Assembly (NCBI GenBank): GCA_946186495.1
Contig: CAMHNQ010000011.1
Coordinates: forward strand, 1-64,000
Reading direction: 5' to 3'
DNA from: an uncultured Bacteroidales bacterium
GTDB taxonomy: Bacteria > Bacteroidota > Bacteroidia > Bacteroidales > WCHB1-69
DNA: 64,000 nucleotides
Numbering within the stretch: the first letter of the stretch is position 1; each line of letters opens with the position of its first letter. Positions 1 through 64,000 of the stretch are shown here, in pieces. The notes below the pieces were generated by a model. The model did no database searches, was not told where the DNA came from, and was given only the letters and a program-made list of their open reading frames with translations. A program made the translations under genes and the position numbers.

Positions 1-31
1 AACTCTTTGACGAAAATTTTTGGGTGTCCCA

Positions 32-906
32 ATGACGAAGTCAGGAAAAAATAAGAATAATAACTTTTGGTCTCATATTATGTGTCATATCAGTGGTTTT
101 CTCTTCTTGCACCACGCCTCCAAAGTCTGTTGAAGAAACCGAGAATCTTCGTTGGCCGGATTTCCTGCGCGATTGGGCGGCGGACTGCAATATTACCGAT
201 GCTCAACGACTGGCTGTCATTGACCAAATAGACTCCTTATATGTGCTTGTTGAAGACAGTACGTCGGATGATGGGCTTCTTTGCAACAAGTTGTGCGAAC
301 TACAAGGCATTATTTCCGATATGGTTGCGCATGACACCAACTTGTTTTTCTCGCTGATGATGCAGGCGACAGCGAGTAATATCTGGGGCATGATATATAG
401 AAATCCTTGGCTATTCGAGAAAAATTGTCCGTGCAATCTGCTGGAATATCTAGTGGCAGGTGCTCATTGGTTTACTTATAGCAGTGAAAATGAGGATATC
501 ATGCTACGGGCAATCTTGGCAGGCATGGGGACGTCATGTGGATCTTACGCTTACAAAGAAAGACGGATTCGAATGGACTGGGGCTGAGATGATTGTGTAT
601 AACCACATTGATACTGCCATAAACAATCTTCAAATTATTTTTGCCGACAGCTCAAACACTTTCTATAAAAATTTCACCGAGGAGGGTGGGTATATTGAGT
701 TGCCTACTGACAATGCTGGAATGAAAGTGCTGATGTTGTCACCTCCTATGTTGATGGAATCATTAGCTGCCGACTGCAGCATATACATATACTACGAGAC
801 GCCTCATGACACAGTAGAGATGATTGGATTTCCGCATTTGTTCTTCAAGGAGCAAATAGAGGATTGCCCCCGATTGAAGAAAGCTTTAGATCAAATAACG
901 CGGTAA
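32..906 (+). pseudogene. Lipoprotein gene interrupted by two apparent +1 frameshifts (A6 at 46-51, G4 at 527-530)
   Basis: ATG at 32 gives MTKSGK; removing one A continues as IRIITFGLILCVISVVFSSC (lipobox). ORF 93-587 continues into ORF 460-906 if one G is removed (ATG GGA CGT CAT GTG GAT = MGRHVD...). Confidence 0.65.
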
Positions 907-1023
907 ATTAGATGTTCTCCTATGTCACAGCGTTTTCCGTGTGTCATCTGATATTTGCGGTGGTGAATTTTGTGGGATGAGTATAATTTAAAGTTGTATT
1001 TTTGCACCCCAAAATACCTTGTT

Positions 1024-1407
1024 ATGACAGATTACAACAACCTTACCGGTCTCCGCCACAGCGAACAGATGGTGGTGGAGCACAAAGACACCGCCGCGGT
1101 CTATGGCTCCGGCGCGTTGGAGGTGTTCGCCACCCCCGCGATGATCGCCCTGATGGAGAAAACCTGCCTGATGGCCGTCTGCGACAAAATCGGCGAAGGC
1201 AACACCACCGTCGGCATCGCCGTCAATATCAAGCACTTGAAAGCCAGTCCTGTGGGCGCGACCGTCCGCTGCGAGGCCGAACTCACCGAGGTGGATCGCC
1301 GCCGTCTGGTCTTCTCCGTGAAATGCTACGAGGGCGAAACGCTGGTCGGCGAAGGCATCCACGAACGGTTCGTGGTGGATAGTGAAAAATTCATGTCCAA
1401 ATGGTAA
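1024..1407 (+). CDS. Thioesterase family (hotdog-fold) protein
   Basis: MTDYNNLTGLRHSEQMVVEHKDTAAVYGSGALEVFATPAMIALMEKTC...; preceded by TATTTTTG at 997. Confidence 0.8.
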   Translation: MTDYNNLTGLRHSEQMVVEHKDTAAVYGSGALEVFATPAMIALMEKTCLMAVCDKIGEGNTTVGIAVNIKHLKASPVGATVRCEAELTEVDRRRLVFSVKCYEGETLVGEGIHERFVVDSEKFMSKW

Positions 1408-2090
1408 ACGAAGAATGCCTTGTCTGCGGTGCCCCGTTGGAGTACCTGCAAGAAGATGAAATAATGGAATGTGCGCTGTGCCACAAAAAGATGGCAAGCC
1501 GGACACGTTGCGTGAAAGGCCATTTCGTGTGCGACGAGTGCCACACTTCCGGGATGGACTCGGTGATGGCCGTGTGCCTGCGTTCCAGATCCAAAGATCC
1601 CATCGAGATCATCAACCTGCTGATGTCGCAGCCGTTCTGCCATTTCCACGGACCTGAGCATCACGTGCTGGTCGGCTCCGCACTGCTCACGGCCTATCGA
1701 AACGCAGGCGGCGACATCCAATTGGAGGAGGCTTTGGTGGAGATGCAGAAGCGCGGAAAGGGCGTGCCGGGCGGCGCGTGCGGCTTCTGGGGCTCTTGCG
1801 GTGCGGGCATCAGCACGGGCATGTTCGTCTCCATCCTCTCCAAGGCCACCCCGCTCACCCAAGAGACGTGGGGTTTATCCAATCAGATGACCTCCAAGGC
1901 GTTGGATGCCATCGGGAAGGTGGGCGGACCACGGTGCTGCAAGCGCAATTCCTATCTCGCTATCCTTACCGCTATCGATTTCGTGAAGGAACATTTCGGG
2001 GTGCAAATGGAAAAACCTGCGGTCAAATGCGCTCGAAGCCACGACAACAACCAGTGCATCGGCGAACGGTGCCCGTTTCATTGCCAATAG
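1401..2090 (+). CDS. DUF5714-type cysteine-rich protein
   Basis: MVNEECLVCGAPLEYLQEDEIMECALCHKKM..., many CxxC pairs; overlaps the upstream gene by 7 bp. Confidence 0.75.
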   Translation: MVNEECLVCGAPLEYLQEDEIMECALCHKKMASRTRCVKGHFVCDECHTSGMDSVMAVCLRSRSKDPIEIINLLMSQPFCHFHGPEHHVLVGSALLTAYRNAGGDIQLEEALVEMQKRGKGVPGGACGFWGSCGAGISTGMFVSILSKATPLTQETWGLSNQMTSKALDAIGKVGGPRCCKRNSYLAILTAIDFVKEHFGVQMEKPAVKCARSHDNNQCIGERCPFHCQ

Positions 2091-2154
2091 TTTGTCCTTC
2101 CTTAATTGAATAAAACTGATAACCATTTGTTCGATAACGATTTCTATTGCTGTC

Positions 2155-2232
2155 CTGACGGAGAAGAAACTGCAGTGGAACCTTACCTACCGCGACGGCT
2201 ACCGACAATCATTTTTTCATTGCAGAGATTAA
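2155..2232 (+). pseudogene. C-terminal relic of a paralog of the secreted protein at 3087-3614
   Basis: LTEKKLQWNLTYRDGYRQSFFHCRD* compared with LTDHKLQWSFIYRDGHSDTWKFYRESSQK* in the downstream gene. Confidence 0.6.
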
Positions 2233-2420
2233 AAAAACGGACTGCCAAGATTTTTTTTGTCCATTTATTTTGGAGCTGGTTCAGGAATAATAAAAAGGAG
2301 AAAGTTGTTTTCTGAAAAAAATGTATCTTTGTGCAATGTGTAAGACTATGTTGTTTTATTTGTAAATTGTGTAATATAAATAGTTTACTTTTGACAAGAG
2401 TAAACCAAAATCCTTTTCCA

Positions 2421-3053
2421 ATGAAAAAGTCAAGTCTTTTTATCCTGTTTTTGGCAGCGGTTCAACTTTTTGCCCAAGGCACTCTCAGCGGGATTGTCAT
2501 CAGTCCTTATGGGGATGCAGAACACAAGGTTTCCGTGGAACTCTTCACCAATAGTGGTGACCGTTTTGATGACAAGATTGAAACAATGGTTGTCAAAACA
2601 CTGACAGATGAAGAGGGTTATTATCGGATAGAGGGTATTGTTCCGGGCAAGTATGCTGTCCGGTTCAATGAAAACAAGGCCGATAGCACTTGTGTGACAA
2701 TCACTGTGACTGACGTGAAAATTGCCGGGGGTGACGAGTCGTTGCACATGAGATTGGAACCACGCTGTTCTGCATTCGGACCACTTTTATGTATTCATAA
2801 AAAAGGAGCATATTCTCCCAAAATAAGAGTGCAGCTGAAAACACACGCTGAATACAAAGTGATGACGAAGGTTGAATTTGAGATTATTGCGAGCGGGGAA
2901 AAAAGTTATCGTTATACCAACGACGACTCCATTGTCACGCAATACTTCCCTGCCGGTACGGGTCGGGTGCGGGTGCGGGTTTACGAGCACCTGTGCGATA
3001 ATATGTGGCAACTGGTAAAGACGTACGTTGCAAAACCTCGCGTCACAAGGTGA
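2421..3053 (+). CDS. Secreted protein with carboxypeptidase-regulatory-like (SpaA/Cna-like) domain
   Basis: Signal peptide MKKSSLFILFLAAVQLFAQ; GTLSGIVISPYGDAEHKVSVELF...DEEGYYRIEGIVPGKYAVRF. Confidence 0.6.
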   Translation: MKKSSLFILFLAAVQLFAQGTLSGIVISPYGDAEHKVSVELFTNSGDRFDDKIETMVVKTLTDEEGYYRIEGIVPGKYAVRFNENKADSTCVTITVTDVKIAGGDESLHMRLEPRCSAFGPLLCIHKKGAYSPKIRVQLKTHAEYKVMTKVEFEIIASGEKSYRYTNDDSIVTQYFPAGTGRVRVRVYEHLCDNMWQLVKTYVAKPRVTR

Positions 3054-3086
3054 GGTTCTAACGGATAACAAATCAATAATTCAACA

Positions 3087-3614
3087 ATGAAGAATCTGAC
3101 AATCTTTTGCTCTATCGTTCTTATGACCGCGCGCATAAGTGGTTGTGTCTTTGCGCAATCCGCGAAAGTGCCAGGACACTATATCTATTTTCATGAATTT
3201 GCCTATGACTTGCAGGATGCTCATCTCGAAGTGCACGAGACCGGCACGATGGACTTCCACCCCGACGGCACCGCCCTCGACTCCGCGCGGCAGGTCTATA
3301 CCGCCACCCTTCAGGATGGCACGACAGTGACGTATGTATTCAACTACGTCAGTCCCAGCAAATGGCGCTTGGAAGGGGAGGATTTCTACTTCGCCGGCAT
3401 CAAGGAAAGTTTCCGGATGGAGTTGGTTGAAAGCGACAAAGAGAAAGAGGACGAACTGGCGCAGGAGATCCTCAAGGTCATCAGCGGCAGCATCGACTAC
3501 GAGTACAAATTCCATCTCGACACGCTGACGGACCATAAACTGCAGTGGAGCTTCATTTACCGCGACGGCCACAGCGACACGTGGAAGTTCTATCGGGAAT
3601 CTTCGCAAAAATAA
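3087..3614 (+). CDS. Secreted hypothetical protein
   Basis: ORF with N-terminal signal-like sequence; no family recognised. Confidence 0.6.
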   Translation: MKNLTIFCSIVLMTARISGCVFAQSAKVPGHYIYFHEFAYDLQDAHLEVHETGTMDFHPDGTALDSARQVYTATLQDGTTVTYVFNYVSPSKWRLEGEDFYFAGIKESFRMELVESDKEKEDELAQEILKVISGSIDYEYKFHLDTLTDHKLQWSFIYRDGHSDTWKFYRESSQK

Positions 3615-3626
3615 AACACCGAGATT

Positions 3627-4100
3627 ATGGAAAACATCAAAATTTATCATTCTTATGGGAAAAGCCCTATCGTCGCCGCAATTTGTTTTATTGTTGCCGG
3701 ACTTTGCAATTTGATTCTTTTGATTTTGGAAGGAAGGCATAACTGGATATCGTGGTTAATTGTTTTTTTACTTCTTGGCTTTGGATTGTATCAGGCATAT
3801 TTATACTGGAAAGAAAAGGTCAAAAAAACGCCGTTTTTGGAAGTTGCCGACGACAAGGTGACTGTGAAAAGCGCGAAAAGTTGGGAGATCTCTTTTTCAG
3901 AAGTGGAAGAGTTCTTCTTTACGGATATCACCAAACAGCTGATAGGAATCCGCTATAAAAATGATGAGATTCAGAAAACGAAAAACCATGGCATCGGAAA
4001 CAAGGATGAGATTTCTACCTACCGCTTGTCGATGAAACCCCAGGAACTCCTTGACCTGTTGAATCAACGATTGGAAGCCTACCGCAGCACGCACGCCTGA
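3627..4100 (+). CDS. Hypothetical membrane protein
   Basis: Two hydrophobic N-terminal helices; ORF 157 aa. Confidence 0.6.
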   Translation: MENIKIYHSYGKSPIVAAICFIVAGLCNLILLILEGRHNWISWLIVFLLLGFGLYQAYLYWKEKVKKTPFLEVADDKVTVKSAKSWEISFSEVEEFFFTDITKQLIGIRYKNDEIQKTKNHGIGNKDEISTYRLSMKPQELLDLLNQRLEAYRSTHA

Positions 4101-4181
4101 AATGCCTCGCCATTCGTGATGACCCTGTGTTAAAACAAAAATTATACTTTTGCCGAATATTAATTGTTTATATATCGAATT

Positions 4182-4883
4182 ATGAAAAACATTGTCATTC
4201 TGCTGTCTTTGAGCATCTTATTCTTCTGTTGCACAAAAGATTGGGGTACTCCCACCTCCCGAGACTATCCCGTCAATGCTCCTTTCACAGGGCTTGAGGC
4301 CAGCGGCGGCTTTCAGGTGACCATGAGCGACCAGGTGGAGGATGTGGTCGTTACCGTGGGTGAGCTTGCGCACGATAGGGTGGTGGTGAAAGTCGTTGAC
4401 GGCGAATTGCAAATCGGATTTAAGCCGAACACAAACTATAGCGGAAAGGCGACGGCAGTCATCCCGGCAGCCGTTCTTCGTAAACTGGATCTTAGCGGGG
4501 CCTCTTCGTTCACGGGCGACCTTAGAGGTGACGATGTGGACATTGAACTCTCCGGCGCGTCAACCTATCGGGGCACTGTTGAGGCCACTGAACTGGACAT
4601 TGACCTTTCGGGGGCTTCGGATGCCATTTTAAGCGGTGCCTGCCAGACCAAGATGGGGATAGACCTGAGCGGGGCCAGCACTCTGAAAGCGGCTAATCTT
4701 TCCGCCATGTCGGTGTTCGGGGAGATGAGTGGCGCCAGCGATGCCGATGTCACGGTCTGCTCTGATCTGAATGTGGAACTCAGCGGTGCCAGCACGCTCA
4801 CGTACGGGACCTCTTCTGAAGAGTGTCATCCCAATGTCAACTGCAGCACCTCTGGCGCGTCAACCGTCCAGCTACGCCCTTAG
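4182..4883 (+). CDS. Head GIN domain (DUF2807-type) lipoprotein
   Basis: Lipobox ILFFCC; repeated (D/E)LSGAS motifs of a beta-helix GIN domain; TACTTTTG at 4145. Confidence 0.85.
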   Translation: MKNIVILLSLSILFFCCTKDWGTPTSRDYPVNAPFTGLEASGGFQVTMSDQVEDVVVTVGELAHDRVVVKVVDGELQIGFKPNTNYSGKATAVIPAAVLRKLDLSGASSFTGDLRGDDVDIELSGASTYRGTVEATELDIDLSGASDAILSGACQTKMGIDLSGASTLKAANLSAMSVFGEMSGASDADVTVCSDLNVELSGASTLTYGTSSEECHPNVNCSTSGASTVQLRP

Positions 4884-4909
4884 CAAAACAGCTGTATTGT
4901 TATAGACCG

Positions 4910-5686
4910 ATGGACTTCCACCTTTACGGCATTCCCGAAAAACCGGCCCTCCTGCTGCTTCCCGGCTTGGGAGTCTCGCACGAGATTTTCCTTCCGCTAA
5001 TAGAATTGCTAAAGGTGGACTTCCGCATTATAACGGCGGATATTGACGGCTTTTTGCTCGGCAAGCCCTCCCGTTTCACCTCCGTCGATGACCAGGCCGC
5101 GCAGGCTATCCGCTATGTGCAGGAGAATCTCGCTGGGCGAATGGATGTCGCCTACGGACTCTCGTTGGGCGGGAAAATCCTCTCGCGGATGCTGGAACGC
5201 AACGAGATCGTCATCGACCACGCCATCATGGATGCTGCACCGCTGTTACCGCTGCCCAGGTGGACCGTGGGACCGCTTCGCCACTACCAGGCCCTCAACG
5301 TGTGGACCTGCTACCACTGGACCGGCTTCTGGCGCTGGGTATTCCACTCGCACTACTTCGATGTGCTGTTGGATGAGGTCAGGAAGGTCTATCCGTCGGG
5401 GAAGACCCGCGCGGTGTTGGATGGGTACAAGTCGGTATATGCCAGCAGATTGGAATCCATTCACGGAGCCGACATCCACTATTGGCACGGCACCAAGGAG
5501 GCCTTCGTCGCGAAGCCGCAGGTCAAACACTTGCTCTCGCTATGTCCCAATGCACACGTGGAGGTCTTCGAGAAGATGAACCACGGCCAGCTGCTGGTGG
5601 ACCACCCGGAGGAGGTGGCGCGGAGGATACGGGCGATGGTTTCTTTGCCAAGTTCCCAAACAAAAATCGGCCAAATTCCCAAGTGA
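4910..5686 (+). CDS. Alpha/beta hydrolase
   Basis: MDFHLYGIPEKPALLLLPGLGVSHEIF...YGLSLGGKIL (nucleophile-elbow-like GLSLGG). Confidence 0.8.
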   Translation: MDFHLYGIPEKPALLLLPGLGVSHEIFLPLIELLKVDFRIITADIDGFLLGKPSRFTSVDDQAAQAIRYVQENLAGRMDVAYGLSLGGKILSRMLERNEIVIDHAIMDAAPLLPLPRWTVGPLRHYQALNVWTCYHWTGFWRWVFHSHYFDVLLDEVRKVYPSGKTRAVLDGYKSVYASRLESIHGADIHYWHGTKEAFVAKPQVKHLLSLCPNAHVEVFEKMNHGQLLVDHPEEVARRIRAMVSLPSSQTKIGQIPK

Positions 5687-5760
5687 AATTACGCCAATTC
5701 GCCGAATGATTTTTCGCCAATTCGCCGAATAAATTTTCGCCAATTCGCCGAATGAATTGG
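5646..5760. repeat. 5 x 23-bp tandem repeat array
   Basis: gcca phases exactly at 5647, 5670, 5693, 5716 and 5739; last three units CGCCAATTCGCCGAATnAwttnn near-identical. Confidence 0.9.
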
Positions 5761-5768
5761 AAAAATGC

Positions 5769-5776
5769 TATTTTTG
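5769..5776 (+). promoter_or_regulatory. Bacteroidetes -7 box TATTTTTG
   Basis: TATTTTTGCACC upstream of ATG at 5795; expected -33 region falls in repeat unit 5. Confidence 0.6.
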
Positions 5777-5794
5777 CACCTTAAAAAAATAGCG

Positions 5795-7081
5795 ATGGAT
5801 ACTTACAAGCCTAGAGTTGTCGATGAATTGCTGAAAAGGAAATTGGCTGGCAAAGGTGCCGTACTGATTAAAGGTCCCAAATGGTGCGGAAAAACCACGT
5901 CAGCCGAGCAAATTGCAAAAAGCGTCCTTTATATGGGCGATACAAAGACAAGGGAACATAATATCAAATTAGCGAATGTTGATCCCCACCTGATTTTAGA
6001 CGGCCCAACTCCTAGGCTTATCGACGAATGGCAAGAAGCCCCAGTGTTATGGGACGCAGTTCGTTTTGAGGTGGATCATCGCAAGGGCCACGGACATTTT
6101 ATCCTTACTGGTTCTGTGGTTGTAAAAGACGGGGAGGATGGTAATCCTCAAATACAGCACTCTGGAACCGGACGTATCGGACGAATAGTCATGAGGCCGA
6201 TGAGTTTATGGGAATCAGGTGATTCGAACGGCATGGTCAGTCTGGCGGAATTGTTTGGAACGCCAGAGCGCATTGCCGGAAAATGTGAACTTAACTTACA
6301 AGACATAGCATTTTTAACATGCCGTGGCGGTTGGCCCGACACAATTGACATGGAAAAGGAAGTTGCTTTGGATCAAGCTTTTGATTATGTCGATGCGGTA
6401 GCCGAAACCGATATTTCAGCGGCGGACAATATCCGAAAGAATCCAGAGCAAGTGAGACGACTACTCCGCTCGTATGCACGACATCAGGGGGCACAAGCGG
6501 CTTTAACCACTTTGAGAGATGATATGAAAGCTAATGAATCGACATCTTTTAGTGAAGATACGGTAGCTACATATCTTAAAGCTTTGAACAAGATTTACGT
6601 CGTTGAGGACATGCCTGCGTGGAATCCCAATCTGCGTTCAAAAACAGCCATAAGGACTTCTGATAACCGGTATTTTGTTGACCCATCAATCGCCACAGCA
6701 GCATTAGGACTGGGTCCTAACGATTTGATTAACGATTTAAATACTTTTGGACTGATTTTTGAAACTTTGTGTGTTCGCGATTTGCGTGTTTTTGCTGATG
6801 CCCTTGACGGCAGGGTTTATCACTATCGTGACAAGGACAAGTTGGAATGCGATGCTGTTGTCCATCTTCGCAATGGCTCCTATGGTCTTGTCGAAATCAA
6901 ACTCGGCGGCGACCAACTGATTAACGAAGGTGCAGAGAGCCTGTTGAAACTCAACAAAAAAATTGACACTACAAAAATGAAATCGCCTGCCTTTATGATG
7001 GTTCTAACGGCAGTGGGCTCTTACGCCTTTAGAAGAGAAGACGGAATTTATGTGGTGCCCATAGGGTGCTTGAAGGGGTAA
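5795..7081 (+). CDS. AAA_14/DUF4143-type ATP-binding protein (#1)
   Basis: Walker A GPKWCGKTT, IDEW Walker B-like, C-terminal KDKLECDAVVHLRNGSYGLVEIKLGG (nuclease-fold-like). Confidence 0.85.
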   Translation: MDTYKPRVVDELLKRKLAGKGAVLIKGPKWCGKTTSAEQIAKSVLYMGDTKTREHNIKLANVDPHLILDGPTPRLIDEWQEAPVLWDAVRFEVDHRKGHGHFILTGSVVVKDGEDGNPQIQHSGTGRIGRIVMRPMSLWESGDSNGMVSLAELFGTPERIAGKCELNLQDIAFLTCRGGWPDTIDMEKEVALDQAFDYVDAVAETDISAADNIRKNPEQVRRLLRSYARHQGAQAALTTLRDDMKANESTSFSEDTVATYLKALNKIYVVEDMPAWNPNLRSKTAIRTSDNRYFVDPSIATAALGLGPNDLINDLNTFGLIFETLCVRDLRVFADALDGRVYHYRDKDKLECDAVVHLRNGSYGLVEIKLGGDQLINEGAESLLKLNKKIDTTKMKSPAFMMVLTAVGSYAFRREDGIYVVPIGCLKG

Positions 7082-7110
7082 TAATTGTTTTTATTCTATT
7101 TTCAAAAATT

Positions 7111-7197
7111 ATGAAACGACTTTCTTTCTTCCTCGCATTGCTGTCTCTTTCCGTCACGGTTGCCTATGCGCAAACTCGACATATTGTTTACTGGTAG
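7111..7197 (+). pseudogene. Orphan signal-peptide mini-ORF (28 aa)
   Basis: MKRLSFFLALLSLSVTVAYAQTRHIVYW*: complete signal peptide with no mature domain. Confidence 0.5.
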
Positions 7198-7206
7198 CAA
7201 CAAGCC

Positions 7207-7398
7207 ATGATTTTTGAAATGAGCCATAAAAATTCCGCCTCCAACACCATCTCCTTCCTCGAATCCCTACGCAACGAAAAGCAGCGGGCAGTGCTGATGC
7301 GGTTCTTCAATCCCGCATACGAAATGCCCCGTACCGCCCTTCGCTACGCCATCGAAAAGATGGATGACGAGGAACGGAGGATGTGGATGGAGAGGTAG
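7207..7398 (+). pseudogene. Internally deleted AlkD-like DNA alkylation repair protein
   Basis: N-part ISFLESLRNEKQRAVLMRFF joined to C-terminal signature EMPRTALRYAIEKMDDEERRMWMER; about 150+ aa of the middle missing. Confidence 0.7.
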
Positions 7399-7430
7399 AG
7401 AAGATGCACAAATCGTCACAGACTATCTAA

Positions 7431-8867
7431 TCAATAATACCGGATTTTGCAATGGCTGTATAATTTCCCTTTTTGGTAACTTCGCGTCCAGTTGCCATGC
7501 CGGTCATAGCGGTAACTGAACAATGTTTTATTATAGTCGAACGTGTCCAGCCGCTTCGAACAGCATCTGCCAAGTTCGTCACCCTGGGCGTTGAGCACGG
7601 TAGCGTCAAGAAAACCAAACCCTTGATATTCGTAATAGACGTTGCGCTCGTCATCATAAACGGTGACTTGGCAATGACTTACGGTATATCCGTCTCTGGA
7701 CTCAATCCAAAGCACTTCACGACCAAGACTGTCATATTGGAGTATGCTACATCCATTTCGAAAAGTTGCCAGACGCTCTCCTTCGGGGGAAAGCACCACG
7801 CGACAACTGGATGTAGCCATAGCAATGGTGTCGCAACCAGCCGCGAGCGAATTCCAAACCCGACCTTCAAAATGGAATTCCTGACAATGACAGGGGTCTG
7901 AAAAGCGGTAGAGCGTGACAGAGTGGAGCGTGTCGTTCCAATAGACAACTTCCCGTGAAACGTGGTTCTGGGTGTATTCATAGTGCTCGTCAACGTAAAC
8001 TTTCTGGCCATCTTGACGGATTCGATGATGCTGAAAGCGGGCAATGGTGCTGTCAGAATTAAAGCTGACTTTCACTTTTTCTTTGTCAACATACTTGATT
8101 GTCAAGCTTTTGACCCGTCCATTGGGATTGCGCCCGTAGTAGGCAACAGCGGATCTGACAAGCTCATCCTTTATGGGCGCCCGACGTGCTTCACGGTTCA
8201 GACTCTGCTCCATCAAGCGCAGATCTTCTGCAATCGAATCGCCAATGTTGCGCAAATAAATCCGAAATCCTGTCACGCTGTCGGCCACAAACGGAAGACG
8301 CAGAAACGCTTCGTTTTCTTCCTCGGACCAAGTGTCCACTTCACTATCGCAGCTATAACGCCACTCATACTCCCACCTTTCCTTTTCCTCTTGCCGATTT
8401 TTCTCATTCTCTTTCGCCCATTGTTTCTCCATTCGACGCTCTTTCTGCAGCATTTTCTGATAATTCACCTTCTCGTCCCGAATATAATGATAATAACAGC
8501 GCAAAATCACTCCTGACATATCATCTGGATGGTGGATTCCCTGTTCATCAAAGTAGGTCGCCAGACGGGAGCCACCCCAAAGTCCCCAATTGTTGCGTAT
8601 CCACATACCCAACGCGAGATGTGTCCTGGCCAAGAAATCCTTCTCCCCCACAGAAAGTATCCATTGCTTGTTTTCCGGTGTCAAAATGGAATCCAACTGT
8701 CGCATACAATCGGGCAAATCCACCGGAATATAGACCGTTTTCAACGAATCCACCTGTTGCTCAGTATTTTGCGCTAAACTAAACAGTGGAATTGCCGTCA
8801 TAAAAAGCAATATCCCCCAAAAAAACGACTGTGTAAAAAAATTGAGAAGTGGTGAATGGGTATTCAT
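7431..8867 (-). CDS. DUF6794-type secreted protein with YD-repeat-like C-terminus
   Basis: IPVDLPDCMRQLDSILTPENKQWIL...HLALGMWIRNNWGLWGGSRLATYFDEQGIHHPDDMSGVIL. Confidence 0.7.
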   Translation of the reverse strand: MNTHSPLLNFFTQSFFWGILLFMTAIPLFSLAQNTEQQVDSLKTVYIPVDLPDCMRQLDSILTPENKQWILSVGEKDFLARTHLALGMWIRNNWGLWGGSRLATYFDEQGIHHPDDMSGVILRCYYHYIRDEKVNYQKMLQKERRMEKQWAKENEKNRQEEKERWEYEWRYSCDSEVDTWSEEENEAFLRLPFVADSVTGFRIYLRNIGDSIAEDLRLMEQSLNREARRAPIKDELVRSAVAYYGRNPNGRVKSLTIKYVDKEKVKVSFNSDSTIARFQHHRIRQDGQKVYVDEHYEYTQNHVSREVVYWNDTLHSVTLYRFSDPCHCQEFHFEGRVWNSLAAGCDTIAMATSSCRVVLSPEGERLATFRNGCSILQYDSLGREVLWIESRDGYTVSHCQVTVYDDERNVYYEYQGFGFLDATVLNAQGDELGRCCSKRLDTFDYNKTLFSYRYDRHGNWTRSYQKGKLYSHCKIRYY

Positions 8868-8886
8868 CTTTCAATGATTTCGATCC

Positions 8887-8913
8887 GCAAAAGTACAAAA
8901 ATTGTACTTTTGC
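8887..8913. promoter_or_regulatory. Divergent back-to-back -7 boxes in a 12-bp inverted repeat
   Basis: GCAAAAGTACAA-AAA-TTGTACTTTTGC; TACTTTTG on + at 8905-8912 and on - at 8895-8888. Confidence 0.75.
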
Positions 8914-8933
8914 CACCTCAAAAAAATTCCGGG

Positions 8934-9314
8934 ATGAAAAAACAGGAGAAATTTTCAATCGCCAAGAGACTTAAGAGCTTTACATACGCTTTCAACGGGC
9001 TGAAAGTGCTCTTTCAGGAGGAACACAACAGCCGGATACATCTGTTCGCGACCGTTTGCGTCGTCATCGCGGGCGCGCTGCTCAAACTGTCGGTGCTGGA
9101 ATGGGTGGCGGTTGCTTTTGCCGTCGGACTGGTGTTCAGCGGCGAAATCTTCAACTCGGCCATTGAGGATCTTGCCGATGTGGTGTGCCCCGAACGCGAC
9201 GAGCGTATCAAGAAGGTCAAAGACTTGGCCGCCGCTGCGGTCTTGGTGAATGCCATCACCGCAGCCGTCATCGGTTTGCTGGTTTTTGTCCCGAAAATCA
9301 TTCAATTGTTCTAG
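8934..9314 (+). CDS. dgkA: Diacylglycerol kinase family protein (DgkA/undecaprenol kinase-like)
   Basis: MKKQEKFSIAKRLKSFTYAFNGLKVLFQEEHNSRIHL...GEIFNSAIEDLADVV. Confidence 0.85.
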   Translation: MKKQEKFSIAKRLKSFTYAFNGLKVLFQEEHNSRIHLFATVCVVIAGALLKLSVLEWVAVAFAVGLVFSGEIFNSAIEDLADVVCPERDERIKKVKDLAAAAVLVNAITAAVIGLLVFVPKIIQLF

Positions 9315-9352
9315 ATGTTGACTGGTGTTTGTCATCCGAAATGCTACCGAGT

Positions 9353-9387
9353 TCTTGCCCCTAACGGGCTGCTTAAGGAATTATATT
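9353..9387. repeat. Dispersed motif TCTTGCCCCTAACGGGCTGCTTAAGGAATT (copy 1)
   Basis: Near-identical to 57856-57890. Confidence 0.7.
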
Positions 9388-9392
9388 TCAAA

Positions 9393-9427
9393 TTAAACCT
9401 TAAACCCTAAACCCTAAACCCTACCCC
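9393..9427. repeat. Heptanucleotide tandem repeat (YTAAACC)n ending at the start codon
   Basis: TTAAACC TTAAACC CTAAACC CTAAACC CTACCCC, then ATG at 9428. Confidence 0.9.
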
Positions 9428-10408
9428 ATGTTTCTCGGTGAGCTAATCTCCTTGTTCGTCGCCCTTTCGTGGACCGCCACCGCGCTTTTCGCCGAGGTGG
9501 GCTCGAAGCGGATGGGCTCGTTGCCGTTCAACACAATACGGATGACGATGTCGCTGCTGTTCCTCATCCTCACGCTCTGGTTGGTGATGGGCGTGCCCTA
9601 CCCGCGCTACGCCGACGGCGGCACGTGGGGCTGGCTGCTGCTCTCGGGCGTGGTCGGCTACGTCATCGGCGACTACTGCCTGATGCAGGGCTACATCCAC
9701 ATCGGGTCGCGCTTCGGACAGCTCTTCATGACGCTTTCGGCCCCTACGGCGGCCCTCACGGGACGGGTTCTCCTCGGCGAGCAGATGCGCCCGGTCGCCA
9801 TCCTCGGCATGGTCGTCACCCTGAGCGGCATCGCCCTCTCGATTCTCTCGAAAAGCGATGATTCGGAGCATCACGGGCTGCGTTTCAAGCTGCCTGCCAA
9901 GGGCATCTTCTACGCGGCAATGGCCGGTATCTGTCAAGGTTTCGGACTGGTACTCAGCAAGATGGGACTCCAACACTACGAAGCGGCGCTCACGGTGCTC
10001 AACATTTCCCAGGATGCGGTCTTTGAAGGCGCGTTGCTGCCGTTGCCGGTCAGCATTTGCGTGCCTTTCGCCGCCACCACCATCCGCGCCTACATCGGGC
10101 TGGCGGGCTTTTTCCTCTCGCTGATGCTGTTCAGCAAAGACGGGCTGGCGAAGCTGCGCAGTGCCGTCCGCGACCGCAAGGCGATGGGATGCGTGTTCGC
10201 CTCCACCATCTTCGGACCGTTCATCGGGGTCAGCGCGTCATTGTTGGCCACGATGTACACCTCCGCAGGCATCGCGCAGACCATCTTCGCGCTCACGCCC
10301 ATCCTCATCATCGCCCCGGCGGCCATCCTATTCCACCAGAGAGTGACGGTCCGCGAGGTCATCGGCGCCGTCGTCAGCGTGGCGGGGGTGTGCATGTTCT
10401 TCGTGTAA
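9428..10408 (+). CDS. DMT family (EamA) transporter
   Basis: Ten-helix hydrophobic pattern, two EamA halves. Confidence 0.85.
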   Translation: MFLGELISLFVALSWTATALFAEVGSKRMGSLPFNTIRMTMSLLFLILTLWLVMGVPYPRYADGGTWGWLLLSGVVGYVIGDYCLMQGYIHIGSRFGQLFMTLSAPTAALTGRVLLGEQMRPVAILGMVVTLSGIALSILSKSDDSEHHGLRFKLPAKGIFYAAMAGICQGFGLVLSKMGLQHYEAALTVLNISQDAVFEGALLPLPVSICVPFAATTIRAYIGLAGFFLSLMLFSKDGLAKLRSAVRDRKAMGCVFASTIFGPFIGVSASLLATMYTSAGIAQTIFALTPILIIAPAAILFHQRVTVREVIGAVVSVAGVCMFFV

Positions 10409-10475
10409 TCTCCCGCTGAAACCGCTGATTAACGCAGACATTATTTCTGCGTCATTCTGAGCAGTCTGCGGGAGA
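10409..10475 (+). repeat. ~66-bp palindromic intergenic repeat, copy A
   Basis: TCTCCCGCTGAAACCGCTGATTAACGCAGACATTATTTCTGCGTCATTCTGAGCAGTCTGCGGGAGA. Confidence 0.85.
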
Positions 10476-10525
10476 ATGTCCAATAAAATCGTACTTTTGC
10501 ACCTCGAATTTCAAAAAACAGCCGT

Positions 10526-11368
10526 ATGAAAAACACCAAACTGATACTGCTCCTCGCAGCAGTGATGCTGACCGCCGTTGCCTGCGGTTCTAAGAAAGAG
10601 TCCCCGAAAGAGGAAGCCCCTAAGATGCTGGTCCTCTACTACTCCCAGACCGGCAACACCAAGGCCGTGGCGGATGCAATCGCCAACAAGCTCGGTGCCG
10701 ACATCGAGGAAATCACGATGGTTGACCCCTACGACCCTGACTTCCAGGCCACTATCGACCGTTGCAAGAAAGACCAGGAGCAGGGTGTCCTCCCCGAGAT
10801 TCAACCCGTAAAAGCGGACATCGCAAACTACGATGTCATCTTCCTCGGCTATCCCGTGTGGTTCGGGACTTATGCGCCGCCCGTGACCGCCTTCCTCAAC
10901 GGTGCCGACCTCAGCGGCAAGAAGATCGTGCCGTTCTGCACCTTCGGCAGCGGCGGACTGGAATCCAGCGTGAAGGATTTGGCGGCGGCTGAGCCCAACG
11001 CGGAGATCCTGCCCGGCTACGGAGTCCGCGCCGCCCGTCTGGAGGCGATGCCCCAAGAGGTTGACAATTTCTTGAAAGCCAATGGATTCCTTGAGGGTGA
11101 ATGCCCCCAGTTGGCGGACTTCCCCGCGCAGCACGAGGCGAGCGCTGACGAGACCGCCATCTTCGACGCGGCGGTCGATGGCTACCCGATGATCCATGCC
11201 AAGGCCAAGACGGTGGCCTCCCGCGACCTCCCCGACGGCACCGAATACCTCTTCACCGCCGTCAACCTTCCCCGCGAGGACAAGCCGGATATGTCCACTG
11301 ACGAGATCCAAGTATATGTGACGGTGGAGAAAGACAAGGCGCCGGTGTTCACGAAGGTGATACGGTAG
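10526..11368 (+). CDS. Flavodoxin (lipoprotein)
   Basis: Lipobox TAVAC; MLVLYYSQTGNTKAVADAIA; TACTTTTG at 10492. Confidence 0.85.
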   Translation: MKNTKLILLLAAVMLTAVACGSKKESPKEEAPKMLVLYYSQTGNTKAVADAIANKLGADIEEITMVDPYDPDFQATIDRCKKDQEQGVLPEIQPVKADIANYDVIFLGYPVWFGTYAPPVTAFLNGADLSGKKIVPFCTFGSGGLESSVKDLAAAEPNAEILPGYGVRAARLEAMPQEVDNFLKANGFLEGECPQLADFPAQHEASADETAIFDAAVDGYPMIHAKAKTVASRDLPDGTEYLFTAVNLPREDKPDMSTDEIQVYVTVEKDKAPVFTKVIR

Positions 11369-11374
11369 TTTGCT

Positions 11375-11440
11375 TTCCCGCGGAACTCGCTGATTTGCGC
11401 TGAAAAAGGGTCTGCGATGTTCTGCGAAGTCTGCGGGAGA
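11375..11440 (+). repeat. ~66-bp palindromic intergenic repeat, copy B
   Basis: TTCCCGCGGAACTCGCTGATTTGCGC...TCTGCGAAGTCTGCGGGAGA. Confidence 0.85.
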
Positions 11441-11510
11441 AAATTACAGCAAACTGCAACCTTTTGACACTTTTGTGTCATTATTGTAAAGTTGTTTAAA
11501 TGAACTCAAT

Positions 11511-13535
11511 ATGAAAAACATCCCCCTTGTGCTGGTCATTCTTTCGTTGCTATTTTCGGGCATAGCGCAGGAGCGCGAAAACCGTGACTATCGTGCTGAA
11601 CTTGATTTGCTGGGCGGCTTTCCCCTCTTCGCGCTCGCACCTGACGGAACCTGCTGGCTGACATCGGGGCGGGGCAAAGTCTATTACACCGATGACATCC
11701 ACTCCGACTGGCATTGCGCCTCACCGCTCTTTCTCGTTAACGATAACACTTGGATAACCGTAAATCAACTCTCTTTTATAGACACGAACACCGCCATAGC
11801 CGTCACATACGACGAGTGGGGAAAATGGAGTCATTGCTATCGCACTGAAAACCATGGCAAAAGTTGGTTTCAGCAAGCCGTAAGCGGGGATGTGGATCTC
11901 CGACAAGTTTGCACAGATGCGCAGGGTCATATTTGGTTGACTGGATCCGGCGAAGAAGCTATTCTCTACTATTCCGAAGACCATGGCGTAACCTTCACAC
12001 CACTGGAACGGCCGGTTATTTCAACAGATTGGGTAAATGTCACGGCATTTGACATGCGAGACGGGCTGTACGGCTTAGCTGGAGTCAACATCAAGCACGA
12101 CACCTTTCCGCTCATGCTGACGGAAGACAATTGGCGCACTTCAAAGCGGATTCCCACACCGTTAGGAGAAGGTAAAGAAATCAGCAAAGTGTTGATATGG
12201 AATGATTTATGGGTGATTCGGCAAGGAAGGGAGGTCTATTACTCATCTTCTCAAAATCTTCAGTGGCAGCGTTTTCCGATCACGGTCACGGATTTTTATC
12301 CTGACAGGGAACGCGGACATCTGATAGCCATCACCGACAATCTCGACGTGGTCGATTTCAGCTCCCCCACGGATTACCGGCCGTTCTCCCGCGAACCGCT
12401 GCCCGCAAAGCCTGCGGAGGCCGCTGTCTATCACGGAAAATTGTATGTATGGACGGTCGGTGGCTTCCTCTGCAAGGCAGACGAGGATGGGGTGGTTTTC
12501 GCTTTCCGTGGCTATACTTCGGATGAGGGCATCGAAAAACCCTATATGGTGAGGGACGGCGGCCAGCAGCTTTGGGGCGTTGACTTCCGCAACACGCTCT
12601 GCTTCGCCGACAAATCGGATGGCAGATGGTATCGCAAGCAGTATCTCCCAATGGATGTCGAAACATTCAAACTATTAAGTGACAGTGTGGCGCTGTTTTG
12701 GGACGGGCAGCGGCATTACACGTACTCCCTTGCCGACGATCAGCTGCGTCCTTACACCCTTTCCGCGCCTTTGGAGGGTTTTCTGAAAGCACCGATAACC
12801 GAGGTCGTTCTCTGCGGTGGGCTAACAAAATACCGTAGCGACACCGTCCGATACACTCTCACACCCGACGGCGATCTGCAGGCGAATCTTGCCACGTTGG
12901 TCTTGGACCAGTATGATCCGTGCTTTCCGAAAGCCAACGCCAAATACAAACGGAAAAGCATAAAGTTCCCGCATACCGCCAGTCGTCACGAATTGGACAG
13001 CATTCTTCGCGAAATCAACCGCGACTACACCCGCATTCCCAACATCGCCGAGATGCAAATCACCGAAAAAGACAAGAAGAACTACTTCAAACTGTTGAAA
13101 AAAAAGGAAATATGGTATCATGGAATCTTTCCGAATCCCAAAAATAAAAATGATGCTTTCGTTTATGATTATGCGAAGAATTTCCACCGGTCAGTGCCGG
13201 ATCGAATCGACACGCTGAGTGCCAACACAATACGGAAAATCCTGTACAAAGATGAAAACTGGAGGACCACAGGCGGAGTCTATTGGTTCGAGGTTCAGGT
13301 CATCAACAGCCGTCATGACACGCTCTGTTTCATCCATTTCAATTTGCGTAACGAATATGCCTGGTTCATCCCGTGGTTGACGGAATACAACGGCATCCCG
13401 TTCCGGTGTTACAGCCTTTCGCTTTCACGTTGGGTGTCGGAGTGCCTTCCAGAGAAGTTTTACGTCAAAGGGAGTTTCGACAACGCCCGTTTCTTGTTGC
13501 AGATTGCGGCCTATTTCTGGAAACAGGAGGATTAG
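11511..13535 (+). CDS. Secreted hypothetical protein, BNR/photosystem-stability-like beta-propeller N-terminal half
   Basis: Signal peptide; repeated YYTDD/YYSEDHGVTF/ENHGKSW motifs typical of BNR-type repeats. Confidence 0.6.
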   Translation: MKNIPLVLVILSLLFSGIAQERENRDYRAELDLLGGFPLFALAPDGTCWLTSGRGKVYYTDDIHSDWHCASPLFLVNDNTWITVNQLSFIDTNTAIAVTYDEWGKWSHCYRTENHGKSWFQQAVSGDVDLRQVCTDAQGHIWLTGSGEEAILYYSEDHGVTFTPLERPVISTDWVNVTAFDMRDGLYGLAGVNIKHDTFPLMLTEDNWRTSKRIPTPLGEGKEISKVLIWNDLWVIRQGREVYYSSSQNLQWQRFPITVTDFYPDRERGHLIAITDNLDVVDFSSPTDYRPFSREPLPAKPAEAAVYHGKLYVWTVGGFLCKADEDGVVFAFRGYTSDEGIEKPYMVRDGGQQLWGVDFRNTLCFADKSDGRWYRKQYLPMDVETFKLLSDSVALFWDGQRHYTYSLADDQLRPYTLSAPLEGFLKAPITEVVLCGGLTKYRSDTVRYTLTPDGDLQANLATLVLDQYDPCFPKANAKYKRKSIKFPHTASRHELDSILREINRDYTRIPNIAEMQITEKDKKNYFKLLKKKEIWYHGIFPNPKNKNDAFVYDYAKNFHRSVPDRIDTLSANTIRKILYKDENWRTTGGVYWFEVQVINSRHDTLCFIHFNLRNEYAWFIPWLTEYNGIPFRCYSLSLSRWVSECLPEKFYVKGSFDNARFLLQIAAYFWKQED

Positions 13536-13539
13536 GGCA

Positions 13540-13558
13540 TGCGAAGTCTGCGGGAAAA
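13540..13558 (+). repeat. ~66-bp repeat, partial copy C (3' arm only)
   Basis: TGCGAAGTCTGCGGGAAAA. Confidence 0.6.
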
Positions 13559-13614
13559 AACAATAAAAGTGTATTTTCGCGGCCTCTTATCAAACAAATT
13601 TCTAAACGTAAAAA

Positions 13615-14325
13615 ATGAAAGAAAAGACTGCATTCATCACTGGGGCCAACAAAGGAATCGGATTCGGCATTGCAAAACATCTCGGCCTGAGCGGCTGGAG
13701 AATCATCATCGGGGCGCGAAATCAGGAACGTGCGGAGAAGGCCATCCGCGAACTCACCGCCTTGGGCATCGATGTGCCCGGATGGGTATGCGTGGAACTG
13801 GCCGACCTTGCGAGCGTGGAAAACGCCGCCCGCGAGTTGAACGACAAATATCCGGAACTTGCGCTGTTGGTGAACAACGCCGGCATCCCGGGCGACATGG
13901 GCGTGGACAGCCTCCATACGGAAATCGGCGACATCCGGGAGACCCTCGAAGTGAACTTCGTCGGCACTTTCGCGCTCACCAAGCTGCTGATGCCTCTGCT
14001 TGCGAAGAACTACGGCCGGATTGTCAACGTCACCGTGCCGTCGGAAATCAGTCCCTACTGGCATCCGTTAGCCTACGTGACGAGCAAGGCCGCCCAAAAC
14101 GCCATGATGGGCGTGATGGCCATCGAGTTCCAGCAGCACAACACCCCGTTGGAGATTTTCTCGGTGCACCCGGGTCCCACCACCACCGACCTCAACGGTA
14201 ACATGAGTTTCCCCGGCTTCCACGACATTGACACGGTAGGTGAGAAGATGGCCGAGCTCATCAACGACGGTCAAAGCCACCAGGGCGAATTCGTGGAGCT
14301 TTACCCGATTGTGAAAGAAGATTAG
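13615..14325 (+). CDS. SDR family NAD(P)-dependent oxidoreductase
   Basis: KTAFITGANKGIGFGIAKHL; NNAG; Y..SK motif region YVTSKAA. Confidence 0.9.
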   Translation: MKEKTAFITGANKGIGFGIAKHLGLSGWRIIIGARNQERAEKAIRELTALGIDVPGWVCVELADLASVENAARELNDKYPELALLVNNAGIPGDMGVDSLHTEIGDIRETLEVNFVGTFALTKLLMPLLAKNYGRIVNVTVPSEISPYWHPLAYVTSKAAQNAMMGVMAIEFQQHNTPLEIFSVHPGPTTTDLNGNMSFPGFHDIDTVGEKMAELINDGQSHQGEFVELYPIVKED

Positions 14326-14334
14326 CCGAATGGT

Positions 14335-14400
14335 TTCCCCGCAGAACTCGCTGGTTTGCGTGGAAAATGGTCTGCGTTAATCTGCGAGATCTGCGGGAGA
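14335..14400 (+). repeat. ~66-bp palindromic intergenic repeat, copy D
   Basis: TTCCCCGCAGAACTCGCTGGTTTGCG...TCTGCGTTAATCTGCGAGATCTGCGGGAGA. Confidence 0.85.
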
Positions 14401-14417
14401 AAGGAATATCTCCCGTC

Positions 14418-14503
14418 GGAAAAAAGTTGCATTATGCATTCCGATACATTGGAAAAAAGTTGTATTTTTGCAGTCTGAATCCTGGAAAAAAGTTGCATTA
14501 TGC
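14418..14503. repeat. 3 direct repeats (GGAAAAAAGTTGCATTATGC) at 33-bp period over promoter and start codon
   Basis: Copies start at 14418, 14451 and 14484; middle copy carries TATTTTTG; third copy carries the ATG at 14500. Confidence 0.9.
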
Positions 14504-15828
14504 TTCGTAGAAAAATCGACAAAGTATTTGATAATTGGGCAAATAAAAACAAAAAGAAAGCACTTTTTGTTGAAGGTGCCAGACAAGTAGGAAAAACCAC
14601 TTCCATCAGGGAACTTGCTCGTCGGCATTACAAGCATTTCATTGAAATCAATTTCATCAAAACCCCATCCGTGAAAAAGGCTTTTGGCGGTGATCTGGAT
14701 GCCAACACCATTATTCTTAACCTTTCAGCGATGGGATTAGGCCCTTTTGTCCCGGGTGAGACCTTGATTTTTTTCGATGAGATTCAAGAGTGCCCCAACG
14801 CTCGGGCTGCTATCAAATTTCTCGTGGAGGATGGTACATTCGACTATGTGGAATCTGGGTCCCTGCTTGGGATTCATTATAAAGGGGAGGAAGATTCCGA
14901 GGATGAGGTTGGGGAAATCCCTTCCATACCCGTTGGATCAGAAGAAACCGTGGAGATGTATCCTTTTGATTTCGAGGAGTTTCTCTGGGCGGCAGGTATT
15001 ACCGAGGATGTCATTGGCATATTGAAGAATGCTTTCTCCACGAGCAGAGCCGTTCCGGAGTTTGTCCACGACCAGATTATGCGCCGATACGCACAATATA
15101 TGGCTGTGGGGGGATTACCAGAAGTAGTCGCTAGTTTTATGGATAACCGTGATTTCTCCGTGGTTCTTAACATGCAGAACAATCTTTTGGCTGGCTACAG
15201 AAGGGACATTTCCAAATATGCAGGCAAAGACAAAGTGTTGGTGAAGCGGGTGTTTGACGCTATCCCGGCTCAATTGGCGAAACCGGACAAGCGTTTTGTG
15301 CTGGCGGACTTGGAACACGGGGCAAGCCGCCGCAAATATGCCGATCCCACCCAGTGGCTGATAGATGCCGGAATGGCTTATTATGCCATACAAACCAATG
15401 CACTGTCACTTCCGTTGTCTAACGTGGAGAATCGCCGACTATACAAATTGTATCTGTTGGATAATGGGCTTCTATGCAATATGAGTCTGCCACGGCAATA
15501 TTTTGCCGTTATGAACGGTGAACTCGACCTGAATGAAGGTGCTATGACAGAAAACTTTGTGGCCGCCGAATTGGTGAAAAAAGGTTACCCGTTGCATTAT
15601 TTCGACCAAAAAAGCAAACACGAACTTGACTTTGTTTTGCCCGCTGAGGAGGGTATTCAGATTGTGGAGGTGAAGTCTGGAAGCAATTTCCGCCGTCACG
15701 CCTCCTTGGATTACGCTTTGGCGCATTCACATTCTATAATATCCGAGGCCATAGTGCTTTGCAACTCCAATGTGGTGCTGGCTAATGGCATTCGCTACCT
15801 GCCGCTGTATATGGCTATGTTTCTATAG
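14500..15828 (+). CDS. AAA_14/DUF4143-type ATP-binding protein (#2)
   Basis: Walker A VEGARQVGKTTS; LIFFDEIQECPNA; SGSLLGI; C-terminal KHELDFVLPAEEGIQIVEVKSG. Confidence 0.9.
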   Translation: MLRRKIDKVFDNWANKNKKKALFVEGARQVGKTTSIRELARRHYKHFIEINFIKTPSVKKAFGGDLDANTIILNLSAMGLGPFVPGETLIFFDEIQECPNARAAIKFLVEDGTFDYVESGSLLGIHYKGEEDSEDEVGEIPSIPVGSEETVEMYPFDFEEFLWAAGITEDVIGILKNAFSTSRAVPEFVHDQIMRRYAQYMAVGGLPEVVASFMDNRDFSVVLNMQNNLLAGYRRDISKYAGKDKVLVKRVFDAIPAQLAKPDKRFVLADLEHGASRRKYADPTQWLIDAGMAYYAIQTNALSLPLSNVENRRLYKLYLLDNGLLCNMSLPRQYFAVMNGELDLNEGAMTENFVAAELVKKGYPLHYFDQKSKHELDFVLPAEEGIQIVEVKSGSNFRRHASLDYALAHSHSIISEAIVLCNSNVVLANGIRYLPLYMAMFL

Positions 15829-16065
15829 TATTCTTTCAATTTGAAAACAAGTATCCTTTCAAAATCGTTCTTTCCGCGTCAGTCTACGGGGAAACGTCTC
15901 ACGCCTTTTTCCCGTCAAGGATTTTTTCAAATTGGGGGCGGAAGTTGTACTGTGGGGCTTTTCAGCATATAGTGGGAAAATTATCAGTAGGGATGAATTT
16001 TGCGGTCTCACAAAAATGTTGTATTTTTGCAGTTGTCTAATGGATAGAAAAGTTTAAAAAATTTT

Positions 16066-16746
16066 ATGGAAAAGAAAATAAAAGCAATGTTTGTGAATGG
16101 CAGTCCGCGGAAAAACTGGAACACTGCCAAAATGTTGGAGAGTGCCATGAAGGGTGCCACAGAGGCCGGTGCGGAGTGCGAGCTGGTGAACCTCTACAGC
16201 ATCGACTTCAAAGGATGCAAGAGCTGCTTCGCCTGTCAGCTGAAAGACGCCAAGACCGACGGCGTGTGTGCGCTGAAAGATGATCTGAGGCCCCTGTTAG
16301 AGCGTTGCCGGGAGGCTGGTGTCATCGTGGTGGGTTCGCCCGTGTATCTGAGCTATCCCACGGGAGAGACGCGCTCGTTCCTCGAAAGACTGGTGTTCCC
16401 CAACTTCACCTACGACATCGACGAGCAGGGCAATCGCCGCCGCCCCATCAACGAGAAGCAGACGGCCATGATATTCACGATGAACATCCCCGAGGAGGCG
16501 ATGGAGGAGTGGCGCTATCCCGTGCTGCTCGGCACATGCGCCAAACAGCTGAGCGAGAACTTCGGGCACAGCGAGACGCTTTACGCCTGCAACACCTACC
16601 AGTTCAACGACTACTCGCGCTACGCCTTCACGTACTTCTCCGAGGAGGACAAACGCCGTTACCGCGACGAACACTTCGCCACCGACCTGCAAAACGCTTA
16701 CGAGTTGGGGCAGCGTCTGGTTGTCAAGGCGCAAAAGGGAGAGTAG
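16066..16746 (+). CDS. Flavodoxin family / NADPH-dependent FMN reductase-like protein
   Basis: KAMFVNGSPRKNWNTAKMLESAMKGA...CKSCFACQLKD. Confidence 0.85.
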   Translation: MEKKIKAMFVNGSPRKNWNTAKMLESAMKGATEAGAECELVNLYSIDFKGCKSCFACQLKDAKTDGVCALKDDLRPLLERCREAGVIVVGSPVYLSYPTGETRSFLERLVFPNFTYDIDEQGNRRRPINEKQTAMIFTMNIPEEAMEEWRYPVLLGTCAKQLSENFGHSETLYACNTYQFNDYSRYAFTYFSEEDKRRYRDEHFATDLQNAYELGQRLVVKAQKGE

Positions 16747-16855
16747 CAAGCCAGCGGAAGCTCATCGCCGCACCGGCTCGCACTGGCAAAAGCGTCAGGC
16801 GATGGACGCTGGTGCTTTTGCCGGACATTGGGAGGTGTTGAAATAAACGGACAAT

Positions 16856-17065
16856 ATGACCACAAAACTCTTTCTCCAAGCCCTGATAAAGTTCCTCGCC
16901 GGATTAGTGCTGGCTTCCCCGTGGTCGTTTCTGACTATGCTGCTCTACATCCCCATCATCGCCAAGCGCATCCGCAACGAGGAGGCCGTCTTGGAGCAGG
17001 GACTTGAAGGTTATACGGAGTACAAACAAAAAGTTCGGTACAAGGTGATCCCGTTTGTGTGGTAG
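16856..17065 (+). pseudogene. Internally deleted isoprenylcysteine carboxyl methyltransferase-like protein
   Basis: N-end MTTKLFLQALIKFLAGLVL fused to C-end ASPWSFLTMLLYIPIIAKRIRNEEAVLEQGLEGYTEYKQKVRYKVIPFVW; central catalytic region absent. Confidence 0.7.
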
Positions 17066-17075
17066 AGTGAATGAA

Positions 17076-17091
17076 TATTTTTGTATTTTTG
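17076..17091 (+). promoter_or_regulatory. Tandem duplicated -7 boxes TATTTTTGTATTTTTG
   Basis: Two exact 8-bp copies upstream of ATPase #3. Confidence 0.6.
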
Positions 17092-17096
17092 CATCC

Positions 17097-17141
17097 GAAA
17101 GTTCAGAAAAGTGTATGGGTATTACACAAAATCAAACTTTC
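17097..17141. promoter_or_regulatory. Nested symmetric inverted repeat upstream of ATPase #3
   Basis: GAAAGTT-N7-GTGTA-N7-TACAC-N7-AACTTTC. Confidence 0.7.
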
Positions 17142-17152
17142 CAATGTAGTAT

Positions 17153-18490
17153 ATGAAAATAGAAAGAGATATCATCAACCTGTTCAAAGCATGGAAAGAG
17201 GCTCCTGATAGGAAACCGATTCTGCTGAAAGGCGCACGCCAGATTGGTAAAACGTGGGCCATGGAGACATTCGGCAAGGAGTGTTTCAAGTATTGCGTGA
17301 AGTTTGATTTCGACCGGCAACCGGAACTGAAGTCGTTGTTTGAAATCACGAAGGATCCTAAACGTCTGATTAAGGAGTTGACGCTTTATTGCGAACAGCC
17401 CATCATTGCTGGAGAGACGCTGGTGATTTTCGATGAAATACAAGAATGCGAAGAGGCATTTAACAGTTTGAAGTATTTCTGTGATGAAGCACCCCAGTAT
17501 CACATCATTGCGGCAGGTTCGTTGCTGGGTGTGGCGGTGAAAAAGCGCAGGATGACGGTGCCTGTCGGTAAAGTGAAAATCATCAACATGTTCCCTGTCA
17601 CCTTCAAGGAGTTCCTGCGCGCCAGCGATGTGCGTACATACGAGTATATCAACTCATTGGACGAAATCCGCCATTTGCCGGAAATCATCATGAACAAGTT
17701 ACGTACAGAATACAGGCGCTACCAAGTGTCTGGAGGCATGCCGGAAGCCATTGTGTCACTGCTTGAAGACAAGGGCATTGGGGAGGTGGAATCGACTTTG
17801 CAAGGCATTCTTGATCTTTATGAACTTGACTTTGCCAAATATGCCGAGCCACGCGAGATTCCGCGCATTCATGCCGTTTGGCACTCGCTGCCTGCCCAAT
17901 TGTCGAAGGAAAATCGGAAGTTCGTATGGAAGGTCATCAAAACGGGCGCACGTTCCAAGGACTACGAAGACGCCCTCTTGTGGTTGGAAGATGCGGGGAT
18001 GATTCATCGCATCTTCAGCATCAGCAAGCCTGGAATGCCGCTTTCTGCATACGAGGAAACAGATGCTTTCAAGGTTTATGCCTGCGACTGCGGCTTGCTC
18101 CGCCGTTTGGCACATCTGCCCGCAACGGTTGTCACAGATCCTATCGCTAATTATACTGAGTTCAAAGGGGCCATGGCTGAAAATGCTGTGCTTCAGTCCA
18201 TCATGCCTCTTCTGGACGATCAGAAACCCTATTATTGGACATCACCCGGAACGGCAGAAGTGGAATTTGTCATCCAATGGGATGATGAAATCATACCCGT
18301 AGAGGTCAAAGCAGAAGACAACATCAGCGGCAACAGCCTCGCTGTTTATACGAAAAAATATAATCCTCGGTATCGAATGCGTTTTTCCATGCTCAACCTC
18401 CAGTACAACGGCGGAATGCTTAGCAGTCCCGCCCCATTGGCGGGTTGGATGGACAAATGGATGACCTTGTTAAGAAGTGTCACCGAATAA
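17153..18490 (+). CDS. AAA_14/DUF4143-type ATP-binding protein (#3)
   Basis: Walker A LKGARQIGKTWA; LVIFDEIQECEEA; AGSLLGVAV; C-terminal EVEFVIQWDDEIIPVEVKAEDN. Confidence 0.9.
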   Translation: MKIERDIINLFKAWKEAPDRKPILLKGARQIGKTWAMETFGKECFKYCVKFDFDRQPELKSLFEITKDPKRLIKELTLYCEQPIIAGETLVIFDEIQECEEAFNSLKYFCDEAPQYHIIAAGSLLGVAVKKRRMTVPVGKVKIINMFPVTFKEFLRASDVRTYEYINSLDEIRHLPEIIMNKLRTEYRRYQVSGGMPEAIVSLLEDKGIGEVESTLQGILDLYELDFAKYAEPREIPRIHAVWHSLPAQLSKENRKFVWKVIKTGARSKDYEDALLWLEDAGMIHRIFSISKPGMPLSAYEETDAFKVYACDCGLLRRLAHLPATVVTDPIANYTEFKGAMAENAVLQSIMPLLDDQKPYYWTSPGTAEVEFVIQWDDEIIPVEVKAEDNISGNSLAVYTKKYNPRYRMRFSMLNLQYNGGMLSSPAPLAGWMDKWMTLLRSVTE

Positions 18491-18514
18491 ATACGGTTAA
18501 GGACTTCCACATTT

Positions 18515-18578
18515 ATGCAGAACCTGTAGATTAATGCGTACCTTTTTTCTGCGTTAATCTGCGAAGTCTGCGGGAGAA
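18515..18578 (+). repeat. ~66-bp palindromic intergenic repeat, copy E
   Basis: TGCAGAACCTGTAGATTAATGCG...TCTGCGTTAATCTGCGAAGTCTGCGGGAGA. Confidence 0.8.
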
Positions 18579-18579
18579 A

Positions 18580-19398
18580 CTATTTCAGCGCCCCGACCGG
18601 ACACGCCTTCTTGCACTGCTGACAGAGAATGCACTCGGTGGCGTTCTTCCGCTTGCGCGAATTGTTGTTGACTTCCACCTCCATCGGGCAGACTTTCAGG
18701 CACTTGTCGCAATGGATGCACTTCGCCTCGTCGCACTTGATGCGCAGTAACGAGAAGTAGCTCATCGGCTTCAGGAAGACGGTGATTGGGCAGATGTACT
18801 TGCAGAAGGCGCGGTTGTCCTTCAACACGATGGCCAGGACGATTCCGACGGCGTAGTAGAGCACATTCCCGGCCACGAAAAGGTAGAACATCGTCGTTTT
18901 GTCGGCTTTGCCGAGGCACATCAGCAGGATGACGATGGCGAGTGACAGCGCGAACATCACATAGCGCACCCATCCGAAGGATTTCCTTGGTTTCTCAGGC
19001 TGCTTGTAGGGCAGCAGGTCGAGGATCATGGCGGTCCAGCAGGCGAACCCGCACCAGCCGCGCCCGAACATCAACGGCCCGAAGATCTTGGCGATGAGGT
19101 AGTGCAGCACCCCCGCCCCGACGACCCCGGAGAGAAGATAATACCAGAATCCCTCCATCTGCATGTTCTCGCGACATATAAGGCCGAGGAACACCAAAAT
19201 GTAGCTGCCAACGGTGAACTGCACGAACTCGCGGGCGTGTTTCCACCCCGCCGCCATCAATATTCCCCCAACACCGAGGCAGATGCCGATGTAAGAAAAG
19301 TTCAACAGAAAGAAGAGATTTCCTGTTGAGAGCCAAAGCGATACGGCAATGACCTCGAAAATGGCGAACAGGAGGATGGGGGTTCTGTATTTCTTCAT
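18580..19398 (-). CDS. 4Fe-4S binding membrane protein (NapH/NosR-like)
   Basis: Hydrophobic N-terminus; CIHCDKCLKVCP and CILCQQCKKACP clusters; RGWCGFACW. Confidence 0.85.
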   Translation of the reverse strand: MKKYRTPILLFAIFEVIAVSLWLSTGNLFFLLNFSYIGICLGVGGILMAAGWKHAREFVQFTVGSYILVFLGLICRENMQMEGFWYYLLSGVVGAGVLHYLIAKIFGPLMFGRGWCGFACWTAMILDLLPYKQPEKPRKSFGWVRYVMFALSLAIVILLMCLGKADKTTMFYLFVAGNVLYYAVGIVLAIVLKDNRAFCKYICPITVFLKPMSYFSLLRIKCDEAKCIHCDKCLKVCPMEVEVNNNSRKRKNATECILCQQCKKACPVGALK

Positions 19399-19437
19399 AA
19401 CGGGATGTTTTTAACGGCGCGAAAATAGGAAAAAATC

Positions 19438-19504
19438 TTCTCCCGCAGAACCCGCTGATTTGCGCAGAAAAAGGTCTGCGTTATTCTGCGCAGTCTGCGG
19501 GAAA
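19438..19504 (+). repeat. ~66-bp palindromic intergenic repeat, copy F
   Basis: TTCTCCCGCAGAACCCGCTGATTTGCGCAGAAAAAGGTCTGCGTTATTCTGCGCAGTCTGCGGGAAAA. Confidence 0.85.
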
Positions 19505-19526
19505 ATTTTTATTCTTGCACGATGAT

Positions 19527-19589
19527 TTTTATCTTCTGTAAAAGATAAAATATTATTTTTGCAGCGAATTTCTTTTATAAAAGATAAAA
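19527..19589. promoter_or_regulatory. Dyads and direct repeats flanking -7 box of ATPase #4
   Basis: TTTTATCTT-N6-AAGATAAAA (19527-19550); TATTTTTG 19554-19561; TCTTTTATAAAAGA palindrome 19571-19584; TAAAAGATAAAA repeated at 19539 and 19578. Confidence 0.8.
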
Positions 19590-19595
19590 CACAAA

Positions 19596-20801
19596 ATGAG
19601 TGCGATATTAAGACAGAGCTATTTAGAAAAGATCGAGCATTATCTCGGCAAAGATACCATCATCATTCTGACGGGACAGCGAAGAATTGGCAAAAGCTAC
19701 ATCCTTCGTCTGTTCAGAGACAAGATGAAAAAGGACAGACAGGCCAATGTTATCTTCATTGACAAGGAGAAACACGAGTTTGACGACATCAGGACCTACC
19801 AGGACTTGAACACCTATATTGATGCAAGGCGTAACAAAGCCAAAACGAATTTCATCCTTGTTGACGAGATTCAGGACATTGAAGGATTCGAGAAGAGCGT
19901 GCGCAGCTACTATGAGGAGGCAGATATAGAGATTGTCGTTACCGGCTCCAATTCGAAGATGCTCAGTAGTGACTTGAGCACCCTTATCGGCGGCCGTTAC
20001 AAGGAAATTTACATCCAAGCATTGAGTTATGAGGAGTTTATGTTGTTTCATCAGCTACCTGACTCCGACGACACTCTCATAAAATATATCCAGTTTGGCG
20101 GTCTGCCGGGCTTGCTGAAGATGGGTCTTGACGAACAGGATGCGCGTGAGTACCAGATGGATGTGTATCACACTGTTTTGCTGAAAGATGTGATAATGAG
20201 ATATCAAATCCGTAACGTTCCTTTCCTTGAAAATCTTGTTCGGTTTCTGGCTGACAATACGGGGAAGATTATCTCGGCCAACAGTATCGCCAAGTATATG
20301 AAGTCTCAGGGCGACAACATCACTTCAACTGCCATCATTAACTACACCAAATATCTGTGCGATGCTTATATGATACATCGTGTGCATCGTTACGACATAC
20401 ACGGGAAGAAGCTGTTCGAGAGCAACGACAAGTTCTACTTTGAGGACAACGGAATCCGTAATGCCCTTGCAGGCGGCACACGCGAGGGTGACATAGAGAA
20501 GGTGGTAGAGAATATCGTATATAGCCATCTGAAACGTCTCGGTTATGAAGTGACAGTGGGTCAGCTGCAAGCTGGAGAAATTGACTTTGTCTGCACCAAG
20601 TCTGAAGGTCAGCGCGTATATGTGCAGGCATCGTATATTATTGCCGATGAGGTCACTCGTGAACGTGAGTTTGGCAATCTGCGGGCTATCAAGGACAACT
20701 ACCCGAAATATGTCATCTCAATGACTCCGTTAGTCAGCCGTCAGGACTCGGACGGCATCACGCACCTCAGCTTGAGGCATTTCCTGACGGAAGGACTGTA
20801 G
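19596..20801 (+). CDS. AAA_14/DUF4143-type ATP-binding protein (#4)
   Basis: Walker A LTGQRRIGKSYI; FILVDEIQDIEGF; VTGSNSKMLSSDL; C-terminal AGEIDFVCTKSEGQRVYVQASY. Confidence 0.9.
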   Translation: MSAILRQSYLEKIEHYLGKDTIIILTGQRRIGKSYILRLFRDKMKKDRQANVIFIDKEKHEFDDIRTYQDLNTYIDARRNKAKTNFILVDEIQDIEGFEKSVRSYYEEADIEIVVTGSNSKMLSSDLSTLIGGRYKEIYIQALSYEEFMLFHQLPDSDDTLIKYIQFGGLPGLLKMGLDEQDAREYQMDVYHTVLLKDVIMRYQIRNVPFLENLVRFLADNTGKIISANSIAKYMKSQGDNITSTAIINYTKYLCDAYMIHRVHRYDIHGKKLFESNDKFYFEDNGIRNALAGGTREGDIEKVVENIVYSHLKRLGYEVTVGQLQAGEIDFVCTKSEGQRVYVQASYIIADEVTREREFGNLRAIKDNYPKYVISMTPLVSRQDSDGITHLSLRHFLTEGL

Positions 20802-20827
20802 ATGCAAGAAAATCTCAGGTGCACTGG

Positions 20828-20911
20828 ATCATCGTGGTATTTGAAACCGAACGCTTGCTGATCACGGACTTCACGTTGGACATAACAGAGCGAGTCCATT
20901 ATTATAGATAA
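20828..20911 (+). pseudogene. N-terminal relic of a GNAT N-acetyltransferase
   Basis: IIVVFETERLLITDFTLDITERVHYYR*, resembling the (F/L)ETxRLxIxxFTLDM start of GNAT proteins. Confidence 0.5.
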
Positions 20912-20991
20912 AATGTGGAAAATCATGCGAAAGGATGCGTTCCTGGAATATATTGAGCCTTAGATGTGTTGACAGGGCAAGTCTGCCGGGC

Positions 20992-21576
20992 TTACAACCC
21001 GATGTATGGGAGATTGACATCAGAGAGCTCATACAAGGTGCCCCAATCCGTCATTTCATGTCTATAGCATACATTGTCTTTCGTTACCATAAAAACATAA
21101 CATTCTTCGTCCCATTCCGGAACCGTCATCATCAAAATGCTGTGACTGAATGGCGCTTCTTCTTTGTCAAGTTCGGCACTCCCAATGGAGTACCAGCCGG
21201 TTACGATGCAGTGACGGGATTTTTTTTCTGCCAAGCTGGAATCTCTCATGAATTGTATAGCTTGGCAAAAATCGGGATAGGGCATGTCCATTGGTAGATT
21301 GAACAGGAAAGTGTCATCGGTCAGTTTTTCCCGTTGCAGGGATTCCCATTCGATGTCAAATGCAGCACAAACTAATTCCTTGAGAAATGTTTCGTCCTGA
21401 CAGACAACTTTGATTTTACGAACCCCAAATGGAGAAGTTGTTTCTTTAAAATGCTGAAAATGCCGGGCGTTTTTGCGTTTCTCATGGGCGCGCCTCCGAT
21501 TTTTGATGATGACACGCAATTCCAGGCCTCCGACTATCAGAGGAAAAACCAGCAGGATAAGCAAGTAATACTTCAT
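20992..21576 (-). CDS. Hypothetical protein with N-terminal TM segment
   Basis: MKYYLLILLVFPLIVGGLELRVIIKNRRR... Confidence 0.55.
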   Translation of the reverse strand: MKYYLLILLVFPLIVGGLELRVIIKNRRRAHEKRKNARHFQHFKETTSPFGVRKIKVVCQDETFLKELVCAAFDIEWESLQREKLTDDTFLFNLPMDMPYPDFCQAIQFMRDSSLAEKKSRHCIVTGWYSIGSAELDKEEAPFSHSILMMTVPEWDEECYVFMVTKDNVCYRHEMTDWGTLYELSDVNLPYIGL

Positions 21577-21783
21577 AATTGCAATAACATTATAATATGT
21601 ACCCGTTCACATCATAGCATCTTCCGTTTTGGCAACAACACGGCAAAAATACGATATTTTCGGATGATGTCGGAAAACAAACGAGAACATGGATACGTAC
21701 GATATGCGGAGATAATTTTTTCAACCAAATGAAAACACATTCCCGCATTTTGCGTACTTTTGCCGCCGGAAAAAAAGTGCCTT

Positions 21784-22920
21784 ATGAGAAAACATTGGAT
21801 TGACAATCTGCGTTGGGTCACCGTACTGTTAGTGCTGTTGTACCACGTCATCTACTTTTACAACAACAAGGGCGTTTTCGGTGGCGTGGGCGGTTTCGGC
21901 GATGGTCCGCAGTACCAGGATGTGCTGATGTACATCCTCTATCCGTGGTTCATGCCGCTGCTGTTCATTCTGGCGGGCATCAGCGCAAAGTACGCGTTGG
22001 ACAGACATTCCGGCAAGGAGTGGTTCAAGTCACGCACCCTGAAGCTGCTGGTTCCTTCCACCATCGGATTGTTTGTCTTTCAGTGGATGACGGGCTATTT
22101 CAACACCCTCGTGGCCCGACAAGATGTGCTGGCTTCCCTAAAGCAGCCTGCTTTGTATTTCCTTTGGGTGATTAGTGGCACAGGACCGTTGTGGTTTATC
22201 CAGGATCTGTGGCTGTTCTCGCTGATTCTGCTGCTGATACGGCGGATAACGAGGAACTGGCATTTCAAAATAAAGAATGAGAAGGTTAAAAAACACCTTC
22301 ACGACAACGAACCATATCTCCTGAACATTTTAACCTTGATTATTTGTGTGCTGTATTGGCTCGGCGGGCAAACGCTTATTTTCAACCCGCGCCCCGAATC
22401 CGCAGACGGACTCTACAACCTCTACAAGCCGCTGTTCTACCTTATTTTCTTCCTGCTGGGCTATTATTGCTTCTCGTCAAAGAAGATACAAAAATACCTG
22501 TCTGATGGTTGGTGGATAGATATGGCTTGCGCCATTGTGGCTTGCGTTTATCTTTTATTTGACACATACGGCGAGAACAACACCACACCGCAGTATCTTG
22601 CCGACCCCTTCAACTGCATCTATGGCGGGTTTATGTGTCTCGCCATGATGGGTTGGTTTATAGCCAAATTCGACAAAACCAACGCCTTTGCCGGATATAT
22701 GACCCGCTCCAGTTTCGGTATCTATATCGTTCATTACCTGATTATTGCAAGCATTGGCTCCATGATGTTTTATTACACTCAGCTACCGCCTGTGGCGATG
22801 TATCTTATTCTTATTGTAGCGGTTTTCACCCTGTCGCCACTGATTTACGAAACCCTCCGGAGGATTCCATTTGTGCGGTGGTGTGTGTTGGGGGAGAAGA
22901 AAAGTAAAGTAAATAAATAA
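21784..22920 (+). CDS. Acyltransferase family (acyltransferase_3) membrane protein
   Basis: MRKHWIDNLRWVTVLLVLLYHVIYFYNN; TACTTTTG at 21755. Confidence 0.85.
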   Translation: MRKHWIDNLRWVTVLLVLLYHVIYFYNNKGVFGGVGGFGDGPQYQDVLMYILYPWFMPLLFILAGISAKYALDRHSGKEWFKSRTLKLLVPSTIGLFVFQWMTGYFNTLVARQDVLASLKQPALYFLWVISGTGPLWFIQDLWLFSLILLLIRRITRNWHFKIKNEKVKKHLHDNEPYLLNILTLIICVLYWLGGQTLIFNPRPESADGLYNLYKPLFYLIFFLLGYYCFSSKKIQKYLSDGWWIDMACAIVACVYLLFDTYGENNTTPQYLADPFNCIYGGFMCLAMMGWFIAKFDKTNAFAGYMTRSSFGIYIVHYLIIASIGSMMFYYTQLPPVAMYLILIVAVFTLSPLIYETLRRIPFVRWCVLGEKKSKVNK

Positions 22921-22930
22921 TTGATATACA

Positions 22931-23289
22931 ATGACAAACAAAGGTTCAAACAAACACACTCTTCGCTGGATTCTGCTGATATTGATTTTCGGCGGCATTT
23001 TTATTCTGTATTTCCATGCTTACTTCGGCGGCTTCAAGAAAGTAAGACCCATTGATACCGAAGAATTTGCGAAATGCGCAGGCCACATTTCCGACATCAC
23101 CATCCCCGATTCCGTCCGCATCATTGCACTGGGTGAGGCCACGCATGGCAATGTGGAATTCCAGCAGCTCAAACTGGATGTTTCCCGCAGTCCTATCGCG
23201 ATTGGGTGTCTCCAACATTACTCTACGATGGGGTGATTCTTGTAACGGAGGCGCAGCCGATCGTGGTGCTCCAGACAACAGAACCGTAA
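22931..23289 (+). pseudogene. Internally deleted, frameshifted erythromycin esterase family protein
   Basis: N-part IPDSVRIIALGEATHGNVEFQQLKLDV; C-part in another frame FPQSYRDWVSPTLLYDGVILVTEAQPIVVLQTTEP* ending at 23289. Confidence 0.7.
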
Positions 23290-23339
23290 TCTTAACCAAC
23301 AACCACCAACAGCAAACCTCACCAACACGAAGTAATAAA

Positions 23340-23375
23340 CAGCCAAAGGCTAACCAACAGCCGAAGGCTCACCAA
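23340..23375. repeat. 2 x 18-bp tandem repeat
   Basis: CAGCCAAAGGCTAACCAA / CAGCCGAAGGCTCACCAA. Confidence 0.7.
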
Positions 23376-23389
23376 CATACACTTAAAAT

Positions 23390-23887
23390 ATGAACTGGAC
23401 CATCATCATCGTTGAAACCATCATTATGACCGCCGCGTTCACGGCCATGATCCTGATTCCGCTCGTGAAGAACCCCGTGTGGTGGATTCACGACTATCCG
23501 GAGGACATCCAGGAGGAATATTTCAAGACGCACGAGCGTGTGCCGTCGAAGTTCTTTACCAAGACCGTGCTGCTCAAGAAAAGCTTTGCGTTACTCTTCA
23601 CCCTTGCCGTGATGCTCGGTCTGATGAAGTTGGCCGGCGCCTATAACTTCTGGTCGGCGTTCGCGCTGAGCTACGGCATCTGGTTCGTCATCGACTGGTA
23701 CGACTGTCTTTTCCTCGACTGGGTGCTCTTCGCCAACATGAAGTCCGTGCGCCTGCCTGGCACCGAACACATGGACGCTGCCTACCACCAGAAAAAGTAC
23801 CATTTTGTGCAGTCGCTGTGGGGAATGCTCATCGGGCTGATTCCGTGCTTGATCGGGGCGGGAATCTATGCGTGGCTGTGTTGTTGA
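23390..23887 (+). CDS. Hypothetical multi-pass membrane protein
   Basis: 165 aa with several hydrophobic segments. Confidence 0.6.
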   Translation: MNWTIIIVETIIMTAAFTAMILIPLVKNPVWWIHDYPEDIQEEYFKTHERVPSKFFTKTVLLKKSFALLFTLAVMLGLMKLAGAYNFWSAFALSYGIWFVIDWYDCLFLDWVLFANMKSVRLPGTEHMDAAYHQKKYHFVQSLWGMLIGLIPCLIGAGIYAWLCC

Positions 23888-23891
23888 TTTT

Positions 23892-24902
23892 CTAAAAACG
23901 GTTCACCCACTCCGCCACCTCCGTTGCGGAGATGTTTTTCATGCATTTGAAATGCTTGCGCTTACAGCGTGAGCTGCCGAATTTTGAACATGGGCGGCAA
24001 CGCAACGGACAGACTTCGAAATTCCGGAATTTGTTGCGCTCACCCGGCATGTAAGGATAGTAACCGTATTCCGGAATGGTGGCTCCGAATAACGCGGCAG
24101 TAGGTTTGTGCAAGGCTGCGGAGATGTGCATCAACCCAGTATCTCCTGTGATTACGCAGTCTGCGTGCTGAAGAATTGCGGCAGACTGGTACAGGGTATA
24201 TTTCCCGCATCCGTTTGTGGCCCGCTCGCCGAGCTGCGACACCACCTGCTCCCCCACTTCATAAACATCCTTGCCCCCCAACAGCATGATAGGCTTGTGC
24301 AAGATACTCCCGATTTCCACCACCTTGGACACGGGTATCCGTTTGGTGAAATGCTGGGCCGCCAGCACAATGGCCACAAAACCATCTTCAAACATCATGG
24401 GCAAATCATCCTCATCAAATCCTTGGTCCTCAGGAATATAAAATTCAAGCCCTTTATGGTCGTTATGCACATTCAACATCTTCACCGCCTCAAAATATCG
24501 CTCTACGATATGAGTCTCGGGCAATCCGTTCATCTTGAAGTGCACGCAAAGCCACTTTTCGAAATTATGCTTGTTGAATGTGTAGAAAGGTACCTTCAAC
24601 TTCCGCAGGACTTGCCGGGAACGTAGGGTTTTCTGCAAATCAATCACGACGGAGAACTGCTCCTCTTTCAGTTCCGCTATAGTCTTGCTCACGTTGTCTG
24701 GGTCATAGGCATGGACTTTGTGAATGTGAGGATTCGTCTCTACCACAGGCATATTGTCCTTCCGAACCAAAAAATGAATTTCCGCGTCCGGCAACTGCTC
24801 GTCAAGTGCCCTGACTACCGGTGTGGTCAGCACAATGTCTCCAATGGAGCTCAGTCGGATAATTAAAATCTTTGTTTGCGACGGGGGTTGTATATCGTCC
24901 AT
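23892..24902 (-). CDS. Glycosyltransferase family 9 (LPS heptosyltransferase-like)
   Basis: KILIIRLSSIGDIVLTTPVVRALDEQLPDAEIHFLV...CVITGDTGLMHISAALHKPTAALFG. Confidence 0.9.
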   Translation of the reverse strand: MDDIQPPSQTKILIIRLSSIGDIVLTTPVVRALDEQLPDAEIHFLVRKDNMPVVETNPHIHKVHAYDPDNVSKTIAELKEEQFSVVIDLQKTLRSRQVLRKLKVPFYTFNKHNFEKWLCVHFKMNGLPETHIVERYFEAVKMLNVHNDHKGLEFYIPEDQGFDEDDLPMMFEDGFVAIVLAAQHFTKRIPVSKVVEIGSILHKPIMLLGGKDVYEVGEQVVSQLGERATNGCGKYTLYQSAAILQHADCVITGDTGLMHISAALHKPTAALFGATIPEYGYYPYMPGERNKFRNFEVCPLRCRPCSKFGSSRCKRKHFKCMKNISATEVAEWVNRF

Positions 24903-24918
24903 ATAGCGTTAAAAATTA

Positions 24919-26055
24919 TTAATTCTCTTCGGATATTGTTCTATAATGATTGTCAACGGGTGTGGCATAGATTTTTAACAGATTTTCACGCATTTTTTCT
25001 TCAGAAACATCTTGGATTTGCGACTTCATTTGCAGATACTGCTCAAAACGCAATCTTTCCTCTTCTGTATAATGTTCATGGCAGGTATTTCCTTGGTTCA
25101 AAATGTCGTATGCAATGTAGTTGTTCGGATATAGAACATAGTCTTTGTATATCTGTTTGTCAATCATCTGGCAAACGAGTTGGATCTTGTCGTTATTGCT
25201 GATTGTCTCGGGGATCTCATTCAGCTCTTGGTCAAGTGGCTTGCCAATAACAAGGGAAACCCTGCCTTTCGGACCGAACAGACCCTGCTTGATACTGTTG
25301 AAGTCTTCCCCCGGTTGTTTCTTGTAAACCGTATGTTCCTTGATAGCCAACTCTCTGGCTTTCAATTTTTCACAAGGTTCAATTTCATAGGAAATTGTTA
25401 CCGGGGTGAATTTCATGTCACGAATTGTCTCAATCAAGTCCTTGTCCTTGCCAAGTGTCAGCATTTTCACGAGACCGTGCTTGGTGATGTCATTTCCGTC
25501 TTTGGTGCGGCCGTCGCGCTGGGCAATCCAAACAGACTCTTTCTCCTCCAGTATGGAATATTGGATATACGCTGCCAGTTTTTGGGTGTTTTCAAATTTT
25601 TCGCGCATGGTTCCGCTCCTCTTCACCTTGATCATCTTGTTCAGCTTGGCTATTTCCCCCAACAAAGGGGTGGTGAACAGATTGTCACCCATGGCGATGC
25701 GTGAAGTCTTAAAGTGGGTGATGAAGAAATAATACTGCAGTATCGCCGGGTCAAACGTGATGTCGCGGTGGTTGCCGATGAACATATACGCCTCCCCCTG
25801 CTTCAAATTTTCTATGCCAGACAAGGACAGTCCCTTTGTGGTCTGGGCAATGAAGGCATCCAAAAAAAGCTTATAAAACCCCACTTGGACCTCATCTATT
25901 GTATGATAGGCCTCAAAATCAACCTTGAACTGGGCAAGGGAATAATCAGGAAGACACTGAACTATCGCCTCCTCGAAACGCTTGTCGTTCATCAGACGAT
26001 AGTATGCCGCTTTGTACTCCTGATCAGTATAAGGTCGTATATCTTCAAAATCCAT
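24919..26055 (-). CDS. 1-acyl-glycerol-3-phosphate acyltransferase-like protein
   Basis: YMFIGNHRDITFDPA (NHRD motif). Confidence 0.75.
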   Translation of the reverse strand: MDFEDIRPYTDQEYKAAYYRLMNDKRFEEAIVQCLPDYSLAQFKVDFEAYHTIDEVQVGFYKLFLDAFIAQTTKGLSLSGIENLKQGEAYMFIGNHRDITFDPAILQYYFFITHFKTSRIAMGDNLFTTPLLGEIAKLNKMIKVKRSGTMREKFENTQKLAAYIQYSILEEKESVWIAQRDGRTKDGNDITKHGLVKMLTLGKDKDLIETIRDMKFTPVTISYEIEPCEKLKARELAIKEHTVYKKQPGEDFNSIKQGLFGPKGRVSLVIGKPLDQELNEIPETISNNDKIQLVCQMIDKQIYKDYVLYPNNYIAYDILNQGNTCHEHYTEEERLRFEQYLQMKSQIQDVSEEKMRENLLKIYATPVDNHYRTISEEN

Positions 26056-26137
26056 ATTGCCATTCTATTCGGGCGGCAAATATAACATTTTTACGGAATC
26101 ACACTGACCCCCGTCCCTCTCCTTCCATACCCAGGGA

Positions 26138-29100
26138 CTATTCTTTTACATTGTCCCGTAACGTTTTGTTAATCAATGTTTTTAGTTCAAGTATATTCGA
26201 CTCAACCACTTTTCGCTTTTCCGGAACAAAAAGCGTTGCGTATTTTGCTTTGCCGACCTTGAACTTGAGTTTGTCTTCCAATCCAATGATATCCAAACCG
26301 ATACGAATAGGCTTCATTAATGAAATATTGTAATCGTAGGTCATGTCGAGGTTGTGACGTCCCGAGATGATTGCGCTGTATTTGTCGATGCTGAGCAGGA
26401 ATGGGTAGACGTCAACCTCGTTTCGGAAGATGGTGATTTCAGTGGAGAGGCTGTCGATTCTGTTTTCCGTTTTCTTGTTGAACATCAGTTTCTTAGCTAT
26501 CGTTTTGTAGGTTTCGCTGTCTAAGACAACCAAATCACGGCCGTTGATTGCGGCAGCACCCCGGAGGGTGGAAAACTTAATGTCGTAATTGGATTTCAAG
26601 TACGTTTCCGCTGCAAAGTGGAATTCCGCATTTCCACTGAAAGATTTCAGCATGGGCAGGATGGTGTCCACTTCGGGAATCATTTCAATTAACTTATCTA
26701 TTTTGATGTCAAGGAGATGGAAGTCAAAACCGAGGAAGAGGTGGTTCATGCGAGGGGTACGGTACATAGCCGTGAGCTGCATCCGCGCTGCTTCGTTCGT
26801 GAGACCCATCTCCTCCAATACCAACACGCCGTCTTTCACATAGACACGCCCGGCGATGTTCCGGAATTCAGTGTCCTCAAACAAAGCCCGCTGGATGGTG
26901 GTGCTCATGTTGACGTCCATACCGAACGGGACAATGAACGGTTTGTCTCCCGTTTCCCCAGCCACCTGTTCCGCCTGCACCTGCAGGGAATCAGGGGCGC
27001 CAAAGCCATCGACGAGTGTCATCAGCTCATTGAGATTCAAGTAGTTGGCGACTAATTCCAAGTCACCCTTGAGCAGCCCCTTGTCGCGCAGGTAAGGTTC
27101 AATACCTGTGACGGTGCCGGTGATAGAGACATTGGATTCCCCAAACCCGATATTTGCTTTTTTTAACACGCATTTCTGCGGGTTGAAATCGACATTCAGG
27201 GCGGGGACGGCCAGTGTTTGCTCCACGCCGGCGAAATTGACAGTTGCTTTGGAGAGTTGTATTTTCAATTTCGGAGACCAACTCAGCAGGAGATTCTCCT
27301 CGCCTTCGTGACGGTTTGTTTCCCCCTCAAGCTTCAAGGTGCTGGTATGGAAACGGGTCTCGCCAATTCTGCCCGTCACGATGCCACTTGCGTAGTCAAC
27401 TTGCATCCGATCCGTGTTGTGCATCACAAACGTCCCTTGGGGGGCATCCATTCGGGCGCTAATCGTGTCCATGGATACGGAAACATCGTCAAATTGATAT
27501 GTGGTGGCTAATTTCAATTGAACTGTGCTGTCTAACAAATTGTTCGCGTATGCATCCAAATGAGGGCTGTTGGCTATGACCGACATCTTTTGCGGGAGAC
27601 TGAAGAGCATAATAGTGGAGGTGCCTATCTTGGCATGTATCCATTCGCCTATTTTGTAGGGTTTTTCAGAGACAGGGAATGTCAAATCCACGTGCAGGTC
27701 GGGGGACAGGAGCCGCAGAGTGTCGTGGTATAGCAGATCCAAATCTTCAATTTGCCCCGTGATGTCAGCCTTGTCAATATTGTTGATGGAAAATTTGGTC
27801 TCAGGATCATAACTCAGTTGTGTTTTCACGCTGATGTCTGCCTTGCCTTTGCATTGGGTGAAATCTTCGGGCAGCAGGTCCTTGAAGTCGTTGACATGCA
27901 GGTTTCCCGTGGCGAGAACATCCAGCAACATCTTGCCCAACAGGTTTTTAACGGTTCCTGATGCAGTGATTCTATTGCGCTTTCTCGTCGTTGCGGACAA
28001 CTTTTTCACGGTTACATCGGATTGGCTGTCCAAGTCCAGCCTGAGATTGAAGAGACCGTCGGCGTTCTCGAAATCGAGAGGCAGGTCTTTCATGGCGAAG
28101 CGGCCGCGGTTCCAAGCCACATCGGAAGTGATGGTCGGCATCTGAGTGTCGCTGAAAGTTCCGTGGACGTCGCCTTCGAGGGCAATATCGCCGCTTATTT
28201 GCATACCATCCAGCTTGTTGCCGATGACAGCAGGGGGAATTATTGGTAAGATTTCTTCGATTTTCCACTCGCCGCTCTTGTAGTGCAAATCGGTGTGGAT
28301 GTCATGGGAAGTAGTATCTACGCGGACAGTGCCATTAATTGCAAGTTCCTGTTTGTCAATATGCAGGCGGGTGTTTTGGAGGTCGAAGCGCAGATTGTTC
28401 ATATTGGCTTGCACATTGGAAGACACCGAAAGGCCTATGCCGTTGAGGTAGTGGGTGGTGTCGAGGCGCAAAACGGCGTCTTGGATGTCGGCGTCGAGTT
28501 GGCCGTCAATGAGGTTAAAGTTTGTGAAAGAGCCCTCGTAAGTGACTTGCACGTCATCACCGGACAAGTACAGCAGAGAGCTGTCGGCGATCTCAAAGTG
28601 CAGGTTTTTGGCCGCTGCTTTGGCATAGCCTTCGATGAGATTTTCTGCAAACGTCCCTTTGACTGTCAAATCCGCCTCTTTCGCGGCGGCCCTCTGCTTT
28701 GTTTGGGCATTCAGGTAGCGGACATCCAGATTGTTTACTTTAACTTTCTGAAGATCAATCGTATAATTTTCTGAAGACGTGTCATTGGGATGCGTGACGA
28801 ACACGTTATAGTTCCCATTGCCTTGTTCGTCTATGTAGAGATTTACCAATCCGTCGCAAAGTGAAAAATCGTTAATTTCCGCATGCCTGTTTTTAAGAAG
28901 TTCACGGATGTTCAAGGATGCCACGCAACTTTTTGCATACAACAGAGTGTCCGAAACCACCCCGTTTTGGGGATTTTTCAACACCACATTTTCCAAGTCC
29001 AGTCCGATTTTGGGAAATGTTTTGAAAAAAGTGAGCCCTACATTGTCGATATGGAAGTCGCAAGTGAGGAATTTGCCGGCTTGGTCATTGACGATTTTCG

Positions 29101-29209
29101 CCAATTTCGAAGGTGAGAAAATGTGAAAAAGCAGGACGGCTGCCGTAATGGCAACCATGGCAAGCAGCGACCCGAATGAAATCAGCCCTATTTTCAGTCC
29201 CTTCTTCAT
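26138..29209 (-). CDS. AsmA-like family protein
   Basis: N-terminal TM, KLAKIVNDQAGKFLTCDFHIDNVGLTFFKTFPKIGLDLENVVL; 1023 aa. Confidence 0.85.
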   Translation of the reverse strand: MKKGLKIGLISFGSLLAMVAITAAVLLFHIFSPSKLAKIVNDQAGKFLTCDFHIDNVGLTFFKTFPKIGLDLENVVLKNPQNGVVSDTLLYAKSCVASLNIRELLKNRHAEINDFSLCDGLVNLYIDEQGNGNYNVFVTHPNDTSSENYTIDLQKVKVNNLDVRYLNAQTKQRAAAKEADLTVKGTFAENLIEGYAKAAAKNLHFEIADSSLLYLSGDDVQVTYEGSFTNFNLIDGQLDADIQDAVLRLDTTHYLNGIGLSVSSNVQANMNNLRFDLQNTRLHIDKQELAINGTVRVDTTSHDIHTDLHYKSGEWKIEEILPIIPPAVIGNKLDGMQISGDIALEGDVHGTFSDTQMPTITSDVAWNRGRFAMKDLPLDFENADGLFNLRLDLDSQSDVTVKKLSATTRKRNRITASGTVKNLLGKMLLDVLATGNLHVNDFKDLLPEDFTQCKGKADISVKTQLSYDPETKFSINNIDKADITGQIEDLDLLYHDTLRLLSPDLHVDLTFPVSEKPYKIGEWIHAKIGTSTIMLFSLPQKMSVIANSPHLDAYANNLLDSTVQLKLATTYQFDDVSVSMDTISARMDAPQGTFVMHNTDRMQVDYASGIVTGRIGETRFHTSTLKLEGETNRHEGEENLLLSWSPKLKIQLSKATVNFAGVEQTLAVPALNVDFNPQKCVLKKANIGFGESNVSITGTVTGIEPYLRDKGLLKGDLELVANYLNLNELMTLVDGFGAPDSLQVQAEQVAGETGDKPFIVPFGMDVNMSTTIQRALFEDTEFRNIAGRVYVKDGVLVLEEMGLTNEAARMQLTAMYRTPRMNHLFLGFDFHLLDIKIDKLIEMIPEVDTILPMLKSFSGNAEFHFAAETYLKSNYDIKFSTLRGAAAINGRDLVVLDSETYKTIAKKLMFNKKTENRIDSLSTEITIFRNEVDVYPFLLSIDKYSAIISGRHNLDMTYDYNISLMKPIRIGLDIIGLEDKLKFKVGKAKYATLFVPEKRKVVESNILELKTLINKTLRDNVKE

Positions 29210-29604
29210 TGTTCTTTGGTGAAAGTATAGTATTTTCCGTATGCGTCATGATACTCCAATGTGTTGGCATTCAGCTTGGTGACGGTGTAGGTTTTCGGCA
29301 CATTACCCCCCATTTCCATCTTGTGAATCTGAGTGAGGGTGCTTCCCTCAAGTGTCCATGTAAAAGGTTGTGCTTCTTCCTCTGTGACATCATCCAGCGT
29401 GTCCCACGTATACCCGGTGCCTGACGCATTGTAGTACTCGTGTAGCGTGCCACTCACCCAATAGCCTGACAACAGGACACTGTCGAATTGATTGCCGCGA
29501 CCAAAAGGGTCGCACCCACCAAACAGCAGGGCCACACAACAGAAAAGCAGCGCGGATTGCAGGCTTTTTACGATGGTTTTCAAAATAGGGTTCCCTTCTT
29601 GCAT
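29206..29604 (-). CDS. Lipocalin-like lipoprotein, hypothetical
   Basis: Lipobox LLFGGC; SGYWVSGTLHEYY...TFTWTLEGSTLTQIH-like pattern. Confidence 0.55.
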   Translation of the reverse strand: MQEGNPILKTIVKSLQSALLFCCVALLFGGCDPFGRGNQFDSVLLSGYWVSGTLHEYYNASGTGYTWDTLDDVTEEEAQPFTWTLEGSTLTQIHKMEMGGNVPKTYTVTKLNANTLEYHDAYGKYYTFTKEQ

Positions 29605-29664
29605 GATTTAATTGAAATGTTTCCTATAGACGTGTTTTTCGGGAGAAAATTTAACACGTCCCCA

Positions 29665-30675
29665 TTATATCCGATTGATTTCCATCTCTAACACGATGTT
29701 AAACAAACGATTAACATCATCTACAATACTGTCGGCCACGTGAAGAACCTCATCAGGAGTAGCACCGCCGTAGTTCACCAGCACTAATGCCTGGTTTTCC
29801 CATGTACCGGCGTTACCTACGCGCCTTCCTTTCCAACCTGCCTTCTCAATTAACTGGCCTGCAGAGAGTTTCTTTTTTCCGTCAGGGGCATCATACGCGA
29901 CAAGATCGGGAAATGCCGACACCAGAGCTTCATACCTCTCCGCTGTCACTACAGGATTCTTGAAGAAGCTGCCCCCATTTCCAACGACAGCCGGATTCGG
30001 CAACTTCGTGTCCCGAATAGTGCGCACACATTCGGAAACATTCCGCAATGTCAGCGGCAACTCTCTTTCTTCCAATACCTTGGACAAACCTTGATACGTC
30101 ATTGTGAAATGTCTGATACAAGAAAGTCGGAACCAGACATAAGTAATGAAGCAGTCGTTTTTCAGCTTCTGCTTGAAAATCGAGTTTCTGTAGCCAAATT
30201 GGCACTCGTCTCGTGTCAGCTCAAAAGCCTCTCCGGTGGAAATCCTATAGCCTTCCACCTTCAGGAGTGTGTCCTTGAGCTCCACCCCGTAGGCGCCAAT
30301 GTTTTGAACAGGAGCGCTCCCCACAAGCCCAGGAATTCCCGTAAGATTCTCTAACCCATAGTATTCTCTCCTTATGCAGTATTGGACGAGGTTGTCCCAC
30401 TGTTCTCCAGCAGCCACACGCACGACCGCCTCTCCGCCTCTTTGCCCGACCAACCCAATGCCTGAGAATGCCGGATGTACTATTATTCCATCAAAATCCT
30501 TGGTAAACAGCGTGTTGCTTCCTCCTCCCAGCAGATAATAGGGATGACGTTGCAAATAGTTTTCGATGATATAAGGTACCTCTTCGGCACTGTCCACCTG
30601 CAGAAAAGATTTTGTCACGACCTCCATTCCGAAGGTGTTGTAATTTTTAAGGTTTTGTTTTTCAATCAAATGCAT
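29665..30675 (-). CDS. murB: UDP-N-acetylmuramate dehydrogenase
   Basis: NYNTFGMEV...YLLGGGSNTLF...GIPGLVGSAPVQNIGAYG. Confidence 0.95.
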   Translation of the reverse strand: MHLIEKQNLKNYNTFGMEVVTKSFLQVDSAEEVPYIIENYLQRHPYYLLGGGSNTLFTKDFDGIIVHPAFSGIGLVGQRGGEAVVRVAAGEQWDNLVQYCIRREYYGLENLTGIPGLVGSAPVQNIGAYGVELKDTLLKVEGYRISTGEAFELTRDECQFGYRNSIFKQKLKNDCFITYVWFRLSCIRHFTMTYQGLSKVLEERELPLTLRNVSECVRTIRDTKLPNPAVVGNGGSFFKNPVVTAERYEALVSAFPDLVAYDAPDGKKKLSAGQLIEKAGWKGRRVGNAGTWENQALVLVNYGGATPDEVLHVADSIVDDVNRLFNIVLEMEINRI

Positions 30676-30701
30676 AAGACGATAAATCTCGTGTCCGCCC
30701 G

Positions 30702-31373
30702 CTACTTATCATAATTCCTGGGACCGAAAATAGAGCTGCCGATACGTACAAGGGTGCTGCCTTCTTCTAAGGCGATGTGATAATCCTCACTCATACCCAT
30801 CGAGATTTCTTTGAAATCATGGTTTTGCGAGAAGAACTGCGTTTTCAAATCTTGAAAGATACGATGGAGGTGCTGGAACTCTCCGCGTACTTGCTCTTTA
30901 TTGTCAGTGAAGGTGGCCATGCCCATGACCCCATGGATTTTAACGTTTTTTAGCTCTTGGAATTCAGGACTTTTGAGCATTGCCGCGCACTCTTCGGATG
31001 TAAACCCGAACTTGGTTTCCTCCTCAGCGACATGGAATTGCAGCAGACAGGGAATCACCCTATTGTTTTTGATGGCTTGCTTATTGACCTCCTTGAGTAG
31101 CTCGAAACTGTCAATGCTGTGAATAAGAGAAACATATGGGGCGATATATTTGACCTTATTGGTCTGAAGATGCCCGATGAAGTGCCATTCTATGTCTTTT
31201 GGGAGCATTTCGTGTTTGGCTTTCATCTCCTGTGCGTGATTCTCGCCAAAAACGCGCTGTCCATGTTGGTACAGTGCGGCTATGTCCTCCGCCGGTTTGA
31301 ATTTGGAGACGGCGACCAGGCGCACACCGGCGGGTAATGAAGCCCGGATTTCGTCGTATTTTTCGATGTTCAT
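30702..31373 (-). CDS. YggS family pyridoxal phosphate homeostasis protein (PLPBP)
   Basis: LVAVSKFKPAEDI...FGENHAQEM...WHFIGHLQTNKVK. Confidence 0.95.
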   Translation of the reverse strand: MNIEKYDEIRASLPAGVRLVAVSKFKPAEDIAALYQHGQRVFGENHAQEMKAKHEMLPKDIEWHFIGHLQTNKVKYIAPYVSLIHSIDSFELLKEVNKQAIKNNRVIPCLLQFHVAEEETKFGFTSEECAAMLKSPEFQELKNVKIHGVMGMATFTDNKEQVRGEFQHLHRIFQDLKTQFFSQNHDFKEISMGMSEDYHIALEEGSTLVRIGSSIFGPRNYDK

Positions 31374-31387
31374 ACGGACTGTTTTTG

Positions 31388-31461
31388 TGACCCCGGCGGG
31401 ATTCAAACCCACGACTTTCAGAACCGGAATCTGACGTTCTATTCAGCTGAACTACGGGGCC
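31388..31461 (-). tRNA. tRNA-Arg (CCG)
   Basis: GGCCCCGTAGTTCAGCTGAATAGAACGTCAGATTCCGGTTCTGAAAGTCGTGGGTTTGAATCCCGCCGGGGTCA; anticodon loop TTCCGGT. Confidence 0.92.
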
Positions 31462-31553
31462 GGTTTTCGGCGGCAAAAGTACAAAAAAATCGGATAACAA
31501 TTAAACCTCCTTAAAAAACGTTTGTCGGTATTACACACAAATATGACGAATGT

Positions 31554-32873
31554 ATGAAAAGACTGACTCTGTTACTTTGCTTTATATTACTGGTTAACAG
31601 TCTGATAAAAGCACAAGACACTCTCCAAAAGCTCTCTTTCACCCTCGAAGAATGCCTGCATTACGCAGAGAGCCACAACTTTTCCCTTCAATCTTCCGGC
31701 ATCAATGTCTCCTCCACGGAATTGAACTTGAAACAGGCCAAAGCGAACATTGCCCCCTCCGTGTCGGCGTCCATGTCGCAAAATGTCAACTTTGGCAACT
31801 ATGAGAAATCTGTCGGCTGGGGTGGCAACTATGGCATCAATGCCGGCATGACCCTTTTTAACGGTTTATATAATGCCAACAGTATCAAGCAACGCTATCT
31901 GGACGTGTATCAGTCGCAACATTTGTTGGAAAGCAACAAAAACGAGCTCCGTGTTGCGGTGATCAGGGCTTTCCTGACCATCATGATGAACGAAGATATG
32001 TTCAAGTACCAGGAACAAGTAATTATCAAAAGTAAGGAACAAGTTGAGCAGGGCGCCCAAAAACTCACTGTCGGACAAATTCTCGAAAGCGATTACAAAA
32101 TCCTGCATGCCCAATATATAGAGGACCTTTACTCGCTGGAGAACTATAAAAACAACATCAAATCCAGTTATCTGAAACTCAAAAGTTTATTGTCAATAGA
32201 CCCTTTTTTGGAGATTACCATTGTCCGCCCTGACAGCACAACACTGTTCAAAAGCCTTGAGATGCCGGCATTTCAAGAATTGATGGACAAGAGCTTGGAG
32301 TATCTGCCTGAATTGAAAAGTAGCCAGAACGAGATTTTCATTGCCGATTATGATATAAAGCTCCAAAAATCAGCTTATTATCCAACACTTACCGCCAATG
32401 CAGGCATCAGCACTGGTTATAACGGATCCAACTTGACTTCCCCGAACACCGCCTGGGGTACGCAATTGTGGCATGGTCTTGGGGAGAACATCGGTCTCAC
32501 GCTCAGCATCCCGATTTACCAGCGCGGCACGGTGCGTAACAACGTCAAGCAGGCTGAATATCGGAAAATGCAACGTGAATTGGACTACATGGAGACCAAA
32601 TACAGCCTTGCACAACAACTTCAAGAGGGTTTCATGGAAGTGATGAACGCCCAGAATGATTTCATCGCAGCGGAAGCCAAAATGAACGCCTATCTCGAAA
32701 ACTACAAATCATACGGTATAAGGTTCACATACGGTTCCGTGACTGCCGTCGACCTTATCCAACAGCAGACCAATTTCCTCAACGAGCTCAACGATTTCAT
32801 GGAAGCGAAATATTCCTACGTTCTGAAGCGCAAGATCCTGGATGTCTATATGGGAATCCCTGTCACATTGTAA
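31554..32873 (+). CDS. TolC family outer membrane efflux protein
   Basis: FTLEECLHYAESHNFSLQ...YRKMQRELDYMETKYSLAQQLQ. Confidence 0.9.
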   Translation: MKRLTLLLCFILLVNSLIKAQDTLQKLSFTLEECLHYAESHNFSLQSSGINVSSTELNLKQAKANIAPSVSASMSQNVNFGNYEKSVGWGGNYGINAGMTLFNGLYNANSIKQRYLDVYQSQHLLESNKNELRVAVIRAFLTIMMNEDMFKYQEQVIIKSKEQVEQGAQKLTVGQILESDYKILHAQYIEDLYSLENYKNNIKSSYLKLKSLLSIDPFLEITIVRPDSTTLFKSLEMPAFQELMDKSLEYLPELKSSQNEIFIADYDIKLQKSAYYPTLTANAGISTGYNGSNLTSPNTAWGTQLWHGLGENIGLTLSIPIYQRGTVRNNVKQAEYRKMQRELDYMETKYSLAQQLQEGFMEVMNAQNDFIAAEAKMNAYLENYKSYGIRFTYGSVTAVDLIQQQTNFLNELNDFMEAKYSYVLKRKILDVYMGIPVTL

Positions 32874-32979
32874 GGTAGGCCAACCTCAAAGAGGAAATGC
32901 GCACACAGTGCAAATGACCCACATCAAACGACGTTCGGTGTGGGGACAGATGTTGAAAAGAAGTAATAAAAGAAAAAAT

Positions 32980-34212
32980 ATGAAGAAATCTAAGAAACTA
33001 TGGTGGGCTTTTGGAATCATCGCGGTGGTTTTACTTGTGCTGATTCTGATGTTCACATTGAAAAGAGGCAAGAAAAGCGAGTTACAGGTGATGACCGAGC
33101 GAAGCCGAATTGACAGCATCGAGGTCACTGTGACCGCAACTGGCGAAGTACAGCCTGTCTATAAAGTGGACGTCGGCACGCAGGTGTCCGGCATTGTGGA
33201 ACACATCTACGTGGATTTCAACTCCGTGGTGAAAAAAGGGCAGCTTTTGGCCGAACTCGACCGTTCCAATCTGAACGAGCAGATGAAGACGGCACAGGCC
33301 AGCGTGTCGAACGCCCAGAGTAACTTGACCTTAGCGCAGCAGCAGTTCGACCGTGTCAAGACTTTGTATGACAACAAAGCCGCCACGCTGGAAGCATACG
33401 AATCAGCCATCAACTCGTTGACTTTGGCCAAGAACCAGCTCAAGACGGCCCAGTCGGACCTGTCGCGTGCGCAGACGAACCTCTCCTACGCCACCATCTA
33501 CTCCCCCATCGACGGTATTATCATGGACAAAGCCGTGGAAGAAGGCCAGACCGTGGCCTCCTCATTCAACACCCCCACGTTGTTCACCATTGCCAACGAC
33601 CTTACCCAAATGCAAGTGGAGGCATCTGTGGATGAAGCGGACATCGGTGAGGTGAAAGCCGGTCAACCCGTCATTTTCACCGTCGATGCCTTCCCTGACG
33701 ATGTTTTCACGGGCACGGTCAAAGAGGTGCGTATCAACCCAACGGTAACCTCCAACGTGGTGACATACACGGTTATCATCAACGCCCCTAACCCCGACAG
33801 CAAGCTTTTCCCCGGCATGACCGCCAGCGTGACCATCACCACCAAAAAAGAGAGCGGTGTCTGCATTCCCTTGACAGCGATCTTTTTCTCCTTTGAACCT
33901 GACGTGATGAAGCAATTTGAAAAGAAAGGCTACACCTTCAAATCACTTTACAAGAACCAGGAAGAACTCGCTCAAGGTCTGAAAGACATCACGAAGAAGA
34001 CCATTTGGGTGAAGAAAGGGGAAACGGCCTACGAGCAAAGAAGCATAACGGTAGCATTGAACAACGGGGTGAACACCTTAGTCGCCGACGGCCTGCGGGA
34101 AGGTGAAGAGATTGTGACCAGCGTAAATGAGGCGACTCCGCACCAAAAGAGCCAAAAGGACAGCAGCTCCAATCCGTTCATGCCCGGTCCGCCGAAACGG
34201 AAAAGCCGGTAG
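32980..34212 (+). CDS. Periplasmic adaptor subunit (MacA-like)
   Basis: VTATGEVQPVYKVDVGTQVSGIVEHIYVDFNSVVKKGQLLAELD. Confidence 0.9.
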   Translation: MKKSKKLWWAFGIIAVVLLVLILMFTLKRGKKSELQVMTERSRIDSIEVTVTATGEVQPVYKVDVGTQVSGIVEHIYVDFNSVVKKGQLLAELDRSNLNEQMKTAQASVSNAQSNLTLAQQQFDRVKTLYDNKAATLEAYESAINSLTLAKNQLKTAQSDLSRAQTNLSYATIYSPIDGIIMDKAVEEGQTVASSFNTPTLFTIANDLTQMQVEASVDEADIGEVKAGQPVIFTVDAFPDDVFTGTVKEVRINPTVTSNVVTYTVIINAPNPDSKLFPGMTASVTITTKKESGVCIPLTAIFFSFEPDVMKQFEKKGYTFKSLYKNQEELAQGLKDITKKTIWVKKGETAYEQRSITVALNNGVNTLVADGLREGEEIVTSVNEATPHQKSQKDSSSNPFMPGPPKRKSR

Positions 34213-34251
34213 CGTACCGTAAACATCCTCCCCATAAAAGGACAAAGAGTT

Positions 34252-34995
34252 ATGGCAAAAGACATATTGAAAGTGGAAAAGCTGGAACGCGTGTTTCGGG
34301 TCGGCAGCGAGGATGTACGCGCCCTGCGAGGAGTCTCCTTCACTATCACCGAAGGGGAATTTGTTAGCATCATGGGCACCAGCGGTTCCGGTAAATCGAC
34401 ACTGCTGAACATTCTCGGCTGCTTGGACACACCCACCGCCGGTGACTACATCATTGATGGAGTATCTATCAAGAAACTGAGTAAAAATGAGTTGTCGACA
34501 CTAAGAAATCGGAAAATCGGCTTTGTATTCCAGAACTACAACCTTTTGGCGCGTACCACGGCCATTGAAAACGTGGAACTGCCTCTCTTCTACAACAGCG
34601 AAGTGCCAGCCAAAGAGCGCCGTGACCGTGCAGTCGCGGCCTTGAAATTAGTAGGTCTGGAAAGTCGCATGGAACACATGCCCAATCAGCTGTCGGGTGG
34701 CCAACAACAACGTGTGGCCATCGCCCGCGCTTTGGTCAACGACCCCGTCATCCTCCTTGCCGACGAGGCCACCGGCAATCTTGACACCCGCACCTCCTAC
34801 GAAATCATGAGTCTGTTCCAGGATCTCCACAATCAAGGTAAAACCATCGCCTTCGTTACGCACGAGCCTGATATAGCAACCTTTACCACCCGTAAAATCA
34901 AACTTCGGGACGGGCAAATCATCGAAGACACCCCTATTGACACTCAGTCGGCGGCCGCCGCACTGTCCGCCATCAACCTCATCAAAGAAGATTAA
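34252..34995 (+). CDS. ABC transporter ATP-binding protein (MacB/LolD-type)
   Basis: [44 protein letters not shown]. Confidence 0.95.
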
Positions 34996-34998
34996 GCT

Positions 34999-36219
34999 AT
35001 GAATATCGGAAACCTCATCAAAGTGGCTTTCAGTTCGCTGTTCCGCAACAAGATGCGCACAGCACTGACCATGCTCGGCATAGTCATCGGCATAGCCTCT
35101 GTCATCGCCATGGTCAGTATCGGTCAGGCCTCGACGCAAAGTGTCAAGTCTGAACTCTCCTCTATGGGTTCCAACATGATCATGATTATGCCCGCCAGAC
35201 AGCAAAGAGGTGGTGTGGACATGGGCATGACATCCTCCAAATCATTGGACAACAAAGACTTGGAATCTTTAGTCAAAAATACCCGCTACGTAGCCGACAT
35301 TTCGCCGATGGTTAGCAGTAACAAGCAGCTAATCTATGGCAACAACAACCACAGCTGCTCCATTAACGGGGTGTCCGCATCCTATTTAAACATCCGGAAA
35401 TACGAACTGAAAGAGGGGATAATGTTCACGGACGATGACGTCAAGCGCTACAATAAAGTGTGTGTCATCGGACAGACTGTGGTGAACGAGTTATTCACCG
35501 ATGGAGAGAATCCGATCGGCAAGACCATCCGTTTTGGCTCCATCCCGATGACGGTCATTGGAGTGCTGGCGGAAAAAGGTCAAAACGGGATGGGCAATGA
35601 CCAGGACGACATTGTACTGGCGCCCTACACTACAATCCAGAAACGCTTTTTGGGAATCAACTATTTCAATATGATGTTTGCATCGGCCATCTCAGAAGAG
35701 GAATCAGAATTGGCCGCCACGGAAATCACCTACATTTTGCGCAGTAACCACGGTATCAAAGCCGGCCAAAACGATGACTTCGACATACGCACCCAGGAAG
35801 AGTTGGTTTCCACCATCAGCTCCGTCACCGGCCTGATGACCACACTGTTAGCTGCAATCGCGTCCATCTCTCTGGTGGTGGGAGGCATCGGCATCATGAA
35901 CATCATGTACGTCACCGTGACGGAGCGCACCAAGGAGATAGGCCTGCGCATGGCCATTGGGGCGCACAACCGAGACATCAAATTGCAGTTTCTGAGTGAA
36001 AGTGTGATTCTGAGCCTGATTGGCGGGGTGATCGGCGTCATTCTGGGACTACTTATCTCCTACGTGGCCTCCCGACTGATGAAGATGCCCTTCGTAGTCA
36101 GTGAAATGGCCATTCTGGGGTCGTTTATAGTATGCGCACTCACCGGCATCTTCTTTGGCTGGTATCCCGCAAAGAAGGCCGCCAACATGGATCCAATTTC
36201 GGCGCTGCGATACGAATAG
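34999..36219 (+). CDS. ABC transporter permease (MacB-type)
   Basis: KMRTALTMLGIVIGIASVIAMVSIG...GGIGIMNIMYVTVTERTKEIGLRMAIGA. Confidence 0.95.
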   Translation: MNIGNLIKVAFSSLFRNKMRTALTMLGIVIGIASVIAMVSIGQASTQSVKSELSSMGSNMIMIMPARQQRGGVDMGMTSSKSLDNKDLESLVKNTRYVADISPMVSSNKQLIYGNNNHSCSINGVSASYLNIRKYELKEGIMFTDDDVKRYNKVCVIGQTVVNELFTDGENPIGKTIRFGSIPMTVIGVLAEKGQNGMGNDQDDIVLAPYTTIQKRFLGINYFNMMFASAISEEESELAATEITYILRSNHGIKAGQNDDFDIRTQEELVSTISSVTGLMTTLLAAIASISLVVGGIGIMNIMYVTVTERTKEIGLRMAIGAHNRDIKLQFLSESVILSLIGGVIGVILGLLISYVASRLMKMPFVVSEMAILGSFIVCALTGIFFGWYPAKKAANMDPISALRYE

Positions 36220-36226
36220 CGGCGTG

Positions 36227-37036
36227 TCAATACACAAACGGGAACACCCTCTTCAGATTCTTGCGCCCCATTTCAGCGGCAAAATCCTGCTGGTAGCGCT
36301 TGTAGATGGCGTCCGCGCGCGGCACCAGGTTCGCAAACGTCCAGATGAAAAACACCAACCCTGAAATCGACCACGTGAGAATCGCAAAACCTAACCATTC
36401 AATCAATTCACCTAAATAGTTGGCACTTGTGACATATTCAAACATGAACCCTTCTGGAAGATAATGTTTGGTGTCGTTGTCGCTTTTGCGCAAATGTCGG
36501 ATAATGTAATCAGATCTCAAATTGACGTAAAATCCGAAAATGAAGATAATGAAGCCAATGACAAACTGAGGAGACCATAGCCATGCCGTGTCCTGATATG
36601 AAAGTCCAAATGCATGATAATCACAGTTGTAAGATTCAAAGAAAATCCAATATCCCTGCATTATGGCATTCAAAAGGTTGAAAGTTATGCCCATGAACAT
36701 GACCACCAACGACATTTGGCTGGATTTCCCTTTCATCAGCCAAGGGAAGACAAGAGAGCGTTGGAAATAGTGCATCTCGAAAATGAGCAGGAAAATCATC
36801 GGGACAAGGTCAAAGCGATGCGGGGAAAGCAACCAAATGACGATCATGGCGATGAAAATCGGAAACTCCATCAGAAACCATGCCACCTTGTTGTTGATTG
36901 ACTTTCCCCATTTGTTGGAAACGAACATGCCGTAACCGGCCTTTACAAAATAAAGTGCGACGAATACTACAGCTGCGATTCCAATCATGACCCATAAATA
37001 GATATTAAAGGCTGTGGTGTAGAAATTAGGAGACAT
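36227..37036 (-). CDS. 3-oxo-5-alpha-steroid 4-dehydrogenase (steroid 5-alpha-reductase) family membrane protein
   Basis: C-terminal LPEGFMFEYVTSANYLGELIEWLGFAI...KRYQQDFAAEMGRKNLKRVFPFVY. Confidence 0.75.
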   Translation of the reverse strand: MSPNFYTTAFNIYLWVMIGIAAVVFVALYFVKAGYGMFVSNKWGKSINNKVAWFLMEFPIFIAMIVIWLLSPHRFDLVPMIFLLIFEMHYFQRSLVFPWLMKGKSSQMSLVVMFMGITFNLLNAIMQGYWIFFESYNCDYHAFGLSYQDTAWLWSPQFVIGFIIFIFGFYVNLRSDYIIRHLRKSDNDTKHYLPEGFMFEYVTSANYLGELIEWLGFAILTWSISGLVFFIWTFANLVPRADAIYKRYQQDFAAEMGRKNLKRVFPFVY

Positions 37037-37074
37037 AACATGTGTTTTTTATGTGAATGAGTTTAAAATTTCCG

Positions 37075-38883
37075 CTATTCGATGATGAAAGACATCGGCA
37101 TACGCGCCTGCACCCCCTCGTTCAACAGCACCTGTTGCATCCCCTCGAAGATATAGTAGAACTGTCCCATCCGCTGGCGCATGGCAGCGTCCACCGCGTC
37201 GTCTTTTATATTGAACATCAAGGAGAACCAGTCTTTTTGCTTGGGATAGTAGCAGACATCGTAATTGTCAAGCAACGCGAGTTCAGCTGCTTTAATCACA
37301 GCATCATCCAAGGAGCCGAGTTTATCGACCAATCCGAGTTTGAGGGCGTCGCTGCCGGCCCACACGCGACCCTGGCCGATGCTATCCACATAGCTTACCG
37401 GAAGTTTCCGGCCGTCAGCCACACGTTTCGTGAATGTGCCGTAAATCTCTTCTATGGAGGCCTGCAGCTTTTCGCTTTCCAATTCGTCCAACGGGCGGAA
37501 AAGGCCGCCTTGGTCGGCGTGCTTGTTGGAACCGACCTGATCGATGGTAATTCCCACCTTGTTTTTCAGAAAGCGCTGCATCGACGGGACCATGCCAAAA
37601 ACGCCGATGGAACCGGTGATCGTGTTAGGCTCGGCAATGATGTAGTCCGCATTGCAGGAGATATAGTATCCCCCCGAAGCCGCATAGTCGCCCATGGAGA
37701 CTACAATGCGCTTACCGGCATCCTTAGCCTTTTCAATCTCATGCCATATGTTCTCAGAAGCCAAAGCACTGCCGCCAGGGGAGTTGACCCGCAGTACGAT
37801 AGCCTTCACATCCTGGTCTTTGTACACTTTTCGGAACTCCCTGACGAATGTCTCGGAGTAGATACCGCGCTCGCTATCCCCTTTGCCGTCGCTGATGTCA
37901 CCGTAGGCATAAAACACCGCCACTTTCCGTCCAGTCGTGCTCTTTTCCGGCACCGACTCCGCATATTGACCAACCGTCACGTAGTTGACCTTGTCGTCAC
38001 TGCCCAGGTTCAGCTTGGCTTTAATCAATTTCTCCGCTTCGTCGGCATAACCCAGTTGATCCACCAATTTCAGGTTCAACGCCTCCTTCGGGGAAGAACA
38101 GAGCAGGTTGTCGGCGATATCATTGAGATCTTCAACGGAAATATTACGCGATTTGGCGACATCCTGCACAAAAACCGTCCACAGCGAATGGGCCAGCGTG
38201 GACATCTGCTCACGATTGGCGTCGCTCATTTTATCGAGAAAATAGGGTTCCACCGCACTCTTGAACTGCCCGTGGCGGAAAATCTGCACATCCACATCCA
38301 GCTTGTCTATGAGGTTCTTATAGAACATCACCTGAAAGGCATAGCCCTTCAGACTCAGGTCGCCAGAAGGGTTCAACAGCACCTTATCGGCAACAGAGGC
38401 CATGTAATAGCCGTTTTGCGCATAGATGTCACTGTAGGCATAGATGAACTTTCCCGACTTCTTGAAATCCAACAAAGCGTCACGAATAGCCTTCACTGTC
38501 GCTGGAGATCCTCCTACTGTACTGGATTTCAGATAAATACCCTTTATTTTCGAATCACCGGCAGCGGCTTTTATGGAAGAGAGAATTTTGTCCAGCCCCA
38601 TATTCTGCTGCGCATAGTCCCCGAAAACGGAAGGCATGTCCACTGCGCGTTCCTCAATGGGTACGGCAAGGTCAACCAATAGGACGCTGTTATCCTTCAC
38701 CGTGCTTGACGAGGTGTTGTCGATCTTCTGGAAAGAAGCGATTATCCCAAGGAACATCAGGATACCGAGCACGCCTACGATAATGTTGGCAAGCACAAAA
38801 CCCACCATAGAGCCTAACACCACGCGCCAGAATTTGCGCGAACGGCTCTCTGTCAGACAATTCTTTTCTTCTTGTTCTTTCAT
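37075..38883 (-). CDS. sppA: Signal peptide peptidase SppA (67K type)
   Basis: VNSPGGSALASENIWHEIEKAKDAGKRIVVSMGDYAASGGYYISC. Confidence 0.95.
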   Translation of the reverse strand: MKEQEEKNCLTESRSRKFWRVVLGSMVGFVLANIIVGVLGILMFLGIIASFQKIDNTSSSTVKDNSVLLVDLAVPIEERAVDMPSVFGDYAQQNMGLDKILSSIKAAAGDSKIKGIYLKSSTVGGSPATVKAIRDALLDFKKSGKFIYAYSDIYAQNGYYMASVADKVLLNPSGDLSLKGYAFQVMFYKNLIDKLDVDVQIFRHGQFKSAVEPYFLDKMSDANREQMSTLAHSLWTVFVQDVAKSRNISVEDLNDIADNLLCSSPKEALNLKLVDQLGYADEAEKLIKAKLNLGSDDKVNYVTVGQYAESVPEKSTTGRKVAVFYAYGDISDGKGDSERGIYSETFVREFRKVYKDQDVKAIVLRVNSPGGSALASENIWHEIEKAKDAGKRIVVSMGDYAASGGYYISCNADYIIAEPNTITGSIGVFGMVPSMQRFLKNKVGITIDQVGSNKHADQGGLFRPLDELESEKLQASIEEIYGTFTKRVADGRKLPVSYVDSIGQGRVWAGSDALKLGLVDKLGSLDDAVIKAAELALLDNYDVCYYPKQKDWFSLMFNIKDDAVDAAMRQRMGQFYYIFEGMQQVLLNEGVQARMPMSFIIE

Positions 38884-38927
38884 ATCAATATTGTTTTAAT
38901 TATTATCGTCGCCCGTCCACAAGCCTT

Positions 38928-39743
38928 TCACTTGCAAAACACCATGTTAATACCCCAAAAGGCATGTTGCCGCAAAAATGCGCTTTTTTTCCATATGATT
39001 TGCTCTTTTTCGATGTTTTTCTGCAAATTCGTTTCGTCAAACCGAAAGGATGGAAAGAATCGGATATATTGTAGGCTGTCTTCAATGAGGCGGAAACCAG
39101 CTTGGGTGAAGTGCTTGCGCCACTCCTTTTCCGACCGAATGTTCTCGTTTCCCATAAGAATCTCCTTTTTCAGGTGTTCATCATACAGGGAAATCACCCT
39201 CCTGTTACCGCGTTGCGCGAATAACATGGCACTCTTGACGAGACAGCCTCCATTCTCCTCAATGAGAATCAGTTTTCCGTCGGGTTTCAATGCATTATAG
39301 AAAATCGGCAGTGCACCGTCAACAGGCTCGATGTGATGGAGGGTGTCCTGCAAAATGATATAGTCGAAACTGGCTGGCTCAATGACTTGGTCGAAGAGAT
39401 TGGCATAGAGGAATGTGCAGAGATTGGCATTGCCATATTGGCTCCAGAACACCCGCCGTGCCTCCCACTGTTCAGGATAATATTCAAGTGTCGTACCATA
39501 GACCGGCTGCCCTTGCATGGCAAAATAGAACCCCGTGGTCCCGTAGCCGCAACCACAATCCCATATTTTTGGATGTTTGTTCAAATCCACGTGCCGGTCC
39601 AGATAGGCTAACCGTTGTATGAAGTAGGCCTTGCGGAACAGCTGCCTCGAAGGCGACCCGTCCGTCAGCTTATAATACGGATAGAGACTGCGGTTTTGCC
39701 GAAGCTCCTCACACAGATGTTCGTAAAAGACCTCCTTGCGCAT
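38928..39743 (-). CDS. Class I SAM-dependent methyltransferase
   Basis: IWDCGCGYGTTGFYFAMQG...FDYIILQDTLHHIEP. Confidence 0.85.
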   Translation of the reverse strand: MRKEVFYEHLCEELRQNRSLYPYYKLTDGSPSRQLFRKAYFIQRLAYLDRHVDLNKHPKIWDCGCGYGTTGFYFAMQGQPVYGTTLEYYPEQWEARRVFWSQYGNANLCTFLYANLFDQVIEPASFDYIILQDTLHHIEPVDGALPIFYNALKPDGKLILIEENGGCLVKSAMLFAQRGNRRVISLYDEHLKKEILMGNENIRSEKEWRKHFTQAGFRLIEDSLQYIRFFPSFRFDETNLQKNIEKEQIIWKKSAFLRQHAFWGINMVFCK

Positions 39744-39748
39744 GCGTT

Positions 39749-41563
39749 CTAATTATCGGTATTGCGTTTCTCGGCGCGTTTGCGCTCATTCTCGTCAAGG
39801 ATGATTTTACGTACGCGCAAACTCAGCGGGGTGATTTCCAGGTACTCGTCTTTTGCGATGAATTCCATGAACTGCTCCAAAGAATATTTGATGGCCGGGG
39901 CAAGCACGAGCTTCTCATCGGAGCCGGCAGCACGCATGTTCGACAGTTTTTTCGACTTGCACACGTTCACCACCAAATCTCCCTGGCGGATGTGTTCACC
40001 AATAATCTGGCCGGCATAGACTTGGTCGTTAGGCTCGATGAAGAAACGGCCGCGGTCCTGGAGCTTGTTCAGCGAATAGGCATACGCCTGGCCGGTTTCC
40101 ATGGCGATGAGGGACCCGGCGTGGCGGCCCGGAATGTCACCCTTCCACGGCTGGAACTCGACAAAACGGTGGGAAATGATGGCTTCGCCCTCCGTGGCCG
40201 TCAACAGCTGGTTGGTCAACCCGATGAGACCACGGGACGGTATCGTGAAGTTGAGGTGTACCCGGTCGTTGACAGTGTCCATTGACATAAGCTCACCTTT
40301 TTTCCTTGACACATAGTCGATTACGCGACTTGACATCTCCTCCGGCACCAGCACGGTGAGTTGTTCTACGGGTTCGCATTTCTGTCCGTCAATCTCTTTG
40401 ATGATGACTTGAGGCTGTCCTACTTGCATCTCATATCCTTCCCGGCGCATCGTCTCAATGAGAATGGAGAGATGCAGGATGCCGCGACCGAAAACGTTAA
40501 GACGATCCGGGGAATCGGTCTCTTCTATGCGCATGGCCAGGTTTTTCTCCAACTCAGCAAAAAGGCGGTCGCGCAAATGCCTGGATGTGACGTATTTGCC
40601 TTCCTTGCCGAAAAACGGGGAGTTGTTGATGGTGAAGAGCATGCTCATGGTCGGTTCATCCACCTTGATGGGCGGCAACTGTTCAGGGTTCTCGAAATCC
40701 GCCACCGTGTCGCCAATCTCGAAATCGTCAAGCCCGAGCAGTGCGCAGATTTCGCCTGCCTCCACAGGCTCTTTGTATTTCTCCTTCCCCAAACCCTCGA
40801 AAACGTATAGTTCCTTGATTTTGGAAGTTTTGATGGTGCCGTCACGTTTCACGAGGGAGACATTCTGTCCCCACTGAATTGTGCCACGCTTCACGCGTCC
40901 CACGGCGATACGCCCCACATACGAGGAGTAGTCGAGGGAGGAAATCATCATCTGAAGGTTGCCGGATTCCACTTTCGGGGCGGGAATTTGCTCGATGATA
41001 GTGTCCAGAAGGTAGGAAATGTCAGAGGTGGGATTGTTCCAGTCGGGCCCCATCCAGCCGTTCTTGGCAGAGCCGTAGACAGTGGGGAAGTCAAGCTGTT
41101 CATCAGAAGCGCCGAGATTGAACATCAATTCGAATACGGCCTCTTGGGCCAAGTCGGGATGGCAGTTGGGCTTGTCAACTTTGTTGATAACCACAATGGG
41201 TTTCAGCCCAAGCTCGATGGCTTTTTGCGTGACGAAACGCGTTTGGGGCATGGGACCCTCAAAAGCATCCACCACTAAAAGCACACCGTCTGCCATGTTG
41301 AGCACACGCTCCACCTCTCCTCCGAAGTCACTGTGCCCCGGAGTGTCTATCACATTGATTTTAGTCCCTTTATAGCGAACGGAAACATTCTTGGATAAAA
41401 TGGTGATCCCCCGCTCTCTTTCCAAATCGTTGCTATCCAACACCAAATCCTGCACCTGCTGATTCTCTCGGAAAAGATGTGACTGATATAAAATTCTGTC
41501 CACAAGAGTGGTTTTACCGTGATCAACGTGTGCAATGATGGCGATGTTTCTGATATTCTGCAT
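39749..41563 (-). CDS. typA: Translational GTPase BipA/TypA
   Basis: [28 protein letters not shown]...[16 protein letters not shown]. Confidence 0.97.
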
Positions 41564-41725
41564 TTTATATATTTTTGAAAAAACTTGCAAAAATACACAA
41601 ATTATAAATACGCTAAGACGTATAAATTACATTGCTGAATCATCGTGTAGGGACAACTGTGACAAACCAACATCGCAACGTTGATATTTTTATTCCGAAA
41701 CCCCTTTGGAAGACCACAACAATTG

Positions 41726-41733
41726 TACTTTTG
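41726..41733 (+). promoter_or_regulatory. -7 box TACTTTTG for folA operon
   Basis: TTTG at 41705 and TACTTTTG at 41726 upstream of ATG 41751. Confidence 0.6.
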
Positions 41734-41750
41734 CAAAAACATTTCGTAAT

Positions 41751-42239
41751 ATGAGTATAAGTATGATTGCCGCTGTAGGTCAGCGTTTGGAGCTGGGTTA
41801 TCAGAACAGGCTGCTGTGTCATCTTCCTGTGGATTTGAAACATTTCAAGGAAATCACATCGGGGCACACTGTGCTGATGGGAGACCGCACCTGGGAATCC
41901 CTGCCCAAAAAGCCCCTGCCAAACCGGCGTAACATCGTCATCACCTTGGGCAACATGGCCTTCGAAGGGGCGGAAACGGTACACTCGATCGAAGAGGCAA
42001 TTGCCCTTGTACACGACGACGAAGAAGCTTTCGTGATGGGAGGCGCCACCATGTACCGCCTTTTTCTGCCTTATGCCGATAAACTTTACCTCACCCGAAT
42101 AGTCTCGGATTTTGTGGCCGATGTCTGGTTCCCTGATATCAATGAGGAGGAGTGGCAGTTGGTGGAGAACCTTTATGTGCCCAAAGACGAGAAAAATGCG
42201 TATGACTTATATTTCCAAACCTTAATAAGACAAAAATGA
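41751..42239 (+). CDS. folA: Dihydrofolate reductase
   Basis: MSISMIAAVGQRLELGYQNRLLCHLPVDLKHFKEITSGHTVLMGDRTWESL. Confidence 0.92.
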   Translation: MSISMIAAVGQRLELGYQNRLLCHLPVDLKHFKEITSGHTVLMGDRTWESLPKKPLPNRRNIVITLGNMAFEGAETVHSIEEAIALVHDDEEAFVMGGATMYRLFLPYADKLYLTRIVSDFVADVWFPDINEEEWQLVENLYVPKDEKNAYDLYFQTLIRQK

Positions 42240-42787
42240 AAAGAATCATCGTTTTTCTGGCTGTAATTTTTACAAGTACGGCTGTTTTCGCCCAAAAGCA
42301 AGAGATTCCCGAAGCCCCGAACCTTCCCATTGACGAGCGCACCGGTCTTGTCACCTACCAAGATGTCGTGAAACAGGAAGGGACACCTAAAGTTCTGTAT
42401 GACAGAGCTATGGGATGGGCAAAAAAATTCTATAAAAACACAGGCGAGGTTATCAAAAGCGCTGACCCCGAGAAAGGCATCATCAATATGCGTTCCAGCG
42501 TGCGGATATTCTACAAAGACAAAGACGGTGTCATGCGCTTCAAAAATATCGTCTATTACAACTTCAAGCTCGAATGCCGTGACAATCGCTATCGCTATAC
42601 CATCACCGACTTTAAGGAGAAAGCAACCGGCTCCGCGCCCATAGAGGCTTGGTTCAACACCTCCGCCTCAGGTTGGACTCCCAGCATGTTCGGCTACCTC
42701 AGCCAAATTGACGAAGAGATGAACAAACTCATCGAATCTCTGGAAGAAGGCATGCAACCTGCAGAAGAGTTCGTCGATGAATGGTAA
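42236..42787 (+). CDS. DUF4468-type secreted protein
   Basis: IDERTGLVTYQDVVKQEGTPKVLYDRAMGWAKKFYKN; ATGA overlap with folA stop. Confidence 0.75.
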   Translation: MKRIIVFLAVIFTSTAVFAQKQEIPEAPNLPIDERTGLVTYQDVVKQEGTPKVLYDRAMGWAKKFYKNTGEVIKSADPEKGIINMRSSVRIFYKDKDGVMRFKNIVYYNFKLECRDNRYRYTITDFKEKATGSAPIEAWFNTSASGWTPSMFGYLSQIDEEMNKLIESLEEGMQPAEEFVDEW

Positions 42788-43529
42788 GCTCTTCTTGCCC
42801 TCTATCATTCTGCTGACAGGATTGGCCGCTTTCAGCTGCCAGAACCCGACCGGCCAAATTACCTTGCATTTCTCTTTTTTGGTTGACGAAGCCCCCTTGC
42901 TGTTAGACTCCGCCAAGTACAGGAATGCAGCTGGGAATCATTATGATGTGACTGACGTGCAGTTTTTCATCTCCAAGATCAAACTTATGTCCACCTCAGG
43001 TGAGACAGTGGAAGTAGTTGACCACCAGGGGGTGCATTATACGGATGTGCGAATGCCCGGAACACTTGAATGGGATATTGCCGATGCCATCCCCGCCGAT
43101 GATTATGCGTACATCACATTCGTGTTCGGACTGGAAGGAGCGCAGAACGCCACAGGCGCATTCCCGAACCCTCCGGAAAACAACATGAGTTGGCCGGGTC
43201 CCCTGGGAGGAGGCTACCACTACATGAAAATCAACGGCCATTGGTGGGATGAATCCGGTAACCGAAATCCTTTCAACCTCCACACAGGGAAAATCACCGG
43301 CGAAAATGGCTTTGACGACAACAATTTCACTGTCACTCTCCCGCTTCCCGACCGCTGCCCCATCGTTAAAGACTGTACGACACATATCACTTTACAGATG
43401 AATATAAACAACTGGTTTTCAAATCCGCATGTTTTCAACTTCAACGAATTTGGGGGCAGCATTATGCAGAACCGAGAGGCTCAGCTGATACTCAAAGCCA
43501 ACGGTCACAACGTTTTCTCAGCCAAATGA
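42777..43529 (+). CDS. MbnP-like family lipoprotein
   Basis: LHFSFLVDEAPLLLDSAKYRNAAGNHYDVTDVQFFISKIKL...YAYITFVFGLEGAQN. Confidence 0.75.
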   Translation: MNGKLFLPSIILLTGLAAFSCQNPTGQITLHFSFLVDEAPLLLDSAKYRNAAGNHYDVTDVQFFISKIKLMSTSGETVEVVDHQGVHYTDVRMPGTLEWDIADAIPADDYAYITFVFGLEGAQNATGAFPNPPENNMSWPGPLGGGYHYMKINGHWWDESGNRNPFNLHTGKITGENGFDDNNFTVTLPLPDRCPIVKDCTTHITLQMNINNWFSNPHVFNFNEFGGSIMQNREAQLILKANGHNVFSAK

Positions 43530-43545
43530 CCCTCCCTGTCAAACT

Positions 43546-44592
43546 TCAGGGATCTTCCTCTGCGACATCACCGTCACGAAACCTCACATATACGGGCAAA
43601 TGGTCCGCAAAGCCCCCTATATATCGTGGGCCGAGAAACGTACGGTAATTTTTCTTCCCCCCGTATTTCTCGTCTTCCACCAGCAGGAACTCCGCATCAA
43701 AGACTTGCGCCTCCCCCACCTGACGGACACCCGAGGTGGCCGTCAGCCACGCATCCGACACAACAAACTGATCCAGACAACCCCAAAAGTCCTCATGCTT
43801 ATGCGAACCGTAGCGACTCTGCCGAGTCAACGGGAGCATCAAATTATAGAGCGTGTCGCGTGGCAAATAAGGCCCAAACTCCTTCGCCCGCAAATGAAAA
43901 AGCATGCTCTCATCATTGGCATAGTCATTGAAATCGCCGGTAATCAGAATCTTAGCATATGGATTTTCATCCATCAGCGAATCCACACAACGTCGAAGCA
44001 CTTTGGCATAATGGTTCCGCTTGGGAACGGTAGCCGCATATCCCCCGTAGCGCGAAGTCCAATGATTGATAAACACATGGAGCGAGTCCCCAGAGGGGAA
44101 ACGCACCACTGCGTACAACATATCACGGTTACGGGCGACAGTGTCGAAGGGGAATGCCACAGGCACCTTGCGGCTTCGCAGCACCTGCACGCAACTGTCT
44201 CTGTAGAGCAATGCGACATCGACCCCGCGCCGGTCAGGAGAATCATAGTGTACATAGCGGTAACCATATTTCTTTAGCGGAGACCTGAAACACAAATCTC
44301 TGACAACCTGTTCGTTCTCTATCTCCGCAAGTCCGACAAGCCACGGCGGGTCACCCATCCCCGCCGCCACAATCACCTTCCCAACCATGGAAATTTTCAA
44401 GTAATACTTTTTATAGGTCCAGTGATAGCTGCCCGTCGGAGTAAAATCGTCATCTGCAGTCAGACTGTCGTCTGAAGGGTGAAACAGATTCTCCACATTA
44501 TAGAACATTATTTTATGTGTACTATCGCTGTTTTGCGCTACAACGTACACATACACGAACAAGATACATGTCAAACAAAAAATCTTTTTCAT
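43546..44592 (-). CDS. Endonuclease/exonuclease/phosphatase family protein
   Basis: HKIMFYNVENLF...ILITGDFNDYANDES. Confidence 0.9.
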   Translation of the reverse strand: MKKIFCLTCILFVYVYVVAQNSDSTHKIMFYNVENLFHPSDDSLTADDDFTPTGSYHWTYKKYYLKISMVGKVIVAAGMGDPPWLVGLAEIENEQVVRDLCFRSPLKKYGYRYVHYDSPDRRGVDVALLYRDSCVQVLRSRKVPVAFPFDTVARNRDMLYAVVRFPSGDSLHVFINHWTSRYGGYAATVPKRNHYAKVLRRCVDSLMDENPYAKILITGDFNDYANDESMLFHLRAKEFGPYLPRDTLYNLMLPLTRQSRYGSHKHEDFWGCLDQFVVSDAWLTATSGVRQVGEAQVFDAEFLLVEDEKYGGKKNYRTFLGPRYIGGFADHLPVYVRFRDGDVAEEDP

Positions 44593-44640
44593 TTCGTCTT
44601 CATTTTGTCTTGGCAAAAATACATCAAAACACAATAAAAA

Positions 44641-44676
44641 ACAAGCGTTTTGAAAATTTTTTTCAAAACGCTTTGT
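44641..44676 (-). terminator. Rho-independent-like hairpin
   Basis: ACAAGCGTTTTGAAAA / TTTTTTCAAAACGCTTTGT. Confidence 0.7.
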
Positions 44677-44820
44677 TTCAATGCATTATAGCTGATAATT
44701 AACTCATTTTAATTTTTTAATTAACAAATATCGGCTAAAATCCGTGATGGTTTTGGAAGAAATCTTTCAAAATGGCACAGAACTTCATCACCTGTCTTAG
44801 GGAAAAAGGGAAACAACCGG

Positions 44821-45282
44821 TTACCCTTGGAGCAAGGACAAAAATCCGTCACATCCACGCTGAACATCCTCCCACGTAGCTTGGAAATCGCCAGTGTACC
44901 ACGGGTCGGCCACATCCCTTGGAGTGTCAGTGTAGTCCATCAACAACGATATCTTATGTTCAGTGTCCTGGCCTATGAGGCGTTGCAGATTCTTCAGATT
45001 GTTCTGGTCCATGGCGACAATATAGTCGAAATATGCATAATCGGCGCGAGTCAACTGCCGGGCAACTTTGCCTGCACAGAAAATGCCATGTGCTTCTAAC
45101 ATCCGTTTCGCAGGAGGATAGACTGGATTGCCTATCTCCTCGCGGCTCGTGGCGGCGGAGGCAATCTCAAAGCGATCGGAGAGGCCTGCTTCTTCAACTT
45201 TCCGTTTCATCACAAACTCTGCCATCGGACTTCTGCAAATATTCCCGTGACAGACGAAGAGAATCCTTGTCAACCTATTCAC
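44821..45282 (-). CDS. Low molecular weight protein-tyrosine phosphatase
   Basis: RILFVCHGNICRSPMAEFV...DPWYTGDF. Confidence 0.95.
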   Translation of the reverse strand: MNRLTRILFVCHGNICRSPMAEFVMKRKVEEAGLSDRFEIASAATSREEIGNPVYPPAKRMLEAHGIFCAGKVARQLTRADYAYFDYIVAMDQNNLKNLQRLIGQDTEHKISLLMDYTDTPRDVADPWYTGDFQATWEDVQRGCDGFLSLLQG

Positions 45283-45481
45283 GAGTCACCACCTTTCCGA
45301 TCAAAAAATAAATCATCCAAATAATCAAACTGCCACCGCCCAAAACGATAAGGATATTCCCGCCTTTCCAATGCATCAGCAGAGACAGGACTCCAATTAG
45401 GAATGTAGGAAGGGAATACCACAGCAGTCTTCTCATAAACCGTTGGTACACTTTTGATTCAATCAATTGCTTAATGGCCAT
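45275..45481 (-). CDS. Small two-TM membrane protein
   Basis: 68 aa, overlaps the LMW-PTP start. Confidence 0.55.
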   Translation of the reverse strand: MAIKQLIESKVYQRFMRRLLWYSLPTFLIGVLSLLMHWKGGNILIVLGGGSLIIWMIYFLIGKVVTRE

Positions 45482-45493
45482 ATTGCTGTTTTT

Positions 45494-46459
45494 TTATCTC
45501 ATAAAAGGGTGACTCTCGCACGGGAGGGATGCCAACGGATGGTAGTCGCCTTTCAAGCCCACAGGCGTGGCGTTTCGGATGTCATAAACAATCTGGATAC
45601 AAGGGCGAACCTCATCCAGACCAAAACCTTTTCCGGCCAGAATACGACGGTAACTCTCTGTATGCAAGTCCGTAAAGCCGTCGCTGAATTCAAAGGGGTC
45701 CCCATTGATGACTATCTGTCGGAAAGTCGTTTTCCCACTTTCTGACACCTCTTTCGGCAGTGTGTTCCGGTTGATGCTCAAAAAGTAACGAACACGCGCC
45801 CTGTCGAAACGGATGAAACCGGCCACACGGTCGTGGGTGGCCACGTGCACGATGTTTTCCTGCACTCTGCCGAAAATATAGCAGAGCATGTCGTAGAAAT
45901 GAATTCCGATGTTTGTGGCAATACCGCCGCTCCTGCTTTCCGCCCCTTTCCAACTTGTGTAGTACCAGTGGCCGCGGGAGGTGATATAGGTCAAATCGAC
46001 ATCATGAACAGTGTTGTCGGGAGCATTGTCAATCTTTTGCTTCAGAGCAACAATAGCAGGGTGCAATCTAAGCTGCAAAATGTTATATACACGCCTACCT
46101 GTTTCATTTTCAACGTTCTGCAGCACATCCACATTCCAAGGATTAAGAACCAGCGGTTTTTCGCAAATCACATCCGTCCCCAGGCGCAAAGCATATCGGG
46201 TATGGGCATCGTGCAAGTAGTTTGGTGTACACACTGATATAATATCCAACTGGTTTTCAGTTTGCTTTAACTTTGAGGCATGGCGGTCAAAAAGTTCCAG
46301 CTCCGTAAAGAAGTCCGCATCAGGAAAATAGCTGTCTATAATCCCCACACTATCCGATCTGTCGTACGCAGCAACCATTTGATTACCGGTTTCTTTGATA
46401 GCTTTCAAATGCCGCGGTGCCACGTAGCCGCCCACCCCGAAAACGGCGAAATTCTTCAT
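45494..46459 (-). CDS. Gfo/Idh/MocA family oxidoreductase (WlbA-like)
   Basis: MKNFAVFGVGGYVAPRHLKAIKETGNQMVAAYDRSDSVGIIDSYFPDADFF...ICEKPLVLN. Confidence 0.9.
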   Translation of the reverse strand: MKNFAVFGVGGYVAPRHLKAIKETGNQMVAAYDRSDSVGIIDSYFPDADFFTELELFDRHASKLKQTENQLDIISVCTPNYLHDAHTRYALRLGTDVICEKPLVLNPWNVDVLQNVENETGRRVYNILQLRLHPAIVALKQKIDNAPDNTVHDVDLTYITSRGHWYYTSWKGAESRSGGIATNIGIHFYDMLCYIFGRVQENIVHVATHDRVAGFIRFDRARVRYFLSINRNTLPKEVSESGKTTFRQIVINGDPFEFSDGFTDLHTESYRRILAGKGFGLDEVRPCIQIVYDIRNATPVGLKGDYHPLASLPCESHPFMR

Positions 46460-46602
46460 ATTGATTGACCATTTAACAAACAGGGCGCAAAAATACAAAA
46501 TTGTTTTCGATAGGACACAGACCGTGAAAAAAACTTCAGCATATTTTCCATACTTTTGCCGCTGGTTTGCCAAACATATAAAAAAATGAAAAAATCTTGA
46601 TT

Positions 46603-47160
46603 ATGAACTGGTTAGAACTTATCTTGCTGTCATTGAGTTTAGCGATGGACTGCTTTGCGGTGAGTTGTGTCATCGGAATCGTGCACCCTTGCCTGAGTCA
46701 TCGGCATGTGCTGCGCTTTTCGTTAGCCTTCGGGGTCTTCCAAGGCGGGATGCCGTTGATTGGTTGGATATTTGGAGAATCCTTGTTAGGCCCTTTGGGG
46801 AAAGCAGGACCTTACATTGCTTTCGCCCTATTGGCGTTCATAGGTGGTAAGATGCTGGTTGAAAGCATATTGAACAAAGATGAACAACCGAAAAACATGG
46901 ATGTGACCAAATGGGGCAATGTGCTGCTCTTGGCCGTGGCCACAAGCATCGATGCCTTGGCGGTAGGGTTTAGCTTCGCCATGATCCAAGACACACACAT
47001 TAACCGTAATGTAATCACAATTGGACTGACATCTTTTCTTGTATCCTATGCCGCATACTCTTTCGTGAAAAAAATATCTAACCCCAAAATAAGACAATAC
47101 TCCGAGATGATAGGAGGTATAATATTGATTTTCATAGGATTGAAAATATTATTAGGATAA
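46603..47160 (+). CDS. mntP: Manganese efflux pump MntP
   Basis: MNWLELILLSLSLAMDCFAVSCVIG...ATSIDALAVGFSFA. Confidence 0.92.
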   Translation: MNWLELILLSLSLAMDCFAVSCVIGIVHPCLSHRHVLRFSLAFGVFQGGMPLIGWIFGESLLGPLGKAGPYIAFALLAFIGGKMLVESILNKDEQPKNMDVTKWGNVLLLAVATSIDALAVGFSFAMIQDTHINRNVITIGLTSFLVSYAAYSFVKKISNPKIRQYSEMIGGIILIFIGLKILLG

Positions 47161-47316
47161 TTGAGAAATATAATCGCCATGAGAAAACAGGGTTTGCGCA
47201 TCAGGTTTGCCAAATGCCGGGTAGCAGGGTTACCGCAACGATACGGAACGCCGATTTCCGGCCTGATTCATCCCATCCGCTAAAGCCGCCGATGAACCTG
47301 AAACCAGCCTTCACCC

Positions 47317-47375
47317 TTACTATAGATATACTCTACCCTTACTCAAGAGTATATCAAGAGTATATATAGAGTAAG
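47317..47375. promoter_or_regulatory. Three-armed AT-rich element with competing inverted repeats
   Basis: GATATACTCT (47325-47334) pairs perfectly with AGAGTATATC (47346-47355); a third arm AAGAGTATATATAGAGTAAG can pair imperfectly with arm 1. Confidence 0.6.
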
Positions 47376-47411
47376 CCTGTAAACAATCTATAAGCAATCT
47401 AAAGGCAGTAG

Positions 47412-47433
47412 CGGACGCGGTTAATCGCGTCCG
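47412..47433. other. GC-rich hairpin CGGACGCG-N6-CGCGTCCG
   Basis: Perfect 8-bp stem between mntP and mutA. Confidence 0.7.
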
Positions 47434-47519
47434 TATGCGTAAGCCCTGGCCAGAAATTCAGCGTCTTTTTTTTGCGTTGTAAAAAAGTGTATCTTTGCCG
47501 CTCAAAATATAAAAGGATT

Positions 47520-49367
47520 ATGACTGACGAAAAATTATTCACCGAATTCCCGCCGGTATCTACGGAACAGTGGGAAGCCACTATCAATAAAGACCTCAAA
47601 GGCGCCGATTACGAGAAAAAATTGGTATGGAAAACCGATGAGGGTTTCCAAGTCCGCCCGTATTATCGCGCTGAAAACTTGCAGGATTTGGACTATTTGA
47701 AGACCATGCCGAACGAGTTTCCCTATACCCGCGGTACGAAAGCGCGTGACAACCACTGGGACATCGTTCAGGAAGTCGAGGAGGGCGACCCGCAGAAAGC
47801 CAATGCCATCGCCGTGGATGCACTCAAGCGCGGCGCCACCTGTGTCGCTTTCAATGCCGCCAACATTGACAGCGAGGGTGCCTTGGTCGCACTTCTCAAC
47901 GGCATTGATCTCAATACTTGCGGTGTACAGTTCAACCACGTCAAAAGCTATCTGGACCTGATGAAACTTTTCATCAGTTATGTGGAAGCTCACGGTTTCG
48001 ACAAGGAAAAAGTACAAGGAAGCCTTAATTTTGACCCGTTGGTCTATCGGTTGAGGCACAACAAGTTCTGGCAATCAATGGAGGAGGATATGATGCAGGC
48101 TGTGACTCTGTTGGAAATGAATGGCTGCATGAAGAATTTCAAGGTCATCAATGTGAACGGCATCACGCTTCATAACGCAGGAGCCACAATCGTGCAAGAA
48201 CTCGCCTATACGCTTGCGTTGGCTAACGAGTATCTCGCTTTCTGTACGGAGAAGGGCATCAAGCCGGAAAAAGTTGCCTCCCGCATGCAACTTACGCTCT
48301 CTGTGGGTTCCAACTACTTCATGGAAATCGCCAAATTACGCGCCATCCGTCTGCTTTGGTCAACTATGGTGGCCCAATATAAACCAGAATGCGATTGCGC
48401 TTACAAAATCCATATCAATACAGTTGCCTCTACATGGAACAAAACAATTTACGACCCATATGTCAATATGCTCCGCAGCACGACTGAGGGCATGTCGGCT
48501 GTGATTGGCGGTTCCGATTCCATTTCGTTGCAACCGTTCGATGTGGCCTATAAGGAGTCTGACGAATTTTCCCGCCGAATCGCCCGCAACGTACAAGTAA
48601 TTCTCAAGGAAGAGGCTTTCATGGATCGTGTCGTGGATCCCGCCGCCGGTTCCTATTATGTGGAAAATCTCACCAATTCTATTGCCGAAAATGCTTGGAA
48701 ACTTTTCCAAAGTGTTGAACAACAAGGTGGGGCGCTTAAAGCTATCGAAGAAGGAACGATTCAGTCCTCCATTAGGGAAAGTTGTCAGAAGCGCGACATG
48801 AACATTGCCACTCGTCGTTACATTTTGTTGGGAACAAACCAATACCCGAACATCAATGAAACGATGGCCGACAAGATTGAACGGTTGAAGAAGGACGATT
48901 GCGAAGGGTTGACGACCTACCGGGGCGCCATGGCGTTCGAAGAGCTGCGGCTGGAGACCGAAAGGTATGCCAAAGACCACCATCGCCCGTCAGTATATTT
49001 GATGAAAGTCGGTAATTTGGCCATGCGCCAGGCACGTGCCGGTTTTATCACCAATTTCTTCGGTTGCGCCGGCTACCAGATTGTGGAGCCTGCCGGGTTT
49101 GCCACGGTGGAAGAGGGCGTGAAGGCCGCCGGGGAGGCAAAACCCGACCTTATTGTAGTGTGCAGTTCCGACGAGGAGTACGCCACACTCGGCGTGGAAG
49201 CTGCCAAACAGTGCAAAGCGCAGTTCCCCAGTACGCCGTTCCTCGTGGCCGGCAATCCTACAGAGTGCATCGATGCCCTTAAAGAGGCCGGTGCTGACGA
49301 TTTCATCCATGTGAGAGTCAATATCTTGGAGTCTTTGAGAAAATATAACCAATTGCTTTTGAAATAG
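47520..49367 (+). CDS. mutA: Methylmalonyl-CoA mutase small subunit
   Basis: LFTEFPPVSTEQWEATINKDLKGADYEKKLVWKTDEGFQVRPYYR...; TATCTTTG at 47490. Confidence 0.92.
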   Translation: MTDEKLFTEFPPVSTEQWEATINKDLKGADYEKKLVWKTDEGFQVRPYYRAENLQDLDYLKTMPNEFPYTRGTKARDNHWDIVQEVEEGDPQKANAIAVDALKRGATCVAFNAANIDSEGALVALLNGIDLNTCGVQFNHVKSYLDLMKLFISYVEAHGFDKEKVQGSLNFDPLVYRLRHNKFWQSMEEDMMQAVTLLEMNGCMKNFKVINVNGITLHNAGATIVQELAYTLALANEYLAFCTEKGIKPEKVASRMQLTLSVGSNYFMEIAKLRAIRLLWSTMVAQYKPECDCAYKIHINTVASTWNKTIYDPYVNMLRSTTEGMSAVIGGSDSISLQPFDVAYKESDEFSRRIARNVQVILKEEAFMDRVVDPAAGSYYVENLTNSIAENAWKLFQSVEQQGGALKAIEEGTIQSSIRESCQKRDMNIATRRYILLGTNQYPNINETMADKIERLKKDDCEGLTTYRGAMAFEELRLETERYAKDHHRPSVYLMKVGNLAMRQARAGFITNFFGCAGYQIVEPAGFATVEEGVKAAGEAKPDLIVVCSSDEEYATLGVEAAKQCKAQFPSTPFLVAGNPTECIDALKEAGADDFIHVRVNILESLRKYNQLLLK

Positions 49368-49410
49368 CATGGCATGACGGCACAATAATCCGTGTTTACG
49401 GATTTATGCG

Positions 49411-49441
49411 ATCCCCTACCGTCCCGGTGGGGGATTTTTTT
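49411..49441 (+). terminator. Rho-independent terminator after mutA
   Basis: ATCCCCTACCGTCCCGGTGGGGGATTTTTTT. Confidence 0.8.
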
Positions 49442-49448
49442 ATCTTTG
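49441..49448 (+). promoter_or_regulatory. -7 box TATCTTTG of BtuF-like gene
   Basis: Abuts the terminator T tract. Confidence 0.6.
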
Positions 49449-49474
49449 CCGCCTTGATTCCAAAACAGAATAGT

Positions 49475-50377
49475 ATGCGAAAGGTAATTTTTTTTGTCAC
49501 TGTCTTTGTAAGTGTTTCGTTGTTGCTGGTGGCCTGTCATTCTCCTGAAACCACCTCGAAGGAAGCATTCTTCACATGGGAAGATTCCTACCACCGGCCT
49601 GTGCAACTGGATACCGCCCCTCGTCGCATCGTCTCCATCTCACCGGCCATCACCGAGGTGATGTTCTTGGTAGGGGCGCAGGAAAAACTGGTGGGCATTT
49701 CCGACTTTTGCAAATATCCTCCAGAGACGGAGAGGATTACCAAAATCGGGGGAATGCACAACATCAATTTCGAGACCTTGTTGTCTCTGCATCCCGATGT
49801 GGTGCTGATTGGTTCCATGGTTTCGCAAAAGGATGTGGAGACCATAGAAAAGATGGGGGTGCCAGTGGTTTGCATTGTGGAAGAGTCCTCACTGGAGGGC
49901 ATGGCGGAGATGATGGAAGTGATAGGGCGGATTACGCAATGCGAGGACAAGGGAAATGCGGAGGCGGAAAAATGGAGGGCGAAGATAGCCGCCCGAAAAG
50001 CCAGTGCGCCCAACCCCGAAGAACGCAAATGTGTCTATTATGTGGTAGGATTTGGGGATGGGGGTGATTTCACCGCCCCGAAAAACACGCATATCCAAGA
50101 AATAATCGAACTGGCGGGTGCCTGGAACGCAGGCGATTCACTGACGGGCTGGAATATAAGCCGGGAATATCTTTTCAAGGTGGATCCCGACATCATCCTT
50201 GTGCGCCGGGAGGATTATGATGCGTTTGTCTCCCGTTATCCTTACACTTTATTGAATGCGGTGAAAAACAACCACGTCTATCCTATCGAGAGCGGATGGA
50301 TAGACGTGGTGTCTCTGCGTAACATGCAGGCGGTGGACTATATCCGTGAAATTTGCGGCGTAAGGAAAGAGTCTTAG
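49475..50377 (+). CDS. BtuF/FepB-like ABC transporter substrate-binding lipoprotein
   Basis: Lipobox LLLVAC; RRIVSISPAITEVMFLVGAQEKLVGISDFCKYP...INFETLLSLHPDVVL. Confidence 0.85.
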   Translation: MRKVIFFVTVFVSVSLLLVACHSPETTSKEAFFTWEDSYHRPVQLDTAPRRIVSISPAITEVMFLVGAQEKLVGISDFCKYPPETERITKIGGMHNINFETLLSLHPDVVLIGSMVSQKDVETIEKMGVPVVCIVEESSLEGMAEMMEVIGRITQCEDKGNAEAEKWRAKIAARKASAPNPEERKCVYYVVGFGDGGDFTAPKNTHIQEIIELAGAWNAGDSLTGWNISREYLFKVDPDIILVRREDYDAFVSRYPYTLLNAVKNNHVYPIESGWIDVVSLRNMQAVDYIREICGVRKES

Positions 50378-51630
50378 GGACGGGTTCTTTCATCCATGAT
50401 GACTTTTTCGGCTTTCTCTATTTCGCGTTGAAGTCTGTCGGGCAGTTCACCCTCCATGCATTGGTGGCATTTCATGTCCAAGGTATACATGCGGCCAATG
50501 CAGTAGTTGGAGTGTTTGCAGCCGCTGCGTGTCAGTTCGCCGGTGTGAAGCTTGTTGACGAAGTCAGTGTCGTGGACGAGGGCGCGGGCCATCTGGAAAG
50601 CCACGAAACCAGAGTCAAGGACTTTTTCCATATCCGCCTTGTCAACCATGCCGCCCACGTAGATCAGCGGCATTTTCACGGTTTGGCGGAACTTCATGGC
50701 GGTGTCGTAGAAGTATGCGTCTTTGTAAGGGACGGTGGGGATGACCAGGCGACCTCCGATGTGCAGTCCGAACTTGAGCCACCAGAACTTTTTCATGTTC
50801 ATGTAGTAGGCGAGGGTTTTGAGGGGCATGGCACCGCGCATCACCTCCATGGGAGCCTTGCTGACAAAGCCGGCGGTGAGAACGAGTGCGTGAACGCCCA
50901 GACGTTCCAGTTCCTGTGCCACCTTTAGGCATTCATCCACTTTCATGCCACTGCGGAATCCGTCATACATATTGGTTTTCACTACGATGGCCATATCGTC
51001 CTTGGCTTCCTCCATGACGCGGGTGATGATTCGGCGCATGAAACGCATCCTGTTGTCAAGAGATCCGCCGTACTCGTCGCGACGGTGATTGGTGTAGGGG
51101 GAGAGAAACTGGCTGATGAGGTAACCGTGTCCGGCGTGGACCTCGATGCAGTCGAAACCGGCGCGGCGGCACAAATCTACGGCTTTCCCGAAGTCGTCCA
51201 CAATCTGGTCGATGTCATGGAGGGTCATCTTGCGGGTGAATGTCGGGGAGTAGAGGTTGAAACGTCCGGACGGGGAGAGCGGTTTTTCACCGCAGGTGGC
51301 GCGGTGGGTCATGTTGCCGCAGTGTCCAATCTGGATGGAGGCTTTTGCACCTTCCGCATGGATGGAGTCTGTCAGCTTCTTCAGCTCCGGCACAATCTCC
51401 TCTCGCAGCCAGAGTTGTCCTTCAAAAGAGAGACCGCTGCGGCTTACAGACGCGTAGGCTACCGTCGTCATGCCGATGCCCCCGTGTGCCACTGCGGTAT
51501 GGTAGTTGAGCAGCTGCTCGGATGGGCGGTTTCCGTGCGCCATGTTTTCAAAGGCAGCCGAACGTATCGTTCTGTTCCTTAAAGTGATAGGTCCTATTTG
51601 ACAGGGCGTGAAAATAGGGGATTCAATCAT
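50374..51630 (-). CDS. NADH:flavin oxidoreductase (Old Yellow Enzyme family)
   Basis: FTPCQIGPITLRNRTIRSAAFE...DFGKAVDLCRRAGFDCIEVHAGHGYLISQFLSPYTNHRRDEYGGSLDNRMRF. Confidence 0.93.
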   Translation of the reverse strand: MIESPIFTPCQIGPITLRNRTIRSAAFENMAHGNRPSEQLLNYHTAVAHGGIGMTTVAYASVSRSGLSFEGQLWLREEIVPELKKLTDSIHAEGAKASIQIGHCGNMTHRATCGEKPLSPSGRFNLYSPTFTRKMTLHDIDQIVDDFGKAVDLCRRAGFDCIEVHAGHGYLISQFLSPYTNHRRDEYGGSLDNRMRFMRRIITRVMEEAKDDMAIVVKTNMYDGFRSGMKVDECLKVAQELERLGVHALVLTAGFVSKAPMEVMRGAMPLKTLAYYMNMKKFWWLKFGLHIGGRLVIPTVPYKDAYFYDTAMKFRQTVKMPLIYVGGMVDKADMEKVLDSGFVAFQMARALVHDTDFVNKLHTGELTRSGCKHSNYCIGRMYTLDMKCHQCMEGELPDRLQREIEKAEKVIMDERTRP

Positions 51631-51663
51631 AGGTGTGGGATTTAAAGATAAAAGATTATAAGG

Positions 51664-52215
51664 TTAGAAACGGTAACGGACACCAATGGCGATGTTCAGG
51701 AGGTTGGAGGTGAGGTCGCCTTGCCGAAGACCGAACATGTTGACCATCGGGCGCCAGTCGAGGCTCAAATTCAGTGGAATGCTGAAATCGTATTCCAGAC
51801 CGATTTGCGCACCGATAGGCAATCCCAAGCGTCTGTAAGTGGTCAGCACTCCTTGTCTGTTATAGCGGGGGAGATCAAAGAATTCGCCATAGCCCCAGCT
51901 CACGCCAGCACTTGCGCCAAGATACAGGAAAAGGCCGTCGGTGATGCTTTCTAACCAATCGTAGGAAAGAACAATTTGCGCACGGCCGTAATGGTAAACG
52001 ACCGGAACCTTCATCCCATTCTCGTCAACAATCAATGCTTTTTGATAGATAAAGGGGGACAAACCGGCATCCACTTCTAACATGCTGGAAGTCAGCTCAT
52101 GTTGGTAAGATACTTCCATGTTGTAGCCCAAGCGGCCACCGATGGCACGGGGTTGCGCTATGGCTATTCCGGCCGTGAACACGACCATTGCGATGAGTAT
52201 TAGTTTTTTTTTCAT
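51664..52215 (-). CDS. Outer membrane beta-barrel protein
   Basis: Signal peptide, IGGRLGYNMEVSYQHEL, C-terminal YRF. Confidence 0.7.
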   Translation of the reverse strand: MKKKLILIAMVVFTAGIAIAQPRAIGGRLGYNMEVSYQHELTSSMLEVDAGLSPFIYQKALIVDENGMKVPVVYHYGRAQIVLSYDWLESITDGLFLYLGASAGVSWGYGEFFDLPRYNRQGVLTTYRRLGLPIGAQIGLEYDFSIPLNLSLDWRPMVNMFGLRQGDLTSNLLNIAIGVRYRF

Positions 52216-52245
52216 GACATTATAGATTTTTTCAACTTTTGGTGT

Positions 52246-53019
52246 TCAATTAAAAAAGATGCGCATGGCGTTTTCGGAAGTTCGTTCCATGACCTCTTTG
52301 ACGGATACATTGAGGATTTCCGCAATTTTTCGGGCTATGAGCGGGATATAGCTGCTTTCGTTAGGGGTGCCCCGATGCGGGGTGGGGGCGAGGTAAGGAG
52401 CGTCGGTCTCAAGCACGATATGTTCCAGTCCGATTTGAGGAACAAGTTCTTGAAGTTTGCTGTTTTTGAAAGTCACAATGCCGCCGATTCCAATGGCAAA
52501 GCCGTGTTTGGCAGCCCATTCCGCTTCCTGGATTCCGCCAGAGAAGCAGTGCAACACTCCTCGAAGGGATCCTGTGGCATATTGGCTCAGGATGGGGATG
52601 GCCTCGCTGTAGCCGTTTCGGATGTGAAGGGAAAGCGGCAACTTGCGGTCGTGCGCCCAATTCAACTGGCGCTGGAAAACAATTTGTTGCTCCTGTTCAA
52701 AATCCCGGTCGTGGTAGTAGTCGAGACCGATTTCGCCAATGCCAACAATATTGCGGTCCTCGATATGGCTTTCTAATTCCGCCAGTTGCTCTTCATAGTC
52801 TTCCTTGACGTCAGAGGGGTGCAGTCCAATCAGTCCGTACACGTTTTCGGGGAACATCTCCACGGCTTCGGCAATCATAGGGGGTGTTTGAACATCCACA
52901 CAGGCGAGGAGTACTTTCTCAACGTGTGCGTCTACGGCCCGTTGGATTACCTCCCGAAGGTTTTCCGGATAGTATTCGCGGTATAGATGAGCATGCGTGT
53001 CAATGTAGTAGTTTGCCAT
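52246..53019 (-). CDS. TatD family DNase
   Basis: YIDTHAHLY...VGIGEIGLDYY...ETDAPYLAPTPHRG. Confidence 0.95.
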   Translation of the reverse strand: MANYYIDTHAHLYREYYPENLREVIQRAVDAHVEKVLLACVDVQTPPMIAEAVEMFPENVYGLIGLHPSDVKEDYEEQLAELESHIEDRNIVGIGEIGLDYYHDRDFEQEQQIVFQRQLNWAHDRKLPLSLHIRNGYSEAIPILSQYATGSLRGVLHCFSGGIQEAEWAAKHGFAIGIGGIVTFKNSKLQELVPQIGLEHIVLETDAPYLAPTPHRGTPNESSYIPLIARKIAEILNVSVKEVMERTSENAMRIFFN

Positions 53020-53030
53020 TTCTTTTCTGT

Positions 53031-54404
53031 TTATTCATTGTTCTGTATTGAGAATACATTGCGTTGGTTAAATAGAAGGATGGCGGCCAGGGCGGCACCG
53101 AGGAAGTCGGAAATGGTCAGGGAAATCCAGACGCCATGGAGACCGTCCAGTCCGGTTGCCATGAAAATCTTCGGGACGATGATGCTCATTGGGACGAGGA
53201 ATATGACTTGCCGGGATAGGCTGGTGACAATGGCTACCCATGGTTTGTCGATGGATTGGAAGAAGTTGGAGTTGACAATGGTGAATCCGATGAGGGGGAA
53301 CATGACCATGCTGTAGCGTAGGGCCACACGTCCGATTTCAATCATGTGGGAGTCCGTGGTGAACACGCGCATCATGAGTCCGGGAATAAGGCAGCCGACC
53401 ACGCTTCCGAAGAGTCCAACGGCCACGCAGGTCCACATGGTTAGGCCATAGACATGTTTCAGACGATGTGAGAGTCCGGCGCCGTAATTGTAGCCGGCAA
53501 TGGGTTGCATGCCTTGACAAACTCCTATGATTATGAGAACCAAGAAGTTCCCATAGGTATTGCAAATGCCGTAAGCCCCCACGGCGTAGTCGCCACCATA
53601 TTTCAGCAACTGGGAGTTCAAGATGGCAACCACGCCGGCGGCAGCCAAGTTCATCAGAAACGGGCTCATGCCAATCAGCGTGATATTCTTGAAAATGTAC
53701 CCTTTCAGTTTCCAAGCGTGTGACTTGAAGCGGATGAATGAGGTCGGTTGCACGAAATGCAGGATGGAGACCACCGCCATCACGAAGATGGAAATAGTGG
53801 AGGCGATGGCCGCGCCTTTGATGCCCATGTCAAGCGCGAAGATGAAGATGGGGTCAAGGATGATGTTCAGAATGGCCCCCCCGGCTTGAATAAGCATGGA
53901 TTTGGTGGGGTATCCTGATGCGCGTATTAATCCGGTAAGGTTGAATGTCAGCGTGATCAGGAACATGCCAGGCAGGATATAAATCATGTACTCGCGCGCG
54001 TAGGATACTGTTTCCGGTGTCGCGCCGAACATCATGAGAATTTTGTCCATGAAAAGGTAGCAGAATATCAGGACAATCCCGCTGAGCATAATGGTGTACA
54101 CAAAGCTGTTGCCTAAAATGTTCTCCGCCCATTCTTTGTCTTTTTTGCCTAAGACAATGGACATGCGGGCTGCCGAACCCACGCCGATCAGAGATCCGAA
54201 GGCATGGATGATGTTCATCAGGGGAAAAGTGATAGCCAGGCCGGCGATGGCCAATGCTCCGACGCCGTGTCCGATGAAAACACGATCTACAATATTGTAC
54301 ACGGAAGCGATAATCTGGCTGATTACCGCAGGCAGGGCGTAAATCCACAACAATTGTCCGATATCTTTTGTGGCGAGTTCTTGGGTTCTATCTATGCTTT
54401 CCAA
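53031..54404 (-). CDS. MATE family efflux transporter
   Basis: LLWIYALPAVISQIIASVYNIVDRVFIGHGVGALAIAGLAITFP; start codon uncertain (TTG proposed). Confidence 0.92.
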   Translation of the reverse strand: MESIDRTQELATKDIGQLLWIYALPAVISQIIASVYNIVDRVFIGHGVGALAIAGLAITFPLMNIIHAFGSLIGVGSAARMSIVLGKKDKEWAENILGNSFVYTIMLSGIVLIFCYLFMDKILMMFGATPETVSYAREYMIYILPGMFLITLTFNLTGLIRASGYPTKSMLIQAGGAILNIILDPIFIFALDMGIKGAAIASTISIFVMAVVSILHFVQPTSFIRFKSHAWKLKGYIFKNITLIGMSPFLMNLAAAGVVAILNSQLLKYGGDYAVGAYGICNTYGNFLVLIIIGVCQGMQPIAGYNYGAGLSHRLKHVYGLTMWTCVAVGLFGSVVGCLIPGLMMRVFTTDSHMIEIGRVALRYSMVMFPLIGFTIVNSNFFQSIDKPWVAIVTSLSRQVIFLVPMSIIVPKIFMATGLDGLHGVWISLTISDFLGAALAAILLFNQRNVFSIQNNE

Positions 54405-54470
54405 TGTTCTATGTTTAAGACCGCGAAAATACACTTTTTTTGTATTCTCTTTTTTTGAATTGAAAGCCAA

Positions 54471-54503
54471 AAAAAGAGGCGCGTGGTTCTGCGCCTCTTT
54501 TTT
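54471..54503 (-). terminator. Rho-independent (bidirectional) terminator
   Basis: AAAAAGAGGCGC-GTGGTTCT-GCGCCTCTTTTTT. Confidence 0.85.
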
Positions 54504-54519
54504 AAAGCTCGTTAGGACA

Positions 54520-55917
54520 TTATTTTCCGATGACGGCAGCTAATTCTTCCACCCGTTTCGGCAAGTGCGGCCCCAACACCCGGTGGCCGTTTTCTGTAAT
54601 CAACAGGTCATCTTCTATGCGTATGCCGCCGAAGTCGCGGTACTTCTCCACCACATCGTAGTTGATGAACTGCTCGAACTTGCGCTCTTTCTTCCAAATG
54701 TCGATGAGGTGCGGGATAAAGTATATACCCGGTTCGATGGAGACCACGAAGCCCGGTTTCAGCTCGCGGGCCATGCGCAGCGAAGCCCATCCGAAAATCT
54801 TGCTCGGGCGGACAGTGTCGTCATAGCCGACATAAATCTGGCCCAAACCTTCCATGTCGTGCACATCGAGACCGATCTGGTGGCCCAAACCGTGCACCAT
54901 GAACAGGGCGTGCGCACCTAACTCCACAGCCTCTTTCACATCGCCCTTCATCAGTCCCAGATCCTTCAGTCCCTGAGCGATAACTTCGCAGGAAAGTCGG
55001 TGAAGCTCCTTGTTGTACATGCCCGGGCGTGCTGCATCGATGGCATCCAAGTTGGCCTTCAGCACGATTTCGTAGATTTCCTGCTGTTTCTGTGTGAACT
55101 TGCCGTTCACGGGCATGGTGCGCGTGTAGTCGGAGCAGTAGTTCATCAGACCTTCCGCGCCGGCATCCATCAGAAGCATGTTGCCAGCTTTCAGAATGCC
55201 GTTGTGCAGATGGTTGTGCAGCGTCTCGCCGTGCTGGGAGAGGATGACCGGGAAGGAGATGCCGTTGCCGAACGACAGGGCAATGCCCTCGGCCAGACCG
55301 GCCAGCTCGCGTTCAGACTCACCCTCCACGCAGCGGCGCATCACGGCGGTGTGCATCTTCACGCCGATTTCGCAGGCCTTGTCCATCTCGTCGATTTCGC
55401 ACTGCTCTTTCGCGGAACGGAGGTTCACGATGCCCATGATAAGGTCCAGCGAAGCCGCCTCGCGAATGTGGTTGACGTCCACGCCAGTGAGGTTGGCCAT
55501 CAGGATTTGGTTGTCTCCGCGATATTGCGGGGTGAAATGGACCTTGCGGCCCTGCGCCTGCGCCTGCTGGATGAACTCGGCCAGTTGCGCGAACGGGCGG
55601 GTCTCCGTAACGCCCACTTTTTCGGCCAAGGAGGCAATCGTTGGCTGGTCGCCCATCCAGATGATGTCGTCGATGGTGAAGTCATTGCCGAAAATGATGG
55701 ACTGGTGCGCATCGAAGTCGATGACGGCGGCAATGTCGGCAATGGAAAGTCCGAAGAAATATAGGAAATCGCTGTCCTGACGGAAGTTGTAGGTGTTGTC
55801 GGGATAGTTCATCGGGGCCTCGTGGTTGCCCAAAAACACAGCGATACCGCTCTTGACGGCTGCGGTCAATCTTTCTCTTCGGTTCTGATAAACTTGGGGT
55901 TCGAATAAGGGGTTCAT
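54520..55917 (-). CDS. Aminopeptidase P family (M24) protein
   Basis: MLLMDAGAEGLMNYCSDYTRTMPVNGKF...GLGHQIGLDVHD...VSIEPGIYF. Confidence 0.93.
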   Translation of the reverse strand: MNPLFEPQVYQNRRERLTAAVKSGIAVFLGNHEAPMNYPDNTYNFRQDSDFLYFFGLSIADIAAVIDFDAHQSIIFGNDFTIDDIIWMGDQPTIASLAEKVGVTETRPFAQLAEFIQQAQAQGRKVHFTPQYRGDNQILMANLTGVDVNHIREAASLDLIMGIVNLRSAKEQCEIDEMDKACEIGVKMHTAVMRRCVEGESERELAGLAEGIALSFGNGISFPVILSQHGETLHNHLHNGILKAGNMLLMDAGAEGLMNYCSDYTRTMPVNGKFTQKQQEIYEIVLKANLDAIDAARPGMYNKELHRLSCEVIAQGLKDLGLMKGDVKEAVELGAHALFMVHGLGHQIGLDVHDMEGLGQIYVGYDDTVRPSKIFGWASLRMARELKPGFVVSIEPGIYFIPHLIDIWKKERKFEQFINYDVVEKYRDFGGIRIEDDLLITENGHRVLGPHLPKRVEELAAVIGK

Positions 55918-55953
55918 ATTGTTTAATATTTATTGTTTGTTCGAAAATTGGCT

Positions 55954-56442
55954 TTAATCTTTATTAAAAGAATATCGTTTCTGTTTTACCCATTTGATTT
56001 TATGAATGCCATCTGCAATTTTTTTGCATCCAAATAATATTGCTGGAGTGAACCTCTTTCCATATAATGGTGAAATCAATATGGTGCCTATACCTTCCAT
56101 GATATTTAAACGTCCCTCTTTTTGACGTTCTTTAGCAATGGCATCGATGTGATATTGTGTGGAAATAGCGATCATATTGCAAGCATCAGCGTTTGTAACT
56201 TCAAATGCATTGAGAAATTCCTTCACTTCGTCTTCTTTTTTTTCTTTTACAATGAACATATAATTAATAAAATCGTACACCTTTTGCTCAGATCCTTCCT
56301 GCCGTTTCCAATAGTTGTCAAGAATATTTTTTATAGATGATTTAGTATAGGAATCGCCGAAATAAGGACAGCGCTCTTTTCTGAAATCCTTTTTTCTTTT
56401 ACATCTGTTCTGATATTCACAACGATAGCACTGTTCTCTCAT
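55954..56442 (-). CDS. Hypothetical cysteine-motif protein
   Basis: MREQCYRCEYQNRCKRKKDFRKERCPYFGDSYTKSSIKNILDNYW. Confidence 0.55.
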   Translation of the reverse strand: MREQCYRCEYQNRCKRKKDFRKERCPYFGDSYTKSSIKNILDNYWKRQEGSEQKVYDFINYMFIVKEKKEDEVKEFLNAFEVTNADACNMIAISTQYHIDAIAKERQKEGRLNIMEGIGTILISPLYGKRFTPAILFGCKKIADGIHKIKWVKQKRYSFNKD

Positions 56443-56446
56443 GGGT

Positions 56447-56481
56447 CCAAAGTCAAAGTTCAAAGTTCAAAGTTCATAGTC
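56447..56481. repeat. Heptanucleotide tandem repeat (CAAAGTT)n
   Basis: CCAAAGT CAAAGTT CAAAGTT CAAAGTT CATAGTC in the intergenic gap. Confidence 0.9.
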
Positions 56482-57745
56482 AATGATTCCGAATGTAGTT
56501 AATGGCAGCATCCAATTGCGGTTTGAAGTCGCCGTTGTAGTCTTTGCGGAGGACGATTTCGTCGGGGGTGTGCCCGATGCCTTCCCACACCTTGCCGCCG
56601 ATTTGCGCCTCAAAGGTGGAAGTATAGACATAGTGACCTTCCGACAGGTCCGAAGTCCCGAACGGTCCGCCGTAGTTGAGGTCAATGCGGTTGGCGCCCT
56701 GCAACGGGCCGGTGCCGCCGTGCGTGCGCTCGCCGATGGTGTGCGCGGTAGGTAGCACAGCCTTGATGATCATCGGTTCGATTTCGCCCATGCTCACCGA
56801 GTGAATGTCACAGAGAATCACGTATGGGATGTTCTCCGCCGTGATGTCGCGGTGGTATCTCTTGTTCGGATCTATGAAATAAGGTGTCCATACGGAGTAC
56901 TCGTAGCGGCCTGGACCTTCCTTGTAGCGGGTTTTCATGATCTCAGTCCGTTCGTTGAGGTAGTTGCCGACCAGGTAGTCGAGGTCGTCCTGGTAGCCGC
57001 CGCGGTTGCAGCGGTTGTCGAGGATGAAACCGGCAAGCTCGTTACGTGGCGTTTCCACGATGGCCCGGAAATAGTGGTCCAGCAACTGTGCTCCTTCCTC
57101 GTTCTGTAGCATCACCGGCGTAATAGCGGCCGATGACTGCCACAGGTAGGGAATCTTCCGCCCGTCTGGGAGCTTGAAGAGGATATAATGGTAAGTGATA
57201 AACATCCCTAATTCGGGCGCATACGCCAAGCATGACTCGTGAGTTTCTACAGTATATTGATTTTCAATATTTTGCAGGAAATTCTGGATTCCTTGGTTTT
57301 CGTCGCCGGCCGGCTCGTAATAGTAGTCGCGGGTGGGAAGTTCCAGACTCGAAGGACGGATAACAATGTAAGAATTAGAATCGTTGGGAGCTGGATGGAG
57401 ATTTCTCACCCGGAAAACCAAATGGTGGTCAACCAAACCGCCCACGATTTTGGTGTAAAGCTGTTCCAACTCCTCCGTTTTCACATAACCAACCTGCTCG
57501 TACTTTTTGTCAAGTTCATGGAAGGCAGGATAAAAACGGTCATACATCGCGTCCCAATCCGTGGTATCGACATCCCAAAAGACGTAGCCCGTGCTGAGGG
57601 CTTTCCACAGGTAGTCGAACTGTTCGGCGTAGGTGCTGTAGGCTAACTCGCCGTTCTCCCCGATATAGGGCATGTAGTCGGCTTGTTTGCGGCAGGAGGC
57701 GCCTATCAGGGCTATTATTGCTGCTATTGTGATGACTTTTTTCAT
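56480..57745 (-). CDS. S41 family peptidase lipoprotein
   Basis: Lipobox ALIGASC; FILDNRCNRGGYQDDLDYLVG; ILCDIHSVSMGEIEPM; VWEGIGHTPDEIV. Confidence 0.88.
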   Translation of the reverse strand: MKKVITIAAIIALIGASCRKQADYMPYIGENGELAYSTYAEQFDYLWKALSTGYVFWDVDTTDWDAMYDRFYPAFHELDKKYEQVGYVKTEELEQLYTKIVGGLVDHHLVFRVRNLHPAPNDSNSYIVIRPSSLELPTRDYYYEPAGDENQGIQNFLQNIENQYTVETHESCLAYAPELGMFITYHYILFKLPDGRKIPYLWQSSAAITPVMLQNEEGAQLLDHYFRAIVETPRNELAGFILDNRCNRGGYQDDLDYLVGNYLNERTEIMKTRYKEGPGRYEYSVWTPYFIDPNKRYHRDITAENIPYVILCDIHSVSMGEIEPMIIKAVLPTAHTIGERTHGGTGPLQGANRIDLNYGGPFGTSDLSEGHYVYTSTFEAQIGGKVWEGIGHTPDEIVLRKDYNGDFKPQLDAAINYIRNH

Positions 57746-57809
57746 TGTATTTTGATTTTTATTTTGGATGTTGTCCTTGCACTGCGCTTCGCTTGCGGGT
57801 TTCTGGTTG

Positions 57810-57837
57810 CCCCACACTGCGCTTCGCTTGTGTGGGG
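57810..57837. other. Hairpin CCCCACAC-N12-GTGTGGGG
   Basis: Perfect 8-bp stem within a GC-rich repeat cluster. Confidence 0.7.
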
Positions 57838-57855
57838 TTATTTGCGCTTCGCGCG

Positions 57856-57890
57856 TCTTGCCCCTTCGGGGCTGCTTAAGGAATATGTTT
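57856..57890. repeat. Dispersed motif TCTTGCCCCTTCGGGGCTGCTTAAGGAATAT (copy 2)
   Basis: Near-identical to 9353-9387; internal hairpin GCCCC-TTC-GGGGC. Confidence 0.7.
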
Positions 57891-58573
57891 TAAAATATAT
57901 AGGATGCACCGAGGGTGACAGACAACGTACTAAGGTAGCGAGGGTCGCGGAGGTGCGGAGTGCTGCGGCGGTGGCTGACGAGGTCGTAGTAGTAGAGTGC
58001 GTCGAGGTTGAGTTTCCAGTGCTCGTTGATGAGATAACTCAGCCCGATGCCGCCAACGAGGCCGGCATTGAAACGACAATCTTCGCTCGTGAACTCGCGT
58101 ACTTCGTTGAAATCATCGAAGAATACGTAATAGTCTGTCATCCAATATGTTTTGCCTTTTCTTCGTTCGTGCAGCCAATACCCGACATAGCCACCGAGCA
58201 TTGCGTGGCCGCGGAAATGCTCGCCGCCGAAGGAGAAGTCGGCCAGCACGGGCAGCATCAGGTAGAGGTTGTGGTGCTCCGTGTAGAGGGAGTCTAAGTA
58301 ATTGAGGTGTCGGTCCATGCGGTGCGATCGGCGCATCACGCTGAGGTCGGCACGGAGGGCGAACCAGTCGGTAAAACCGTAGCGAGCCTGTATTCCAACA
58401 TCATAACCGCTTAATGGAGAGTGTGTTTCGTCAATGCGTCCTGCATTGGAACGGGTGATGGAGGTGTAATCCCATCCGCCTTTGATACCCAACGACCATT
58501 GGGCATTTACGGTCATTGTAACACTGAACAGCAATGCTACGGCACACCATTTCAACAAAATGTTTCTACTCAT
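57890..58573 (-). CDS. Porin family / outer membrane beta-barrel protein
   Basis: Signal peptide; QWSLGIKGGWDYTSI; C-terminal LGASYIF. Confidence 0.8.
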   Translation of the reverse strand: MSRNILLKWCAVALLFSVTMTVNAQWSLGIKGGWDYTSITRSNAGRIDETHSPLSGYDVGIQARYGFTDWFALRADLSVMRRSHRMDRHLNYLDSLYTEHHNLYLMLPVLADFSFGGEHFRGHAMLGGYVGYWLHERRKGKTYWMTDYYVFFDDFNEVREFTSEDCRFNAGLVGGIGLSYLINEHWKLNLDALYYYDLVSHRRSTPHLRDPRYLSTLSVTLGASYIF

Positions 58574-58687
58574 ATATGATTAAGTTAAGTTTTGTGCGAA
58601 AATGGAAACGGTAAATGTATGCAAATCACACTGAAAGGGGTGAAGATGGTACGATTACTGTTTCTAAGAAAGCTGACTGTTGGAGGA

Positions 58688-59713
58688 CTACAGGGTGGCA
58701 GCTTTGAACTGCCTCAGGAAGCGAATGTCGTTCTCAAAATAGAGTCGGATGTCGTTGGTGCGGTATTTGAGCATGGTCATACGCTCGATGCCGAGTCCGA
58801 AGGCGAAACCGCTGTACTTCTTGCTGTCGATTCCGCAGTTCTCCAGCACGTTGGGGTCAACCATGCCGCAGCCGAGGATTTCCACCCAGCCGGTGTGCTT
58901 GCAGATGTTGCATCCTTTGCCGCCGCAGATGTTGCAGGAGACATCCATTTCAGCAGAAGGTTCCGTGAATGGGAAGTAGGAGGGGCGGAGGCGTATGCGC
59001 ACGTCGTCGCCGAACATCCGTTGCGCGAAATAGAGGAGGGTCTGCTTCATGTCGGCGAAAGAGACCTTTTCCGCCACATAGAGGCCTTCCACTTGGTGGA
59101 AGATACAGTGCGCACGCGCGGTGATGGCTTCGTTGCGGAAAACCCGTCCGGGGCATATCACGCGGATGGGGGGTTGCTGTTTCTCCATGGTGCGGACCTG
59201 GAGGGAAGAGGTGTGCGTGCGCAGCAGCACGTCGGGGTGGAGTTCGATGAAGAAGGTGTCCTGCATGTCGCGGGCCGGGTGTTCCTCTGCGAAGTTAAGG
59301 GCGGTGAAGACATGCCAGTCGTCTTCAATGTCGGGGCCTTCCACGGCGGAGAAGCCGATGTCTTCGAAGATACGGCGCACCTCGTTCATCATGATGGAGA
59401 TGGGGTGCATGGAGCCGGCGGCCTGTCGTGTTGCAGGGCGGGTGATGTCGGGAATCAGGGCCGCTTTCCGGTCCGTGGTTGCCTCGATGGTGGCCTTCAT
59501 GGCGTTGTAATGGTTTTGGGCGAGGTCGCGGAGGTCGTTCACCATTTGGCCGAACTCCTTGCGGTTCTCCTGTGCCATGTTTTTGATCTCACCGAAAAGG
59601 GCTTGTATTTCGCTTTTCTTGCTTAAAAACTGCAGCCGGAACTGTTCCAAATTCTCCGCATTCTGGAATTGGAAGTTTTCGATTTCCGATCTGATTTCGT
59701 CTATGCTTTTCAT
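58688..59713 (-). CDS. pheS: Phenylalanine-tRNA ligase alpha subunit
   Basis: HPISIMMNEVRRIFEDIGFSAVEGPDIEDDWHVFTALNFAEEHPARDMQDTFFI. Confidence 0.97.
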   Translation of the reverse strand: MKSIDEIRSEIENFQFQNAENLEQFRLQFLSKKSEIQALFGEIKNMAQENRKEFGQMVNDLRDLAQNHYNAMKATIEATTDRKAALIPDITRPATRQAAGSMHPISIMMNEVRRIFEDIGFSAVEGPDIEDDWHVFTALNFAEEHPARDMQDTFFIELHPDVLLRTHTSSLQVRTMEKQQPPIRVICPGRVFRNEAITARAHCIFHQVEGLYVAEKVSFADMKQTLLYFAQRMFGDDVRIRLRPSYFPFTEPSAEMDVSCNICGGKGCNICKHTGWVEILGCGMVDPNVLENCGIDSKKYSGFAFGLGIERMTMLKYRTNDIRLYFENDIRFLRQFKAATL

Positions 59714-59736
59714 TGTTGATACACAATTATTTTAAA

Positions 59737-60471
59737 TTACTTGACGATGCTCGCGCTGATGATTTTGATGTCTTCCAAGGGCCTGTCGGCGACATTCTTA
59801 GGCTGGGCGGCGATTTTGTCGACCACCTCCATCCCCTTCACCACTTCGCCGAACACGGTGTAGTCGCCATCGAGGAAGGGGGCGCCGCCGACGGTGGTGT
59901 AAGCCTGGGACTGTTCTGGGGAGAATGTCTTGCCGGTGCGTTGGGCAATCATGTTGAGGCGGTCGCTGTCGTAAACCGTGCCGTCAACGATGTAGAACTG
60001 GCAACCCGAGGAGGCTTTCTGCGGGTTCACATTGTCGCCCATACGGGCTGCCGCCACGGCTCCGCGTTTGTGGAACCGTCCGCTCACAAACTCTGCAGGG
60101 ATGGTGTACCCCACATCACCGCCGCCCAGTTGCTGCCCGGGTTTCGCAGTCTTGGAGTCAGGATCCCCGCCTTGAATCATGAAGCCCTTGATGATGCGGT
60201 GGAACAGTACGCCGTCGTAGAACTTTTCCTTTACCAGTTTCTCGAAATTGGCTTTATGTGCCGGTGTGTCATCATAAAGGGCGATGATGATGTCGCCGTA
60301 CGTGGTCTTCAGCAATACTTGTGTCATTTTGTCTGTATTATTGTTTTGGGATGTTTGTGCGGCGTTTTCTTGCGCAGGTTCGTCATTTTCCGATTTGACT
60401 TTCTTAGGTGACGAACAAGAAGCTAATAATATGATAACCAAAATGTTAAAAAGAAAAATATTTTTTTTCAT
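59737..60471 (-). CDS. Cyclophilin-type peptidylprolyl isomerase lipoprotein
   Basis: LLASC lipobox; VLFHRIIKGFMIQGGDPDS...FGEVVKGMEVVDKIA. Confidence 0.93.
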   Translation of the reverse strand: MKKNIFLFNILVIILLASCSSPKKVKSENDEPAQENAAQTSQNNNTDKMTQVLLKTTYGDIIIALYDDTPAHKANFEKLVKEKFYDGVLFHRIIKGFMIQGGDPDSKTAKPGQQLGGGDVGYTIPAEFVSGRFHKRGAVAAARMGDNVNPQKASSGCQFYIVDGTVYDSDRLNMIAQRTGKTFSPEQSQAYTTVGGAPFLDGDYTVFGEVVKGMEVVDKIAAQPKNVADRPLEDIKIISASIVK

Positions 60472-60683
60472 ACGCTTTTCTGTTCTATTTCAAAGAAGCG
60501 GCAAATGTACATAAATTTCGAACACTTCCAAAAAATGATTTTTATTGATGATTTTTTCGCTATTAATTTGTATTTTTGCGCCCTTAATTTTAACCTGCCT
60601 GTTTTGTTCCTTGTGAGCAGCGGAACATCAGGTCGAATTGACAGGGAAACCCTGGTTTAAGATTGAACGAAAAAACAACAATA

Positions 60684-63600
60684 ATGACGAAAACGCAAAA
60701 AAGGATTAACAGCTTGATCGGTCTGATCATCGGTATAGTGGCTTCGGCTGTCTATATCATGACTGCCGAACCCACCGTGTCGTGGTGGGACTGCGGTGAA
60801 TACATCGCGACGACTTCGAAATTGCTCATTGGCCACCCGCCTGGAGCGCCGACTTTCCAGATTCTCGGGCGTATCGCCACGCTGTTCGCCGGCGGTGACG
60901 TCACCAAGATGGCTTTCTGTGTGAACTGCATGTCAGCAATCTGTAGCGGTATGACCATCATGCTGCTCTATTTCAGCTTGGTGCGGCTCGCGCGCAAGCT
61001 CGTGGCCAAATGGGGCGAGCTGAACACCCCGCGCTTCGTTGCCGTGTTGGGTACCGCCCTCGTGGGTGCGTTAACGTACACGTTCTCGGATACGTTCTGG
61101 TTCTCTGCCGTAGAAGGCGAGGTGTATGCCATGTCCTCTTTCTTCACCGCCCTGGTGTTCTGGTGCATCCTTAAGTGGGACGAGGAGTATGAGCACCCGC
61201 TGCCCAACGTGAATCCGAACCGTTGGATAGTGTTGATAGCCTACTTGGTGGGTCTTTCCATCGGCGTCCACCTGTTGAACCTGCTGACACTGCCCGCCAT
61301 CGGCCTCATCATCTACTACCGTCTCTCTCCGAAGGCCACCGGCATGGGAGCCGTCCTCGCTTTCGCGCTGATGTCGTTCGCGTTCGGCATCTTCTGCTCC
61401 CCGGTGTGGATGATCCTGATCTGGCTTTTCGTGACCACCCCGCTGCTCATCCTCTGTGCCAAGAAAGGTGCGCTGACCTCGAAAGCGGAGTGGGGCGTCA
61501 CCCTCTCGCTGATTGTCTCCGTTGCCTTGTTGGGCTTCATCCTTTGGGGTATCGTGCCTCAGGTGGTGAATCTCTCCGGCAAGTTCGACCTCTTCTTCGT
61601 GAACACCCTGCACATGCCTTTCAATTCCGGCGTGATTTTCTTTTTCCTGCTGCTGTTCGCCATTATCGGCTGGGGCATCTGGTACGGCTATAAGCGCAAC
61701 AAGCCGGTCTTTTCCATCAGCGCCTTCTCGCTGATGATGCTCGTTATCGGCTACTCCACCTTCATGACGCTGGTGATCCGCTCCAACGCCAATCCCACTA
61801 TCGACGAGAACAGTCCGGAGGACGCCGTCTCGCTGCTCTCCTATCTCAACCGCGAACAGTACGGTTCCAACCCGCTGCTGTACGGACAGAGCTATAATAC
61901 CAGGGTCATTCGCATGGATGACGGAAGCCCGATCTATTACCGTAACGAAGAGACCAAGCGTTACGAGGTCTCCGACCCGCGTAAGGGCAGTGTCCCCGAA
62001 TACGATCCCAAAGGCACCATGTTCTTCCCGCGCATGTGGTCTTCGGAAAAGCGGTCGCAGTACATCGACTGGCTGAACAACCGCTACAACTCCGACAGCC
62101 CGTCCGACAAGGAGAACCGCCGGTTGCTGGCCCGTGGCGGGTCCCCCACTTGGCAGCAAAACCTCAAGTTCTTCCATACCTACCAGTTAGGCTATATGTA
62201 CTGGCGCTACTTCATGTGGAACTTCGCCGGCCGCCAGAATGACCTGCAGGGCCATGGCGACTACCAGAACGGCAACTGGATTTCCGGCATCGGTGCCATC
62301 GACAAACCGATGGTCGGGGAACTGAAGGACATGCCCGCCTCCATGGAACGCCCGGGACATAACAAATACTACCTGCTTCCACTGCTGTTGGGACTCGTGG
62401 GACTGGCTTTCCAGACCAAGTACGACACCAAGCACTCCTTCGTGGTCTTCATGCTCTTCGTGATGACCGGTATCGCCATTGCCATATTTTTGAACATGTA
62501 TGCCTTCCAGCCGCGTGAGCGTGACTACGCCTTCGCCGCGTCGTTCTACGCCTTCGCGATGTGGGTGGGCTTTGGCGTTTTGGGCATCTACCGCCTCTTC
62601 GAGAAGATGCAGAGCAAGAGCGTGCAGACCTGCGGTGCGGTGCTCACCACGCTGGTCTGCATTGGCCTGGTGCCTTGCGTGATGGCCAAGGAGAACTGGC
62701 ACGACCACGACCGCTCCGACCGCTATACTGCGCTCGCCGTGGCCAAGAACTACCTTGACTCCTGCGAACCCAATGCCATCCTCTTCACCCTCGGTGACAA
62801 CGACACATTCCCGCTTTGGTACGCCCAAGAGGTGGAAGGATACCGCACCGATGTACGCGTCTGCAACCTCATGCTGCTGAGCACCAGCTGGTATGTCGAT
62901 CAGATGAAACGCAAGGCCTACGAATCCGACCCGTTGCCCATTTCCATGACTTGGGACCAGTACAAGGACGGGACCCGCGATATCCTTTACTTAGAAGCTG
63001 CCGGTAACCAGTTCCTTGACCTAAAGGCGGTGATGGACTACGTGAAATCCTCCAATTTCGACAACACCCGGAGTCTCTTCCTGTTGAAGCCGAACAGTGG
63101 CTACCCGACCAACGGTCGCCCGATTCCCGCCAGTTTCTCCCTGCCGGTCGACAAAGCCAAGGTGCTGGCTAACGGAACTGTAGCCGCCAAAGACTCCGCT
63201 CTGGTGGTTGACAAGCTGATGTGGAACATGAAGACCAACGGAATGAACCCGCTGACGAAAGCCTACATCGTAATGATGGATATCCTGGCAAACAACAACT
63301 GGGAACGCCCAATCTACTATGCATCCACCGCTGGTTCGGAGGCCTATCTCGGCTTGGAGAACTACTTCCAGTTAGAGGGTTTCGCCTACCGTTTGGTGCC
63401 TATCCGCAATGAATCCCGTTCCTATGGTGAGACTGGCCGCATCAACTCCGACCGCCTCTATCATAATTTGATGGAAGTGTTTGACGACCACAGCCGTCTC
63501 GATCCCGTCAGGAATCCCGGTGCGCAGCATGAGGCCTATCCCTATGCGTGGGGCGGCTTCAACGACCCGAAGGTCTATCATAGTGAAGACAACACCCGCT

Positions 63601-64000
63601 TGGTACCCCTGATGCGCCGCCTCTATGCCCGCTTAGCGGAGCAACTGATCGCGGAGGGCGACAAAGACAAGGCCCTCAAGGTCTTGGATCACGGTAACGA
63701 AGTGCTGCCCGATTTCAACTTCCCGTATGTTTCCGTCATGTCCTATATTTATGGCTACACCCATGGCTGTATCACCTATATGGAAGACTATTTCCGTATA
63801 GGAACGGATGTCGCCAATAAGAAAGGTATGGAGATGGCCAATAAGATATGGGACGACCAGGTGGCGCTCTTTAACTGGTACAACAACTGCGACGAGCGTA
63901 CCCTTGACTATCGCAGCGGCGACATTCACTACGATTTCCTGTTCCTCCACTTTATGATGAACAATGTCAAATACCCGGACAATAGTCTCAAGAATCGATA
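60684..64000 (+). CDS. DUF2723 family membrane protein (3' end beyond window)
   Basis: MTKTQKRINSLIGLIIGIVASAVYIMTAEPTVSWWDCGEYIATTSKLLIGHPPGAPTFQILGRI...; open frame to window end, so absent from the ORF track. Confidence 0.9.
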   Translation, partial: MTKTQKRINSLIGLIIGIVASAVYIMTAEPTVSWWDCGEYIATTSKLLIGHPPGAPTFQILGRIATLFAGGDVTKMAFCVNCMSAICSGMTIMLLYFSLVRLARKLVAKWGELNTPRFVAVLGTALVGALTYTFSDTFWFSAVEGEVYAMSSFFTALVFWCILKWDEEYEHPLPNVNPNRWIVLIAYLVGLSIGVHLLNLLTLPAIGLIIYYRLSPKATGMGAVLAFALMSFAFGIFCSPVWMILIWLFVTTPLLILCAKKGALTSKAEWGVTLSLIVSVALLGFILWGIVPQVVNLSGKFDLFFVNTLHMPFNSGVIFFFLLLFAIIGWGIWYGYKRNKPVFSISAFSLMMLVIGYSTFMTLVIRSNANPTIDENSPEDAVSLLSYLNREQYGSNPLLYGQSYNTRVIRMDDGSPIYYRNEETKRYEVSDPRKGSVPEYDPKGTMFFPRMWSSEKRSQYIDWLNNRYNSDSPSDKENRRLLARGGSPTWQQNLKFFHTYQLGYMYWRYFMWNFAGRQNDLQGHGDYQNGNWISGIGAIDKPMVGELKDMPASMERPGHNKYYLLPLLLGLVGLAFQTKYDTKHSFVVFMLFVMTGIAIAIFLNMYAFQPRERDYAFAASFYAFAMWVGFGVLGIYRLFEKMQSKSVQTCGAVLTTLVCIGLVPCVMAKENWHDHDRSDRYTALAVAKNYLDSCEPNAILFTLGDNDTFPLWYAQEVEGYRTDVRVCNLMLLSTSWYVDQMKRKAYESDPLPISMTWDQYKDGTRDILYLEAAGNQFLDLKAVMDYVKSSNFDNTRSLFLLKPNSGYPTNGRPIPASFSLPVDKAKVLANGTVAAKDSALVVDKLMWNMKTNGMNPLTKAYIVMMDILANNNWERPIYYASTAGSEAYLGLENYFQLEGFAYRLVPIRNESRSYGETGRINSDRLYHNLMEVFDDHSRLDPVRNPGAQHEAYPYAWGGFNDPKVYHSEDNTRLVPLMRRLYARLAEQLIAEGDKDKALKVLDHGNEVLPDFNFPYVSVMSYIYGYTHGCITYMEDYFRIGTDVANKKGMEMANKIWDDQVALFNWYNNCDERTLDYRSGDIHYDFLFLHFMMNNVKYPDNSLKNR

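Follow-up and report, generated by a model that had tools for sequence, protein, structure and literature searches.

Private phased repeats at the promoters of AAA_14/DUF4143 ATPase–nuclease genes suggest autoregulated, defence-like cassettes

The window analysed here, a 64,000-nt stretch of contig CAMHNQ010000011.1 from an uncultured Bacteroidales bacterium, contains four ATPase genes of one family, each described in the initial annotation as carrying its own repeat or dyad at the promoter. What binds these repeats, and do they mark the genes as self-contained units that control their own expression?

Four ATPase genes and their predicted fold

Pfam identified four full-length AAA_14 (PF13173) and DUF4143 (PF13635) proteins, all encoded on the forward strand: ATPase #1 (5795–7081), #2 (14500–15828), #3 (17153–18490) and #4 (19596–20801). 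ATPases #1, #3 and #4 are 20–30% identical to #2, and four of the 23 family genes lie inside 14 kb (P ~0.002, assuming uniform placement). All four proteins strongly match the PADLOC models for PDC-S01, a single-gene phage-defence candidate, over their full length (PDLC04790, PDLC04792, PDLC04786 and PDLC04787, respectively; E 3e-61 to 2e-159). The common layout first proposed for them holds in every case, except that an intact nuclease motif is not universal: the ExD..ExK catalytic residues are kept in #1–#3, but #4 retains its Walker motifs and has lost the ExK half (YVQ). Almost every family member outside the #4 clade conserves the catalytic residues; within that clade, the nuclease motif is lost and the 33/23-bp array described below is absent in 9/9 genes.

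The AlphaFold2 model of #2 was confident, with helices at residues 242–289 and wing strands at 293–319. In Foldseek, this model matched the archaeal Walker ATPase 2qen first and Orc1/Cdc6 bound to origin DNA second and third, all significantly but with low TM-scores (0.2–0.5). No Orc/Cdc6 Pfam match was found in the four proteins, and phmmer of #2 against the PDB found no ATPase relative. In the best model, the proteins combine an AAA+ ATPase resembling Orc1/Cdc6, a winged-helix-like segment and a nuclease domain of the PD-(D/E)XK type.

Archaeal Orc1/Cdc6 initiators are AAA+ proteins with a winged helix that bind repeated boxes. The likeness of our ATPases to them consists of these low-TM matches of #2; unlike the initiators, they have no family-level Pfam match, carry a nuclease domain, and have their repeats at the gene's own promoter rather than at an origin. 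By description, the same domain order occurs in arCOG03166 (AAA+ ATPase, HTH and RecB-type nuclease), labelled 'Likely involved in defense (or some plasmid gene)' (PMC4158269); that set is archaeal, and the account of it in the passages concerned describes no regulatory DNA. PDC-S01 itself, an ATPase fused to PD-(D/E)XK, is reported to be the fourth most common putative prokaryotic defence system and experimentally unvalidated; validation is reportedly pending for most such candidates (PMC12988326). In the open-licence literature we found no demonstration of a family member acting against phage, no mechanism for PDC-S01, and no mention of the features that set the present genes apart, namely private phased arrays, a subfamily-specific pitch and a nuclease-dead branch. 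The family is a very common yet uncharacterised ATPase–nuclease gene and a candidate phage-defence gene.

Repeats at the four promoters and across the family

Direct and inverted repeats were scored as z against dinucleotide shuffles of the promoter DNA. The #1 promoter (direct repeats, z ~35) carries about five tandem 23-bp units on the forward strand (5646–5759), with the core CGCCAATTCGCCGAAT exact at 5692, 5715 and 5738, followed by a consensus match to the Bacteroidota −7 element, TATTTTTG, at 5769–5776. At #2 (z ~12), three copies of GGAAAAAAGTTGCATTATGC begin at 14418, 14451 and 14484 (array 14418–14503, 33-bp spacing); the second contains the −7 element (14463–14470) and the third overlies the start codon. 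The #4 repeats (z ~4–5; 19532–19589), TCTTCTGTAAAAGATAAAA at 19532 and TCTTTTATAAAAGATAAAA at 19571, are spaced by 39 bp and lie either side of the −7 element (19554–19561). Taken alone, the #3 promoter gave non-significant scores for both direct (z −0.8) and inverted (z −0.1) repeats. It holds an inverted dyad at 17097–17141 (arms 17097–17115 and 17123–17141), just downstream of the −7 element (17084–17091), and five orthologs preserve the dyad pattern GAAAGTT-n-GTGTA / TACAC-n-AACTTTC, with upstream DNA that has otherwise diverged in two of them. The proposed repeat or dyad at all four promoters therefore stands as significant direct repeats at #1, #2 and #4 and as a weak, ortholog-conserved inverted dyad at #3.

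The claim that the repeat word differs from gene to gene was upheld. Twelve units searched locally, over 375 kb, were private to their own promoters, and in whole-genome searches exact copies of the #1 core, and copies of the #2 core pattern with up to one mismatch, occurred at their own promoter only.

We then compared 88 AAA_14+DUF4143 genes from ten phyla with 155 neighbouring genes. Significant upstream direct repeats (z>4) preceded 69/88 family genes (78%) vs. 12/155 controls (8%; Fisher p 3e-30), and a period of 32–34 bp or its double was present in 65/88 vs. 0/155. In the Bacteroidales set, upstream repeats occurred at 55% of family genes and 10% of controls (p 4e-16), so the predicted enrichment across the family was borne out. 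Phased arrays were detected in eight phyla and lie within ~150 bp of the start codon across phyla with differing promoter types; in roughly one-quarter to one-half of the genes no array is detectable. In support of the −7 assignment, the sequence TANNTTTG was found within the last 110 bp in 95% of family genes vs. 49% of controls.

The pitch tracks the protein, being 23 bp in 11/11 genes of the clade to which #1 belongs. Repeat similarity correlates with protein similarity (Mantel 0/500), and relatives of #2 with 43–59% identity from Bacteroidales, Fibrobacteraceae, Treponema and Clostridia retain kindred units. The arrays are also directional: among 99 33-bp genes, the GAAAAnTG core runs only with the gene in 44 and only against it in 2. 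Between orthologs, conservation is marginally higher in units (78%) than in spacers (74%), a weak signal. Protein variation tracked the unit best at residues 121–155 and 211–235, outside the winged-helix-like segment and again weakly (partial r 0.16–0.20), and co-variation was set aside as a way to map the specificity region.

Cassette turnover and the proposed role of the arrays

Comparison of syntenic sites in close species showed the genes gained, lost or displaced, bearing out the presence/absence polymorphism that had been predicted. Relative to genome G010, #1 is an insertion spanning 5642–7201 that replaced the final codons of an abhydrolase gene; in G010, which lacks #1, the abhydrolase gene almost abuts an AlkD relic. 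The #2 cassette, array plus gene (14412–15846), is bounded identically in two relatives: in G009, which has it on the opposite side of an SDR gene, and in G006, whose copy is deleted. ATPase #3 is missing at the syntenic site in G021, G014 and G005, and the #4 block (19438–21005, comprising an intergenic palindrome, #4 and downstream DNA) is 98.9% identical in G014 at another position. Elsewhere, syntenic slots are occupied by SoFic, the YafQ toxin or another PDC-S01. The idea of self-contained cassettes with private promoter repeats is upheld by this polymorphism together with the family-wide upstream repeats, and a defence-like label is reasonable, given the PADLOC assignment and the slots shared with SoFic and YafQ. 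Phages and plasmids were rejected as the chief carriers, with #2 matching 11/50,697 phage and 59/72,556 plasmid records.

Each gene has its own word, which occurs nowhere else where this was tested; therefore, each gene is probably under its own control and moves as a self-contained unit, and autoregulation is our best inference. We think it rather probable that the ATPase–nuclease oligomerises on the phased array in front of its own gene and thereby represses that gene. Under this autorepression model, each single-gene cassette would encode the predicted AAA+, winged-helix-like and nuclease segments, and the private array at its promoter would hold two to four sites that face one way and follow a constant pitch. 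This pitch is 32–34 bp (three helical turns) for the main family and 23 bp for the clade of #1, while the group of #3 has an inverted pair. The geometry of the oligomer would set the pitch, and its binding would silence the promoter and keep a dangerous ATPase–nuclease scarce until repression was lifted by invasion or by the protein's loss. We infer nuclease activity and defence in the same way as self-binding and repression, and the likely role would be defence or abortive infection.

Toxin–antitoxin operons and restriction–modification controller genes likewise hold a harmful product low by self-binding at promoter repeats. YafQ and Fic genes turn up in the same chromosomal slots as the ATPase genes; in contrast to toxin–antitoxin operons and controller genes, the cassette makes one protein with no partner gene (#2 is a single gene, not the pair of a type II toxin–antitoxin system), and has a directional 33-bp array rather than short palindromes.

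The array may instead activate its promoter, because in Bacteroidota it is mostly found upstream of −7 and its overlap with the core promoter is at the random level. In 40 scored Bacteroidota genes, the array lay upstream of −7 in 27, spanned it in 12 and lay downstream in 1. Copies overlapped the core promoter no more often than expected for random placement near the gene, and such overlap was dropped as evidence of repression; in other phyla, the −35 fell inside a copy in 45% of genes vs. 35% expected, which is not convincing. We also consider it possible, if doubtful, that the array goes beyond an operator and is the protein's address, where a phased oligomer is parked at the sole matching place in the genome until a disturbance of the complex frees it or turns it to cutting. 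If so, every PDC-S01 gene would by itself form a recognition module with a specificity of its own, and these specificities would diversify like those of restriction–modification systems.

The arrays are placed at promoters like any operator, as they would be if they were bound not by the ATPase but by some other host regulator, or by a regulator of a single kind in each lineage. However, every unit searched genome-wide is confined to one promoter, so this explanation needs a dedicated regulator per gene; moreover, the mobile #2 cassette carries no second gene, the pitch goes with the ATPase clade, and kindred units are kept across phyla. We therefore regard a host regulator as unlikely. Fainter still is the prospect that the repeats are ends or iterons for mobility or replication rather than gene control. 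The #1 and #2 arrays do mark the left border of the moved segment, and cassettes do shift position (#2 in G009, #4 in G014), but the matching ends of a self-mobile element, judged by unit copies within 800 bp downstream, were present in 2/109 genes and absent in 107/109. Furthermore, the units are private and fixed in direction relative to the gene, and #4 moved with an edge palindrome that lies outside its array.

A function in RNA, as leader structure or small guide-like RNA, seems very improbable: some copies lie within the leader or overlap the start codon (#2 copy 3; loci L156, L160 and L161), but the 27 Bacteroidota genes noted above have all copies centred upstream of −7, and therefore outside the mRNA, the fixed 32–34 bp pitch suits helical phasing of DNA, and the arrays have no Rfam match. 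Finally, 8–10% of control genes score too, but chance or the composition of AT-rich intergenic DNA is already refuted at the present sample size: the shuffles preserved dinucleotides, the controls came from the same loci, and the 32–34 bp period or its double separates 65/88 family genes from 0/155 controls.

The arrays supply a specific candidate for the DNA ligand of the PDC-S01 family and a sequence signature for recognising its members. Matched with their proteins, they also form a ready-made collection of protein/DNA pairs from which specificity could be read.

Neighbouring relics and palindromes

The ATPases had also been described as sitting next to dead genes. This was confirmed for an AlkD-like relic after #1 (7207–7398, forward strand), which has a related relic in G010 and a longer remnant in G020, and for an isoprenylcysteine-methyltransferase-like relic before #3 (16856–17065, forward strand), which has an internal deletion and longer, apparently full-length copies in G021, G014, G005 and G009. 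The GNAT relic proposed beside #4, with only ~20 recognisable residues, could not be confirmed, and the signal-peptide relic after #1 is plausible by eye only. A causal tie to decaying genes fails, because the AlkD relic occurs in G010 without #1 and the #3 of G009 adjoins an apparently full-length methyltransferase gene; such genes also occupy the #3-empty sites of G021, G014 and G005.

A ~65-bp intergenic palindrome, CCCGCAGAA..TTCTGCGGG, borders the #2 cassette on its left (14335–14402), with further copies at 10406–10477, 11374–11442, 18517–18578 and 19438–19506. In this genome, palindromes accompany 3/19 ATPase genes vs. 10/286 others. They were set aside as a general companion of the family; because they are concentrated in this window, they are a local one.

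Phased promoter arrays in the ATPase family

The four ATPase genes of the window (#1, 5795-7081; #2, 14500-15828; #3, 17153-18490; #4, 19596-20801) all encode AAA_14 and DUF4143 domains (Pfam) and match PDC-S01, the PADLOC single-gene defence candidate, and the proteins of #1, #3 and #4 are 20-30% identical to that of #2. The window's contig (G000:C11) belongs to a Bacteroidales assembly of 3.30 Mb with 23 DUF4143 matches, four of which fall inside 14 kb (P ~0.002, uniform placement). The initial annotation placed a repeat or dyad at all four promoters. When the stretch from -170 to +25 of each gene was compared with dinucleotide-preserving shuffles, direct repeats were significant upstream of #1, #2 and #4; #3 had no significant direct repeat in that stretch. 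The dyad of #3 (17097-17141), weak when taken by itself, is nevertheless kept in five orthologs, in two of which the upstream DNA has otherwise diverged.

The phased promoter array is a family-wide trait, and the proposed enrichment of upstream repeats over matched genes was borne out at each scale. In the window's own genome, 13/19 family genes had a direct repeat with z>4, vs. 12% of 153 comparison genes preceded by 100 bp or more of intergenic sequence. In the Bacteroidales genomes searched, such repeats preceded 55% of 76 family genes and 10% of 304 controls, from which those with an intergenic region common to a family gene had been removed (p = 4e-16; medians of 21 protein clusters against unfiltered controls, p = 2e-5). 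A cross-phylum set, selected for resemblance to proteins of the window and containing relatives that are not independent, had them in 69/88 genes vs. 12/155 controls (p = 3e-30), and a spacing of 32-34 bp or its double occurred in 65/88 genes and 0/155 controls. Together, the Bacteroidales set and a separate collection scan of 80 loci covered Bacteroidota, Bacillota, Fibrobacterota, Spirochaetota, Chlamydiota, Actinomycetota, Pseudomonadota, Mycoplasmatota, Chloroflexota and archaeal Thermoplasmatota. Arrays of the 32-34 bp class were found in eight of these ten phyla, and were not seen at the single Mycoplasmatota gene or the single Chloroflexota gene. In the protein tree, the trait is spread throughout a large clade. 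We found no mention of such arrays in a limited search of the open-licence literature.

Array pitch depends on the clade, and array direction is common. In the 162-protein tree, the 23-bp class makes up a single clade (11/11 members) that includes #1, with one further 45-bp case outside it, and the nine proteins of the #4 clade lack a 33- or 23-bp array. The GAAAAnTG core ran only gene-ward in 44 cases and only the opposite way in 2. Among genes without direct repeats, 21-29% had inverted repeats vs. 6% of controls; #3 and its clade are of this kind.

Many units in Chlamydiota and Collinsella relatives (L206, L200, L217, L220, L212) themselves look palindromic (inverted-repeat z 4.9-14.6). An ATPase_2-like gene (L078, at 8637) has a strong promoter repeat (51 nt, 75-bp spacing, z 14), and similar arrays may therefore exist in related ATPase families. 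A 33-bp-spaced upstream repeat (z 7) also precedes a minus-strand control gene, Fic-like by eye, that starts near 6562 of L103; the Fic genes of L091 and L300 lack one.

Array units and their ATPases

For the units tested, each was exclusive to its own promoter. With up to one mismatch, the #2 core found only its own three copies in the whole genome; the #1 core found its own three exact copies and two single two-mismatch sites. When 12 own-genome units were scanned over 375 kb of that genome, nearly all matches lay at the own promoter. The match at L066 (9434-9640) is an orphan array, after which just the 3' end of the same ATPase gene is left; it marks a deleted second copy of the cassette, ~1.3 kb from the intact one.

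The more alike two proteins were, the more alike were their units (Mantel, 0/500). Kindred words are retained by #2 relatives from other lineages, for example TGGAAAAAAGTTGCAAA in Bacteroidales (L141, L142), TTGCAAAAAGTTG in Fibrobacteraceae (L145), GAAAAACGTTACAAAA in Treponema (L146) and AAAAACGTCGCAAAAT in Lachnospiraceae (L148). We infer that the ATPase itself binds its array, and that this binding would repress.

The AlphaFold2 model of #2 (39 sequences, pLDDT 90) can be read as an AAA+ domain, helices with a two-strand wing (~242-319) and a predicted PD-(D/E)XK-like fold (344-442). Its best Foldseek matches in the PDB were the archaeal ATPase 2qen and DNA-bound Orc1/Cdc6 proteins, with low TM-scores. 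The Walker lysine and DE pair are invariant (162/162 proteins), and 141/142 main-family proteins have the nuclease residues E-D/E-E-K. The common layout first described, with an ExD..ExK nuclease segment, extends to the 23-bp clade of #1 (11/11) and fails in the #4 clade, where all nine PDC-S01 proteins have lost ExK (YxQ) and retain the Walker motifs.

The purpose of these genes may be defence. PDC-S01 is reported as an unvalidated, very common candidate in which an ATPase is fused to PD-(D/E)XK (PMC12988326), and a survey of rumen genomes describes it as the commonest single defence locus there (PMC13356809). The archaeal family arCOG03166, which shares the domain order of the window ATPases, is classed as likely defence (PMC4158269).

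Cassettes at syntenic sites

The ATPase genes are polymorphic for presence at syntenic sites, a comparison that the initial annotation had proposed, and #1, #2 and #3 are each missing from some same-genus genomes. #1 is absent in G010, G014 and G021; at its site in G010, the AlkD relic begins almost directly after the abhydrolase gene. In G009, the #2 segment (14412-15846) is found on the opposite side of the SDR gene; G006 keeps only its two ends, and G021 and G005 lack it altogether. G006, G009 and G010 carry #3, which is missing from G021, G014 and G005. #4 and its flank form a 98.9% identical block at a different position in G014, vs. 94.6% identity for the neighbouring Fe-S gene, which suggests recent transfer of the block. 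Other occupants of these slots are a SoFic-like Fic gene (in G010 and G002), a YafQ toxin gene (in G021) and a different PDC-S01 ATPase (in G002).

The proposed tie between these cassettes and decaying genes was rejected. The AlkD relic (7207-7398) is also found where #1 is absent. In G009, the methyltransferase gene that is a relic in the window (16856-17065) appears full-length beside #3; decay is thus independent of the ATPases.

Five copies of a 65-bp intergenic palindrome (CCCGCAGAA..TTCTGCGGG) cluster in a 10-kb region of the window (10406-10477, 11374-11442, 14335-14402, 18517-18578 and 19438-19506), vs. about five matches elsewhere in the 311 kb of this genome that were scanned. These palindromes sit at the edges of moved segments.
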